A DNA stretch of 42,844 nt, from the NCBI GenBank assembly GCA_002729235.1, contig PBTY01000061.1:5738-48581 (forward strand), given 5' to 3'. The first letter of the stretch is position 1; every line of letters starts with the position of its first letter. This document shows, one piece after another, positions 1-42,844 of the stretch. The notes beneath the pieces are model-generated. The model was not told the origin of the DNA, did no database searches, and saw only the letters and a list, made by a program, of their open reading frames with translations. This DNA comes from Rickettsiales bacterium. GTDB taxonomy: Bacteria > Bacteroidota > Bacteroidia > Cytophagales > Cyclobacteriaceae. The position numbers and the translations under genes are program-made.

Positions 1-258
1 GATTTCAAAGTAGAGAACGAGGAAGTAATCGAAGAAGCAAAAGAATTGATCAGACAGCAATTCGGACAAGCTGGTCTAATGGGTCAGATGGAAGATAAGC
101 TGGATATGTTTGCTCAAAACTATCTTCAAGCTGAAAATGGTGACAACTACATGAAAGTTTACAACCAGGTTCAGAATAAAAAAGTATTCTCATTCATTAA
201 AGACAATATCTCCATTAAAGAGAAAAAAGTAACAATGGATGAATTCCGTAAGCTTTAA
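1..258 (+). CDS. tig: Trigger factor, C-terminal fragment (partial, cut by window edge)
   Basis: The reading frame is open from base 1, so only about the last 85 residues are present. The helical, charged C-terminal segment ([20 protein letters not shown], then a KVFSFIKDN and [11 protein letters not shown] ending) fits the end of the ribosome-bound chaperone trigger factor, which holds nascent chains and catalyses prolyl isomerisation. The order tig-clpP-clpX on one strand is the classic bacterial proteostasis arrangement and supports the call. An apparent internal TTG start inside this frame is not a real start. A hairpin terminator follows 33 bases after the stop. The N-terminal and PPIase domains are outside the window, so the identification rests on the C-terminus plus context. 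Confidence 0.85.
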
Positions 259-290
259 GGAAACTTAGTGCATACAAAACAAGTTTATAT

Positions 291-319
291 AAAGTCCTTA
301 GTATCCTAAGGACTTTTTT
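291..319 (+). terminator. Rho-independent terminator after tig
   Basis: A perfect 10-bp stem pairs 291-300 (AAAGTCCTTA) with 307-316 (TAAGGACTTT) around a 6-base loop and runs into a T tract at 314-319. It separates tig from clpP, so clpP-clpX probably has its own promoter. Confidence 0.85.
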
Positions 320-326
320 ATTTTTG
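319..326 (+). promoter_or_regulatory. Candidate Bacteroidota -7 box for clpP-clpX
   Basis: TATTTTTG matches the Bacteroidota TANNTTTG -7 consensus and is followed by C, as is common. It lies 22 bases before the clpP ATG and directly downstream of the tig terminator. No convincing TTG -33 element is seen 19-21 bases upstream, and a T-rich terminator tail makes chance matches likely, so confidence is low. Confidence 0.35.
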
Positions 327-348
327 CTTAGTAAGCTAAATTGAACTC

Positions 349-1023
349 ATGATCAATAAAGAAGAATTCCGAAAGTTTGCCGTAAAAGGCCAGGGTATCA
401 ATGGATTAACTTTTGATACATATACTAACAGAGTAGAGAACATGACCCGTTCAGTAATCGAGGAGAGACCTACTAGATTTGCTGAAATTGATGTATTCTC
501 AAGACTTATTATGGATAGAATTATTTTCCTCGGCATGCAGGTAGAGGAAAATATCGCCAATATTATTACCGCACAATTGCTTTTCTTGGAGTCTGTTGAC
601 TCTAAAAAGGATATCCTTTTGTATATTAATAGTCCTGGAGGATCTGTATATGCTGGTTTAGGCATGTATGACACCATGCAACTAGTAAGCCCAGATGTGA
701 ATACTATCTGTACTGGAATGGCTGCATCGATGGGTGCAGTACTTATGTCTGGTGGAGCAAAAGGCAAAAGATCTGCCCTACCACACTCCAGAATTATGAT
801 TCACCAACCAAGTGGTGGTATGCAGGGTCAGTCAAGAGACATGGAGATCACTTTGAAGCAAATGCAAGAGCTTAGAAAGGATCTTTATAATATATTGGCT
901 CATCATACTGGTAAGTCATATGAGCAAATTGAAAAAGACTCAGACAGAGATTACTGGATGAGAGCTTCGGAAGCTAAGGAATATGGCCTTATCGACGAAG
1001 TATTAGAACGTAAAAACAAGTAA
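349..1023 (+). CDS. clpP: ATP-dependent Clp protease proteolytic subunit ClpP
   Basis: 224 residues, full length for the family. ClpP is the tetradecameric serine peptidase that degrades substrates threaded in by ClpX (or ClpA/ClpC). The catalytic triad is visible with the spacing of E. coli ClpP: Ser127 in GMAASMG, His152 in MIHQPSGG and Asp201 in the DSDRDYW segment. The oxyanion-loop motif NSPGGSV is at 94-100. The first ~30 residues are the usual variable propeptide/axial-loop region. The clpX start follows after a single base, so the two are co-transcribed and probably translationally coupled. The 143-residue frame on the opposite strand here is an antisense shadow. Confidence 0.98.
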
Positions 1024-1024
1024 A

Positions 1025-2254
1025 ATGGCACAGGTAACGTGTAGCTTCTGTGGGAGAAATAAGAAGGATGTAGACCTGATGATCTCTGGGATTCATGCTC
1101 ACATTTGTGATAAATGTATATCTCAGGCTCAGCAGATCCTAAATGAGGAGCTAAAAACTAAGAGCACAACGGAGAGTCCAAAATTCAATCTGATCAAACC
1201 GGCTGATATGAAGTCGCATCTTGATGAGTTTGTTATTGGACAGGATGAAGCGAAGCGATACATGTCAGTAGCGGTGTATAACCACTACAAACGATTGATG
1301 CAATCTGACAGTAAGGATGATGTTGTGATTGAAAAGTCGAACATTGTAATGGTCGGTCAAACAGGAACTGGTAAAACGTATCTAGCAAGAACTCTTGCCA
1401 AGATTCTTCAAGTACCATTCTGTATTGCTGATGCGACGGTACTTACCGAAGCGGGATATGTTGGTGAAGATGTGGAAAGCATCTTAACCAGACTTTTACA
1501 AGCAGCCAACTATGAAGTAGAAGCTGCAGAGCGAGGAATTGTCTATATCGATGAGATAGATAAGATCGCCAGAAAGTCAGACAACCCGTCCATCACAAGA
1601 GACGTGAGTGGTGAAGGTGTTCAGCAGGCGCTATTGAAACTTTTGGAAGGCACATCAGTGAATGTACCACCACAAGGAGGAAGAAAGCACCCAGATCAAA
1701 AAATGATCACTGTAAACACTGAGAACATCCTATTCATCTGTGGTGGAGCTTTTGATGGTATTGAGCGCCATATTGCTAATAGATTGAATACGCGTCCTAT
1801 TGGATTTGCAAGTAAGGATGACTTTGATATGGGACAAATTGACAAGGAGAACTTGTTGCAGTATATCACTGCGCAAGATCTTAAGAGTTTCGGATTGATT
1901 CCGGAATTGATCGGTCGTCTGCCTGTATTGACTCATTTGGATCCTTTGAATGGTGATGCATTGCAACGAATCCTTACAGAACCTAAGAATGCATTGATAA
2001 AACAGTATGAAAAGCTGTTTGATATGGAAGATGTCAAACTTACCTTCAGTAAGGATGCCCTGGCCTACATAGTTGATAAAGCTATGGAGTTCAAGCTTGG
2101 AGCAAGAGGTTTACGCTCCATCTGTGAAGCAATTATTACAGATGCGATGTTTGAAATTCCTTCAAGTCAGGACATCAAGGAAATGGAAATAACTAAAGAT
2201 TATGCTTCAGAGAAATTCGAGAAATCGAAATTCAATAAGTTAAGAGCTGCATAA
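1025..2254 (+). CDS. clpX: ATP-dependent Clp protease ATP-binding subunit ClpX
   Basis: 409 residues, the expected ClpX length. ClpX is the hexameric AAA+ unfoldase that recognises substrates and feeds them to ClpP. The N-terminal zinc-binding domain has Cys6, Cys9, Cys28 and Cys31. Walker A is GQTGTGKT at 111-118, the pore-1 loop GYVG is at 144-147, and Walker B IVYIDEID is at 172-179. The pore-2 RKH is at 220-222, the ClpP-docking IGF tripeptide at 259-261, and a sensor-2 GARGLRS lies near residue 360. It starts one base after the clpP stop. Its last 15 bases overlap the 3' end of lpxB on the other strand. Confidence 0.98.
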
Positions 2255-3343
2255 TTTATAGATGATCTCAGCTGCGTTTTTAGATGCGCTTTCGTCACCT
2301 AAAACTTTACGAATCTCTGAATAACCTTCAGAGATTCTTTTTTTGGTACCCTCATCAGTTAACAGGCTTTCTAACTCAGCAACCACGTTTGCTGAATCAT
2401 AATCCCCCTGAATTAGCTCAGTCACCACTCGATGCCCAGCTATCAGATTAACCAAGGAGATATAAGGAACTTTCAACAAAAGCTTAGCTGCCACATATGT
2501 CAACAGACTCGTTTTGTAAACCACCACTTGCGGAATACCTAATAAAGCAGCTTCTAATGTGGCCGTGCCGGAAGTGACAACTGCAGCAGAAGAGGCTTTA
2601 AGTACATCATAGGTTTTCCCCTTTACAATCTCGATATTATCATGACTTAATAGAGGCTTGTAAAGTCGTTCATTAACATTATCGACTGCTGCCACCAGGA
2701 ATTTTATCTCCTCGAAGACTACAACTAACTCCTGAATGACTTTTACTGCGCTCTTTACTTCGGAGCTGCGACTACCTGGCAAAACAGCAATGGTTTGTTG
2801 AGGGTTGTACTTACCTAGAAAATCTTGATCTGGTTTGTAATTATTCAACGCATCAAGTATTGGATTGCCAACATACTCAACATCCATGGATTCTTCACTG
2901 TAGAATTTCTTTTCAAAAGGAAGAATGACCATCATCTGGTCTACAGATTCTTTAATCTTCTTGATTCTGGATTTATTCCATGCCCAAATCTTTGGTGAAA
3001 TGTAATAAGAAGTCTTAATACCAAGCTTTCGTGCATAAGCTGCAATTCTCAAATTGAACCCTGGACTATCTATTAAAATCAAGCAATCTGGTTTAAACTG
3101 CTCTAATTGCTGCATGCAGAGCCTTAACTTCTTACTGACATGAAGCAGGTTACTTAGTACCTCGGACAATCCAATAAAGTTGATTGACTTATAATCTTCA
3201 AGAATAGTAGCACCAGCATCATTCATCTGCTGACCACCCCATGCATAAATCTCTCCTTTGGGGTCTAAAAGCTTGATCTGGGTAATCAAGTTTGCTCCAT
3301 GAAGGTCGCCAGAGCGCTCGCCAACTACAATGAAGTATTTCAT
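2240..3343 (-). CDS. lpxB: Lipid-A-disaccharide synthase
   Basis: 367 residues, close to E. coli LpxB (about 380). It joins UDP-2,3-diacylglucosamine and lipid X into the tetra-acylated lipid A disaccharide at the inner face of the cytoplasmic membrane. GT19 landmarks are visible: GERSGD at 8-13, IDSPGFN at 91-97, ISPKIWAW at 115-122, the LPGSR signature at 188-192 and SGTATLE at 258-264. It sits 9 bases downstream of the QueD-like gene on the same strand, so the two are probably one transcript. Its stop codon lies inside the 3' end of clpX (15-bp convergent overlap). With hldD nearby it makes this a small LPS-biosynthesis neighbourhood. Confidence 0.96.
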
Positions 3344-3352
3344 AGCAAGGGT

Positions 3353-3772
3353 TTACTCCCCAAAATACTCCACGTAGTTTCTTGGAGTTTCATAGAGCTT
3401 CAATTGATGTAGCTGACCAAACTTAGCAATGGCCTTAACCTCTGGTTCTAAAATCTTCCAGAACTCGATGATCAACGTTTCACAGCTAGCCAACTTATCT
3501 GCCATAAACGGCACATCCAAGTTCAAATTCTTATGATCAACCTTATCTATGACTTCTCTTCTTATAACTGTGCTCAACTTCTTCAAGTCAACAACAAATC
3601 CAGTATCAGGATCAGGAGTTCCTTTCACCGTAACGATCAATTCGAAATTGTGACCATGCCAGTTTTCATTAGCACATGGACCAAAAACCTCCACATTCTT
3701 CTCTTTGCTCCAAGCCGGGTTGTACAACTTATGAGCAGCATTGAAATGCTCTTTCCTACTTACGTAAATCAT
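3353..3772 (-). CDS. queD: 6-carboxytetrahydropterin synthase / PTPS family (QueD-like)
   Basis: 139 residues of the tunnelling-fold PTPS/QueD family (COG0720), which acts on 7,8-dihydroneopterin triphosphate. The zinc ligands are His14 (HFNAAHKL), His39 and His41 (WHGHNF). The candidate catalytic Cys33 sits in CANENWHGH, and a late Glu lies in LYETPRNY. QueD makes 6-carboxytetrahydropterin, the precursor used by QueE and QueC in queuosine synthesis, and queE is present at 29.9 kb. The motif reads C-x2-E-x2-HGH and so contains both a Cys (QueD-like) and a Glu (seen in folate-type PTPS-III), leaving the exact product open. It is upstream of and likely co-transcribed with lpxB. A TATCTTTG box lies 20-27 bases before the start. 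Confidence 0.87.
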   Translation of the reverse strand: MIYVSRKEHFNAAHKLYNPAWSKEKNVEVFGPCANENWHGHNFELIVTVKGTPDPDTGFVVDLKKLSTVIRREVIDKVDHKNLNLDVPFMADKLASCETLIIEFWKILEPEVKAIAKFGQLHQLKLYETPRNYVEYFGE

Positions 3773-3791
3773 ACCCTTGTGAATTCTTTTG

Positions 3792-3799
3792 CAAAGATA
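3792..3799 (-). promoter_or_regulatory. Candidate -7 promoter box for queD-lpxB
   Basis: On the minus strand this reads TATCTTTG followed by C, an exact TANNTTTG match, 20-27 bases upstream of the queD ATG in the 79-bp divergent gap with hldD. No clear TTG is found 19-21 bases further upstream. On the plus strand a second match, TATTTTTG at 3840-3847, ends only 4 bases before the hldD ATG. If used, that one would give a leaderless hldD transcript. Confidence 0.45.
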
Positions 3800-3851
3800 G
3801 AAAGTAATTCATTGGAGTCCTATGAAGCCTTTTTTGATTTATTTTTGATTT

Positions 3852-4751
3852 ATGATAGTTATCACCGGTGCTGCAGGATTTATTGGATGCAATCTCATTC
3901 GAAAGTTGAATGAACTGAATTACAATCATTTAATCGTTGTAGATAAGTTTGATAATGAGCTTAAGAACTCCAATCTGGAAGGCACCAAGCTATTGGCAAG
4001 CATTGACCGTGATGTTTTCATCCCTTGGGCAAGGGAAAATACCGAAGCTATCGAATTCATATTTCACCTCGGTGCCAGGACCGATACCACTGAAATGGAT
4101 TTAGAGCTACTTCGAAAGCTCAATACCGAGTATAGTAAGTCTATTTGGAAATTATGTGTAGATGAACAGATTCCCTTAATCTATGCAAGTTCCGCTGCCA
4201 CTTATGGAAGTGGAGAGCTAGGGTTTTCGGATGATGAATCCCTTATTCCTCAACTGAAACCATTGAATCCTTATGCGGTATCCAAACAAGAATTCGATCT
4301 GTGGGCCCTGGCAGAAGAAAAAAAGCCGTTTTTCTGGGCTGGCTTAAAGTTTTTCAATGTTTATGGCCCATATGAGCAGCACAAAGGAAAGATGGCATCA
4401 ATGATCCATCAGTGCTATTTACAAATACAGGAAACTGGAAAAGTAAAGCTGTTCAAGTCATATCGGGATAGCATTGCTCATGGAGAGCAAAAAAGAGATT
4501 TTGTTCATGTCAGTGATGTGGTCAACATTCTAATCAAACTAATGCATCACCGAAAACAATCTGGAATCTATAATCTAGGCACTGGAAAAGCTAAGTCCTT
4601 TAATGAAATGGTGAATCAAGTATTCATCTCACTGAATCTTGAAGCTGAAATTGAGTATATCGATATGCCAGAGGAAATACGAGATAAGTACCAGTATTTT
4701 ACTCAAGCAGAGATGGGAAAATTAATTAAAGAATTAAATATCGAGCAATAA
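3852..4751 (+). CDS. hldD: ADP-L-glycero-D-manno-heptose 6-epimerase
   Basis: 299 residues of the extended SDR family. HldD epimerises ADP-D-glycero-manno-heptose to the L form used in LPS inner core. The NAD(P)-binding GAAGFIG is at 6-12, YASSAATYG at 111-119, the catalytic Tyr141-x3-Lys145 in NPYAVSKQEF, and FNVYGPYEQHKGKMAS at 168-183 is strongly HldD-like. KRDFVHVSDV (214-223) and NLGTGKAKSF (241-250) complete the pattern. Compared with my memory of E. coli HldD (310 residues), the end is about 19 residues short: after FTQAEM the protein stops within 12 residues, and the stop lies at the foot of a terminator stem. The catalytic core is intact, so I expect it to be functional. Simple NDP-sugar epimerase is the alternative. 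Confidence 0.88.
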   Translation: MIVITGAAGFIGCNLIRKLNELNYNHLIVVDKFDNELKNSNLEGTKLLASIDRDVFIPWARENTEAIEFIFHLGARTDTTEMDLELLRKLNTEYSKSIWKLCVDEQIPLIYASSAATYGSGELGFSDDESLIPQLKPLNPYAVSKQEFDLWALAEEKKPFFWAGLKFFNVYGPYEQHKGKMASMIHQCYLQIQETGKVKLFKSYRDSIAHGEQKRDFVHVSDVVNILIKLMHHRKQSGIYNLGTGKAKSFNEMVNQVFISLNLEAEIEYIDMPEEIRDKYQYFTQAEMGKLIKELNIEQ

Positions 4752-4778
4752 AAAAGCTCCATTTTACAATGGAGCTTT
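4750..4778. terminator. Bidirectional terminator between hldD and the secreted metalloprotease gene
   Basis: An 11-bp perfect stem pairs 4753-4763 (AAAGCTCCATT) with 4768-4778 (AATGGAGCTTT) around a 4-base loop. On the minus strand it is followed by a run of T (complement of the A run at 4750-4755), making a strong terminator for the gene ending at 4790. On the plus strand the T tract is weak. The hldD stop (4749-4751) touches the stem base. Confidence 0.8.
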
Positions 4779-4789
4779 ATGTCATTTGT

Positions 4790-7700
4790 TTATTTCTTTA
4801 AGACCTTGAGACTTCCTACCAATTCATTCTGATTTTTGAATGTCAGTATATAAAGACCCTGCTCTAATTCGCGCCATTTCTGACTTAAGACAACCGTTCT
4901 TTGGCCCGGATCAAGCTCTTTCTGAAGTACAATCCTTCCAGCCATATCTGAAACTACAATCACTTGCGCCGACTCTTTCAAATGAAGATATAATTCATCA
5001 TATGTTGGATTTGGATAAGCACTGACAATTTCGGAATCGGCAGAAGCAATTATACTAACTGCTGTAGCAAGAACAGTACATTGACCAACTGTTACTTCAC
5101 CAGAATAGACTCCACTCTCAGTTGCCGAATAAACTTGCTGTGTTGCGCCTGTCAGAATCTCACCCTCCAAATACCATTGATAAGAGTCTCCTTGAGAAAG
5201 AGTCAATTCGACAGTAGCGCCTGAGCCAGTTTGAGTAATAGCTGGAGTATGAAGTGATGAAACTACAATAGTTGTATCAGTAGAAAACGGATTTTGGTCC
5301 TGATCAATTGCTGTAAGAACAACTTCATATGTCCCTTCTGTTGAGAATTCCACAACATGCGGACCAGGTCCTGAAGCTTGAATAGGTGTGGCATTCTCTC
5401 CAAAGAACCATGTCATATCATAAATTGAGCCAGTAGATTCATTGGTGAATGTATAAGAAACTCCAGCACAACCCTCCTGTCCAAAAGTTAAGGATGAGCT
5501 AAAATCAGGAACAACTGCTCCTTCTTCAGGACCAATCAACTCAAAGTCATCAAGTGCTAACCCAGCATCAATTTCAGCAGCATCAGTCAGGAAGGTAAAT
5601 CTGAAAGATACAGTTGATTCTCCTCCTAAAAATCCAACATCTACAGTCTTCTGTTCGAACCCATCAGTGGCACCAGTGAATATTGGAACTTCAGAACCAA
5701 ATACAGCATTGGGATCTGATAATGCGTCGTACCAACCATCGCGTACTTGTTCGTCTAATTTAATCCAGGTCTGTCCCCTATCTAGTGTGTATTCTACTAT
5801 GAATCCATCCCACAAATTTTCAAAAGAGTATTTGGCATAAAAGGACATTTGATAATCTCCAATAATCGTAAAATCGAATTCAGGTGAATAAAGGTATGCC
5901 TCAGAATCGTTCTCATAGGTTGCATCAGTTAAACCAGTAACCCAAGCAAAACTTCCAGAATTGGTTCCATCTTTTCCGGTCACAGTGGAACTACCTCTTT
6001 GAAAACCTGTCCCAGCTACATTAACAGGAATAAAATCACCTACCGTTTCAAAGTCTCCACCATCAGTCACCAAATAGGTTCGACCTTTTTGACTGATTAC
6101 CTGAATATAGTTTTCTCGAGTGAAAGTAGACGAGCCATTAGCATGAGTGACTGTGAGAGAAACATTGTAACTGCCTCCAGTCGTGTAAACATGTACAGGA
6201 TTTTGCTGATCAGAGCCACTGCCATCCCCAAAATCCCAATCATATGACTGAGCACCAGAAGAAGCGTAATAAAAATGAATCTCATCCTCTGGGAAATTGA
6301 AAGTAGTGTCTACTGAGTAGAATCGACCAGCAGGGTCAGCGCTTGACACTTCAAAATTATCTATTAACATTCCATCATTACCATAATCTGCGGGATCACC
6401 GCCAGTTAAAAGTTGATGTGAGATTTTGAACATTACAGCATTTCCAGCTAGCTCGTATAGTGGGTAACTTGCATTCTGTACAGCAAAAACTCCTTCTGAA
6501 TCAACTGTTTGTCCATTAAAAAAGTCACCATAGATGGGTTGTTGATACCATGAAATTCCTAAGTCATCATATGCGTGACCAAGTTTACTCCATGTCAAAC
6601 CAGTATCAAGACTGTAGTAAACCGCCGCTACATCAAAGTCCGAGAAATCACCTAAATAGTCAAAACTTAGAATGTAATCTTTTCCGAGATCAGTTAAATC
6701 AAACAATGGCGAAATCAGTGCACTCTCTATTGCCTGTTCCGGACTTGTCATTGTTTCTCTCAACGAAGTAACCCAGGCTGTTGACGCATAATTATCAAAC
6801 TTGTTAACCACGTCACCGTGCTCCCATAAGCCTTCACCTGCAATATTTGATGTGGTAATAAAATTTGCTGTTCCACTTTCAAAATCGCCACCTCCGGCTG
6901 CCGAAAACGGTACCGAAATAGTTGGAATAGATGTTAAGGTAACTTCGTAACTTCCTGTCTCTGGTACTCTATATGTCTTATCAAATGCGTCACTTAATCC
7001 ATCGAAATAATAACTCAATATATCTTCTGTAGGATCAGGAGTTAATTGAACACTATACAATCCATTTGACACCTCAGTTAATGCATGGGCTACGGTATCG
7101 CCATCAGCATAAAACACGTTGACAACAAAATCCTCATCTATAAGAGCAGTATCTGATTTTATCAGAACCTGAAGCTTTAGAGGAGAACTAGCTTCAGCAA
7201 CCAAAACCGGACTGTGCTCAATATTTGTTCTAAACCAGCCCATATCAGCAAAAAAACCAAGTGTTAAAATTCCTGGATCATGGATTACTTCAGATGGAGC
7301 AACTGCAGGTGTCATCAGAGCGTTTGGTGTATTATTAAACGTTGATTCGTCCCAGTGAGAAATACTGGATCCTGGATCATATGGTGATGGAGCAAATATT
7401 TTGGCCGGACCTGAATTGGAAATATTCACCAAATCAGTAGAAACGAACACATCAGAACTAGTCAAGAACGTACCTAATTCCTCAGTACCATTAGCTACAT
7501 CCAATATATTCACACCCTCTCCATCTTCAAGAAAAGAAGTGAAGACCATTGGAAATCCTGTATCTGAAAGATCCCATTGTGCAGTATTATTTGACTCATC
7601 ATAATTTTCACCAGAAATAAAGCCTAAACCATGACCTAATTCATGAAGAACAACAGATACCAAATCATATTGACCTGAGCCCTGACCATCTGTTCCTAAA

Positions 7701-8221
7701 TACCAGTTACTGAATTCAGAATTAAAAGAGGCTTCAATGTCAAAGTCCTCACTTGAGTTTAATTCCTGACCGGCCAATTTTTCTGCAAGTGCCACAGGAT
7801 AAAAGGTGTTTGGAATTGGAGCATTCTCAAAATCTCTATAGTAAACTGAGGCTCCCGCTGAACCTAACACACCTGTTCCCAGAGGTTCCCAGGTTGCTTG
7901 TACTCTAATTTTCACATCAGTTTTCAATATAGACTCCCAAATATCTACAGCATATTGAAATGCCACTTGAGCTTCTTCGGAGAAACCAACATATTCTACT
8001 TCAAAAATATCCGAAGCAGCACCACTGGTTCTTAAATGAGATGAATTAGATCTGGGAATATATAATTCATTCGGAACAGTTTCAGCTGGACATACAATTA
8101 TTGGCCCTTTCTTACTTTGAAGGTTTTGTCCATAGCTGAATTGTGTGGCTAGTGCTAGTAATATTATTACAGCAACTTTAGCTGTGTTTAGTAATTTTCG
8201 AATCATTCTAGACTTTATCAT
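4790..8221 (-). CDS. Secreted zinc-metalloprotease-like protein with PKD domains and T9SS sorting domain
   Basis: 1143 residues. Signal peptide at about 1-31 (ending FSYGQ). The catalytic-type region (~70-330) has HELGHGLGF at 193-201. The position three after Gly200, where metzincins usually carry the third zinc ligand, is Ser203. A likely third ligand is His289 (ISHWDESTF), followed by a Met-turn-like ALMTP (Met303) and LGFFADMGW. That layout resembles leishmanolysin (M8), with an insert between HExxH and the last His. Downstream are two MAM/jelly-roll-like domains (~440-625 and ~720-897), a PKD domain (~640-710, WDFGDGS), a second PKD-like domain (~908-987) and an Ig-like stretch. The type IX C-terminal sorting domain occupies 1062-1143 (YPNPTYDELYL... 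LVGSLKVLKK). It is predicted to be exported and anchored or released at the surface. Substrate unknown. Confidence 0.85.
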   Translation of the reverse strand: MIKSRMIRKLLNTAKVAVIILLALATQFSYGQNLQSKKGPIIVCPAETVPNELYIPRSNSSHLRTSGAASDIFEVEYVGFSEEAQVAFQYAVDIWESILKTDVKIRVQATWEPLGTGVLGSAGASVYYRDFENAPIPNTFYPVALAEKLAGQELNSSEDFDIEASFNSEFSNWYLGTDGQGSGQYDLVSVVLHELGHGLGFISGENYDESNNTAQWDLSDTGFPMVFTSFLEDGEGVNILDVANGTEELGTFLTSSDVFVSTDLVNISNSGPAKIFAPSPYDPGSSISHWDESTFNNTPNALMTPAVAPSEVIHDPGILTLGFFADMGWFRTNIEHSPVLVAEASSPLKLQVLIKSDTALIDEDFVVNVFYADGDTVAHALTEVSNGLYSVQLTPDPTEDILSYYFDGLSDAFDKTYRVPETGSYEVTLTSIPTISVPFSAAGGGDFESGTANFITTSNIAGEGLWEHGDVVNKFDNYASTAWVTSLRETMTSPEQAIESALISPLFDLTDLGKDYILSFDYLGDFSDFDVAAVYYSLDTGLTWSKLGHAYDDLGISWYQQPIYGDFFNGQTVDSEGVFAVQNASYPLYELAGNAVMFKISHQLLTGGDPADYGNDGMLIDNFEVSSADPAGRFYSVDTTFNFPEDEIHFYYASSGAQSYDWDFGDGSGSDQQNPVHVYTTGGSYNVSLTVTHANGSSTFTRENYIQVISQKGRTYLVTDGGDFETVGDFIPVNVAGTGFQRGSSTVTGKDGTNSGSFAWVTGLTDATYENDSEAYLYSPEFDFTIIGDYQMSFYAKYSFENLWDGFIVEYTLDRGQTWIKLDEQVRDGWYDALSDPNAVFGSEVPIFTGATDGFEQKTVDVGFLGGESTVSFRFTFLTDAAEIDAGLALDDFELIGPEEGAVVPDFSSSLTFGQEGCAGVSYTFTNESTGSIYDMTWFFGENATPIQASGPGPHVVEFSTEGTYEVVLTAIDQDQNPFSTDTTIVVSSLHTPAITQTGSGATVELTLSQGDSYQWYLEGEILTGATQQVYSATESGVYSGEVTVGQCTVLATAVSIIASADSEIVSAYPNPTYDELYLHLKESAQVIVVSDMAGRIVLQKELDPGQRTVVLSQKWRELEQGLYILTFKNQNELVGSLKVLKK

Positions 8222-8316
8222 TTTAAGCTGAAACTATGTAATTACTTGGTTTGAATTGTCAGTTTGGATTCTAAACAACGCAACCATATAAAGAACTAAT
8301 TGCTAATATAGATAAT

Positions 8317-11300
8317 TCACATCTCGATATTTCCAGAATTGGGTCTATATACTTCCAAAGGGCCACTATTTCTTCCGACGATAAACCCATTCTCAGTCGA
8401 AATTATTTGTTTGACCTCACCTTGAAACTGGAACCCTGACTTGGAATTATCTATATAAATCAAATCATCACCAACAACTTCCAACAGAGCACCATAAGAG
8501 CCATCTATTCGGGCTGTTTCTACTTCAAGGTTGTACTTATTGCCACCTAAAACTAAGAATCTCTTTCCTTCATATTCAAAAATAGAACAAGCATTTACAC
8601 TGGAACCTTGAACCTCATCAGGGAGAGGTTTGAAATCAAATTTCAAATCACCTTTATTAATTAGAATACCTGAATTAAAGGTCTTTGCTTCTTTTTTCAA
8701 AACAGACTTCAACTCTGACCCAGGAAAAATTTCGCTAAAGGTCTTTTCTGCGTACGATTTATAGGTAAGAAGTCTATCTTTTAAGTAATGCAATTCCTCC
8801 AGCAAATCTTCTCTACCTTTCACTGGATACTCTTTATTGCTTTCAAAATAACTTAATAAAGACTCCACATCACCATCACCATCTATGTCACCCCCATAAA
8901 TCTTCATCGGAGCTTGATATTTATAGTTCTTACCAAGATTACCCAATACAAAATCTTGCAGGCCATCATTATTGAAATCTACTGGATAGACACAATTCCA
9001 CCAACCAGACAAATTCTCTGTTCCGCTAATAGTCAGTTTTTTTATTTCGTTTGACTCGAATTGATAGAATTCAGGCTCCATCCACTCACCCACCACAACC
9101 AATGTGTTTTGTCCATTCATCTCAACCCAACCCAAATCTGTGACTAAACCCAAATTCAACTCACCAAAGTTTTCATTGATTTCTAATTGTCCATCTACAT
9201 TTTCCAATAGATAACTTGAGGATGAGTATGGATACGATCTTGGCTCAATATACCCACCAACGAATAAGTCTAAATCTCCATCAGAGTCATAGTCTAACGG
9301 TTGCACTGAAGATCCGCTGTAATTGTTACTAAACTTTATTGATTCGCTAAATACTCCACCTTCATTTAGATAAAGTCTATCAGCATAGTGACTGTCCCCG
9401 GCTGGAAATTCGTTACCTCCACTTACCACAAATAAATCAAGATCTCCATCATTATCTACATCAAGTGGTGTGGCATCCACATCTTCATAGCCCTTATCTC
9501 TTGCAAAACCGGACTGTTTAGATTTTATATAGGTACCGTCATCTTTTCCTAAGTACAATTCAGACTCTAATCCAGTGGCATTTCCAATAAAAACATCCAG
9601 ATTCCCATCTCCATTCGAATCAAATACAGTCAGGGCAGGACCCATTCGTGATATCCTATAAGGTAGTAGGAATTGATAAGAGTAATCATCAAATTCATTT
9701 TCTTTATGCTCAACTGCCAAAATTGACTTTTTGAACAGATTCATCTCAGAATTTGACTTCTTGAGAGACTTTAAAGATTCATCATCTTCTGCAACTATAT
9801 AATTTCCAGAATTAGGGTAATCAACCGAGAAATGACTTACCGCTCCCGATGGCCAATACACCTTCCCATCAATGGGGGATTTGATATCAGGAATAGCAAA
9901 AATTAAACTCGCCGGAACTGACGATTGAAAACCTCTGGTAAGAAAATTCTCCAATGTTTGAACAACTCCTCCATTCTCAATCACCACTTTTGCTCCAATA
10001 CCAAACTTGTTATCAATACCTTTGAGGTCAATTTGTAAAGATTTGCCTTTAACCGTATTTTCATACACCAAAGCCGTATGATCAATATTATTGACGATGA
10101 GGTCTAAATCTCCGTCACCATCCAAGTCACCATAGGCACTTCCATTAGAAAAACCATTAAAATCTAAACCCCACTTCTCACTTACATTCTCAAAAACCAG
10201 ACCTCCAGAGTTTTTAAACGCATAATTTCTTTTAGGTTCCTCAGGCAAAGCATTGATCATCTCTAATACACTAGTTCCCTCAAGATCATTGGATAAAGCA
10301 CGCTGATACAGCTGATTATTAAAGTCGTTATTGTTAACACTTCTTCTTAAACCATTAGCAATAAACAAATCCTTTGCCCCATCCAGATCAGCATCAAAAA
10401 AATCCACTGACCAACTCCAGTCTGTTTCTGCCACACCAGCCAACTGAGAAATTTGACTAAAAGCTCCAGATCCGGTGTTCAGTTGCAAAGAATTTTGCAT
10501 GTACTGATGATTGAAATCATATTCAACAGTTTTCCAAAACTCCGGAGCATTCATTGCTCCCATATTCGTTTTCTCGTGATAATGATTATCCGGCATCATG
10601 TCTAATTGAATTAGATCTATCAGACCATCATTATTAAAGTCAGCCATATCAGACCCCATCCCATAATTAGAAGTCTGCCGGAAATAGTCATTCAGTTTAT
10701 TACTGAAAGTTCCATCACCATTATTGATATAGAAATAGTCCGGTGTATTGAAGTCATTGGAAACGTACAAATCACTAAATCCATCATTGTTTATATCTGT
10801 CGCCAAAACATTTAAGGATAAGCCATAATTTAACACTCCAGATTCATTGGTAATTTCTGTGAAATAGTCTCCATCATTTCTATACAAGTGATCTGACTCA
10901 TCCATGGAAGGATTTTTTACCTTCATGTTCCAGAATTCGTTACTGCTATTAAACTTTGCTTCTGGATAGCTAGTAACGTACAGATCAAGATCTCCATCAT
11001 TTTCCAAATCAAAGAAAATCGACTGTACACTCATTCCATTATCATTCACCTTATACTCTTCTCCTAGTTCTTTAAATGTCCCGTCCGTATTATTTATAAA
11101 GAGTAAATTCTCTCTTGAGAATCGAGGATTGTTTCCTGTAATATCTTTTCCAGAAACACATAAATAAAAATCTAAGAAACCATCTCCATTAACATCACCA
11201 ACACTTACACCTGTAACCCAACGGTTTTTAGTTCTTAAACCGGCACGCCGTGTGATGTCCTCAAATTTGAACTGCCCCATATTCTTATAGAGCCTCGAGG

Positions 11301-11568
11301 TAACCATGTTGCCCGTAAGAAGCACATCATTTAAACCATCATTATCGATATCGAAAATAGCAACACCACCTCCGAAATACATATATGGATAACTAAAGTA
11401 ATTTAGGTATTCAGTCTCTTGAAGATTGTTAGCGAACTGAATCCCAGTAAGGTCAGGAGATTTAAGTTCAAATAATTGCCCAGGATCAGGGCTATTAGAT
11501 TCTTCTGATGCACATGCACTTAACATCAATAAAGGAAATACTATTAGAATTAATTTGGAGCCACTCAT
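8317..11568 (-). CDS. FG-GAP/VCBS repeat lipoprotein with ASPIC/UnbV domain (paralog 1)
   Basis: 1083 residues. It is a lipoprotein: lipobox LSAC at 16-19, then ASEES, whose acidic residues are compatible with surface export. About a dozen Ca-binding-type D-x-D/N-x-D-G motifs (e.g. DIDNDG near 73, DVNGDG near 125, DLDGDGDLD near 481) form at least two integrin-like beta-propellers. They are separated by an ASPIC/UnbV segment (~520-585, IGAKV...RGFQSS...WPSGAV). A full-length paralog lies at 18676-22143: both share GGGV near residue 66, the LAGV-x2-TDWSW motif, RGFQSSV and a (L)LP-x3-SRMGP segment opening the second propeller. It is divergent from the haloperoxidase-type gene, 84 bp away. Family function is unknown; binding of glycans or proteins is a guess from the fold. 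Confidence 0.85.
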   Translation of the reverse strand: MSGSKLILIVFPLLMLSACASEESNSPDPGQLFELKSPDLTGIQFANNLQETEYLNYFSYPYMYFGGGVAIFDIDNDGLNDVLLTGNMVTSRLYKNMGQFKFEDITRRAGLRTKNRWVTGVSVGDVNGDGFLDFYLCVSGKDITGNNPRFSRENLLFINNTDGTFKELGEEYKVNDNGMSVQSIFFDLENDGDLDLYVTSYPEAKFNSSNEFWNMKVKNPSMDESDHLYRNDGDYFTEITNESGVLNYGLSLNVLATDINNDGFSDLYVSNDFNTPDYFYINNGDGTFSNKLNDYFRQTSNYGMGSDMADFNNDGLIDLIQLDMMPDNHYHEKTNMGAMNAPEFWKTVEYDFNHQYMQNSLQLNTGSGAFSQISQLAGVAETDWSWSVDFFDADLDGAKDLFIANGLRRSVNNNDFNNQLYQRALSNDLEGTSVLEMINALPEEPKRNYAFKNSGGLVFENVSEKWGLDFNGFSNGSAYGDLDGDGDLDLIVNNIDHTALVYENTVKGKSLQIDLKGIDNKFGIGAKVVIENGGVVQTLENFLTRGFQSSVPASLIFAIPDIKSPIDGKVYWPSGAVSHFSVDYPNSGNYIVAEDDESLKSLKKSNSEMNLFKKSILAVEHKENEFDDYSYQFLLPYRISRMGPALTVFDSNGDGNLDVFIGNATGLESELYLGKDDGTYIKSKQSGFARDKGYEDVDATPLDVDNDGDLDLFVVSGGNEFPAGDSHYADRLYLNEGGVFSESIKFSNNYSGSSVQPLDYDSDGDLDLFVGGYIEPRSYPYSSSSYLLENVDGQLEINENFGELNLGLVTDLGWVEMNGQNTLVVVGEWMEPEFYQFESNEIKKLTISGTENLSGWWNCVYPVDFNNDGLQDFVLGNLGKNYKYQAPMKIYGGDIDGDGDVESLLSYFESNKEYPVKGREDLLEELHYLKDRLLTYKSYAEKTFSEIFPGSELKSVLKKEAKTFNSGILINKGDLKFDFKPLPDEVQGSSVNACSIFEYEGKRFLVLGGNKYNLEVETARIDGSYGALLEVVGDDLIYIDNSKSGFQFQGEVKQIISTENGFIVGRNSGPLEVYRPNSGNIEM

Positions 11569-11652
11569 GCTTAAATATATCCGTTAAACACATAAATATA
11601 ACGAACATCTGGTAGCCTGTGATAATTCTTCCTTGTTGGTTAATATTGTCGG

Positions 11653-12987
11653 ATGATGAGGTGTAGTGTCATAGGTTTTTTTGGGGGCTTATTATTACTC
11701 TTTGGGTGCAGTGAAAAAAGCAATCCCAATTACACTCCAAATATCAAAGAATGGAATGATGTCTTGACGAAAGTAATAATGGAGGATGTCTTCACTCCTC
11801 CTGTAAGTGCTCGTATTTATGCCTACTCAAATTTGGCTGCATTCGAGATTTTACGACAAGAACAAGATAGCATTGAGTCATTTGCCAAGGTTATTAGAGG
11901 GTTCCCTTCTATTGTTTCACCAAGCGATCCAATTGATTTCAAAATATCATCTTTAGTTGCCTATTGCACTGTGTCAGAATTCCTTGTGCTTGACAAAGCA
12001 CGCATGAATATCTCAGAGCACCATAAAATGACTGACTATTTTGAAGGTGAAGTGGAAAAACTGATTGAAGAAGGCTTTGATCAGGATATCATTAACTCTT
12101 CTATTAATTATGGTCAGGAGGTAGCCAAGGAAATAATAAAATGGACGAAATCCGATCACTATAAGCAACGAAGCTATCCGATATTTAAAGTGGTAGACAC
12201 ATTAGGAGGTTGGAAACCAACACCACCTTCTTTCTTACCTGCTGTAGAACCAAATTGGAATACCGTACGAACTTTTTTCATTGATTCGGCAGATCAGTTT
12301 AACATATCCAAATACAATACTCCTTTTGATATTGATCCAAACAGCACTTTTTACAAAGAAGCATATGCCGTATACAATAGTGTGAAGCAAGTCGATTCTA
12401 ACAGAGTAGCGATTGCTAAGTACTGGGATTGCAACCCGAACGTCGTTATTGGTTATTCTGGAAATATTAAACTGTGGAGCCAAAAAATATCTCCTGGAGG
12501 TCACTGGATTTCTATAGCTAGCCAAGCATGTGAGCAGTATAATCTCTCATTAACGGCCACATCGTTCATCGTCAGTTCCGTAGCCATGTCTCTACACGAT
12601 GCCTTTGTGTCATGCTGGGATATGAAGTATAAAACCAATCTTATTCGTCCAGAAACATACATTAGACAATACATTGACCCAGAATGGGTTCCTATTTTAG
12701 AAACGCCTGCTTTCCCCGAACATACTAGTGGACATAGTGTAGTATCAACGGCCGCTGCAACCATATTAACAAGTCTTATCGGAGATAATATGGAGTTCAC
12801 GGATGCTACAGAGGAATTCTTTGGGATGCCATCTAAAACCTTCCCTAGCTTCTATGCTGCATCAGAAGAGGCTGCAATTAGTCGTTTCTATGGAGGGATC
12901 CATTATTTGCCTGCTGCAGAAAAAGGGAAATCACAAGGCAAAGAATTAGGTAATTATGTAACAAAAAAAATCAGCTTACTCTATTAA
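11653..12987 (+). CDS. Vanadium-dependent haloperoxidase / PAP2-superfamily lipoprotein
   Basis: 444 residues, exported as a lipoprotein (LLFGC, Cys19). All residues that bind vanadate or phosphate in this superfamily are present: KX6RP as Lys325...Arg332-Pro333, Ser359-Gly360-His361 in FPEHTSGHS, and Arg411...His417 in SRFYGGIH. The K-to-R (7), R-to-H (6) and S-G-H spacings match the fungal chloroperoxidase pattern, and Phe354-Pro355 matches its FP pair. In the PAP2 third motif SRX5HX3D the final Asp is Ala421. The family includes haloperoxidases and acid phosphatases, and sequence alone does not decide between them. It is first in a four-gene operon with 10 bp to the TonB receptor. ATG at 11653 is chosen for its signal peptide. 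Confidence 0.88.
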   Translation: MMRCSVIGFFGGLLLLFGCSEKSNPNYTPNIKEWNDVLTKVIMEDVFTPPVSARIYAYSNLAAFEILRQEQDSIESFAKVIRGFPSIVSPSDPIDFKISSLVAYCTVSEFLVLDKARMNISEHHKMTDYFEGEVEKLIEEGFDQDIINSSINYGQEVAKEIIKWTKSDHYKQRSYPIFKVVDTLGGWKPTPPSFLPAVEPNWNTVRTFFIDSADQFNISKYNTPFDIDPNSTFYKEAYAVYNSVKQVDSNRVAIAKYWDCNPNVVIGYSGNIKLWSQKISPGGHWISIASQACEQYNLSLTATSFIVSSVAMSLHDAFVSCWDMKYKTNLIRPETYIRQYIDPEWVPILETPAFPEHTSGHSVVSTAAATILTSLIGDNMEFTDATEEFFGMPSKTFPSFYAASEEAAISRFYGGIHYLPAAEKGKSQGKELGNYVTKKISLLY

Positions 12988-12997
12988 TTAAAACCAT

Positions 12998-15673
12998 ATG
13001 ATCAAAACTCTAATCACTATATGTCTCACCACAGTCATATTGGTGAATGTATCAGCACAATCCAAGCCACTCAACGAAATACTCTCAGACTTATCAAAAC
13101 AAAATAGTATCAACATATTATATAATTCTGAAGAGGTAAATGATATCATCAGGGAAAACTCAAATGAACCAGCACTAGGCGATCAGTTAAGATCATTACT
13201 ATCTGGAACTGGTCTGGTTTTCCTTTATCAGGATGATAAGGATGTTTTCATACTTCCCGCCGAGCTTTTCAATAATTACTCAATCACCCTCCTTAATATA
13301 AATAGGACTCCTGATGAGTATGTAACAGACGATCTTTCTATATCGGATATTATCACCGCAGATGCAGTCTTCACCATATCTGGAGTAATTGCCGACTCTA
13401 AGACAAATGAGCCACTTATTGGCGCCTCAATTATTGTTAATAATGGTGATGAAGAAAAATATGCGATATCAGACGTAGAGGGAAAATACCAGCTTGAAGT
13501 CAATCCAGGAAGATATTCCTTTAAGGTATTGATGTCAGGGTTTCAACAAGAAGAATCTCAGCTGGCTGTTTTTACTGATTTGAATAAAAATGTTGCCATG
13601 TATGAGGAAACTATGTATTTGGATGAATTCACTATAACAGCGAATAAGTCCAACTCAGCATCCTCTACCGAAAGCAGCACCATGCAATTATCTGTAGAAA
13701 GTATTAAGAAGCTACCTCCTGCTTTTGGAGAAGTTGATGTGATCAAGTCAATCAGCTCATTACCAGGTGTCTCCAATGTCGGGGAGGGTACCTCTGGTTT
13801 TAACGTGCGAGGTGGCAATATTGATCAAAACCTAATCTTATTGGATGGAGCCCCAGTATACAACTCAGGACACTTATTTGGATTTTTCAGCATTTTTAAT
13901 CCTGATGCTCTTGATGGGTTCAAACTTTATAAGGGAGCTATACCATCATCTTTTGGTGGTAGAGCCTCTTCGGTTTTGACGATCTCTTTGAAGAATCCTG
14001 CAATGGAAGAGTTGAATTTTGGTGGAAGTGTTGGTATTCTCACTAGTAAGCTGCGGGTTGAAACTCCTATCAGTAAGAAACATGGGATTTCGTTCCTGGC
14101 TGCCGGAAGAATTGCATATCCGAATTTTGTCATGTCTCAATCCATAGAACAGACCATTAGTCAAAGTTCAGCCAGTTACAGTGACGTCACAGCAAAACTA
14201 AGTTATAAGCCATCCGATAAAGACTTTGCGTTATCATCTTCTCTCTATTTAAGCCAGGATGAATTCAGCTTTAGACCTGATACAGTATACGGTTGGGACA
14301 ACCAAATTGCAAACCTGGACTTTAGCAAATCTTTCGGAACTCATTTCTTCAATACACATATTCATTATTCCAATTACACAAATAAGATTACTGGTAACTA
14401 TACCAATAGTGAATACGATTACAATTCATCTGTTAACGATATTGGATTAAAGGCTGTATTGGCCAAGGATGATGAGCTGGGATTATCTTATGAGACCGGA
14501 TTAGAAGTAAAAAGGATCAAATTAAACCTGGGTGAGATTGAGCCATCCGGTGACCAAAGTAGCATCCTACCTTATGAAACGGGTGTGGAAAGGGGATTGG
14601 AAGGAGCAATCTTTGCTGAAGCTTCAAAACAAATCAATCAAAAACTCTCCTTAACAGCAGGATTAAGATACTCCATGTTTGCTCGACTAGGCGAGTCCTC
14701 AGAATACACCTACATGGAAGGGTTTAGTAAGGATCCGAGAAGAATTACCGACACCACATTTTATTCTTCAGGACAATTATACGGATTTAACTCAGGTTTA
14801 GAACCAAGGATTTCAGGCAAAATCACTTTGACACCTAAATCCTCATTTAAGTTCAGCTATAACCTGTTGAGACAATATTTACTTCTTGTCTCTAATACGG
14901 CAGCCCAGTCTCCTGTTGATATTTGGAAACTTTCTGGACCTAACCTTCAATCACAGCTCAACCATATTTGGAGTGTAGGTTACTATAGAGAAATTGACAA
15001 ACCAGACTTAAATGTCTCTGTTGAATTGTATTACAAGTTGCTAAAGAACAACATTGGCTATAAAGAAGGAGCACAACTTACTCTTAATAATAGTCTAGAA
15101 ACAGAATTAATAAATGGTGTTGGAAATTCCTATGGAATGGAATTCCTAATTAATAAGACAGAAGGTAAGAGCACTGGATGGATAAGCTACACTTATTCTA
15201 GATCATTCAACAAGCTTGATGGTCCCTACAGAACCGAGCGAATTAATAATGGTGAATTCTTCCCTTCCAACTTTGATAAACCTCACATCCTAAACTTCAT
15301 TTACAATTACGATTTTAACAGTCGCCTGAGTTCATCAGTTAATTTCGTTTATAATTCTGGAAGACCAATAACAGCACCGGAGTCCGCTTACTATTTCAAT
15401 GGCTCCATTATTGCGAATTATCAAGCTAGAAATCAGGAACGTGTTCCTGATTATCACCGATTGGATTTGTCCTTAACCTTGGAGAATAGGAAAAAAAGAA
15501 GTCGTGATTGGGAAACAAGTTGGACGTTTTCCGTCTACAACGTTTACGGTAGAAACAACCCATTCTCTGTTTATTTCTCTACTATAAGAGATGGCAGGTT
15601 GCCTCAAGCCTATAAATTATCAGTCTTAGGCTCCATTATTCCTGCTATCACATTCAACTTCGATTTAAAATAA
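12998..15673 (+). CDS. FecA-like TonB-dependent outer-membrane receptor with STN-like and carboxypeptidase-regulatory-like domains
   Basis: 891 residues. Signal peptide 1-20 (NVSA/QS). An STN-like region at ~23-90 (LNEILSDLSKQ...INILYNSEEV) precedes a CarboxypepD_reg-like beta-sandwich (~128-205, GASIIVNNGDEEKYAISDVEG). The plug (~225-330) has the hallmark GFNVRGGNIDQNLILLDGAP, followed by a beta-barrel ending in an aromatic strand (ITFNFDLK). It imports a ligand across the outer membrane using TonB energy. It is not a SusC-type protein, since there is no adjacent SusD. Instead a DUF4249 lipoprotein follows 6 bp downstream, a recurrent Bacteroidota pairing. An STN domain usually signals to a FecR/ECF-sigma pair, and none is in the window. 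Confidence 0.9.
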   Translation: MIKTLITICLTTVILVNVSAQSKPLNEILSDLSKQNSINILYNSEEVNDIIRENSNEPALGDQLRSLLSGTGLVFLYQDDKDVFILPAELFNNYSITLLNINRTPDEYVTDDLSISDIITADAVFTISGVIADSKTNEPLIGASIIVNNGDEEKYAISDVEGKYQLEVNPGRYSFKVLMSGFQQEESQLAVFTDLNKNVAMYEETMYLDEFTITANKSNSASSTESSTMQLSVESIKKLPPAFGEVDVIKSISSLPGVSNVGEGTSGFNVRGGNIDQNLILLDGAPVYNSGHLFGFFSIFNPDALDGFKLYKGAIPSSFGGRASSVLTISLKNPAMEELNFGGSVGILTSKLRVETPISKKHGISFLAAGRIAYPNFVMSQSIEQTISQSSASYSDVTAKLSYKPSDKDFALSSSLYLSQDEFSFRPDTVYGWDNQIANLDFSKSFGTHFFNTHIHYSNYTNKITGNYTNSEYDYNSSVNDIGLKAVLAKDDELGLSYETGLEVKRIKLNLGEIEPSGDQSSILPYETGVERGLEGAIFAEASKQINQKLSLTAGLRYSMFARLGESSEYTYMEGFSKDPRRITDTTFYSSGQLYGFNSGLEPRISGKITLTPKSSFKFSYNLLRQYLLLVSNTAAQSPVDIWKLSGPNLQSQLNHIWSVGYYREIDKPDLNVSVELYYKLLKNNIGYKEGAQLTLNNSLETELINGVGNSYGMEFLINKTEGKSTGWISYTYSRSFNKLDGPYRTERINNGEFFPSNFDKPHILNFIYNYDFNSRLSSSVNFVYNSGRPITAPESAYYFNGSIIANYQARNQERVPDYHRLDLSLTLENRKKRSRDWETSWTFSVYNVYGRNNPFSVYFSTIRDGRLPQAYKLSVLGSIIPAITFNFDLK

Positions 15674-15679
15674 CATCAC

Positions 15680-16672
15680 ATGAAAAAATTATTATATACG
15701 CTCGCACTTCTGGCAATTTGTTTTAGTTGCGTCGAGGTAATCGACTTGTCAACTCGTGATGGAGAAAAAACCTTAGTAGTTGATGGGATGTTCACAACTA
15801 AATTAAAACAACATCAAGTTAAACTATCATATACCACTGTTTACCCTTCCAATCCCAATGCTCTTCCAGAGGAACAATTGATCTCTGGTGCACAGGTTCA
15901 AGTCATAAGTGAAGCAGGAGAAACATTTGATTTTTATGAAAGTGCAATAGGTGTTTATTCAACTATTGATTCTGTTGCTGGTATTGTGGGTGGAACTTAC
16001 CAATTGAGACTATTTGTGGATGATCAAGAATACCTATCAGATCCACAGACCATTACTCCTGTCACTGCTCCTGACAGTATTTATTATGAGTACTTAGAAG
16101 ATGAAGATAATATAGCTGTATACATTGACTCAAAAGATCCAGGCGACTCAAGAAACTTCTATAGATGGACATGGACGAGCAATTACATAGTTATCACCAA
16201 CTTTGGGGATGAGTTAGATTGTTGTGCCAGATGTTTTATTTCTAAAGTTAGCAATGACATTGTACTTCATGAAGATACCTACACCAATGGTCAACCAATT
16301 ATCAAGAAGGAAATTGCTAAAATACCAGTAGACATCAATGGAGATTATCTGATATTCATAAATCAGCATTCAATATCAATAGAAACATACGACTACTACG
16401 ACCTCTTGAATAGACAAATTTCTAGTACAGGTAACCTTTTCGACCCACCTCCTTCAAGGCTTATTGGCAATATATCCGCAGTAAATAGCAATGAGAATGT
16501 CCTGGGATTCTTTATGGCATCTGATGAGAAGACGATTTTCGGTCAGATTAAAAGATCTCCTTATTTTACGGGATTAGGCAAAGTATCAAGATACGGAGAC
16601 TGCAGATTGTTAACTAACTCTGACACCTTGACTCCCCCCTTTTGGAACACTAAAGTATTACCTATTTACTAA
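15680..16672 (+). CDS. DUF4249-family lipoprotein, partner of the TonB receptor
   Basis: 330 residues. Lipoprotein signal with CFSC (Cys17) followed by VEVIDL, the typical start of DUF4249 proteins. The N-terminal half is a beta-rich, Ig/transthyretin-like region (LVVDGMFTTK near residue 33, GAQVQVISEAGETFDFYES, GGTYQLRLFVDDQEYLS), and the rest has the family's WTWTSNY-like core and a CCARC cluster near residue 180. DUF4249 genes regularly follow FecA-like TonB receptors in Bacteroidota, suggesting an outer-membrane accessory or surface lid, but the function is not established. It is third in the operon, with 6 bp and 11 bp gaps on either side. Confidence 0.82.
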   Translation: MKKLLYTLALLAICFSCVEVIDLSTRDGEKTLVVDGMFTTKLKQHQVKLSYTTVYPSNPNALPEEQLISGAQVQVISEAGETFDFYESAIGVYSTIDSVAGIVGGTYQLRLFVDDQEYLSDPQTITPVTAPDSIYYEYLEDEDNIAVYIDSKDPGDSRNFYRWTWTSNYIVITNFGDELDCCARCFISKVSNDIVLHEDTYTNGQPIIKKEIAKIPVDINGDYLIFINQHSISIETYDYYDLLNRQISSTGNLFDPPPSRLIGNISAVNSNENVLGFFMASDEKTIFGQIKRSPYFTGLGKVSRYGDCRLLTNSDTLTPPFWNTKVLPIY

Positions 16673-16683
16673 TAGAAATTTTT

Positions 16684-18228
16684 ATGAAGTACTGGATATT
16701 TCTTACAATTCTCTTCTGCACTCAAAGTGTGTTCAGCCAACGTTTCTTAGTTAAACTTAAACAGAAGGATGTTTTCATAGCTAATGAAGATATTTCGTTC
16801 CAGGCATTCCTTACTGAATCATATCCTTATTCTCCTATTAACCAGGAAGAAATCATTAAAGCCGAGATCAAGGATCAGAATGGAAAGTTGCTCATCGAAA
16901 ATCTATTCTATTTAAAAAACGGTTATCTAGAAAATAGCTTATCTATTCCGGAGAAATTTAAAAGTGGCACCTATAAGTTAACGCTCAGTCTTTTGTCCAA
17001 CCCTGCCATGTCTAACAGCTTTGAATTACCGTTAATCGATTTTTCTGATCTCAGTGAGACCTACTTTGAGGTTGTTCAATTGAATGTAGGTTCACAATCC
17101 AAATGTTTGAGCCGAACATACATTGATGACAATAGGATTGCTATAAATACAGCGGATTTAGAAAATCAAGTTGCCACCATCAAAATCCAGAATGATCAAT
17201 TAGAGTTGTTATTTCAGAAATCGCTGCTCATTTCTGATTCGATCACCTATTTTGAAACATCCACCGAATTGGAGAATCAAAGTTTAATTACTATTGAATT
17301 GTACAACAGTACTCAGAATCTAATTCATCGTGAAAAGCAATTCATTGAGGTTCCGAAAAATCTGGATGTTTTTACTAAGTTAACATACCAAAACAGATTG
17401 GAATTTCTAAAAGAGTTAGAATACTCAGGTGTAGTTTATGACAATTGTATTCCTACATGGAGTCAAGAAGCTACTGAAGAAACCAAGCCTTTCCGAATCC
17501 AAGGTGAACTAGTTGATGTTGAAAATCCAGAAAATTATTTCATTTCATTCTTTTCGGAGCCAGCAATCATTAACTACAGTCGCGTTACCGAAGATGGTTT
17601 GTTTGAGATTGATTCCTTCAATGTACTAGACAACTCCAAACTTTCAATTAACCTAATTGAAAGATCAACATTTCAGAAGATTGATAACTTTAACTATACT
17701 CTTCTCTACAAACCTTTTGTAATTGAAGAGGAAAATTATGGATTCAATCCAAAACCACTTCCTATTGAGATTAAAAAGGACATACTGTCATTGAAAGAGA
17801 CCATTGCCGAAACTTACTTTGGTTCTTCTAATGTAGACAAGGCAATTGTAGAAACTCAATTAGTTCCAGATGAAGAATATGATCCTTCAGAGTACCCCTC
17901 ATATGAAAATATGGCAGTAACAATTAAAGAATTAGTTGGTAAGAAAAAGATGAGAAAACAGAAAGGGGTTTACTCGATTTATCTTCTTAATCGATTTAAC
18001 AACATGTTTTTTAATCGATCACCATTGATTATAGTAGATGACATGGTAGGCGTCTCCTTGGAAGAGCTTTGGACAATAAACCCTGCAACAGTCACAGGGA
18101 TTGAAGTATTCCATAACTCGGTATCCAATATAAAGACCTTTGGAGAGCTTGCAACTTATGGTGTGATCAAGGTGAACACTAACGGCAACAAATTCAATCA
18201 ATCAATTACTATTGACGGTGTGGATTGA
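16684..18228 (+). CDS. Secreted protein with macroglobulin-like N-terminus and TonB-plug-like C-terminus
   Basis: 514 residues, last gene of the operon. Signal peptide 1-18 (SVFS/QRF). Residues ~20-115 look like an MG2-type beta-domain (KQKDVFIANEDISFQAFLTE, then SGTYKLTLSL). Residues ~420-510 resemble a TonB plug without a barrel: SPLIIVDDMVGVSLEEL, then NPATVTGIEVFHNSVS and TYGVIKVNTNG match the plug pattern of VDG, INP-x-DIESIEVLK and YG-x-GVI. A barrel is absent and the protein simply ends after the plug-like region. Similar MG-plus-plug architectures occur in Bacteroidota near TonB receptors. A role in assisting or modulating the neighbouring receptor is inference. A bidirectional terminator follows. 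Confidence 0.72.
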   Translation: MKYWIFLTILFCTQSVFSQRFLVKLKQKDVFIANEDISFQAFLTESYPYSPINQEEIIKAEIKDQNGKLLIENLFYLKNGYLENSLSIPEKFKSGTYKLTLSLLSNPAMSNSFELPLIDFSDLSETYFEVVQLNVGSQSKCLSRTYIDDNRIAINTADLENQVATIKIQNDQLELLFQKSLLISDSITYFETSTELENQSLITIELYNSTQNLIHREKQFIEVPKNLDVFTKLTYQNRLEFLKELEYSGVVYDNCIPTWSQEATEETKPFRIQGELVDVENPENYFISFFSEPAIINYSRVTEDGLFEIDSFNVLDNSKLSINLIERSTFQKIDNFNYTLLYKPFVIEEENYGFNPKPLPIEIKKDILSLKETIAETYFGSSNVDKAIVETQLVPDEEYDPSEYPSYENMAVTIKELVGKKKMRKQKGVYSIYLLNRFNNMFFNRSPLIIVDDMVGVSLEELWTINPATVTGIEVFHNSVSNIKTFGELATYGVIKVNTNGNKFNQSITIDGVD

Positions 18229-18254
18229 TTACGACGATGAGACCATATAAGTAA

Positions 18255-18286
18255 AAAAAAGCTGTGTTTTTCAACACAGCTTTTTT
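18255..18286. terminator. Bidirectional terminator between the haloperoxidase operon and the minus-strand lipoprotein genes
   Basis: An 8-bp GC-containing stem (18261-18268 GCTGTGTT with 18273-18280 AACACAGC, 4-base loop) is flanked by an A run at 18253-18260 and a T run at 18281-18286. It can therefore stop transcription from both directions between the convergent operons. Confidence 0.9.
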
Positions 18287-18293
18287 ATTGTAA

Positions 18294-18707
18294 CTAATTC
18301 TTCGTGCCCCTAAATTCCTCTCCAGTGTCGTAAATACTAAAGCCTAAGATAGCAGGTGTAACTGCAACATCTGTCGCTAGAGACACTCCTGAGCTAATGT
18401 CAGACGTTATAATCGATCCTAAATTGACCAATAAACCTGTTTCAAAAGGTGAAAAAATATCTGAATTATTGACTGCTTCAACTTTAATCCTATCGTTGGC
18501 TAGTCTAGATATTAACACAGTAACATCATAAGTTGTGTCTGTCTCGTCAATCACATAGTATCCATCATAACTTCCCTCAACTAACAATGCAATATTCTCC
18601 CCTTCTTCTTCCTTACAGCTAATAAATGAATATGCAATTACGAATATTGCAAATATCATAAACAAGTGATTCCTCTTACTTGAAACTAAGCTCTCTGACT
18701 TTCCCAT
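18294..18707 (-). CDS. Small hypothetical lipoprotein
   Basis: 137 residues from the longest start; I do not recognise the family. A hydrophobic segment (FMIFAIFVIAYSFISC) ends in a Cys followed by KEEEGE, typical of a Bacteroidota lipoprotein with an acidic surface-export-like stretch. The rest is a predicted small beta-domain (SYDGYYVIDETDTTYDVTVLISR...), of the kind seen in short lipocalin-like or DUF-type lipoproteins. The long start overlaps the upstream gene by 32 bp. An alternative ATG at 18659 would remove the overlap but leaves an N-region with no positive charge, so I keep 18707 with reservation. It is last in the minus-strand run after the ASPIC/UnbV paralog 2 and ends at the shared terminator. 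Confidence 0.62.
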   Translation of the reverse strand: MGKSESLVSSKRNHLFMIFAIFVIAYSFISCKEEEGENIALLVEGSYDGYYVIDETDTTYDVTVLISRLANDRIKVEAVNNSDIFSPFETGLLVNLGSIITSDISSGVSLATDVAVTPAILGFSIYDTGEEFRGTKN

Positions 18708-21700
18708 TATTATCTACTATTTCAACTTTAATTACTCCTGATGGAACCATAATTGTCGGTTCAGATTGAGATAAATAACCTCCATTTCGAACTATCCCTT
18801 TAGTAATTTGTCCTTGATCATAAATTAATTTGTATTCAATATCGTTTGATTCAAATTTCAAAAGATTTCCAGATCTGGCATTTTCAAAGGCCAATAATTT
18901 ATCACTATTTTGAGCAGCTAAAAACACTTCTTTATCTGCTATGGTCACTTTAACCAAACTTTTTCCATCTCCTTTTACTACAAAATTAGTCAATCCGTTG
19001 GGAACATTTCGGAATGTCCCATCCCCATTTCCCAGAGCGACAAACCCAGAGCCAGCATCCATATAACCTCCTATTACATCAGAAGTATATTCATTACCAA
19101 TGGCAATTAAATCCAAATTTGAGTCATCATCTATATAAGTCGCCATCATCCCATAGATCGGCGACAATTGTAGTTGTGAATTGAGAGGTTTTAAGGTGTA
19201 ACGCCCTTCCTCGTTTCTAAGAATAGAATTAGAGAATGTATAACTACTCAAATGATAAACACCCTTTAGCTCCTCTTGAGTAAAATATTCATCAAAAGTT
19301 GCGTTCGCAAATTTCTCATAATTAGGAAATTTCTTTCTCATCATTTTCAATTGTTCCACAAGAACGTCTAAAGACCATTTAGAGTATCTCTTACCCTGAA
19401 TGTATTGTGTAATAATAGGATCTATTTTCCCATTTCCATCAAAATCCTTTGCAAACACTTCTACGGGTTCAGTTTTGCTAGGATGATACTGGTTATTTTC
19501 GCCGAGATTTCCGAGGACATAGTCAATATCCCCATCATTATCAAAATCCCCTGCACTAATAGAGTTCCACCAACCATTTGAATATTCATTAATGTAATTG
19601 GAGCTGACATCCTCGAAGGCCCCTTTATTGTTTTTAACAAAAGTTATCGGCATCCATTCTCCCACGAGAATTAGATCTGACCAACCATCCTCATCAAAAT
19701 CAGTCCATATTGCATCTGTAACGAGACCGTTTCTATGAAAAACTTCTCCTTTTTCATTACCAAACGTAGTAAATGTATTGTCACCGTTATTTTCTAAAAT
19801 ATAACTAGTAGATGGGTAAGGATAAAAACCTGGCGCCAATCGACCACCTACGAATAAATCAATATCACCATCCTTATCAAAATCGAATGGTCTAATAACA
19901 CTTCCTGACTGATTAATATCTGGTAAAGACCCTTCTGCTAATTCGAAATTACCATTACCGTCATTTATATATAATCTATCCTGATAGTATGGGTCTTCAC
20001 GTGCTACATCATTACCTCCACTGACTACATATAAATCGAGATCTCCATCGTTATCACTATCAAACAACGAAACACCCATATCTTCTTTGAAATAATCATC
20101 TTGAAGAATTTCCTCTTCACTGAATGTCGTAGATTTACTTTGTCTTAAAATCCTGATTGATTCTCCAGCAGCACCTCCTATAAGAACATCACTATCCCCG
20201 TCACCATCAATATCTCCAACTGACATACCAGGTCCCATTCTAGAAAACATATGAGGCAATAATGGATCACTTTTAAAATCTATCTTATTTAATTCTTTAT
20301 GTTGATAATTGATATCTAGAGCTTCATTGAGCTGACTAAACAACTTAGGTCTCTCTGGAGAAATGTATTGATTCAGAACCTCCCCTTCAAATGTTAATTC
20401 AGAATTAAATGGAGGATTAATTACTTTTTCATACATCATATCAGGCCAAATCACACATACTGAATCCACAATATTTTGATCGCCTAATCCAAAAATTATT
20501 TCATCCGTTACAGATGATTGAAATCCCCTATATGGATTTACTCTTCGATATTGCACTACTCCATCACTATACAATAATACCTTAGCGCCAATATTGATAT
20601 AGTTTCTTTTTAGCTTCACTTTTAGATAGTTATTATAATCGGAGGCTTTGCCTTCATATAAAAAGGCTTTTTGACCAATATTACTAACTACCAAATCCAT
20701 GTCTCCATCATTGTCTAAATCTGCGTATGCAGCACCATTAGAATAACTTTCAGGTGTACTTGCCCATATATCTCGTTTATCGTCAAAAGTTAAATCACCA
20801 GTATTTTCATAGAAAAAGTTCTTCAACTTAGCACCTCCTAAATTGCTCAATGCTGTTATTAAATTTTGTTTGGCTTCAGGAGTCCTGAGCATCTCTTGTT
20901 TCATTCGATATACTATAAAATCTCTATCAGTTATATCCCTTTTGAACCCATTAGAAATAAACAAATCTTGAAGTCCATCAAGATTGATGTCGATGAATAA
21001 TGGAGCCCAACTCCAATCGGTAGCATAAACCCCTGCTAATTGCCCCACTTCACTATAACCATACTGACCACCCATTTGAAGGTTATTTCTCATGAATTGT
21101 TCATTGTAACCCGCGTTTAACGTAGTATAAAAGAGTTCAAGATTAAGCGGGCCAATTAATTTTTGTCGGCGATATTGATCCTCAGGTAGCATATCTAAAA
21201 CCATTACATCAGCAAGACCGTCATTATTAAAATCTCCAAAATCATGGCCCATTGAAAAATTGCTGGTGTGTTTGAAGTAATCCTTTGCTGACTCCTTGAA
21301 CGTTCCATTCTGTTGGTTGATGTAGATATAGTCGTCAAAATAATAGTCATTAGTAACCGTGACATCCATCCATCCATCGTTATTAATATCTTCAATACCA
21401 AGACCTAAACTATACCCTTCATATAGTATTCCTGCTTTTTTACTGATATCAAAGAACTTACCATCAATATTTTCATATAGTCGATCATTACTTACAGATG
21501 CCCCTGAAGAATCAACCGGAGATATTCTTTTATCACCAAAGGAGTTGTGATGATTGATAACAAATAAATCCAAATCATTGTCTTTGTCGAAATCAAAAAA
21601 AGCAGCGTGCGTGCTATAGTCCAGATCGGTTAATCCACGTTCGATTGACTCATCAACAAATGTTCCATCCTGTTGATTGATGTATAACCTGTTTCGACGT

Positions 21701-22143
21701 AGGTTATCTGGCACTAAGCCAGAGTAACACACAAATAGATCATCATAGCCATCATTATTAATATCTACTACGGCAACTCCAGTAGCCCATCCAGGACCTT
21801 CAATACCAGCCGAATTAGATACATCTTTGAATTTTAACTCTCCCTGATTGATATACAAAGCATTATTTTGTTGATTACCTGTAAAAAAAATATCCTGAAG
21901 ACCATCATTATTAAAGTCACCGATACCAACACCACCACCATTGTAACAGTATTCGTAATCAATGACATTCACTGTGTCGTTTTCCATTATTTCATTGGAA
22001 AACATAATCCCTGAGCTATCAGATGAAATTAATTTTAACACCTCTGAAGAATTGGTCGACTCTATTGCGTTCTGTTCACAACCGATTAAGATTGATCCGA
22101 TTAGAGTAAAAAATGAACCGATGTTATAAGTGTAAAATCGCAT
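18676..22143 (-). CDS. FG-GAP/VCBS repeat lipoprotein with ASPIC/UnbV domain (paralog 2)
   Basis: 1155 residues. Lipobox LIGC at 19-22, then EQNAIES. About thirteen Ca-binding-type motifs (DFNNDGLQD, DINNDGYDD, DLDNDGDMD, DSDNDGDLD, DFDGNGKID and others) build two propeller regions around an ASPIC/UnbV segment (IGAKVLLYSDGVVQYRRVNP, RGFQSSV, WPDMMY). Colinear along its length with the 1083-residue protein at 8317-11568. Shared blocks include GGGVGIGDFNNDG, MGHDFGDFNNDG, QLAGVYATDWSW and LLPHMFSRMGP. It lies downstream of the SusC-SusD-lipoprotein genes but behind a terminator, and overlaps the small lipoprotein gene at its 3' end. Surface exposure is likely; the ligand is unknown. Confidence 0.85.
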   Translation of the reverse strand: MRFYTYNIGSFFTLIGSILIGCEQNAIESTNSSEVLKLISSDSSGIMFSNEIMENDTVNVIDYEYCYNGGGVGIGDFNNDGLQDIFFTGNQQNNALYINQGELKFKDVSNSAGIEGPGWATGVAVVDINNDGYDDLFVCYSGLVPDNLRRNRLYINQQDGTFVDESIERGLTDLDYSTHAAFFDFDKDNDLDLFVINHHNSFGDKRISPVDSSGASVSNDRLYENIDGKFFDISKKAGILYEGYSLGLGIEDINNDGWMDVTVTNDYYFDDYIYINQQNGTFKESAKDYFKHTSNFSMGHDFGDFNNDGLADVMVLDMLPEDQYRRQKLIGPLNLELFYTTLNAGYNEQFMRNNLQMGGQYGYSEVGQLAGVYATDWSWAPLFIDINLDGLQDLFISNGFKRDITDRDFIVYRMKQEMLRTPEAKQNLITALSNLGGAKLKNFFYENTGDLTFDDKRDIWASTPESYSNGAAYADLDNDGDMDLVVSNIGQKAFLYEGKASDYNNYLKVKLKRNYINIGAKVLLYSDGVVQYRRVNPYRGFQSSVTDEIIFGLGDQNIVDSVCVIWPDMMYEKVINPPFNSELTFEGEVLNQYISPERPKLFSQLNEALDINYQHKELNKIDFKSDPLLPHMFSRMGPGMSVGDIDGDGDSDVLIGGAAGESIRILRQSKSTTFSEEEILQDDYFKEDMGVSLFDSDNDGDLDLYVVSGGNDVAREDPYYQDRLYINDGNGNFELAEGSLPDINQSGSVIRPFDFDKDGDIDLFVGGRLAPGFYPYPSTSYILENNGDNTFTTFGNEKGEVFHRNGLVTDAIWTDFDEDGWSDLILVGEWMPITFVKNNKGAFEDVSSNYINEYSNGWWNSISAGDFDNDGDIDYVLGNLGENNQYHPSKTEPVEVFAKDFDGNGKIDPIITQYIQGKRYSKWSLDVLVEQLKMMRKKFPNYEKFANATFDEYFTQEELKGVYHLSSYTFSNSILRNEEGRYTLKPLNSQLQLSPIYGMMATYIDDDSNLDLIAIGNEYTSDVIGGYMDAGSGFVALGNGDGTFRNVPNGLTNFVVKGDGKSLVKVTIADKEVFLAAQNSDKLLAFENARSGNLLKFESNDIEYKLIYDQGQITKGIVRNGGYLSQSEPTIMVPSGVIKVEIVDNNGKVRELSFK

Positions 22144-22163
22144 ATATTGAGTTGTCTTAAAAC

Positions 22164-22196
22164 AAAAAAAGTACCGACTTTCATCGGTACTTTTTT
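22164..22196. terminator. Strong hairpin terminator between the SusCD-lipoprotein genes and UnbV paralog 2
   Basis: GTACCGA (22171-22177) pairs with TCGGTAC (22184-22190) around a 6-base loop, with seven A before (22164-22170) and six T after (22191-22196). On the minus strand this gives a GC-containing stem followed by a T run, ending transcripts that come from 27.6 kb. The stem ends 28 bases before the paralog 2 start, leaving little room for an independent promoter. Confidence 0.88.
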
Positions 22197-22214
22197 ATTA
22201 ATGTGAATTATCTA

Positions 22215-23030
22215 TTAAAGCGCTTCTAAAGTCGCTACATAACCTCCACCAAAGTCGATGGTAACAGAAGTTCCCGCGGTGATAGAGAAACCAGCTTCAG
22301 AATTAGCAAGACCAGCAGCATCCCAGAAAGGATCAATGTCTCTAATACTAATTGTTGCTGCATCCAATAATGCCCAAGGACTCCATACTTCACCTTCAAC
22401 TGATACTGGTGACTGGTAAGAATCCGGCTCATCACATACAGACGCGCCTTCAGCTCTTATCAATTCTCCAGTTTTAAGGAAAGTGAATACATCATCAGTA
22501 CCACATGCTGCCTGGAATCCCCAGATATTACCGTCACCAGGATAATCATATCCTGTAACCACCCAGCTGTTAGCTATTAGATCGATGAATTCAGTCAAGA
22601 CTCCATCAACTGTAGTGCTCACAACAGTAGGTCCTGAAGACCAATATAGGTAAGGTGTATTTACCGTACTAGACCAGTTTCTCAAGTTACCAGCAGCAAC
22701 ACTGAAGTAAACTTGTCCACAACAAGTCGCTTCACCTAGATCTGAAGCAGAATACCCCATATCAGTGGCTGTTACACTTACCATACCGCTTGCATCTGTA
22801 GTTGCTGTTGCAACTACATTAGCTTCGTTTATATAATCATCAGCAGATAAGAAGAAACTAACTACCGCTCCAGAAACTGGAGAACCAGCAGCGTCAAATA
22901 CTTCTATATCTAATCTTGGATCGCCAACAGATGTTTCACGAGCCTGGTTTACTTTGTCCGCATCTACACACGAGAAAGCAACCGCCCCAAACACTAGCAA
23001 ACTAAGAAGTTGTTTTATGTTCATTTTCAT
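22215..23030 (-). CDS. Lipoprotein with Ig/transthyretin-like N-domain and lipocalin-like C-domain
   Basis: 271 residues; no named family recognised. Lipoprotein signal FSC (Cys21), then VDADK. Residues ~38-115 look like a Big_1/transthyretin-like sandwich (LDIEVFDAAGSPVSGAVVSF, then ATTDASGMVSVTATDMGY), followed by CCGQVYFSV. Residues ~150-271 start NSWVVTGYDYPGDGNIWGF and contain CGTDDVFTFLKTGELI and a later Cys in SVCDEP, a layout like short lipocalin-type lipoproteins. It follows SusD by 22 bp and ends just before a strong terminator. It is probably the third component of the SusCD surface complex, which often includes an extra substrate-binding lipoprotein (inference). Confidence 0.72.
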   Translation of the reverse strand: MKMNIKQLLSLLVFGAVAFSCVDADKVNQARETSVGDPRLDIEVFDAAGSPVSGAVVSFFLSADDYINEANVVATATTDASGMVSVTATDMGYSASDLGEATCCGQVYFSVAAGNLRNWSSTVNTPYLYWSSGPTVVSTTVDGVLTEFIDLIANSWVVTGYDYPGDGNIWGFQAACGTDDVFTFLKTGELIRAEGASVCDEPDSYQSPVSVEGEVWSPWALLDAATISIRDIDPFWDAAGLANSEAGFSITAGTSVTIDFGGGYVATLEAL

Positions 23031-23052
23031 AATTTGATCGAATTAAGATTGA

Positions 23053-24537
23053 TTAATTACTTGCTTCAAGACCTCCAAATGAGTAGATCTCAACACCTAA
23101 AAGGGTCAATTCACCACCAGGAACAGGAAGCTGAGTGAAAGCACCCTCTCTTAACCAGCCATCCCAATGTCTACCTTCAGCCAATTCACGGCCTCCCCAG
23201 GTGTTAAGCAATTCAATTATTCTTTCGTACTTAACAGCATCTAATAAAACAGCATCAGTTTCAGATCCAGTCAAAGCAGAAAGTCCACCTCTACCTACTC
23301 TTGTAAGGTTGATTAAAGAAGCTGCCTCTGTTTTACTGCCACCTGATCTGATTAATGCTTCAGCTCTCATTAGATCGCTTTCAGCTTTTTTGAATTTAGG
23401 CATTGGTACACCTGCAAAATCATATGCATTCGGAATATATCTGTTATGCACATAATTGGAGAATCTATACGTTCCTCTATCGATTGGGAAAAAGATAGAA
23501 GATCTGTAAAGAAAATCAGTAGTCATTCTATTGTCGCTTGAATTCAATGGAGGTAGACTCGTTCCATCTGCATTCGGGAATTCAGATGGATAAGAAGGGT
23601 CTATCATGTTCAATACCTTCTGATCCACTCTAGCCCAAGTGTTCGCAGCATTACCATTGGCAAGTGCTCCTCCACCTACTCCCTTCACATCATCAAACCA
23701 TAAGTTGTTATCTCCTATAGGAGCAAAGTCATAACTAAGAGCATTATTAGTAAGGGAAACAACTTTAGCCCAGTCTACATCAGCCACCTCACCAGGAGTA
23801 CGAGGATGATAAGTCAATGCCATCGCTGCAAGGTGATTTGCCAATTCTCCCAATTGATCACTTGTCAATGCTAGGCCATTGATATATGACGCAGGCATCG
23901 TAAAAGTGTTGGAAAAGGATGTTGACGCACATGCTTCTAGTTTAGCTACTGCAAAATCTCTCATCTCCGCCGCAGTGGAGAATGTTTCAGCTCCCAAAGT
24001 ACCTAGATCAGTCTCAGAGTCCGCAATGAAGCCTCTATCGTATAAGATTGAAAGCTGTGCATGACCTGCTCCAATTAAGAATTGAGAAACAGCAGTCAAC
24101 ATTGCAGTCTGATCAACACCATTAACAGTTACCGGCAAATTCTCCGGGTTTGATAAGAATCTTTCGATATCAATACCACTTGAAATTGCAGAATAGTAGT
24201 TGTTATATGCCGTACTGATAGCAGCTCCGTCATTCGACGTAAGTGAGTTATCAATAGCAATTGGCGGCTGCCAGGAGAAATTACGAATTCCAAAGTTACC
24301 CCAAGAACAGGTTAACATGTCCGCATTACATGCCCATGCTACCCCTGTATTTACAGTAGACTGAGCCTGCCACCAGGACACAAATGCTCCACCAGGAATG
24401 TTTGTTAAATCTTCAGGACTAGCCAATACATCATCAAAGTCTGGCTCGTTGAAGTTTTCAACTTCCAAGTCCGCACACGCGTTGATAGTAACGGTGAGTG
24501 CGAGTAATATGATTAAATTAATTTTATTCATTTTCAT
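23053..24537 (-). CDS. SusD/RagB-family nutrient-binding outer-membrane lipoprotein
   Basis: 494 residues. Lipobox INAC (Cys21) followed by ADLEVENFNEPDFDDVLASP, a typical SusD opening. The middle and end have the family's helical TPR-like features: FKKAESDLMRAEALIRSGG, ASLINLTRVGRGG and KYERIIELLNTWGGRELAEGRHWDGWLREGAF. SusD proteins cap the SusC barrel on the cell surface and bind the substrate. The gene lies 18 bp downstream of susC and 22 bp upstream of the small lipoprotein gene, so the three are one operon. The sequence gives no reliable clue to the substrate: no glycoside hydrolase, sulfatase or peptidase of an obvious utilisation locus is adjacent. Confidence 0.92.
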   Translation of the reverse strand: MKMNKINLIILLALTVTINACADLEVENFNEPDFDDVLASPEDLTNIPGGAFVSWWQAQSTVNTGVAWACNADMLTCSWGNFGIRNFSWQPPIAIDNSLTSNDGAAISTAYNNYYSAISSGIDIERFLSNPENLPVTVNGVDQTAMLTAVSQFLIGAGHAQLSILYDRGFIADSETDLGTLGAETFSTAAEMRDFAVAKLEACASTSFSNTFTMPASYINGLALTSDQLGELANHLAAMALTYHPRTPGEVADVDWAKVVSLTNNALSYDFAPIGDNNLWFDDVKGVGGGALANGNAANTWARVDQKVLNMIDPSYPSEFPNADGTSLPPLNSSDNRMTTDFLYRSSIFFPIDRGTYRFSNYVHNRYIPNAYDFAGVPMPKFKKAESDLMRAEALIRSGGSKTEAASLINLTRVGRGGLSALTGSETDAVLLDAVKYERIIELLNTWGGRELAEGRHWDGWLREGAFTQLPVPGGELTLLGVEIYSFGGLEASN

Positions 24538-24555
24538 TTTGCTAACGATTTGTTG

Positions 24556-27500
24556 TTAGAATGTAATTTGAATGGAACCAGAAATTGTTCTAAAGTTTGG
24601 ATATCTAAATCCATCTAGAGCATATGTAGTTCTATCAATATTATCTGGACCTTGACCAACTTCTGGATCATAACCTGGGTAATCAGAGAAAATCAATAGG
24701 TTTCTTCCGATCAAACCAAGTTTGATATCTTGAATTGCGTTACCAACAGACTCACCAAATACTTTACCCGGGATTCTGTAATTGACTGACAATTCTCTTA
24801 GTTTCAAATAAGAACCATCGTATACGAAGTAACTACTAGGGTTGTTCGTGTTATAGAATGCCTGATAATAGTTGATAGACTTAGGATAAGTTGCTCCTCT
24901 TTGATCCATATAACCAGCTCTGTTATCACGAGTTAAGAACTGCAATGTCTGGCTATAAATATCACCACCTTGTTTCCAATCCCATAGGAAGTAAACAGTA
25001 AGGTTTTTGTAGATAGTGAAGGTATTGTTGAATCCAAGATTGAAATCAGCGTTTGTATCACCTACTTTATGGATAGTCTCACCTTCGGCATTTACATATC
25101 TTAAAGGAACTTCGTTTGCAGTACCCAAAGTATTGGCCATTACAACGTAACCTTCATCATTGACTGCATAATCACTAAGATCTGCTTCAGGGTTACCATC
25201 AAGAACTTCATCCAAGCTTCTCATCCATTTAGCTGCATATATAGCACCTAGAGGCTCACCTTCTTTGATTAAGAATACGTCAGATTGCTGAATACCAGTA
25301 CCTCTTCTAAATTCAGGAATTGGTAGGTTAGTGATTTCCTGCTTGAATTTATCAAATACAATGTTCGCATCCCACTTGAAATTCGGGTTGCTAATAATGT
25401 TTGCACCCAAAGTTAGCTCGATACCTGCATACTCAAGATCTCCAGCATTTTGCCATTGTGAACCAAAACCAACAACTGCTGGAAGAGGAACCTGGATGAT
25501 CTGATCTGTAGTGGTATTCATTACATATGTCGCATCTAATGTGAATCTGTTCAAGAAATTAACATTGATACCAAATTCATTTTCGATTGCAGTGGCTGGC
25601 TTAAGCGCTTTATTACCCAATTGGTCTTTAGTAGCAACACCCGCAGTAACGTTGAATGTCTCATATTGAGCAGAGTATCTAGGCCAAACACCTGATGTAG
25701 CTCTTGAAGCTCTAATTTTCAACTCTTGAATACCAGGAATTGTAACATCTTCTGTCAATCGATAAGAAGCCGCAACTCTGTAGTTATTAGATGAACGAGA
25801 CTCAGGACCAAAAAGAGATACTGCATCTCTACGTCCCAACAGGTCTAAACTAACCTTGTCTTGATAAACAGCACCAACTTGAATCAACGTATTCTCTGAA
25901 GCAACCTCAGTTTTAGTTTGATCTACATCAGATATATTTTGGATGTTTTCAAGAGTTCTTCTATCAAATGTGAAGCCATCACCATTGATTTGAGTGTAGT
26001 CGTAAATATTTCTTTCAAACCAGTATCCGAATCTAGAATTAAGAGCAAGATCACCGAAAGTTTTAGAAAATAGAATATTACCTCTCACATTGATCTGAGA
26101 TGATTGCCATTTGGTAACATCCATACCCCCAGCTCCAATTCTTTGGAAGGCTACATCATCAGCCAAATAACCTAAAGGAACAACGTTTTCAGTGTTAGAC
26201 CAACGCTTGTCCAAACCTACGAAACCTTCAAGAGTCACGAAATTGAACGGAGAATAGTTTAATCCTACACTACCAATATATCTATCATCTTTTGTAGTGC
26301 TATAACGCTCAGTCAATGTATAAACTGGGTTCACCATTTGCTGAGATGAATCCGGCTTAGCATTAATTACCATTTCGCTAGGATTGTTCGGATTTGGTAC
26401 CATTTGGAATAAATCCAAGTCAGGTCTGAACAATAATGCATCAAAGAATACACTTGTAGGTGCATTATCAATTTCTCTTTGGCTAAAGAAGTTACTTGTG
26501 CTGATGAATAAGTCATCAGTTAAGTTGTAATCAAAGTTAGCCTTGAAGTTTTGTCTTGACTGGCCATCCGTACCATAAACAACACCAGGTTGTTTTGTGT
26601 TTTGCGCAGACAACATGAAGTTAGCCTTATCTGTTCTACCACTGATAGACAAATAATTTGTGTAGAATACATCCTCCGTGAAAAGAATATCTTGATAATC
26701 CTTAGCATTTGGATAAGGAACGATCGATAAAGCATCTGCTCTAGGCACCTGGTTTCCTACTGGAGGTGCACCTGTTTCAGGATCTATCTCGTAGTGATGA
26801 GTTTCTGCCAAATCAATTCTTCCAGGAAGGTAGTTACGACCTACTTCATTTCTAAATACGATTCTTACGTCGCCTTCTTTCACGTTAGAACCTCTCCTGG
26901 TATTGATTACAATAACACCATTTGCACCTCTTGATCCGTACAATGCTGCTGCAGAAGAACTCTTAAGAATCTCCATAGACTCGATATCCTCCGAGTTAAT
27001 TGTATTCAAACCACCATCAACGATTACCCCATCAACAATAATTAGCGGCTGTTGACCTTCATACAATGATGTAGATCCTCTAAGACGAATACCTGCATTA
27101 GATCCAGGAGCACCATTTTGGATTACTTTAACACCAGCCACTTTACCTTGTAAAGCTTGAGCTGGATCAACTCCAGGAGCTTGTTGGATCAGACTTTCGT
27201 CCACTTTCCCAAGTGAGTAACCCAATGTCTTAGTTGTAATACCTGGAGCAGCACCTGTAACTACCACTTCAGTCAACTGTTGAACATCAGATTCCATTGC
27301 AACATCAATAACTGATCGAGCTCCGATAGTTACTTCTTGTTGTGTTAAACCGATAAAGGAGAATACAAGAATACCTCCATCCTCTGGCACACTTAGACGG
27401 TAGTTTCCATCTAAATCGGTAGTCGCACCAGTGGTTGTTCCTTTCAGAACAACATTTACCCCCGGAATAGTACTTCCATCATCAGCAGAAGTTACAGTTC

Positions 27501-27576
27501 CAGAGACAGTCCTTTGTGCGAACGCCAAACCGGCCAGCATCAAAGTGAACATGAAACTGAGTAGAATCCTCTTCAT
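24556..27576 (-). CDS. SusC/RagA-family TonB-linked outer-membrane transporter
   Basis: About 1006 residues from the ATG at 27576. A start eight codons further upstream (27600) is possible but adds a charged stretch before the signal peptide MKRILLSFMFTLMLAGLAFA. Order: CarboxypepD_reg-like domain (~21-100, GTVTSADDGSTIPGVNVVLK), plug (~115-225) with the SusC signatures LQGKVAGVKVIQNGAPGSN, IRLRGSTSL, PLIIVDGVIVDGGLNTIN, DIESMEILKSSSAAALYGSR and GANGVIVINTRRG, then the barrel to a terminal IQITF strand. It has no STN domain, unlike the TonB receptor at 13.0 kb. It works with the SusD protein 18 bp downstream as a lidded importer. A long untranslated stretch precedes it. Confidence 0.94.
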   Translation of the reverse strand: MKRILLSFMFTLMLAGLAFAQRTVSGTVTSADDGSTIPGVNVVLKGTTTGATTDLDGNYRLSVPEDGGILVFSFIGLTQQEVTIGARSVIDVAMESDVQQLTEVVVTGAAPGITTKTLGYSLGKVDESLIQQAPGVDPAQALQGKVAGVKVIQNGAPGSNAGIRLRGSTSLYEGQQPLIIVDGVIVDGGLNTINSEDIESMEILKSSSAAALYGSRGANGVIVINTRRGSNVKEGDVRIVFRNEVGRNYLPGRIDLAETHHYEIDPETGAPPVGNQVPRADALSIVPYPNAKDYQDILFTEDVFYTNYLSISGRTDKANFMLSAQNTKQPGVVYGTDGQSRQNFKANFDYNLTDDLFISTSNFFSQREIDNAPTSVFFDALLFRPDLDLFQMVPNPNNPSEMVINAKPDSSQQMVNPVYTLTERYSTTKDDRYIGSVGLNYSPFNFVTLEGFVGLDKRWSNTENVVPLGYLADDVAFQRIGAGGMDVTKWQSSQINVRGNILFSKTFGDLALNSRFGYWFERNIYDYTQINGDGFTFDRRTLENIQNISDVDQTKTEVASENTLIQVGAVYQDKVSLDLLGRRDAVSLFGPESRSSNNYRVAASYRLTEDVTIPGIQELKIRASRATSGVWPRYSAQYETFNVTAGVATKDQLGNKALKPATAIENEFGINVNFLNRFTLDATYVMNTTTDQIIQVPLPAVVGFGSQWQNAGDLEYAGIELTLGANIISNPNFKWDANIVFDKFKQEITNLPIPEFRRGTGIQQSDVFLIKEGEPLGAIYAAKWMRSLDEVLDGNPEADLSDYAVNDEGYVVMANTLGTANEVPLRYVNAEGETIHKVGDTNADFNLGFNNTFTIYKNLTVYFLWDWKQGGDIYSQTLQFLTRDNRAGYMDQRGATYPKSINYYQAFYNTNNPSSYFVYDGSYLKLRELSVNYRIPGKVFGESVGNAIQDIKLGLIGRNLLIFSDYPGYDPEVGQGPDNIDRTTYALDGFRYPNFRTISGSIQITF

Positions 27577-28015
27577 ATTATACCATTTTAAATTGTACAT
27601 TATGTTTCAACTTAAAGTTATAACAATTATATCGTATTCAACAAGTCGTCTAAATAATATGAAAGAAATAATATACCATAGTTTTTATTACCATTTTCCT
27701 ATTTAACAAGATATTCATCTGAATTATTCATAAATAACCAACTTCGAATAGAAGAAACAGTACCATTCATCCCCATTCATAAAATATTCTTTTGTTAACT
27801 ATTCATTAAAATAGTTTCATTTTCTTGCCTATTTATTTAGAATCAATACACAAAAGGCATTATTCATCTTTTAAACTTAGCACAAACACTATTAACGGTA
27901 GTACGTTCCTTTGCTTTCTAATACTCCTTTCTTAAAAATCTACAGTTTTCTTTCGGAAATCTCAAATAGATCCATTTGAGATTAATAGGCACTCTTGAAC
28001 CTAAGAGGAAAAGGC
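27577..28015 (-). other. 439-bp gene-free region upstream of susC
   Basis: Very AT-rich, with no plausible coding frame. It must hold the promoter and leader of the SusC operon, but I find no exact TANNTTTG box. The nearest is TATAATTG on the minus strand at 27624-27631, one mismatch. A perfect 10-bp inverted repeat lies at 27958-27983. No tRNA or riboswitch-like structure was recognised. Confidence 0.6.
27958..27983. repeat. Perfect 10-bp inverted repeat (hairpin) between the OmpA-family gene and susC
   Basis: AATCTCAAAT (27958-27967) pairs with ATTTGAGATT (27974-27983) around a 6-base loop. No T run follows on either strand, so it is not a standard intrinsic terminator. It may be a weak terminator for the OmpA-family gene ending at 28016, an mRNA-stabilising hairpin, or a regulator-binding palindrome. 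Confidence 0.6.
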
Positions 28016-29908
28016 TTAATCTCTATTAATATGAACAATGGTCACATTAATTCTGCGGTTTTTACTTCTTCCAGCCTCACTATCGTTCGATTCAATCGGT
28101 TTAGCACTACCAAACCCTTTGTACGAAATTTGAGACTCATCAACACCATAAGTAATTAGGTAGTTATAAACAGCGCGAGCACGTTTATCTGAAAGATCTA
28201 GATTATACAATTCCGTACCCGTGTTATCAGTATGACCCTCTATCAAAAACTTTAATTTAGGATTCGATTTTATAAAAGCAATCAATTCGTTTAGTTCCAA
28301 ATGAGACTTGTTTTCCAACTCATAGCTATCAATTTGAAAATAAATATTGTGCAAGGATACAGTCTCTCCTGGACGAATTGGACTCAAAAGGATATCGATT
28401 GTATCTGGGTTCAGAACGGAATTTTCTTCTGCAACAAAGGAAAGGTCCTCAAACATGTAGTTTTCCTTTTGAATAAAAACACCGTACTGATTACCCTCTG
28501 TTAGCACTAAAAAATATTTACCCGAAACAGGATCAGAGTCCACCTCATACACATCTTTGAAGTCACTTAAATTCCTCATCTTAAAACTTGCTCCAAGTGG
28601 CTTACCAGTATCCTTGTCTATAACCCTGCCTGTAACGTAACTGGCTTTATTCTTTAGCAGGGAATCATAGGGTATTTTGAATTTGACTATTCGTGATTTC
28701 GAACTTCTAGTTCCAGATTCGTTTTCCATAGCATAGTAACCATGGGTACCATTTGCATTAATAAATAAGGAAATTTCATCATTTTTGGAGTTAATTGGAA
28801 CACCTAGGTTTTGTGGAGTAGACCAATCGTCCTCTTTTTCTGACACGAAAAGATCTAACCCTCCCAACCCATAATGACCATTTGACGAGAAAAATAATGC
28901 TTTACCATTCACATGAATAAACGGTGTGGTTTCATCTCTTGAGGTATTAATTGTACTTCCCAGGTTTATTGGTGATGACCAACCCTTTTCCGTTCTTGTG
29001 GAAACCCAAAGATCTCGTTTACCAAATCCACCAGGCCTATTGGATGAAAAGTAGAGTGTACGACCATCAGCAGATAAAGCAGGTTGCGAATCCCAGTACT
29101 TACTATTAATACTATCACCCAGGTTTTCAGGTACCGACCAATTATTTCCATTTCTGTAAGAAACATACAAATCACAACTTCCAAATGATTTACGCCCTTC
29201 ACATGCAGTAAAAATCAACATTCGACCATCTGCAGAAATAGAGCATGCACCTTCATTAAACGTCGTGTTAATTGCACTGGAGATGGGTTGAGATGGAATC
29301 CATTGTTCATTAATCTTTGTGCTTATAAAAATATCTTCATCTGAAGCCGGGCCGTTATTATCTCGCTTGGTGTAAATGATTTTGTTTTCGTCGACAGTTA
29401 ATACCGGAAAGTACTGCATGCTAAAGGCGTTTATCTCCTTCGGCAACTCTTCTTTGTCTAAATCTATTGCCTCACTCGAAGATTTAACTGCGAACTCAAG
29501 ACTCAATTTTAATAAGGAATCAGGCTCAGACAATTGTTTTATTGCTTCTAATCCAGCTTCATAATTCGCTGTTTCATAATTCATTTTAGCTGAAGCAGCC
29601 CACATTTTATCCGTAACTTTATCCAATGGAGTAACTTCAATTCCTCTGTTATAGTAGCTTACAGCTGAATCTTTGCGCTGATATAGATTGTATATGGTAG
29701 TGAGTTTGAAGTATGGCAGTGGGTAAGATTTATCGGTTGAAATTGCTTTCTTCAACATCTCCACTGCTGGAATGAATTGTCTCTCCTGAATTAATTCATC
29801 AGCTTTCTCAACAAGCTTGATCGCTTTCTTGCTATACTCCTGGGCAGGGACTTTTGAAGCTAATGCACAAAATAATAAGAATAAAAGAGCTGTTTTTCTC
29901 AGAATCAT
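28016..29908 (-). CDS. PorE-like OmpA-family protein (TPR, PD40 beta-propeller, carboxypeptidase-like domain, OmpA C-domain)
   Basis: About 630 residues from the ATG at 29908, chosen because it starts the signal peptide (MILRKTALLFLLFCALA...VPAQ) and overlaps the queE stop as ATGA. An ORF extension to 29950 has no signal character. Order: TPR-like helices (~20-150), WD40-like PD40 repeats (~180-400; ADGRMLIFTACEG, ADGRTLYFSSNRPGGFGKRD, NGKALFFSSNGHYGLGGLD), a carboxypeptidase-regulatory-like domain (~425-500, GRVIDKDTGKPLG), and a peptidoglycan-binding OmpA domain (~530-630, IEGHTDNTGTELYN...DKRARAVYNYL). This is the architecture reported for PorE of the type IX secretion system, although a clear lipobox is missing here. 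Peptidoglycan tethering at the outer membrane is likely. Confidence 0.85.
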   Translation of the reverse strand: MILRKTALLFLLFCALASKVPAQEYSKKAIKLVEKADELIQERQFIPAVEMLKKAISTDKSYPLPYFKLTTIYNLYQRKDSAVSYYNRGIEVTPLDKVTDKMWAASAKMNYETANYEAGLEAIKQLSEPDSLLKLSLEFAVKSSSEAIDLDKEELPKEINAFSMQYFPVLTVDENKIIYTKRDNNGPASDEDIFISTKINEQWIPSQPISSAINTTFNEGACSISADGRMLIFTACEGRKSFGSCDLYVSYRNGNNWSVPENLGDSINSKYWDSQPALSADGRTLYFSSNRPGGFGKRDLWVSTRTEKGWSSPINLGSTINTSRDETTPFIHVNGKALFFSSNGHYGLGGLDLFVSEKEDDWSTPQNLGVPINSKNDEISLFINANGTHGYYAMENESGTRSSKSRIVKFKIPYDSLLKNKASYVTGRVIDKDTGKPLGASFKMRNLSDFKDVYEVDSDPVSGKYFLVLTEGNQYGVFIQKENYMFEDLSFVAEENSVLNPDTIDILLSPIRPGETVSLHNIYFQIDSYELENKSHLELNELIAFIKSNPKLKFLIEGHTDNTGTELYNLDLSDKRARAVYNYLITYGVDESQISYKGFGSAKPIESNDSEAGRSKNRRINVTIVHINRD

Positions 29909-30540
29909 GGAATATCCATGTATTTGTGTGTCTGTAAAGATATACGCCATTTAGGATTTTTCTTTACATAATCAACGATCATTGGTAGCATTTGGTCTTT
30001 CTTAGACCATTCTGGTTGAAGAAATAGATTGACTTTATTAGCACACTTAGCTGCGTGTTCTTCAGCCCACTTAAAATCTGACTTGTTGTAAACAACCACC
30101 TTCAATTCATCTGCGGCAGAATAAAACTCCTCTTTAGGAGCCATAAATTTCTTTGGAGAAAAGCACAACCAGTCCCAATTACCAGATAATGAATGAGCGC
30201 CAGAGGTTTCAATGTGAGTCTTGAGTCCAGTGGCATGTAAGCTGTGTGTGAAGTGATCGAGGTTGTACATGAGAGGCTCACCTCCGGTGACTACTACTAT
30301 TCTAACACCCTGCTGAGAAGCTTCATTGACAATATCATCTACTTTTTGAATAGGATGCGCTTGCGGGTCCCATGATTCTTTCACGTCACACCAAACACAT
30401 CCTACATCGCATCCTCCTAAACGAATAAAATAGGCAGCACTTCCAGTATGACCACCCTCACCTTGAACAGTGAGAAAAGACTCCATTACTGGCAATTCAT
30501 CCACAATTAGTCCATTATCCTTCTGGATTCTGGTCTTCAT
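29905..30540 (-). CDS. queE: 7-carboxy-7-deazaguanine synthase (radical SAM)
   Basis: 211 residues. It converts 6-carboxytetrahydropterin, the QueD product, to 7-carboxy-7-deazaguanine in queuosine synthesis. The cluster-binding cysteines are Cys44-x3-Cys48-x2-Cys51 (GGCDVGCVWCDV), the CX3CX2C radical-SAM motif. The substrate-side motif FLTVQGEGGHTG (22-33) and the SAM-binding VVTGGEPLM near 83-90 are typical of QueE, as is HIETSGAH. The gene overlaps folD by 26 bp at its start and the OmpA-family gene by 4 bp (ATGA) at its end, so all three are translationally linked on the minus strand. The matching QueD-like gene is at 3.4-3.8 kb. Confidence 0.93.
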   Translation of the reverse strand: MKTRIQKDNGLIVDELPVMESFLTVQGEGGHTGSAAYFIRLGGCDVGCVWCDVKESWDPQAHPIQKVDDIVNEASQQGVRIVVVTGGEPLMYNLDHFTHSLHATGLKTHIETSGAHSLSGNWDWLCFSPKKFMAPKEEFYSAADELKVVVYNKSDFKWAEEHAAKCANKVNLFLQPEWSKKDQMLPMIVDYVKKNPKWRISLQTHKYMDIP

Positions 30541-31393
30541 AAGCTTTCAATGTATTCAATAATAGTGATGCGATGGTCATAGGACCAACCCCTCCAGGAA
30601 CAGGAGTTATAAAAGATGCTTTTGGTGCGATAGTATCGTAATCCACATCTCCCGAAAGTCTAAACCCAGATTTTTTAGTCTTATCCTCCACACGAGTAGT
30701 GCCAACATCCACAATTACAGCTCCTTCCTTCACCATTTCTTCGGTGATAAGGCCTGGTTTACCTACAGCAACCACCAAAATATCTGCCGATTTGGTATGA
30801 GAAGCTAAATCCTTGGTGTATTTGTGACAAAGAGTTACCGTAGCATGTGCACTTTCAGTCATCATCATACCAAGAGGTGCTCCTACTAAGCGACTTGCTC
30901 CTACAATCACACAGTGTTTACCTTCTGTTTCCACCTCGTATCTTCTCAATAGCTCCATCACACCAAAAGGGGTTGCAGGAAGTATCAATTGATTTTTGGA
31001 AACGATTGATCCAAAGTTTTGATTGGTAAAGCCATCCACATCTTTTTCTGGCTTGATACTTTCTGTAATCTTCTCTACAGAAATATGCTCCGGTAATGGA
31101 AGCTGAACGATAAAGCCATCAATATCTTCATCGCTATTCAAATTCTCCACATGCTTAAGCAACTTCTCTTCAGAAATTGTACTAGCAAAGTGCATCAATG
31201 TAAAATCAAAACCCACAGACTTACAGGCAGCTATTTTACCATTTACATAGGTGTGGCTTGCACCATCATCACCAACAATAATAATCGCAAGGTTTGGTGC
31301 ACGAAATCCTTTCGTCTTGCGCTCCTCTACTCTTGCTGAAATCTCATTCTTAATGTCTCCAGCTACTTTCTTACCATCTAAAATCGTCGGCAT
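30515..31393 (-). CDS. folD: Bifunctional methylenetetrahydrofolate dehydrogenase / methenyltetrahydrofolate cyclohydrolase
   Basis: 292 residues, normal FolD length. It interconverts 5,10-methylene-, 5,10-methenyl- and 10-formyl-tetrahydrofolate with NADP. The catalytic Tyr49-x3-Lys53 is in YVNGKIAACKSVGF, the folate-site motif in DGFIVQLPLPEH (~96-107), PATPFGVMELL near 140, the nucleotide-binding IVGASRLVGAPLGMMM near 163-178, and the end motif PVPGGVGPMT near 265-275. The usual GRS of the Rossmann loop reads GASRLVG, a common Bacteroidota variant. Its 3' end overlaps the start of queE by 26 bp. It lies 55 bp downstream of lepA, with no evident terminator between. Confidence 0.96.
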   Translation of the reverse strand: MPTILDGKKVAGDIKNEISARVEERKTKGFRAPNLAIIIVGDDGASHTYVNGKIAACKSVGFDFTLMHFASTISEEKLLKHVENLNSDEDIDGFIVQLPLPEHISVEKITESIKPEKDVDGFTNQNFGSIVSKNQLILPATPFGVMELLRRYEVETEGKHCVIVGASRLVGAPLGMMMTESAHATVTLCHKYTKDLASHTKSADILVVAVGKPGLITEEMVKEGAVIVDVGTTRVEDKTKKSGFRLSGDVDYDTIAPKASFITPVPGGVGPMTIASLLLNTLKAYEDQNPEG

Positions 31394-31448
31394 TTTACTT
31401 TAGTTTGAAGTTCTAAGTACGGGGCTTTTTAGATTAATATTATAATTG

Positions 31449-33236
31449 CTAATCAAGTTTCAGTACAGCCATGAAAGCTTCCTGAGGAATCTCCACGTTA
31501 CCAACCTGACGCATACGCTTCTTACCTTTCTTCTGCTTCTCCAGAAGTTTTCTTTTTCGTGAGATATCACCACCATAACATTTGGCCAATACGTTTTTAC
31601 GCATTGCCTTTACTGTTTCTCTAGCGATAATCTTGGTTCCAATTGACGCCTGCACAGCAATCTCAAACATCTGGCGTGGTATTAACTCTCTCAACTTTTC
31701 ACAAAGTCTCTTACCCCACTCATATGCTTTGTCTCTATGTACAATGGCAGAAAGAGCATCCACCTTATCCCCATTCAACATGATATCCAATTTCACCATG
31801 TTTGACTGACGATAGCCTATCAATTCATAATCAAGTGAAGCGTACCCTTTGGAAATGGTCTTTAGTTTATCAAAGAAATCAAATACGATTTCGGCAAGTG
31901 GCAATTCAAATGTCAACTCCACTCTGTCTGAAGTCAAATAAACCTGATTTTTGATCTCACCACGTTTATCCATACAAAGCGCAATCACAGGACCGATAAA
32001 ATCAGCTTTTGTAATGATTTGGGCTCTAATGAACGGCTCCTCAATATGCGAAATAAAGTTTGGCTCAGGTAATTCTGATGGAGCACTCACCTTTTTAATT
32101 GATCCATCGTCACTTACCGCATGGAACTGTACAGATGGAACCGTAGTGATTACGGTCATATCAAACTCACGCTCCAAACGCTCCTGAACAATCTCCATAT
32201 GGAGCATACCCAGGAATCCACAACGGAATCCAAATCCAAGTGCCATGGACGTTTCAGGCTCCCAAACTAAAGATGCGTCATTCAACTGAAGCTTCTCCAT
32301 GGATGCTCTCAACTCTTCAAACTCGCTAGTTTCCACTGGATATATCCCAGCAAAAACCATTGGTTTTACATCCTCAAAGCCTTTTACCTGTCGCTGAGTG
32401 GGCTTGTTCACATGAGTGATTGTATCCCCTACCTTTACTTCTTTGGCTACTTTGATTCCAGAGATCAGGTATCCTACATTACCAGCAGAGATTTCTTTTT
32501 TCTTTTCGTGAGACAAACGAAGCACACCAATTTCATCAGCATCATACGTTTTACCTGTATTCACGAATTTTACTTTCTCTCCAGATTTCAACGTACCATT
32601 AAATACTCTGAAGAATACTTCGATACCTCTGTAAGAGTTAAAAACTGAATCGAAAATCATTGCCTGAAGAGGCTCTTCAGGATCTCCTGTTGGAGCAGGA
32701 ATTCGATTAACGATTGCTTCTAGTATTTCTGAAATACCAATACCTTCTTTAGCACTGGCATGAATTATATCTTCTTTTGCACAACCAAGTAAATCGATCA
32801 CTTGATCTGAAACTTCCTCGATCATTGCCCCAGGAAGGTCGATCTTGTTAAGCACTGGAATTACTTCCAAATCATGCTCTAAAGCTAGATACAGGTTTGA
32901 AATCGTCTGTGCTTCAATTCCCTGAGCCGCGTCTACAATCAAAAGTGCTCCTTCACAAGCAGCAATCGATCTGGACACCTCATATGAGAAATCGACGTGA
33001 CCCGGAGTGTCAATCAAATTTAGGGTATATTCTGTTCCCTCGTATGGAAAGTACATTTGGATAGCATGACTCTTGATGGTAATACCACGCTCACGCTCCA
33101 AATCCATATCATCCAAAAGCTGCGCTTGCATATCGCGATCAGCCACAGTTTGGGTATTCTGAATGAGTCTATCAGCCAGTGTACTCTTACCGTGATCAAT
33201 GTGTGCAATGATGCAGAAATTCCTAATGTGCTTCAT
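31449..33236 (-). CDS. lepA: Elongation factor 4 (back-translocating GTPase LepA)
   Basis: 595 residues, standard length. LepA is a ribosome-associated GTPase linked to initiation and elongation under stress. G1 AHIDHGKST is at 11-19, the switch/G3 DTPGH at 76-80, G4 NKID at 130-133. The EF-G-like domains are followed by the LepA-specific C-terminal domain (GERVEL-like segment and [18 protein letters not shown]). Preceded by an exact TACCTTTG box and a 75-bp gap from dtd, so it probably has its own promoter and may carry folD, queE and the OmpA-family gene on its transcript. Confidence 0.98.
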
Positions 33237-33253
33237 ACCTAATTAAAAGTCTG

Positions 33254-33261
33254 CAAAGGTA
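33254..33261 (-). promoter_or_regulatory. Candidate -7 promoter box for lepA
   Basis: The minus strand reads TACCTTTG followed by C, an exact TANNTTTG match 18-25 bases before the lepA ATG, in a 75-bp gap. This is the same position and form as the box before queD. The -33 TTG is not at ideal spacing. Confidence 0.45.
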
Positions 33262-33311
33262 GTATAAAGATGCATCAATAATGAGGCATTAGGCAAAAGG
33301 TTTTCAGAGGA

Positions 33312-33761
33312 TTACACCTTGTTTTTGGTGTCTATGAGGATTGTTACTGGCCCATCATTTACAAGTGCTACATCCATATCTGCACCAAACTCTCCAGTCC
33401 GCACTGGACGACCATACGATGCTATTGTTTTGATGAAATTTTCATACAAAGGAATTGCCACATCTGGCTTGGCAGCCTTTATATAAGATGGACGATTTCC
33501 TTTTTTGGTGGAAGCATGTAGTGTGAATTGACTAACAACCAAGAGTTCGCCATTCTGATCTAGCAGGCTTTCATTCATCACCCCATCAGCATCCTCAAAG
33601 ATCCTCATGTTGACAATTTTCTTCGCCAGCCAATCAATATCCTCCTGATTGTCGGCATCTTCTATTCCCAGAAGAATCAAAAGACCTTTCCCTATTTCAC
33701 TTTTTATATTCCCATCAATGGTTACTGATGCTTCAGATACTTTCTGTATTACTGCTATCAA
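33312..33761 (-). CDS. dtd: D-aminoacyl-tRNA deacylase
   Basis: 149 residues, the usual Dtd length. It hydrolyses D-aminoacyl-tRNAs (and mischarged glycyl-tRNA), keeping D-amino acids out of proteins. The family signatures are visible: SQFTLHAST at 77-85 with KKGNRPSY following, and the cross-subunit Gly-cisPro motif as GPVT at 137-140. Its ATG overlaps the stop of the upstream SDR-type gene by 4 bp (ATGA), so the two are translationally coupled. Confidence 0.96.
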   Translation of the reverse strand: MIAVIQKVSEASVTIDGNIKSEIGKGLLILLGIEDADNQEDIDWLAKKIVNMRIFEDADGVMNESLLDQNGELLVVSQFTLHASTKKGNRPSYIKAAKPDVAIPLYENFIKTIASYGRPVRTGEFGADMDVALVNDGPVTILIDTKNKV

Positions 33762-34438
33762 AATCCTAATGATTTAAGTCGATCAGTCATGTCGCTGGAA
33801 CTGAGAATCTTCAATCCTCTACGCTGATCTCGGGCAATCAGAAACATACTATTAGCTACATCTGATGCTTTTATTGACCACAATCTCCTCTTCAGCCCCA
33901 CCATAAAGAAACTCAAAAATGCTGAGAACCCTTTTGCTAAAGTCTCTCCCAATCTAAACTCATCTCGATTGCCAAGCAATAGTGAAGGCCTGAATATCAT
34001 GAGTGCCGGTAGCTTCATTTCACGAAGTTTTTCCTCTACCTCACCTTTCACTTGATTATAGAATAATGGAGAATTGGAGTTCGCTCCTGCTGAAGTAACA
34101 ATAAGGTACTGACGGAACATTTCGGATTTCTTTGCAATCCGTGCCATTTCCAAAGGATAATCAAGATCTACTTTCTTGAATTTTTCTTTTGAACCTGCCT
34201 GCTTCATAGTGGTCCCCAGGCAGCAGAAATAATCATTGGCTTGCAAACGATCTGAGTATTGGCCCAATTGATCAAAATCCTCAATAATAATCTCCTCAAT
34301 ACGATCATTGCTAAGATTTAATGGCTTTCTAGTAACCAACTTAATCGAATTATAGTAGGTGTTTTCTAGAAGCACGTTGACCAGTGCTCTACCTACAAGA
34401 CCGGTACATCCAATTACTAATGCAGAATTATTTGGCAT
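33758..34438 (-). CDS. NAD(P)-binding SDR-like protein (atypical epimerase/oxidoreductase, HTATIP2-like)
   Basis: 226 residues. Rossmann GCTGLVG at 10-16, then short-chain-type strands (LVTRKPLNL, DYFCCLGTTMKQAGS, YLIVTSAGANSNSPLFYNQVKG with a Tyr-x3-Lys at FYNQVKG, MIFRPSLLLGNRDEFR). This matches the small single-domain atypical SDRs related to HTATIP2/YbjT; the substrate is not predictable. The stop overlaps the dtd start as ATGA, suggesting coupled translation but not necessarily shared function. It starts 21 bp downstream of the DUF1232 gene stop. Confidence 0.8.
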   Translation of the reverse strand: MPNNSALVIGCTGLVGRALVNVLLENTYYNSIKLVTRKPLNLSNDRIEEIIIEDFDQLGQYSDRLQANDYFCCLGTTMKQAGSKEKFKKVDLDYPLEMARIAKKSEMFRQYLIVTSAGANSNSPLFYNQVKGEVEEKLREMKLPALMIFRPSLLLGNRDEFRLGETLAKGFSAFLSFFMVGLKRRLWSIKASDVANSMFLIARDQRRGLKILSSSDMTDRLKSLGF

Positions 34439-34459
34439 ATAAGCTTTTTGTGATTGTAG

Positions 34460-34849
34460 TTATGCGTTGGCTTCTTCCCAAACTCTGAATTTTGCAATAT
34501 CATCTGCAAGACTCTTGAAAATGAAGTAAACTAACGAAATATCGTCTGTTAAGCCTAAAGCTGGTATGAAATCAGGTATTAGATCAATCGGAGTAATAAA
34601 GTACACCAAAGCAAAAACCAGGGTAAGCATGGTTGTTGCAGAAAATGCTCGATAAGAGCCATTAATATGAGCGCGGACCATTCGTATGATCACTTGCAAT
34701 TGATAGATAAAAGTAGATCGCTCCTCTGAATCAGAGTTCAATTTATCTACTTTGGATTTAACCTCAGTAATAAGCCCTTTTACCTTGTCGTTTTCAGTAA
34801 GGGTCTCTTTAGCTTTCTTAAATATCTGATCAATTTTTATTTTACTCAT
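34460..34849 (-). CDS. YkvA/DUF1232-family small membrane protein
   Basis: 129 residues. The DUF1232 signature lies near residues 80-110: a hydrophobic helix (TMLTLVFALVYFITP) followed by PIDLIPDFIPALGLTDDI and VYFIFKSLADDI. The N-terminal ~60 residues are charged and helical. Function unknown across the family; a membrane location is likely. It sits 3 bp after the preceding minus-strand gene, in one transcription unit with it. Confidence 0.83.
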   Translation of the reverse strand: MSKIKIDQIFKKAKETLTENDKVKGLITEVKSKVDKLNSDSEERSTFIYQLQVIIRMVRAHINGSYRAFSATTMLTLVFALVYFITPIDLIPDFIPALGLTDDISLVYFIFKSLADDIAKFRVWEEANA

Positions 34850-34852
34850 AAA

Positions 34853-35374
34853 CTAAAATAACTCTCTTATCTCGTTTTTAATATATCCTAAAGCTCCAGA
34901 AATGGTATCTGTTTGATTAGACACATTCTTTTCAAAGACCTTTTTGGCTAAATCTAAACTAGTAGCCTCACCCCTAAGTTCATTTGCTGACTCATTGATC
35001 ATAGAAATCAATTGCTCCACGGCACTTTTAACATAAATCCATGCGTCATCTGACATATAAACCTGCTGAGAGAGATTATGATTCAATTCATTGCGGATTT
35101 CTGAAACCATTAACCCTTGCAGTTGTCCTGCAGTCATCCCTTTTTCATTCAATCTGGGAATGATGTTATTTGGGGAAATTCTTTCCAGAAGCAAGCAAAC
35201 TCTCTCATAGGCCTGCATTCTCACCGGAAGCACCGTTTCTTGATTCTTATGTCTCAAAGTCAGGTGTAATTCATCTAATTGTTTGTTGAAAAAAGAACGA
35301 ACCATCAAATAGGTACTGTACAAAATTAGTACCGCTGGAATCGTAATTTTCAAAAGGTCGTAAACCATCTCCAT
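34853..35374 (-). CDS. Hypothetical single-pass membrane protein with cytoplasmic helical domain
   Basis: About 173 residues from the ATG at 35374. A longer frame to 35407 would start inside a TAATTTTG promoter-like box (35405-35412, minus), so I prefer the inner start. One N-terminal membrane helix (LLKITIPAVLILYSTYLMVRSFF) is followed by a helical region with VLPVRMQAYERVCLLLERI and SEIRNELNHNLSQQVYMSDDAW. This pattern is common in a conserved but uncharacterised Bacteroidota family. It is divergent from the IscA-like gene and followed 3 bp later by the DUF1232 gene. Confidence 0.72.
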   Translation of the reverse strand: MEMVYDLLKITIPAVLILYSTYLMVRSFFNKQLDELHLTLRHKNQETVLPVRMQAYERVCLLLERISPNNIIPRLNEKGMTAGQLQGLMVSEIRNELNHNLSQQVYMSDDAWIYVKSAVEQLISMINESANELRGEATSLDLAKKVFEKNVSNQTDTISGALGYIKNEIRELF

Positions 35375-35430
35375 AATCCTTGTGTTAGCGGTTAGGTTAA
35401 GATTCAAAATTAAGTATTTTCTTTGGCGTT

Positions 35431-35730
35431 ATGAATGTACCCGTGCACATTACTGAGAAAGCTCGAAAAGAAATCAAAGACATCATCAACAATAAGAAGA
35501 TCCCTGTAGGATATGGCCTGCGTGTTGGGGTAAAAGGAGGTGGCTGCGGTGTATCATTCATTCTTGGTTTTGACAAGGAAAAGGAAAATGATCAGAGTTA
35601 TAATGTAGATGGTATTCCTGTCTACATACAAAAACGGGAAATGATGTTTCTTATTGGTAAAGAGGTAGATTTTTATGAAGGTTCGGATGCAAGAGGCTTT
35701 GTTTTTACTGACCCTGCAAAGACTAGCTAA
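35431..35730 (+). CDS. IscA/HesB-like protein lacking the C-terminal cysteine pair
   Basis: 99 residues, matching the core of A-type Fe-S carriers: ITEKARKEIKDII, then GLRVGVKGGGCGVSFILGF with Cys39, and EVDFYEGSDARGFVFTDP. Canonical IscA/ErpA/SufA end with a CGCG-type motif supplying two more cluster ligands; here the protein ends DPAKTS, and Cys39 is the only cysteine. It may have lost cluster binding, bind iron or a cluster through other residues, or work as a dimer. No frameshift is visible: the stop falls inside the 4-bp convergent overlap with folB (35727-35730). No other Fe-S assembly gene is in the window. Confidence 0.85.
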   Translation: MNVPVHITEKARKEIKDIINNKKIPVGYGLRVGVKGGGCGVSFILGFDKEKENDQSYNVDGIPVYIQKREMMFLIGKEVDFYEGSDARGFVFTDPAKTS

Positions 35731-36077
35731 CCTTCCAAAGTAACTACTGCGCGATGACACAACCCTTTAATTGGTGGATTGTACTTGCTCACTTTCACTT
35801 TCACTTGATTGACTTGAGGAAATTCGGACTTCAACTGTCGGATCATTTTACCTGCCAGGTGCTCTAATAGCTGGGCATCGATATTCATCACCTCTGCAAC
35901 AACCTCATAGACACGCTCATAATTAACCGTACCTTCCAGTTTGTCCTCCATTGCAGCATCTGTAAAGTCAACATCCAACTCCACATCTACACTGTACTTA
36001 TTCCCAATTTTACGCTCCTCCTCATAATATCCATGACGAGCGTAAAACTCCATTCCTTCTAATGCAACTTTACCCAT
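35727..36077 (-). CDS. folB: Dihydroneopterin aldolase
   Basis: 116 residues, normal for FolB. It cleaves 7,8-dihydroneopterin to 6-hydroxymethyl-dihydropterin and glycolaldehyde in folate synthesis. Landmarks: VALEGMEFYARHGYYEEER (His15-Gly16), GTVNYERVYEVV with the substrate-contacting Tyr, LLEHLAGKM near 70-78, and the C-terminal KVKVSKYNPPI with the catalytic-type Lys. It follows the DivIVA-domain gene with no gap and converges with the IscA-like gene, overlapping it by 4 bp. Its presence means the QueD/PTPS protein is not needed to bypass FolB. Confidence 0.93.
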   Translation of the reverse strand: MGKVALEGMEFYARHGYYEEERKIGNKYSVDVELDVDFTDAAMEDKLEGTVNYERVYEVVAEVMNIDAQLLEHLAGKMIRQLKSEFPQVNQVKVKVSKYNPPIKGLCHRAVVTLEG

Positions 36078-36860
36078 TTACTCGCCCAACTCATCGAAAA
36101 ATGATCCGCCACTTGCAGGTTTAGAAGCAACACGATCTTTTGGTTTTGGTGTTCTCACGGGCGCAGTTCGAACTGGCTTAGGTTCTTCTACAGGCTGCGA
36201 TGCTTCGGGTTTCTTGACTTCTGGCTGCTTTATAGGATCCATTTTCACAGGTTTTACCTGTAAGTTTTCCTTATTGATTCTTTCTTCGGATTCTCTTACC
36301 AGCGCTCTTACACGTTTGGTATGGTCTTCCATTTTGAAATCACCCTTTTGTTTGGCCGTTCTATTTACTCTATCAAGAATATCATCTGAAAAGTTCTTCA
36401 ATTCGGAGATGATATTATCTCGATGATTTTCAAGATTCTTATAATTCTGTTCCAATTCCTTGATAGCATCCTGCATCTCTTCAATGATCTGCCGAGCTTC
36501 CATTTCAGACTTTTCAATGATGTTTTTAGCCTTAGACTTAGCCTCAGACATCATTGCCTCAGCATTCATTTGGGTTTCCTTAAGATGAAGTTCTGCCGCC
36601 TTATTAGCCTGATCAATTAAATTAGCTCCAGTATCTTCAGCTGTTTTCAATGTCTTGAACAACGAGCTTTCCACCTCTCGCAGCTTTTGAACCTCCTTCT
36701 CAGCCTGATCCAGCTTAATTTTATACTCCTTGTTCTCATCGAGAACGCGCTCCCATTCGTTGGATAGTGACAAGAGAAATGCACTCACCTCATCCTTATC
36801 GTATCCACGAAGTTTCTTCTCAAAATTTTTCTGTCTTATTTCTAACGGAGTAATTTTCAT
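36078..36860 (-). CDS. DivIVA-domain coiled-coil protein
   Basis: 260 residues. N-terminus MKITPLEIRQKNFEKKLRGYDKDEVSAFL is the DivIVA membrane-curvature-binding domain pattern (I-x3-x-F-x-x-x-RGY-x-x-x-EVD-x-FL). Residues ~40-190 are a continuous, charged coiled coil rich in Glu/Lys/Ala, then a proline-rich basic linker (~200-245, VEEPKPVRTAPVRTPKPK) ends in GGSFFDELGE. DivIVA-type proteins mark septa or poles in Gram-positives; the Bacteroidota version is not well characterised. The folB gene follows directly without spacing. Confidence 0.88.
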   Translation of the reverse strand: MKITPLEIRQKNFEKKLRGYDKDEVSAFLLSLSNEWERVLDENKEYKIKLDQAEKEVQKLREVESSLFKTLKTAEDTGANLIDQANKAAELHLKETQMNAEAMMSEAKSKAKNIIEKSEMEARQIIEEMQDAIKELEQNYKNLENHRDNIISELKNFSDDILDRVNRTAKQKGDFKMEDHTKRVRALVRESEERINKENLQVKPVKMDPIKQPEVKKPEASQPVEEPKPVRTAPVRTPKPKDRVASKPASGGSFFDELGE

Positions 36861-36883
36861 TGTTCCTGTTTTCTAGAATAAAA

Positions 36884-37801
36884 TTAAACTGAATGCTCAA
36901 TTTCCCAAACTGAGATGGTGCGATCGTCGCTACAAGATACTAACCAATTGTGATAATCCATCCACAAGAGCTTATTCACTGAAGTAGCGTGTCCTGCATG
37001 TCGAGCCTTATCTATCACTTTTAGCAATCGAAACTCCTGGGCATCCCACACTTTTACGGACTTATCCATACTGCATGTTGCAAAGTACTTTTCATCCGGA
37101 CTAAAGTCTAAATGATTGATTGCATACATGTGTCCTACTACCTCTTCCACCAACTGATAATCATTATCAATATCCCAAACTTTGTACCGTGCATCCCTGC
37201 TAGTGCTAATCAAAACCGGCATCTGTGGATGATAACGAAGTGAAAACACAGAAATTTCATGTGCCTTAAACTCCTTTTTAGTTTCCAAAGTATGTGAGTC
37301 CAATATCCGTATCTGATAATCACTAGACCCTACAGCTAATTCATTGCCCTTTGGTGATATCGCTAACGTACGAACGCTTACCTCACTTAACTTGACAGAC
37401 TTAATGATGTTCAGATTCCAATCAACCTGAAACAACTCACCAGAGGCTGTACTCACAAAAATTAACTCATCAGTAATCTGAATATCAAAGATGGCCACAT
37501 TAGTCAATTGCAGAGAACCAACTTCTTCCTTCTTATCCACATTGATCAAATGAATTCCACTAAAATTCTGACCTACCACTAACAAATTGTGTTTCTCAGA
37601 AAACGCCATAGCATATACTGAAGAAGGCACTTTGACAATCATTTGTCCTGTCTCCGGATTAATCAAATCCCACAGCACAACCATTCCATCACCTCCAGCG
37701 GAAAAAAAGGTGGAGTCACTGTATCGACAGAGCGTGTATAAACAATCTTTATGCCCGGTTAAAGTATGTTGTTTTTTTACTTGAATTGCGCTCATAATCA
37801 A
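36884..37801 (-). CDS. WD40-repeat beta-propeller protein
   Basis: 305 residues, nearly all WD40 repeats: HTLTGHKDCLYTLCRYSDSTFFSAGGDGMVVLWDLI, then blades ending near AVGSSDYQIRILD, STSRDARYKVWDI, ATCSMDKSVKVWDA and SCSDDRTISVWEIE. About six to seven blades, enough for one closed propeller. No signal peptide and no enzymatic domain, so a cytoplasmic scaffold is the likely role. A start at codon 3 (MSAIQV) is also possible. It precedes the DivIVA-domain gene by 23 bp, and the two may be co-transcribed; a link to cell-envelope organisation is only a guess. Confidence 0.9.
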   Translation of the reverse strand: MIMSAIQVKKQHTLTGHKDCLYTLCRYSDSTFFSAGGDGMVVLWDLINPETGQMIVKVPSSVYAMAFSEKHNLLVVGQNFSGIHLINVDKKEEVGSLQLTNVAIFDIQITDELIFVSTASGELFQVDWNLNIIKSVKLSEVSVRTLAISPKGNELAVGSSDYQIRILDSHTLETKKEFKAHEISVFSLRYHPQMPVLISTSRDARYKVWDIDNDYQLVEEVVGHMYAINHLDFSPDEKYFATCSMDKSVKVWDAQEFRLLKVIDKARHAGHATSVNKLLWMDYHNWLVSCSDDRTISVWEIEHSV

Positions 37802-37843
37802 TAAATTCGATGTAAAATTAACTTAAGGTTATCAGATTAGGTC

Positions 37844-38449
37844 ATGCCTTTATTATTATCTAAACAAATAAGTGATTGCGCGGCATATGCTGTGTGGAAC
37901 ATCCAAGAAACCAATCAAGTTCTTTTGAGCATGGTTGACGAGGAAGTTCCTACTAATATGAATCCTACACGACTAGCTGAATGGATAGTAGGACGTATTT
38001 TAATCAAAAGTTTGTGCGGTCAATTTGGTATTGATTATAAAGGTGTAGCAGCTCGAGAAACGGGGAAGCCTCACCTAGTTGGAACTGATGTGGAGATATC
38101 CATTTCTCACTCTTTTCCCATGGCTGCAGCAATGATTCATAAAAAGAGCCCGTGCGGGATTGACCTGGAGCGAATGCGTAGCAAACTGATCCGAATTCAA
38201 GACAAGTTCGTGAATGAAACAGAAACAGCATACTTGAACAATCTGGAGAAGCTTTGTGCTATTTGGTGCGGAAAGGAAGCTCTTTACAAAATCTATGGCC
38301 GTAAAAAGCTAAGTATGAAAGACGAAACATTCATTGAATTTGAATCAGACGAAATCATGAATGGGTTGATTAAAAAAGATGGTGATGAACAACGATACAG
38401 AATCCATTATGAGGCCGTAAAGGACTATTACCTTGCCTACAGCATCTGA
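37844..38449 (+). CDS. 4'-phosphopantetheinyl transferase superfamily protein
   Basis: 201 residues. Transfers phosphopantetheine from CoA to a carrier-protein serine. Visible motifs: RETGKPHLVG at 71-80, SISHSFPMAA at 86-95, the Mg-binding GIDLERM at 105-111 (Asp107, Glu109), and WCGKEALYKIYG at 141-152 (Trp141, Lys144, Glu145, Lys149). The layout is Sfp-like, though the short length puts it nearer compact single-gene holo-ACP synthase-type members. No polyketide or nonribosomal gene is in the window, so acyl carrier protein is a plausible target. Its TGA stop abuts the convergent SirB1-type stop in a TGATCA palindrome. Confidence 0.9.
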   Translation: MPLLLSKQISDCAAYAVWNIQETNQVLLSMVDEEVPTNMNPTRLAEWIVGRILIKSLCGQFGIDYKGVAARETGKPHLVGTDVEISISHSFPMAAAMIHKKSPCGIDLERMRSKLIRIQDKFVNETETAYLNNLEKLCAIWCGKEALYKIYGRKKLSMKDETFIEFESDEIMNGLIKKDGDEQRYRIHYEAVKDYYLAYSI

Positions 38450-39304
38450 TCATTCAAATCCAGTATACTGATCATCCAGTCTCTTCAAGACAACTTTAAT
38501 CTCATCGGATTTATGATAATCTCCTAGTTTTTCAAACGAGACAATCAAATTCCTCAAAGATCTTAGCACAATATCCAGATGACTACAAGGCTCATAGAAT
38601 AAATCCTGAGGCGGAATATTTAAATGATCCAGGTAATTATCAATATCTTCTCGAGAGAAGATCAAACCCTTATTGAATGCATTGATGTAGAATTCTGTAC
38701 CTTCACTTTGATACTTGAGAATGAATAAATTTGGCAAATTCACACCATAAACTGGAATCTCCATCTTTTTGGCAATTAGGAGATATACCGAACAAAGTGA
38801 TATTGGATTACCCTTTTTAGATTCCAAAACCGCATTGATCATGCTATTGGCTGGTGAATGGAAATTTTTAGTATTTGCCCGGAACTTGAACTTATTAAAT
38901 AGCACACTATTCATTATTCTAACCTGATCAAATGGCATCAGATCTTCCGAAAACTCTCTCCAAACCTCTGTATATAGTTGATGAACCTCTTGCTTGAGTT
39001 CCTCTACATCCAAATCCGGGTATTGATAAGTAGCAACAAGCCAAAGTCCTTCTAATAAATCTTCAGAACGGTTTTCTTTCCAGTCAACAAGGCGTTCCTG
39101 AAACAACTCAAACTGAAGGGTATGAATCAAATCCTCAATTCTTCGCTGAATCATTGGATTGAAATTAGTCTCCCACTCTGCTTCGAGAAGAGGAATCACA
39201 CCTGTCCCTATCTCCATCAGTTTTTGCTCAACATGAGTTACAATTTCTTCATCCTCGTCTTCAAGAAGGGTAACCAATGCTTTTAATTCACTGTCCTTGA
39301 TCAA
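38450..39304 (-). CDS. SirB1/transglutaminase-like family protein
   Basis: 284 residues. The N-terminal ~70 residues form a HEAT-like helical region (LLEDEDEEIVTHVEQKLMEIG). The rest matches the SirB1 N-terminal/transglutaminase-like fold: NSVLFNKFKFRANTKNFHSPANSMINAVLESKKGNPISL with the conserved GNPISL, a Cys in LCSVYLLIAKK that sits where the catalytic Cys would, VYGVNLPNLFILKY, and FYINAFNKG near residue 197. The function is not known; a protease-like role in the family is unproven. It ends exactly against the PPTase stop and starts 71 bp downstream of the carboxylase stop. Confidence 0.85.
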   Translation of the reverse strand: MIKDSELKALVTLLEDEDEEIVTHVEQKLMEIGTGVIPLLEAEWETNFNPMIQRRIEDLIHTLQFELFQERLVDWKENRSEDLLEGLWLVATYQYPDLDVEELKQEVHQLYTEVWREFSEDLMPFDQVRIMNSVLFNKFKFRANTKNFHSPANSMINAVLESKKGNPISLCSVYLLIAKKMEIPVYGVNLPNLFILKYQSEGTEFYINAFNKGLIFSREDIDNYLDHLNIPPQDLFYEPCSHLDIVLRSLRNLIVSFEKLGDYHKSDEIKVVLKRLDDQYTGFE

Positions 39305-39375
39305 TGCTTGATTTGTCTAGAGTTCATCAATTAAGTTTGGACTTTACTGTCCCAATTGACCAAAGTAAATGATTT

Positions 39376-41004
39376 CTACGTTTGAATCACACCAACATTC
39401 ATGGATTTTTCAATCGGTGCATTATTTGCTGCCTCTATTCCCATGGAAATGACCTTTCTAGTCTCCAATGGATCAATTACACCATCCACCCAAAGCTGTG
39501 AAGCCGCGTAATATGGACTTAGTTTCGCATCATAGGATGCCTTTATCTCATCCAGCATCTTTTGTTGGTCTTCCTCAGAGATTTCTTTGCCCTTGGCCTT
39601 CATCGTGGAAACTTTGATTTGTAGCAATGTTTTGGCCGCAGACTTACCACTCATTACTGCGATTTGTGCATTCGGCCAGGCATAAATCAATCGAGGATCA
39701 TAAGCTTTACCACACATTGCATAGTTACCTGCACCATACGATGCTCCCATCACAATACTGAACTTTGGTACTACGGAATTGGAAACGGCATTCACCATTT
39801 TAGCACCGTCTTTGATAATACCTCCATGCTCTGATCTACTTCCAACCATGAATCCATTAACATCGTGAAGGAATACCAATGGAATTTTACGCTGATTGCA
39901 GTTCATGATGAATCGAGCAGCTTTGTCGGCAGAATCTGAGTAGATCACTCCACCCATTTGCATCTCACCTTTTTTCGTTTTCACCACAGTGCGCTGATTT
40001 GCAACAATTCCTACGCTCCAGCCATCGATACGAGCATATCCACAAACAAGTGTCTTACCATACAGCTCCTTGTATTGCTCAAACTCAGAGTCATCCACCA
40101 TGCACTTGATGATGTCAACCATATCATAAGGAGTACTTCGATCGTTCGGAAATAGGCCAAAGATATTTTTCGGATCTTCTTTTGGAGGTGCTGGCTTAAT
40201 ACGGTTAAATCCAGCTTTATCTGCATCCCCTATCCTATCGAAAGTCCTTTTGATGGCATCCAGACATTCCTTGTCTCCAGGATATTTGTTATCTGTAACT
40301 CCAGAAATCTCACAATGCGTAGTTGCTCCACCTAACGTTTCATTATCTACATCTTCACCGATTGCAGCTTTCACCAGGTAACTACCTGCTAAAAATATGG
40401 ATCCCGTCTTATCAACTATCATCGCTTCATCCGCCATAATAGGTAAATAGGCTCCTCCGGCCACACAACTACCCATGATAGCCGCTATCTGGATGATTCC
40501 ATCAGACGACATCTTAGCGTTGTTTCGAAACTGACGACCAAAGTGTTCCTTATCAGGAAAAATTTCATCCTGCATCGGCAAGAAGACTCCAGCACTGTCC
40601 ACCAAATAAATAATTGGAAGCTTGTTCTCAATGGCAATTTCCTGTGCTCTTAGATTCTTTTTAGCCGTCATTGGAAACCAGGCTCCTGCTTTCACTGTGG
40701 CATCATTGGCTACAATCACACACTGACGACCAGACACATAACCTATTCCTGTCACAACTCCGGCTGAAGGGCATCCACCCCACTCTTCGTACATTCCATC
40801 AGCAGCAAATGCTCCGACTTCAAGGAATGCATCCATTGAGTCAACTAAATAGGCAATACGTTCTCGAGCAGATAGTTTTCCTTTTTCGTGAAGCTTTTCA
40901 AGTTTCTTAGCTCCTCCACCTTCATGAACCTTTAGTAGCTTTCTTTTAAGTTCTGATAAAAGGAGTTTATTGGAATCTTCGTTTTTATTGAATTTCAAAT
41001 CCAT
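39376..41004 (-). CDS. Acyl-CoA carboxylase carboxyltransferase (beta) subunit, MCC/PCC type
   Basis: About 542 residues from the ATG at 41004 (MDLKFNKNED). The longer frame to 41067 starts inside the terminator of the upstream mlaD gene and adds an unconserved leader, so I reject it. The subunit transfers carboxyl from biotin to an acyl-CoA. Sequence features: GGGAKKLEKLHEKGKLSARERI opening, GGCPSAGVVTGIGYVSGRQ, NDATVKAGAWFPMTAKKNLRAQEIA, DEIFPDKEHFGRQFRNNAKMS, MGSCVAGGAYLPIMADEAM, then the second crotonase half (VNGFMVGSRSEHGGIIKDGAKMV, GASYGAGNYAMCGKAYDPR). Closest to methylcrotonyl- or related acyl-CoA carboxylases. The biotin-bearing alpha subunit is not in the window. Confidence 0.92.
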   Translation of the reverse strand: MDLKFNKNEDSNKLLLSELKRKLLKVHEGGGAKKLEKLHEKGKLSARERIAYLVDSMDAFLEVGAFAADGMYEEWGGCPSAGVVTGIGYVSGRQCVIVANDATVKAGAWFPMTAKKNLRAQEIAIENKLPIIYLVDSAGVFLPMQDEIFPDKEHFGRQFRNNAKMSSDGIIQIAAIMGSCVAGGAYLPIMADEAMIVDKTGSIFLAGSYLVKAAIGEDVDNETLGGATTHCEISGVTDNKYPGDKECLDAIKRTFDRIGDADKAGFNRIKPAPPKEDPKNIFGLFPNDRSTPYDMVDIIKCMVDDSEFEQYKELYGKTLVCGYARIDGWSVGIVANQRTVVKTKKGEMQMGGVIYSDSADKAARFIMNCNQRKIPLVFLHDVNGFMVGSRSEHGGIIKDGAKMVNAVSNSVVPKFSIVMGASYGAGNYAMCGKAYDPRLIYAWPNAQIAVMSGKSAAKTLLQIKVSTMKAKGKEISEEDQQKMLDEIKASYDAKLSPYYAASQLWVDGVIDPLETRKVISMGIEAANNAPIEKSMNVGVIQT

Positions 41005-41040
41005 AAAAATGCAATTGGGGTGTTGGGTTAATACGTACAG

Positions 41041-41072
41041 AAAAGAGAATTGACTTTGGGATGTCAATTCTC
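41041..41072 (-). terminator. Terminator downstream of mlaD, overlapping its stop codon
   Basis: GAGAATTGAC (41045-41054) pairs with GTCAATTCTC (41063-41072) around an 8-base loop, followed on the minus strand by TTTT (complement of 41041-41044). The mlaD TGA (41064-41066) lies inside the stem. It supports the inner start for the carboxylase gene. Confidence 0.7.
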
Positions 41073-42005
41073 GTTTTCCAGATCTTTCATCACTTTCTTG
41101 TGACTCTTACCTAGAGGAGCAAAGAAGTGCTTAGGGTAATAATTCAAATGATTCGCCAGACTATCGAAATCAGTTACCGTTTTTTGGATGGCATTATACA
41201 AGGAATCATTAGATATAAATTTCCCAAGAGTCCCGTTAGGATTTCTTAGTTCTGCAAGTGTATAATTCAAGCTATCTAAAGTTCCTCTCACCGAAGCAAG
41301 GGTCTCATTGATTTGAAGATTGTTTAATGAATCCAATACACCTTCCGTTTTGTTCATGATTGGATCAATCTGATCAAGCTTATCATTCAGTTTAGCTATC
41401 AAAGACGAAGTGTTAGACATGATTTGAGCCAGTTCGTACTGATTATCACCAATAATTTCATTCACACTCTTAGTCATAATCTTTACCTCATCCAAGGTTT
41501 CATTGATTTTCTCACCAGAACCTTTCAATCCAATCAAGATTTCATTCACCCGAGTAATGGTTGTGTTCAGGTTACTTGCAACAGGCTCTGCACTGGCAAA
41601 AATTTCGCTCAACCCTTTGTCCTGGAATGGAATAAGTGTATCTCCGGGCTCTATCGTATTCGTAAGAGGTCCTACGGTAAGGATAATTCCCTTACTTCCT
41701 AAAAAGTCTGTATTGGAAAGTGATGCTACGGTTGAATCCCCTAATTGAATATTTTCATCAATATCCAGCTCAACCAATATCAGATTTTGTGCATCCTGTA
41801 AAAGTTGGATCCTGCTTACCCTACCCACTGCTAATCCATTGATAATAACCGGATTGCTTTTATTCAACCCATCGACATTGTCGTAGAGTACATAGAACTT
41901 GTTGGTTGGGGAGAAAAAATCCTTTCCCTTTAAAAAATTGAAACCGTAATAAAGTAACACCCCTGCTATAAGTGCAATTAGTCCTACTTTGAATTCTTTT
42001 GACAT
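41064..42005 (-). CDS. MlaD/MCE-family protein
   Basis: 313 residues. One N-terminal membrane helix (VGLIALIAGVLLYYGFNFLKG, ~7-27) followed by an MCE domain (~35-120; VDGLNKSNPVIINGLAVGRVSRI, then LVELDIDENIQLGDSTVASL). A long helical tail follows (~150-290) with repeats such as NTTITRVNEILIGLKGSG. MlaD-type proteins form hexameric periplasmic lipid-transport channels with an MlaEF ABC transporter; those genes are not in the window. It lies 14 bp after the amidase gene, a common pair in Bacteroidota. Confidence 0.9.
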   Translation of the reverse strand: MSKEFKVGLIALIAGVLLYYGFNFLKGKDFFSPTNKFYVLYDNVDGLNKSNPVIINGLAVGRVSRIQLLQDAQNLILVELDIDENIQLGDSTVASLSNTDFLGSKGIILTVGPLTNTIEPGDTLIPFQDKGLSEIFASAEPVASNLNTTITRVNEILIGLKGSGEKINETLDEVKIMTKSVNEIIGDNQYELAQIMSNTSSLIAKLNDKLDQIDPIMNKTEGVLDSLNNLQINETLASVRGTLDSLNYTLAELRNPNGTLGKFISNDSLYNAIQKTVTDFDSLANHLNYYPKHFFAPLGKSHKKVMKDLENEN

Positions 42006-42019
42006 GCTAGCGCTATTAG

Positions 42020-42802
42020 TTAGTTCATCGATTCTAGTTCCTGCTTGTAATCACGAAAAGCCCTATAAATACCTGAAGCGATGTAAACTTGATTTAGGCG
42101 ATCATTGAGGTCCTTTTCTTCTTTTTCATTACTAAGGTAACCTACTTCAAACAATACACTAGGCATGGATGTTTTGCGAAGAACCAAAAAAGGTGCTGGC
42201 CTTACTCCTCTACTATTCCTCCCAACTCTTGTTTTCATCTGATCCTCAATCTTTTGCGCCAGTCTCAAACTATTTTCCTGAAATGCACTTTGATAAAGAG
42301 AAAAAAGAATATAAGACTCTGGCGAGTTAGGATCAAAGCCATCATACTTCTGCTCATGATCTTCCTCCAGGAGAATTACAGAGTTCTCTCGACTTACTAC
42401 TCTAAAGTTTTCATCCAGTTTTTCCACTCCCATTACGTAGGTTTCCGTACCATGGACACGCGGATTGGCCACCCAGTTGGCATGAATGGAAATAAATAAG
42501 TCGGCATCTAGTTTATTGGCAACGTCTGCTCTTTTGTCCAGTTCAGGAAAACTATCATCTTTCCGAGTATATTCAATTTGAACATCTGGAAGATTGTCCT
42601 GAATAATACGGCCCAACTCAAGGGCGATACCCAGAGCAACATCTTTTTCTTTGGAGATGGAGCCATGTGTCCCAGGATCACGGCCACCATGGCCTGGATC
42701 AATAACGATCTTGTCTATCTTATAACTCCTAACACCGACTGGATTGAAGGCGAAAAGTACCAGCAAGACAGAAATGCTAAAAGTGATTGCAATATTTCTC
42801 AC
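42020..42802 (-). CDS. N-acetylmuramoyl-L-alanine amidase, family 3 (secreted)
   Basis: 260 residues. Signal peptide 1-~20 (ITFSISVLLVLFAFN). Amidase_3 zinc site: VIDPGHGGRDPG with His38, Glu52 in SKEKDVALG, SIHAN with His107, and the catalytic-type Glu219 in LFEVGYLSN. It cleaves the amide bond between MurNAc and the stem peptide and acts in the periplasm, typically in septal splitting. A region of about 50 residues between His107 and Glu219 may form a regulatory helix, as in AmiA-C enzymes. Upstream sequence is cut by the window edge: the last bases (GCAAA) read TTTGC on the minus strand and might be part of a promoter box. Likely co-transcribed with mlaD. Confidence 0.94.
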   Translation of the reverse strand: MRNIAITFSISVLLVLFAFNPVGVRSYKIDKIVIDPGHGGRDPGTHGSISKEKDVALGIALELGRIIQDNLPDVQIEYTRKDDSFPELDKRADVANKLDADLFISIHANWVANPRVHGTETYVMGVEKLDENFRVVSRENSVILLEEDHEQKYDGFDPNSPESYILFSLYQSAFQENSLRLAQKIEDQMKTRVGRNSRGVRPAPFLVLRKTSMPSVLFEVGYLSNEKEEKDLNDRLNQVYIASGIYRAFRDYKQELESMN

Positions 42803-42844
42803 GGTAACTCGGTTATATACTAAAATCCCATAATTTTACGCAAA

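Follow-up and report, generated by a model that had tools for sequence, protein, structure and literature searches.

The locus and its genes

Why should two large lipoproteins of the UnbV/ASPIC family bracket an operon headed by a homologue of vanadium haloperoxidases, and do these genes form one surface system? The question is raised by a stretch of 42,844 nucleotides from a Bacteroidota genome (contig PBTY01000061.1), hereafter the window. In some Bacteroidota, UnbV/ASPIC proteins make up a very large family of surface proteins; we found no function assigned to them. In the window, two full-length UnbV/FG-GAP lipoproteins on the minus strand, A and B, lie on either side of the plus-strand operon 11653-18228, which codes in this order for the vanadium-haloperoxidase homologue (VHPO), a TonB receptor, a DUF4249 protein and an MG2-like protein; a SusC/SusD pair is found beyond B, SusD being two genes past it (Table 1). 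The bracketing of the operon by A and B was already described in the first-pass annotation, whose open reading frame coordinates, lengths and strands we confirmed.

Table 1. Features of the locus (lipobox-like starts were called with a loose pattern)
Feature	Position	Strand	Evidence
UnbV/FG-GAP lipoprotein A, 1083 aa	8317..11568	-	Pfam FG-GAP_3 3.1e-60, UnbV_ASPIC 2.6e-9; lipobox-like MLSAC; 11 DxDxDG-type loops; 9-row clade, support 100
84-bp divergent region between A and VHPO operon	11569..11652	.	sequence inspected; both promoters presumably here
Vanadium-haloperoxidase homologue (VHPO), lipoprotein-like start, 444 aa	11653..12987	+	phmmer to 4CIT 2.9e-101, residues 22-443; PAP2; K325 R332 P333 S359 G360 H361 R411 H417
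TonB-dependent receptor	12998..15673	+	Pfam TonB plug and CarboxypepD_reg domain
DUF4249 lipoprotein	15680..16672	+	PF14054 9.9e-37
MG2-like protein	16684..18228	+	PF01835 1.2e-4, 22.8 bits, below the Pfam cut-off of 32.8
Terminator-like hairpin between convergent units	18255..18286	listed on -	14-pair stem, A and T runs; may be used in both directions
137-aa ORF, lipoprotein-like start, overlapping 3' end of B	18294..18707	-	without Pfam match
UnbV/FG-GAP lipoprotein B, 1155 aa	18676..22143	-	Pfam FG-GAP_3 5.7e-69, UnbV_ASPIC 1.2e-18; ILIGC start; AlphaFold mean pLDDT 89.3; CRTAC1 9etn_A 9.6e-27; 12 DxDxDG-type loops
Terminator-like hairpin in front of B, between B and the 22215 gene	22165..22196	-	hairpin scan
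271-aa protein, lipoprotein-like start, weak Big_1-like stretch	22215..23030	-	PF02369 2.4e-5, below cut-off
SusD-like lipoprotein	23053..24537	-	PF07980 4.3e-5, just above cut-off
SusC/RagA TonB-linked outer membrane protein	24556..27600	-	TIGR04056 7.5e-165

Thirteen terminator-like hairpins were found in the whole window, against 8.8 expected from shuffles. A Bacteroidota-type promoter pattern occurs 29 times in the window for 44.6 occurrences expected, which is not above chance, and sigma-70-type sites are below chance (46 in the window for 58.7 expected).

VCBS and VHPO genes are linked across Bacteroidota

The main counts given here concern VHPO loci of other genomes (a second VHPO locus, L056, is present in the genome of the window itself). 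Among the 97 loci of our first set, all from other Bacteroidota genomes, 62 have a UnbV-VCBS gene (VCBS below) within about 10 kb, where only 2.0 would be expected (270 UnbV matches in 255 Mb); this gene belongs to the co-directional run upstream of VHPO in 54 loci and is immediately upstream in 47. The set derives from at least 128 VHPO matches, of which two lie in the genome of the window itself; 98 of the other 126 were fetched while the 28 weakest, mostly partial, were left out, and since the search scored at most five candidates per genome the match counts are lower bounds. The locus L066, which has no VHPO open reading frame, was left out of the 97 although a UnbV match is placed within 2 kb upstream.

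A search of genome contigs with the window VHPO as a single sequence gave no match, and an alignment of 29 members gave at least 583 relatives. The best 80 of these, from named genomes, form a second set, biased by this choice of the best matches and by the 29 members having been chosen largely from VCBS-linked ones: a VCBS gene is found in 54 of these loci, in the run in 47 and adjacent in 42 (52, 45 and 40 of 78 after removal of two loci repeated from the first set). When both sets are pooled, the corresponding numbers are 114, 99 and 87 of 175, for loci which are not independent, several coming from one genus. The 87 adjacent pairs have a median gap of 10 bp; 66 gaps are under 50 bp and 28 pairs overlap. 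In the first set the linkage is specific to the closer VHPO subfamily (58/75 versus 4/22, Fisher p 8e-7). VCBS-VHPO linkage and order are conserved, with tight spacing, and recur across Bacteroidota. Thirty-five of the 97 loci have no VCBS gene within the stretch, which means that VHPO works in other settings too.

Where SusC/SusD are in reach, the typical order is SusC-SusD-VCBS(1-3)-VHPO. SusC or SusD belongs to the same run in 26/97 loci of the first set and 12/80 of the second (the 80 top-scoring of at least 583 relatives), that is 37/175 when pooled, and these counts are lower bounds because many stretches end before that point. Where VHPO comes after two VCBS genes, as in L057 and L062, the gene on the SusD side and the gene on the VHPO side fall in separate clades; this shows that the pairing is old. 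Sugar transporters, kinases and glycosidases are among the co-directional neighbors in the VCBS-VHPO runs. In six loci of one family, f24 (L095, L096, L101, L112-L114), no Sus gene was seen upstream of VCBS-VHPO, and some of the neighbors there are LptF/G-, FtsX- and PaaA-like.

The other import unit of the window behaves differently. With a DUF4249 profile built from 30 sequences, a single-sequence profile having been too weak, DUF4249 was found near VHPO in 4 of the 175 other loci, about the 3.7 that its density predicts, and was therefore rejected as a module partner. The TonB-DUF4249 pair is a common unit of its own: a homologous receptor is directly upstream in 10 of the 11 DUF4249 loci checked. 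The window pair (12998-16672) fits this unit, except that here it is headed by the haloperoxidase gene. The first-pass annotation had proposed a single surface module of all these genes; this is supported for the UnbV-VCBS and haloperoxidase genes, linked far above chance in an operon-like order, and for SusC/SusD in a part of the loci, but not for DUF4249/TonB.

The haloperoxidase homologue of the window

The window VHPO is homologous over nearly its full length to the solved vanadium haloperoxidase 4CIT, which makes it a probable member of that family; PAP2 is its sole Pfam match. It possesses every residue of the K, R, SGH, R, H motif which we take to be the vanadate-binding motif of these enzymes, and the positions of K325, R332, H361, R411 and H417 are kept in 76/76 high-scoring relatives (the window VHPO itself is in the low-score set, outside the 76). 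Compared with 4CIT/4USZ, the vanadate-site residues are thus kept; the difference lies in a loop at about 263-271, whose alignment is uncertain and which has extra residues and N271 in the window protein. Position 271 is H in all 76 high-scoring relatives, a trait of the subfamily which is not known to define vanadium-dependent haloperoxidases as a family. The window VHPO also evolves fast: only two branches of the VHPO tree were flagged as long, and its own is one of them. Given N271 and this long branch, its activity may have changed.

Lipoproteins A and B have separate origins

Both A and B have FG-GAP repeats (8 FG-GAP_3 stretches in A, 7 in B) together with a UnbV_ASPIC domain above the Pfam cut-off, and hence belong to the UnbV/ASPIC FG-GAP family. 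As this genome has nine UnbV matches, the fact that two of them share one neighborhood is not remarkable by itself. B, the one modelled, is predicted to adopt a beta-propeller fold like that of cartilage acidic protein 1 (CRTAC1, 9etn), its top match in sequence and in fold, with which it has FG-GAP repeats and the UnbV/ASPIC domain in common; B is however about twice as long, and the TM-score is 0.70 when normalized to the length of CRTAC1 but 0.35 for that of B. We take the DxDxDG-type loops of A and B to be calcium-binding.

The colinear blocks noticed in the first-pass annotation (GGGV, LAGV-x2-TDWSW, IGAKV, RGFQSS, SRMGP) are present in both translations, and A and B are 36% identical (BLASTP, 567 bits, 1095 columns). 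Being colinear and on the same strand, they could be read, much as that annotation did, as a tandem duplication of one VCBS gene between whose copies the operon was later inserted. We consider this extremely improbable: the two fall in different clades, that of A with 9 rows and that of B with 46, each with a support of 100, and a tree forcing them into one clade is rejected under the model used (p-AU 2.07e-6), both being long branches in that tree. For the VCBS and VHPO trees we used FastTree and its local support values. A few genes occur twice in the 132-row tree, for example the A-type gene of genome G364. Hence, we concluded that A and B have separate origins.

A probable rearranged mosaic

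The window VHPO belongs to a 19-row clade (support 100) in which nine members have enough context (L243, L244, L246, L247-L251, L264), and in each of these VHPO is directly preceded by two or three VCBS genes. In the window, the VHPO gene is reversed and stands at the head of the TonB-DUF4249-MG2 operon, which is flanked by VCBS genes of two distinct lineages. This means that the presumed usual co-transcription would be split into two divergent units, the 84-bp region being common to VHPO and lipoprotein A. We therefore consider that the locus is probably a rearranged mosaic of a recurrent Bacteroidota set, in which a vanadium-haloperoxidase-type lipoprotein comes after one to three UnbV/FG-GAP lipoproteins, with SusC-SusD ahead of them in many cases. 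The SusC/SusD genes of the window are not close to the pairs of the nearest VHPO relatives, so that the mere inversion of a single ancestral operon does not account for the locus. In G364, SusC-SusD are followed by a B-clade gene and then an A-clade gene, these two being 2 bp apart with no operon between them; an insertion of the operon between two VCBS genes once adjacent, as these are, is plausible. No mobile element was found at the joints, the only repeats there being short ones and those of the FG-GAP coding sequence.

The A-operon-B layout was not seen among the fetched loci, and genome contamination is listed as 4.64%, so one may ask whether the assembly joined unrelated pieces. This is very unlikely, as G+C is 0.35-0.41 throughout, the internal spacings of the plus-strand operon are tight, and no long near-identical repeat exists in 8-28 kb.

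Possible functions

The best reading of this mosaic is a predicted Sus-type import system combined with predicted CRTAC1-like propellers and a predicted surface haloperoxidase, pointing to the oxidation of some compound at the cell surface during its import. SusC/SusD would be the gate, and the propellers would be calcium-stabilised surface lipoproteins binding or presenting a substrate; the haloperoxidase would oxidise a halide with H2O2 and thereby modify the bound substrate, or might itself be the route by which an oxidised halogen is captured. Tentatively, and with more doubt than confidence, this could be extended to a phylum-wide mode of oxidative uptake, in which a TonB gate is associated with surface lipoproteins, among them a vanadium haloperoxidase dedicated to the system and CRTAC1-like propellers which bind calcium and hold the substrate (or oxidised halogen) during halogenation or oxidation, before import; in the window the enzyme would have moved to a second gate (TonB-DUF4249), its specificity changing.

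Two narrower functions have to be weighed against this oxidative uptake. The protein, of which PAP2 is the only Pfam match, could be a phosphatase in a set importing phosphorylated sugars or glycerol phosphates: phosphate and vanadate can occupy the same site in PAP2-type proteins, and sugar kinases, FGGY (glycerol-kinase type) proteins, MIP channels, trehalase, GH65 and alpha-amylase recur in the VCBS-VHPO runs. As the protein matches a solved vanadium haloperoxidase over nearly its full length, this is quite improbable. Alternatively, the haloperoxidase could turn iodide into hypoiodous acid with H2O2, the oxidised iodine being imported by the propellers, with their putative calcium-binding loops, and a TonB gate. 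The nearest solved relative, 4CIT/4USZ, is an enzyme named vanadium iodoperoxidase from Zobellia galactanivorans, and a calcium- and peroxide-dependent iodine uptake is described in Arenibacter (PMC5064120). Arenibacter palladensis does have VCBS-VCBS-VHPO (L294), but the VCBS-VHPO order is also present in Pedobacter ginsenosidimutans (L325), Runella aurantiaca (L324) and Flavobacterium taihuense (L308). These three are presumably not marine. As moreover the window VHPO lacks H271 and the literature searched gave no genetic link of VCBS or SusCD to iodine uptake, we regard iodine capture as unlikely.

In the literature searched we found no description of the UnbV-VCBS and VHPO gene set, though an earlier mention in work on the Zobellia enzyme or on Arenibacter iodine is possible, and no joint mention of UnbV, haloperoxidase and SusD, of VCBS proteins, SusD and polysaccharide utilization loci, or of FG-GAP, SusD, lipoprotein and beta-propeller. 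Haloperoxidase and SusD were named together only in a genome note which does not link them. Nothing that looked related to UnbV/ASPIC, or to VCBS with haloperoxidase and TonB, appeared in the portions available of the records searched, and the available portion of PMC10643221, returned for Arenibacter iodine uptake, has no bearing on the genes. By recurring in a run beside a haloperoxidase, in many cases with a Sus gate ahead of them, UnbV/ASPIC proteins acquire a testable candidate function, while bacterial vanadium haloperoxidases gain a transport context from the VCBS-VHPO-Sus runs, which also offer candidate genes for the iodine uptake of Arenibacter (PMC5064120).

Comparison with Sus-type loci

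SusC and SusD are adjacent in the window, as in Sus-type systems, and lie beside surface-type lipoproteins, as in a polysaccharide utilization locus; some of the related VCBS-VHPO runs even contain glycosidases and sugar transporters. In contrast, the window has a predicted oxidising enzyme and UnbV-VCBS proteins where such loci have a glycosidase and other surface binding proteins (in other Sus loci, surface binding proteins occupy the gene position held here by the propellers). None of the 11 proteins of 4790-27600 matches a carbohydrate-active enzyme or glycosidase (10 by Pfam, SusC by NCBIfam only), and for this reason we did not file the locus as a polysaccharide utilization locus.

Among the fetched loci, the window SusD matches only that of L119, a locus of another family which recalls the window in that SusC-SusD converge on VCBS-VHPO. 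SusC and SusD are 39% and 37% identical to those of the window, and the VHPO (32%) and VCBS (29%) proteins of L119 are distant from ours; we kept this locus as a lead.

Linkage of VCBS and haloperoxidase genes

In Bacteroidota, genes of UnbV/FG-GAP (VCBS) proteins and of vanadium-haloperoxidase homologues (VHPO) form a recurrent set, often placed behind SusC-SusD; it is of more interest than the flanking pattern seen in the window, where the set has an unusual, rearranged form. Of 296 Bacteroidota genomes, 63 have VHPO homologues (the window's source genome among them), and UnbV is also present in 60 of these 63. For 98 VHPO genes from other genomes (98 of the 126 listed) we labelled the surrounding 20 kb or so with profiles, and our counts rest on the 97 loci with a called VHPO reading frame. 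A VCBS gene lies within the stretch at 62 of the 97 loci, while 2.0 would be expected by chance in the bases fetched (given 270 UnbV matches over 255 Mb); in 54 it belongs to a co-directional run upstream of VHPO, and in 47 it is immediately upstream. This means that UnbV-VCBS and haloperoxidase genes do co-occur above chance, as the first-pass annotation had supposed. The link holds specifically for the closer VHPO subfamily: 58 of the 75 high-scoring loci have a VCBS gene, compared with 4 of the 22 low-scoring ones (Fisher p 8e-7). With a wider VCBS label, the second locus of the source genome being counted among the rest, it is present in 27 of the 36 genera and 11 of the 12 families that make up the high-scoring set.

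A second set of 80 loci from named genomes (the best 80 of at least 583 matches, retrieved with an alignment whose members were mostly VCBS-linked) has a VCBS gene in 54, in the co-directional upstream run in 47 and adjacent in 42. Two of these loci repeat the first set; without repeats, the 175 loci give 114, 99 and 87, respectively. The 87 adjacent pairs have a median gap of 10 bp, with 66 gaps below 50 bp and 28 overlaps.

The SusCD part of the proposed module is borne out only in some loci: SusC or SusD is in the same run at 26 of 97 first-set, 12 of 80 second-set and 37 of 175 combined loci, which are lower bounds because many fetched stretches end inside VCBS genes, and no Sus gene was seen upstream in six loci of one family (f24). 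Where both are visible, the order is typically SusC-SusD-VCBS(1-3)-VHPO, as in Flavobacterium taihuense; Runella aurantiaca and Pedobacter ginsenosidimutans have SusC-SusD-VCBS-VHPO with extra genes in between. DUF4249, once placed in the same module, does not belong to the set: a 30-sequence profile finds it near VHPO at 4 of 175 other loci (L078, L253, L260, L269), when 89 matches in 14 genomes would predict 3.7. Of the 118 genomes of the window's family, 110 have DUF4249 homologues, with a homologous TonB receptor directly upstream in 10 of 11 loci checked; the MG2-like gene has matches in 4 of the 118 (source genome included in both counts).

The locus and its proteins

Gene calls and domain matches confirm that two UnbV/FG-GAP lipoproteins, A and B, flank the VHPO/TonB operon. 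The starts of A and VHPO are back to back, 84 bp apart, and a second terminator-like hairpin is located before B.

Features of the locus in the window
Feature	Position	Strand	Remark
T9SS-tailed protein	4790-8221	-	adjoins A; PKD domains; metalloprotease-like match just under cut-off
UnbV/FG-GAP lipoprotein A	8317-11568	-	
VHPO	11653-12987	+	first gene of tight operon
TonB receptor	12998-15673	+	same operon
DUF4249	15680-16672	+	same operon
MG2-like protein	16684-18228	+	same operon
Terminator-like hairpin	18255-18286		between convergent units
137-aa ORF	18294-18707	-	
UnbV/FG-GAP lipoprotein B	18676-22143	-	
271-aa protein	22215-23030	-	
SusD	23053-24537	-	
SusC	24556-27600	-	

A and B are 36% identical across 1095 columns. 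Both combine FG-GAP repeats with a UnbV_ASPIC domain, both have a lipobox-like start, and calcium-type DxDxDG loops number 11 or 12 in each. B resembles CRTAC1 both by fold, this being the best PDB match (9etn_A, E 9.6e-27) of its predicted structure (mean pLDDT 89.3), and by sequence, as the only PDB match at E 0.001. VHPO is alike to the solved vanadium haloperoxidase 4CIT over nearly its whole length (residues 22-443 of 444, 2.9e-101). The vanadate site is kept, and position 271, H in 76 of 76 high-scoring relatives, is N.

Origin of the layout

It had been suggested that the layout came from duplication. A and B belong to separate clades of a 132-row tree, one of 9 rows and one of 46 rows, respectively (support 100 each), and a 22-row mixture-model tree agrees on their separation, an A+B clade being rejected with p-AU 2.07e-6, although both are long branches. 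Hence, with that caution, we ruled out a recent duplication. An uninterrupted arrangement does exist: behind SusC-SusD, genome G364 has a B-clade gene and then, 2 bp further on, an A-clade gene; SusD is directly upstream in four other A-clade loci (L237, L238, L239, L241).

The window VHPO is placed in a 19-row clade (support 100), that is 16 loci with the window among them, since three rows are repeats. In all nine with enough context (L243, L244, L246-L251, L264), VHPO directly follows two or three VCBS genes, which are preceded in seven by SusC and/or SusD; L244 (genome G422) is a canonical member from the window's own genus. A VCBS piece is upstream in L212 and downstream instead in L211, the match in L226 is weak and patchy, and no VCBS was found in the 10 kb of L257 or in the short sequence covered of L208 and L213. 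VHPO and B thus have kin in canonical-type operons and are separated in the window. The window SusC and SusD are not close to those of the VHPO-clade relatives, which marks the locus as a mosaic rather than a simple inversion of the canonical operon. In another family, L119 (genome G100) has window-type SusC-SusD genes convergent with a distantly related VCBS-VHPO pair.

Possible function

Judging from gene position and fold, the propellers could be surface binding or scaffold proteins of the Sus gate, and the VHPO enzyme would act on whatever they hold. A purely iodine role is disfavoured for the window by its missing H271 and by some carriers of the set, Pedobacter ginsenosidimutans, Runella aurantiaca and Flavobacterium taihuense, which we take to be non-marine. 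An iodine role has support: Arenibacter palladensis has the order VCBS-VCBS-VHPO, and iodine uptake by Arenibacter C-21 requires glucose, oxygen and calcium, continuing without glucose when an H2O2-generating or iodide-oxidising system is given (PMC5064120). Zobellia vIPO3 was upregulated on the alga A. nodosum relative to alginate (PMC9296495).

We surveyed the co-directional neighbours of 101 VCBS-VHPO runs, in which two loci appear twice, naming each cluster from the annotation of one member. The clusters are MFS (12 loci), trehalase-containing (11), GH65-like, FGGY-kinase, ROK-kinase and SSF (7 each), and alpha-amylase, fucosidase and PfkB (4 each); they point to sugars as a likely theme in some of the loci. 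Seven loci (L053, L058, L061, L289, L305, L324, L325) have, upstream of VCBS, a 440-457-aa protein that weakly matches copper monooxygenases and cytochromes, and four of them also have a redoxin; this may be a second oxidative part.

Other occurrences and families

The source genome has a second pairing from other subfamilies (C21:81-85 kb; L140:7161-11184), where the genes of a 613-aa UnbV/FG-GAP protein and a 730-aa VCPO/PAP2-type protein, both with a T9SS sorting tail, overlap tail to tail. At C17:134-145 kb (L142) it has three consecutive VCBS genes with a 198-aa gene between, and no VHPO was found in that stretch; VHPO comes next after this VCBS order in Algoriphagus (L262, L263, L299). 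A 187-210-aa family without Pfam match lies mostly between two VCBS genes in 17 loci (e.g. L285:2601-3185). A 295-306-aa family, with a sub-threshold GyrI-like match only, is near VHPO in 24 loci (e.g. L294:11399-12298), on the downstream side in 19 of them and on the upstream side in 5. Finally, genomes G381, G311 and G420 have up to 68 first-look UnbV-VCBS candidate places each, most of them unscored, so that UnbV-VCBS would be a very large surface family there.
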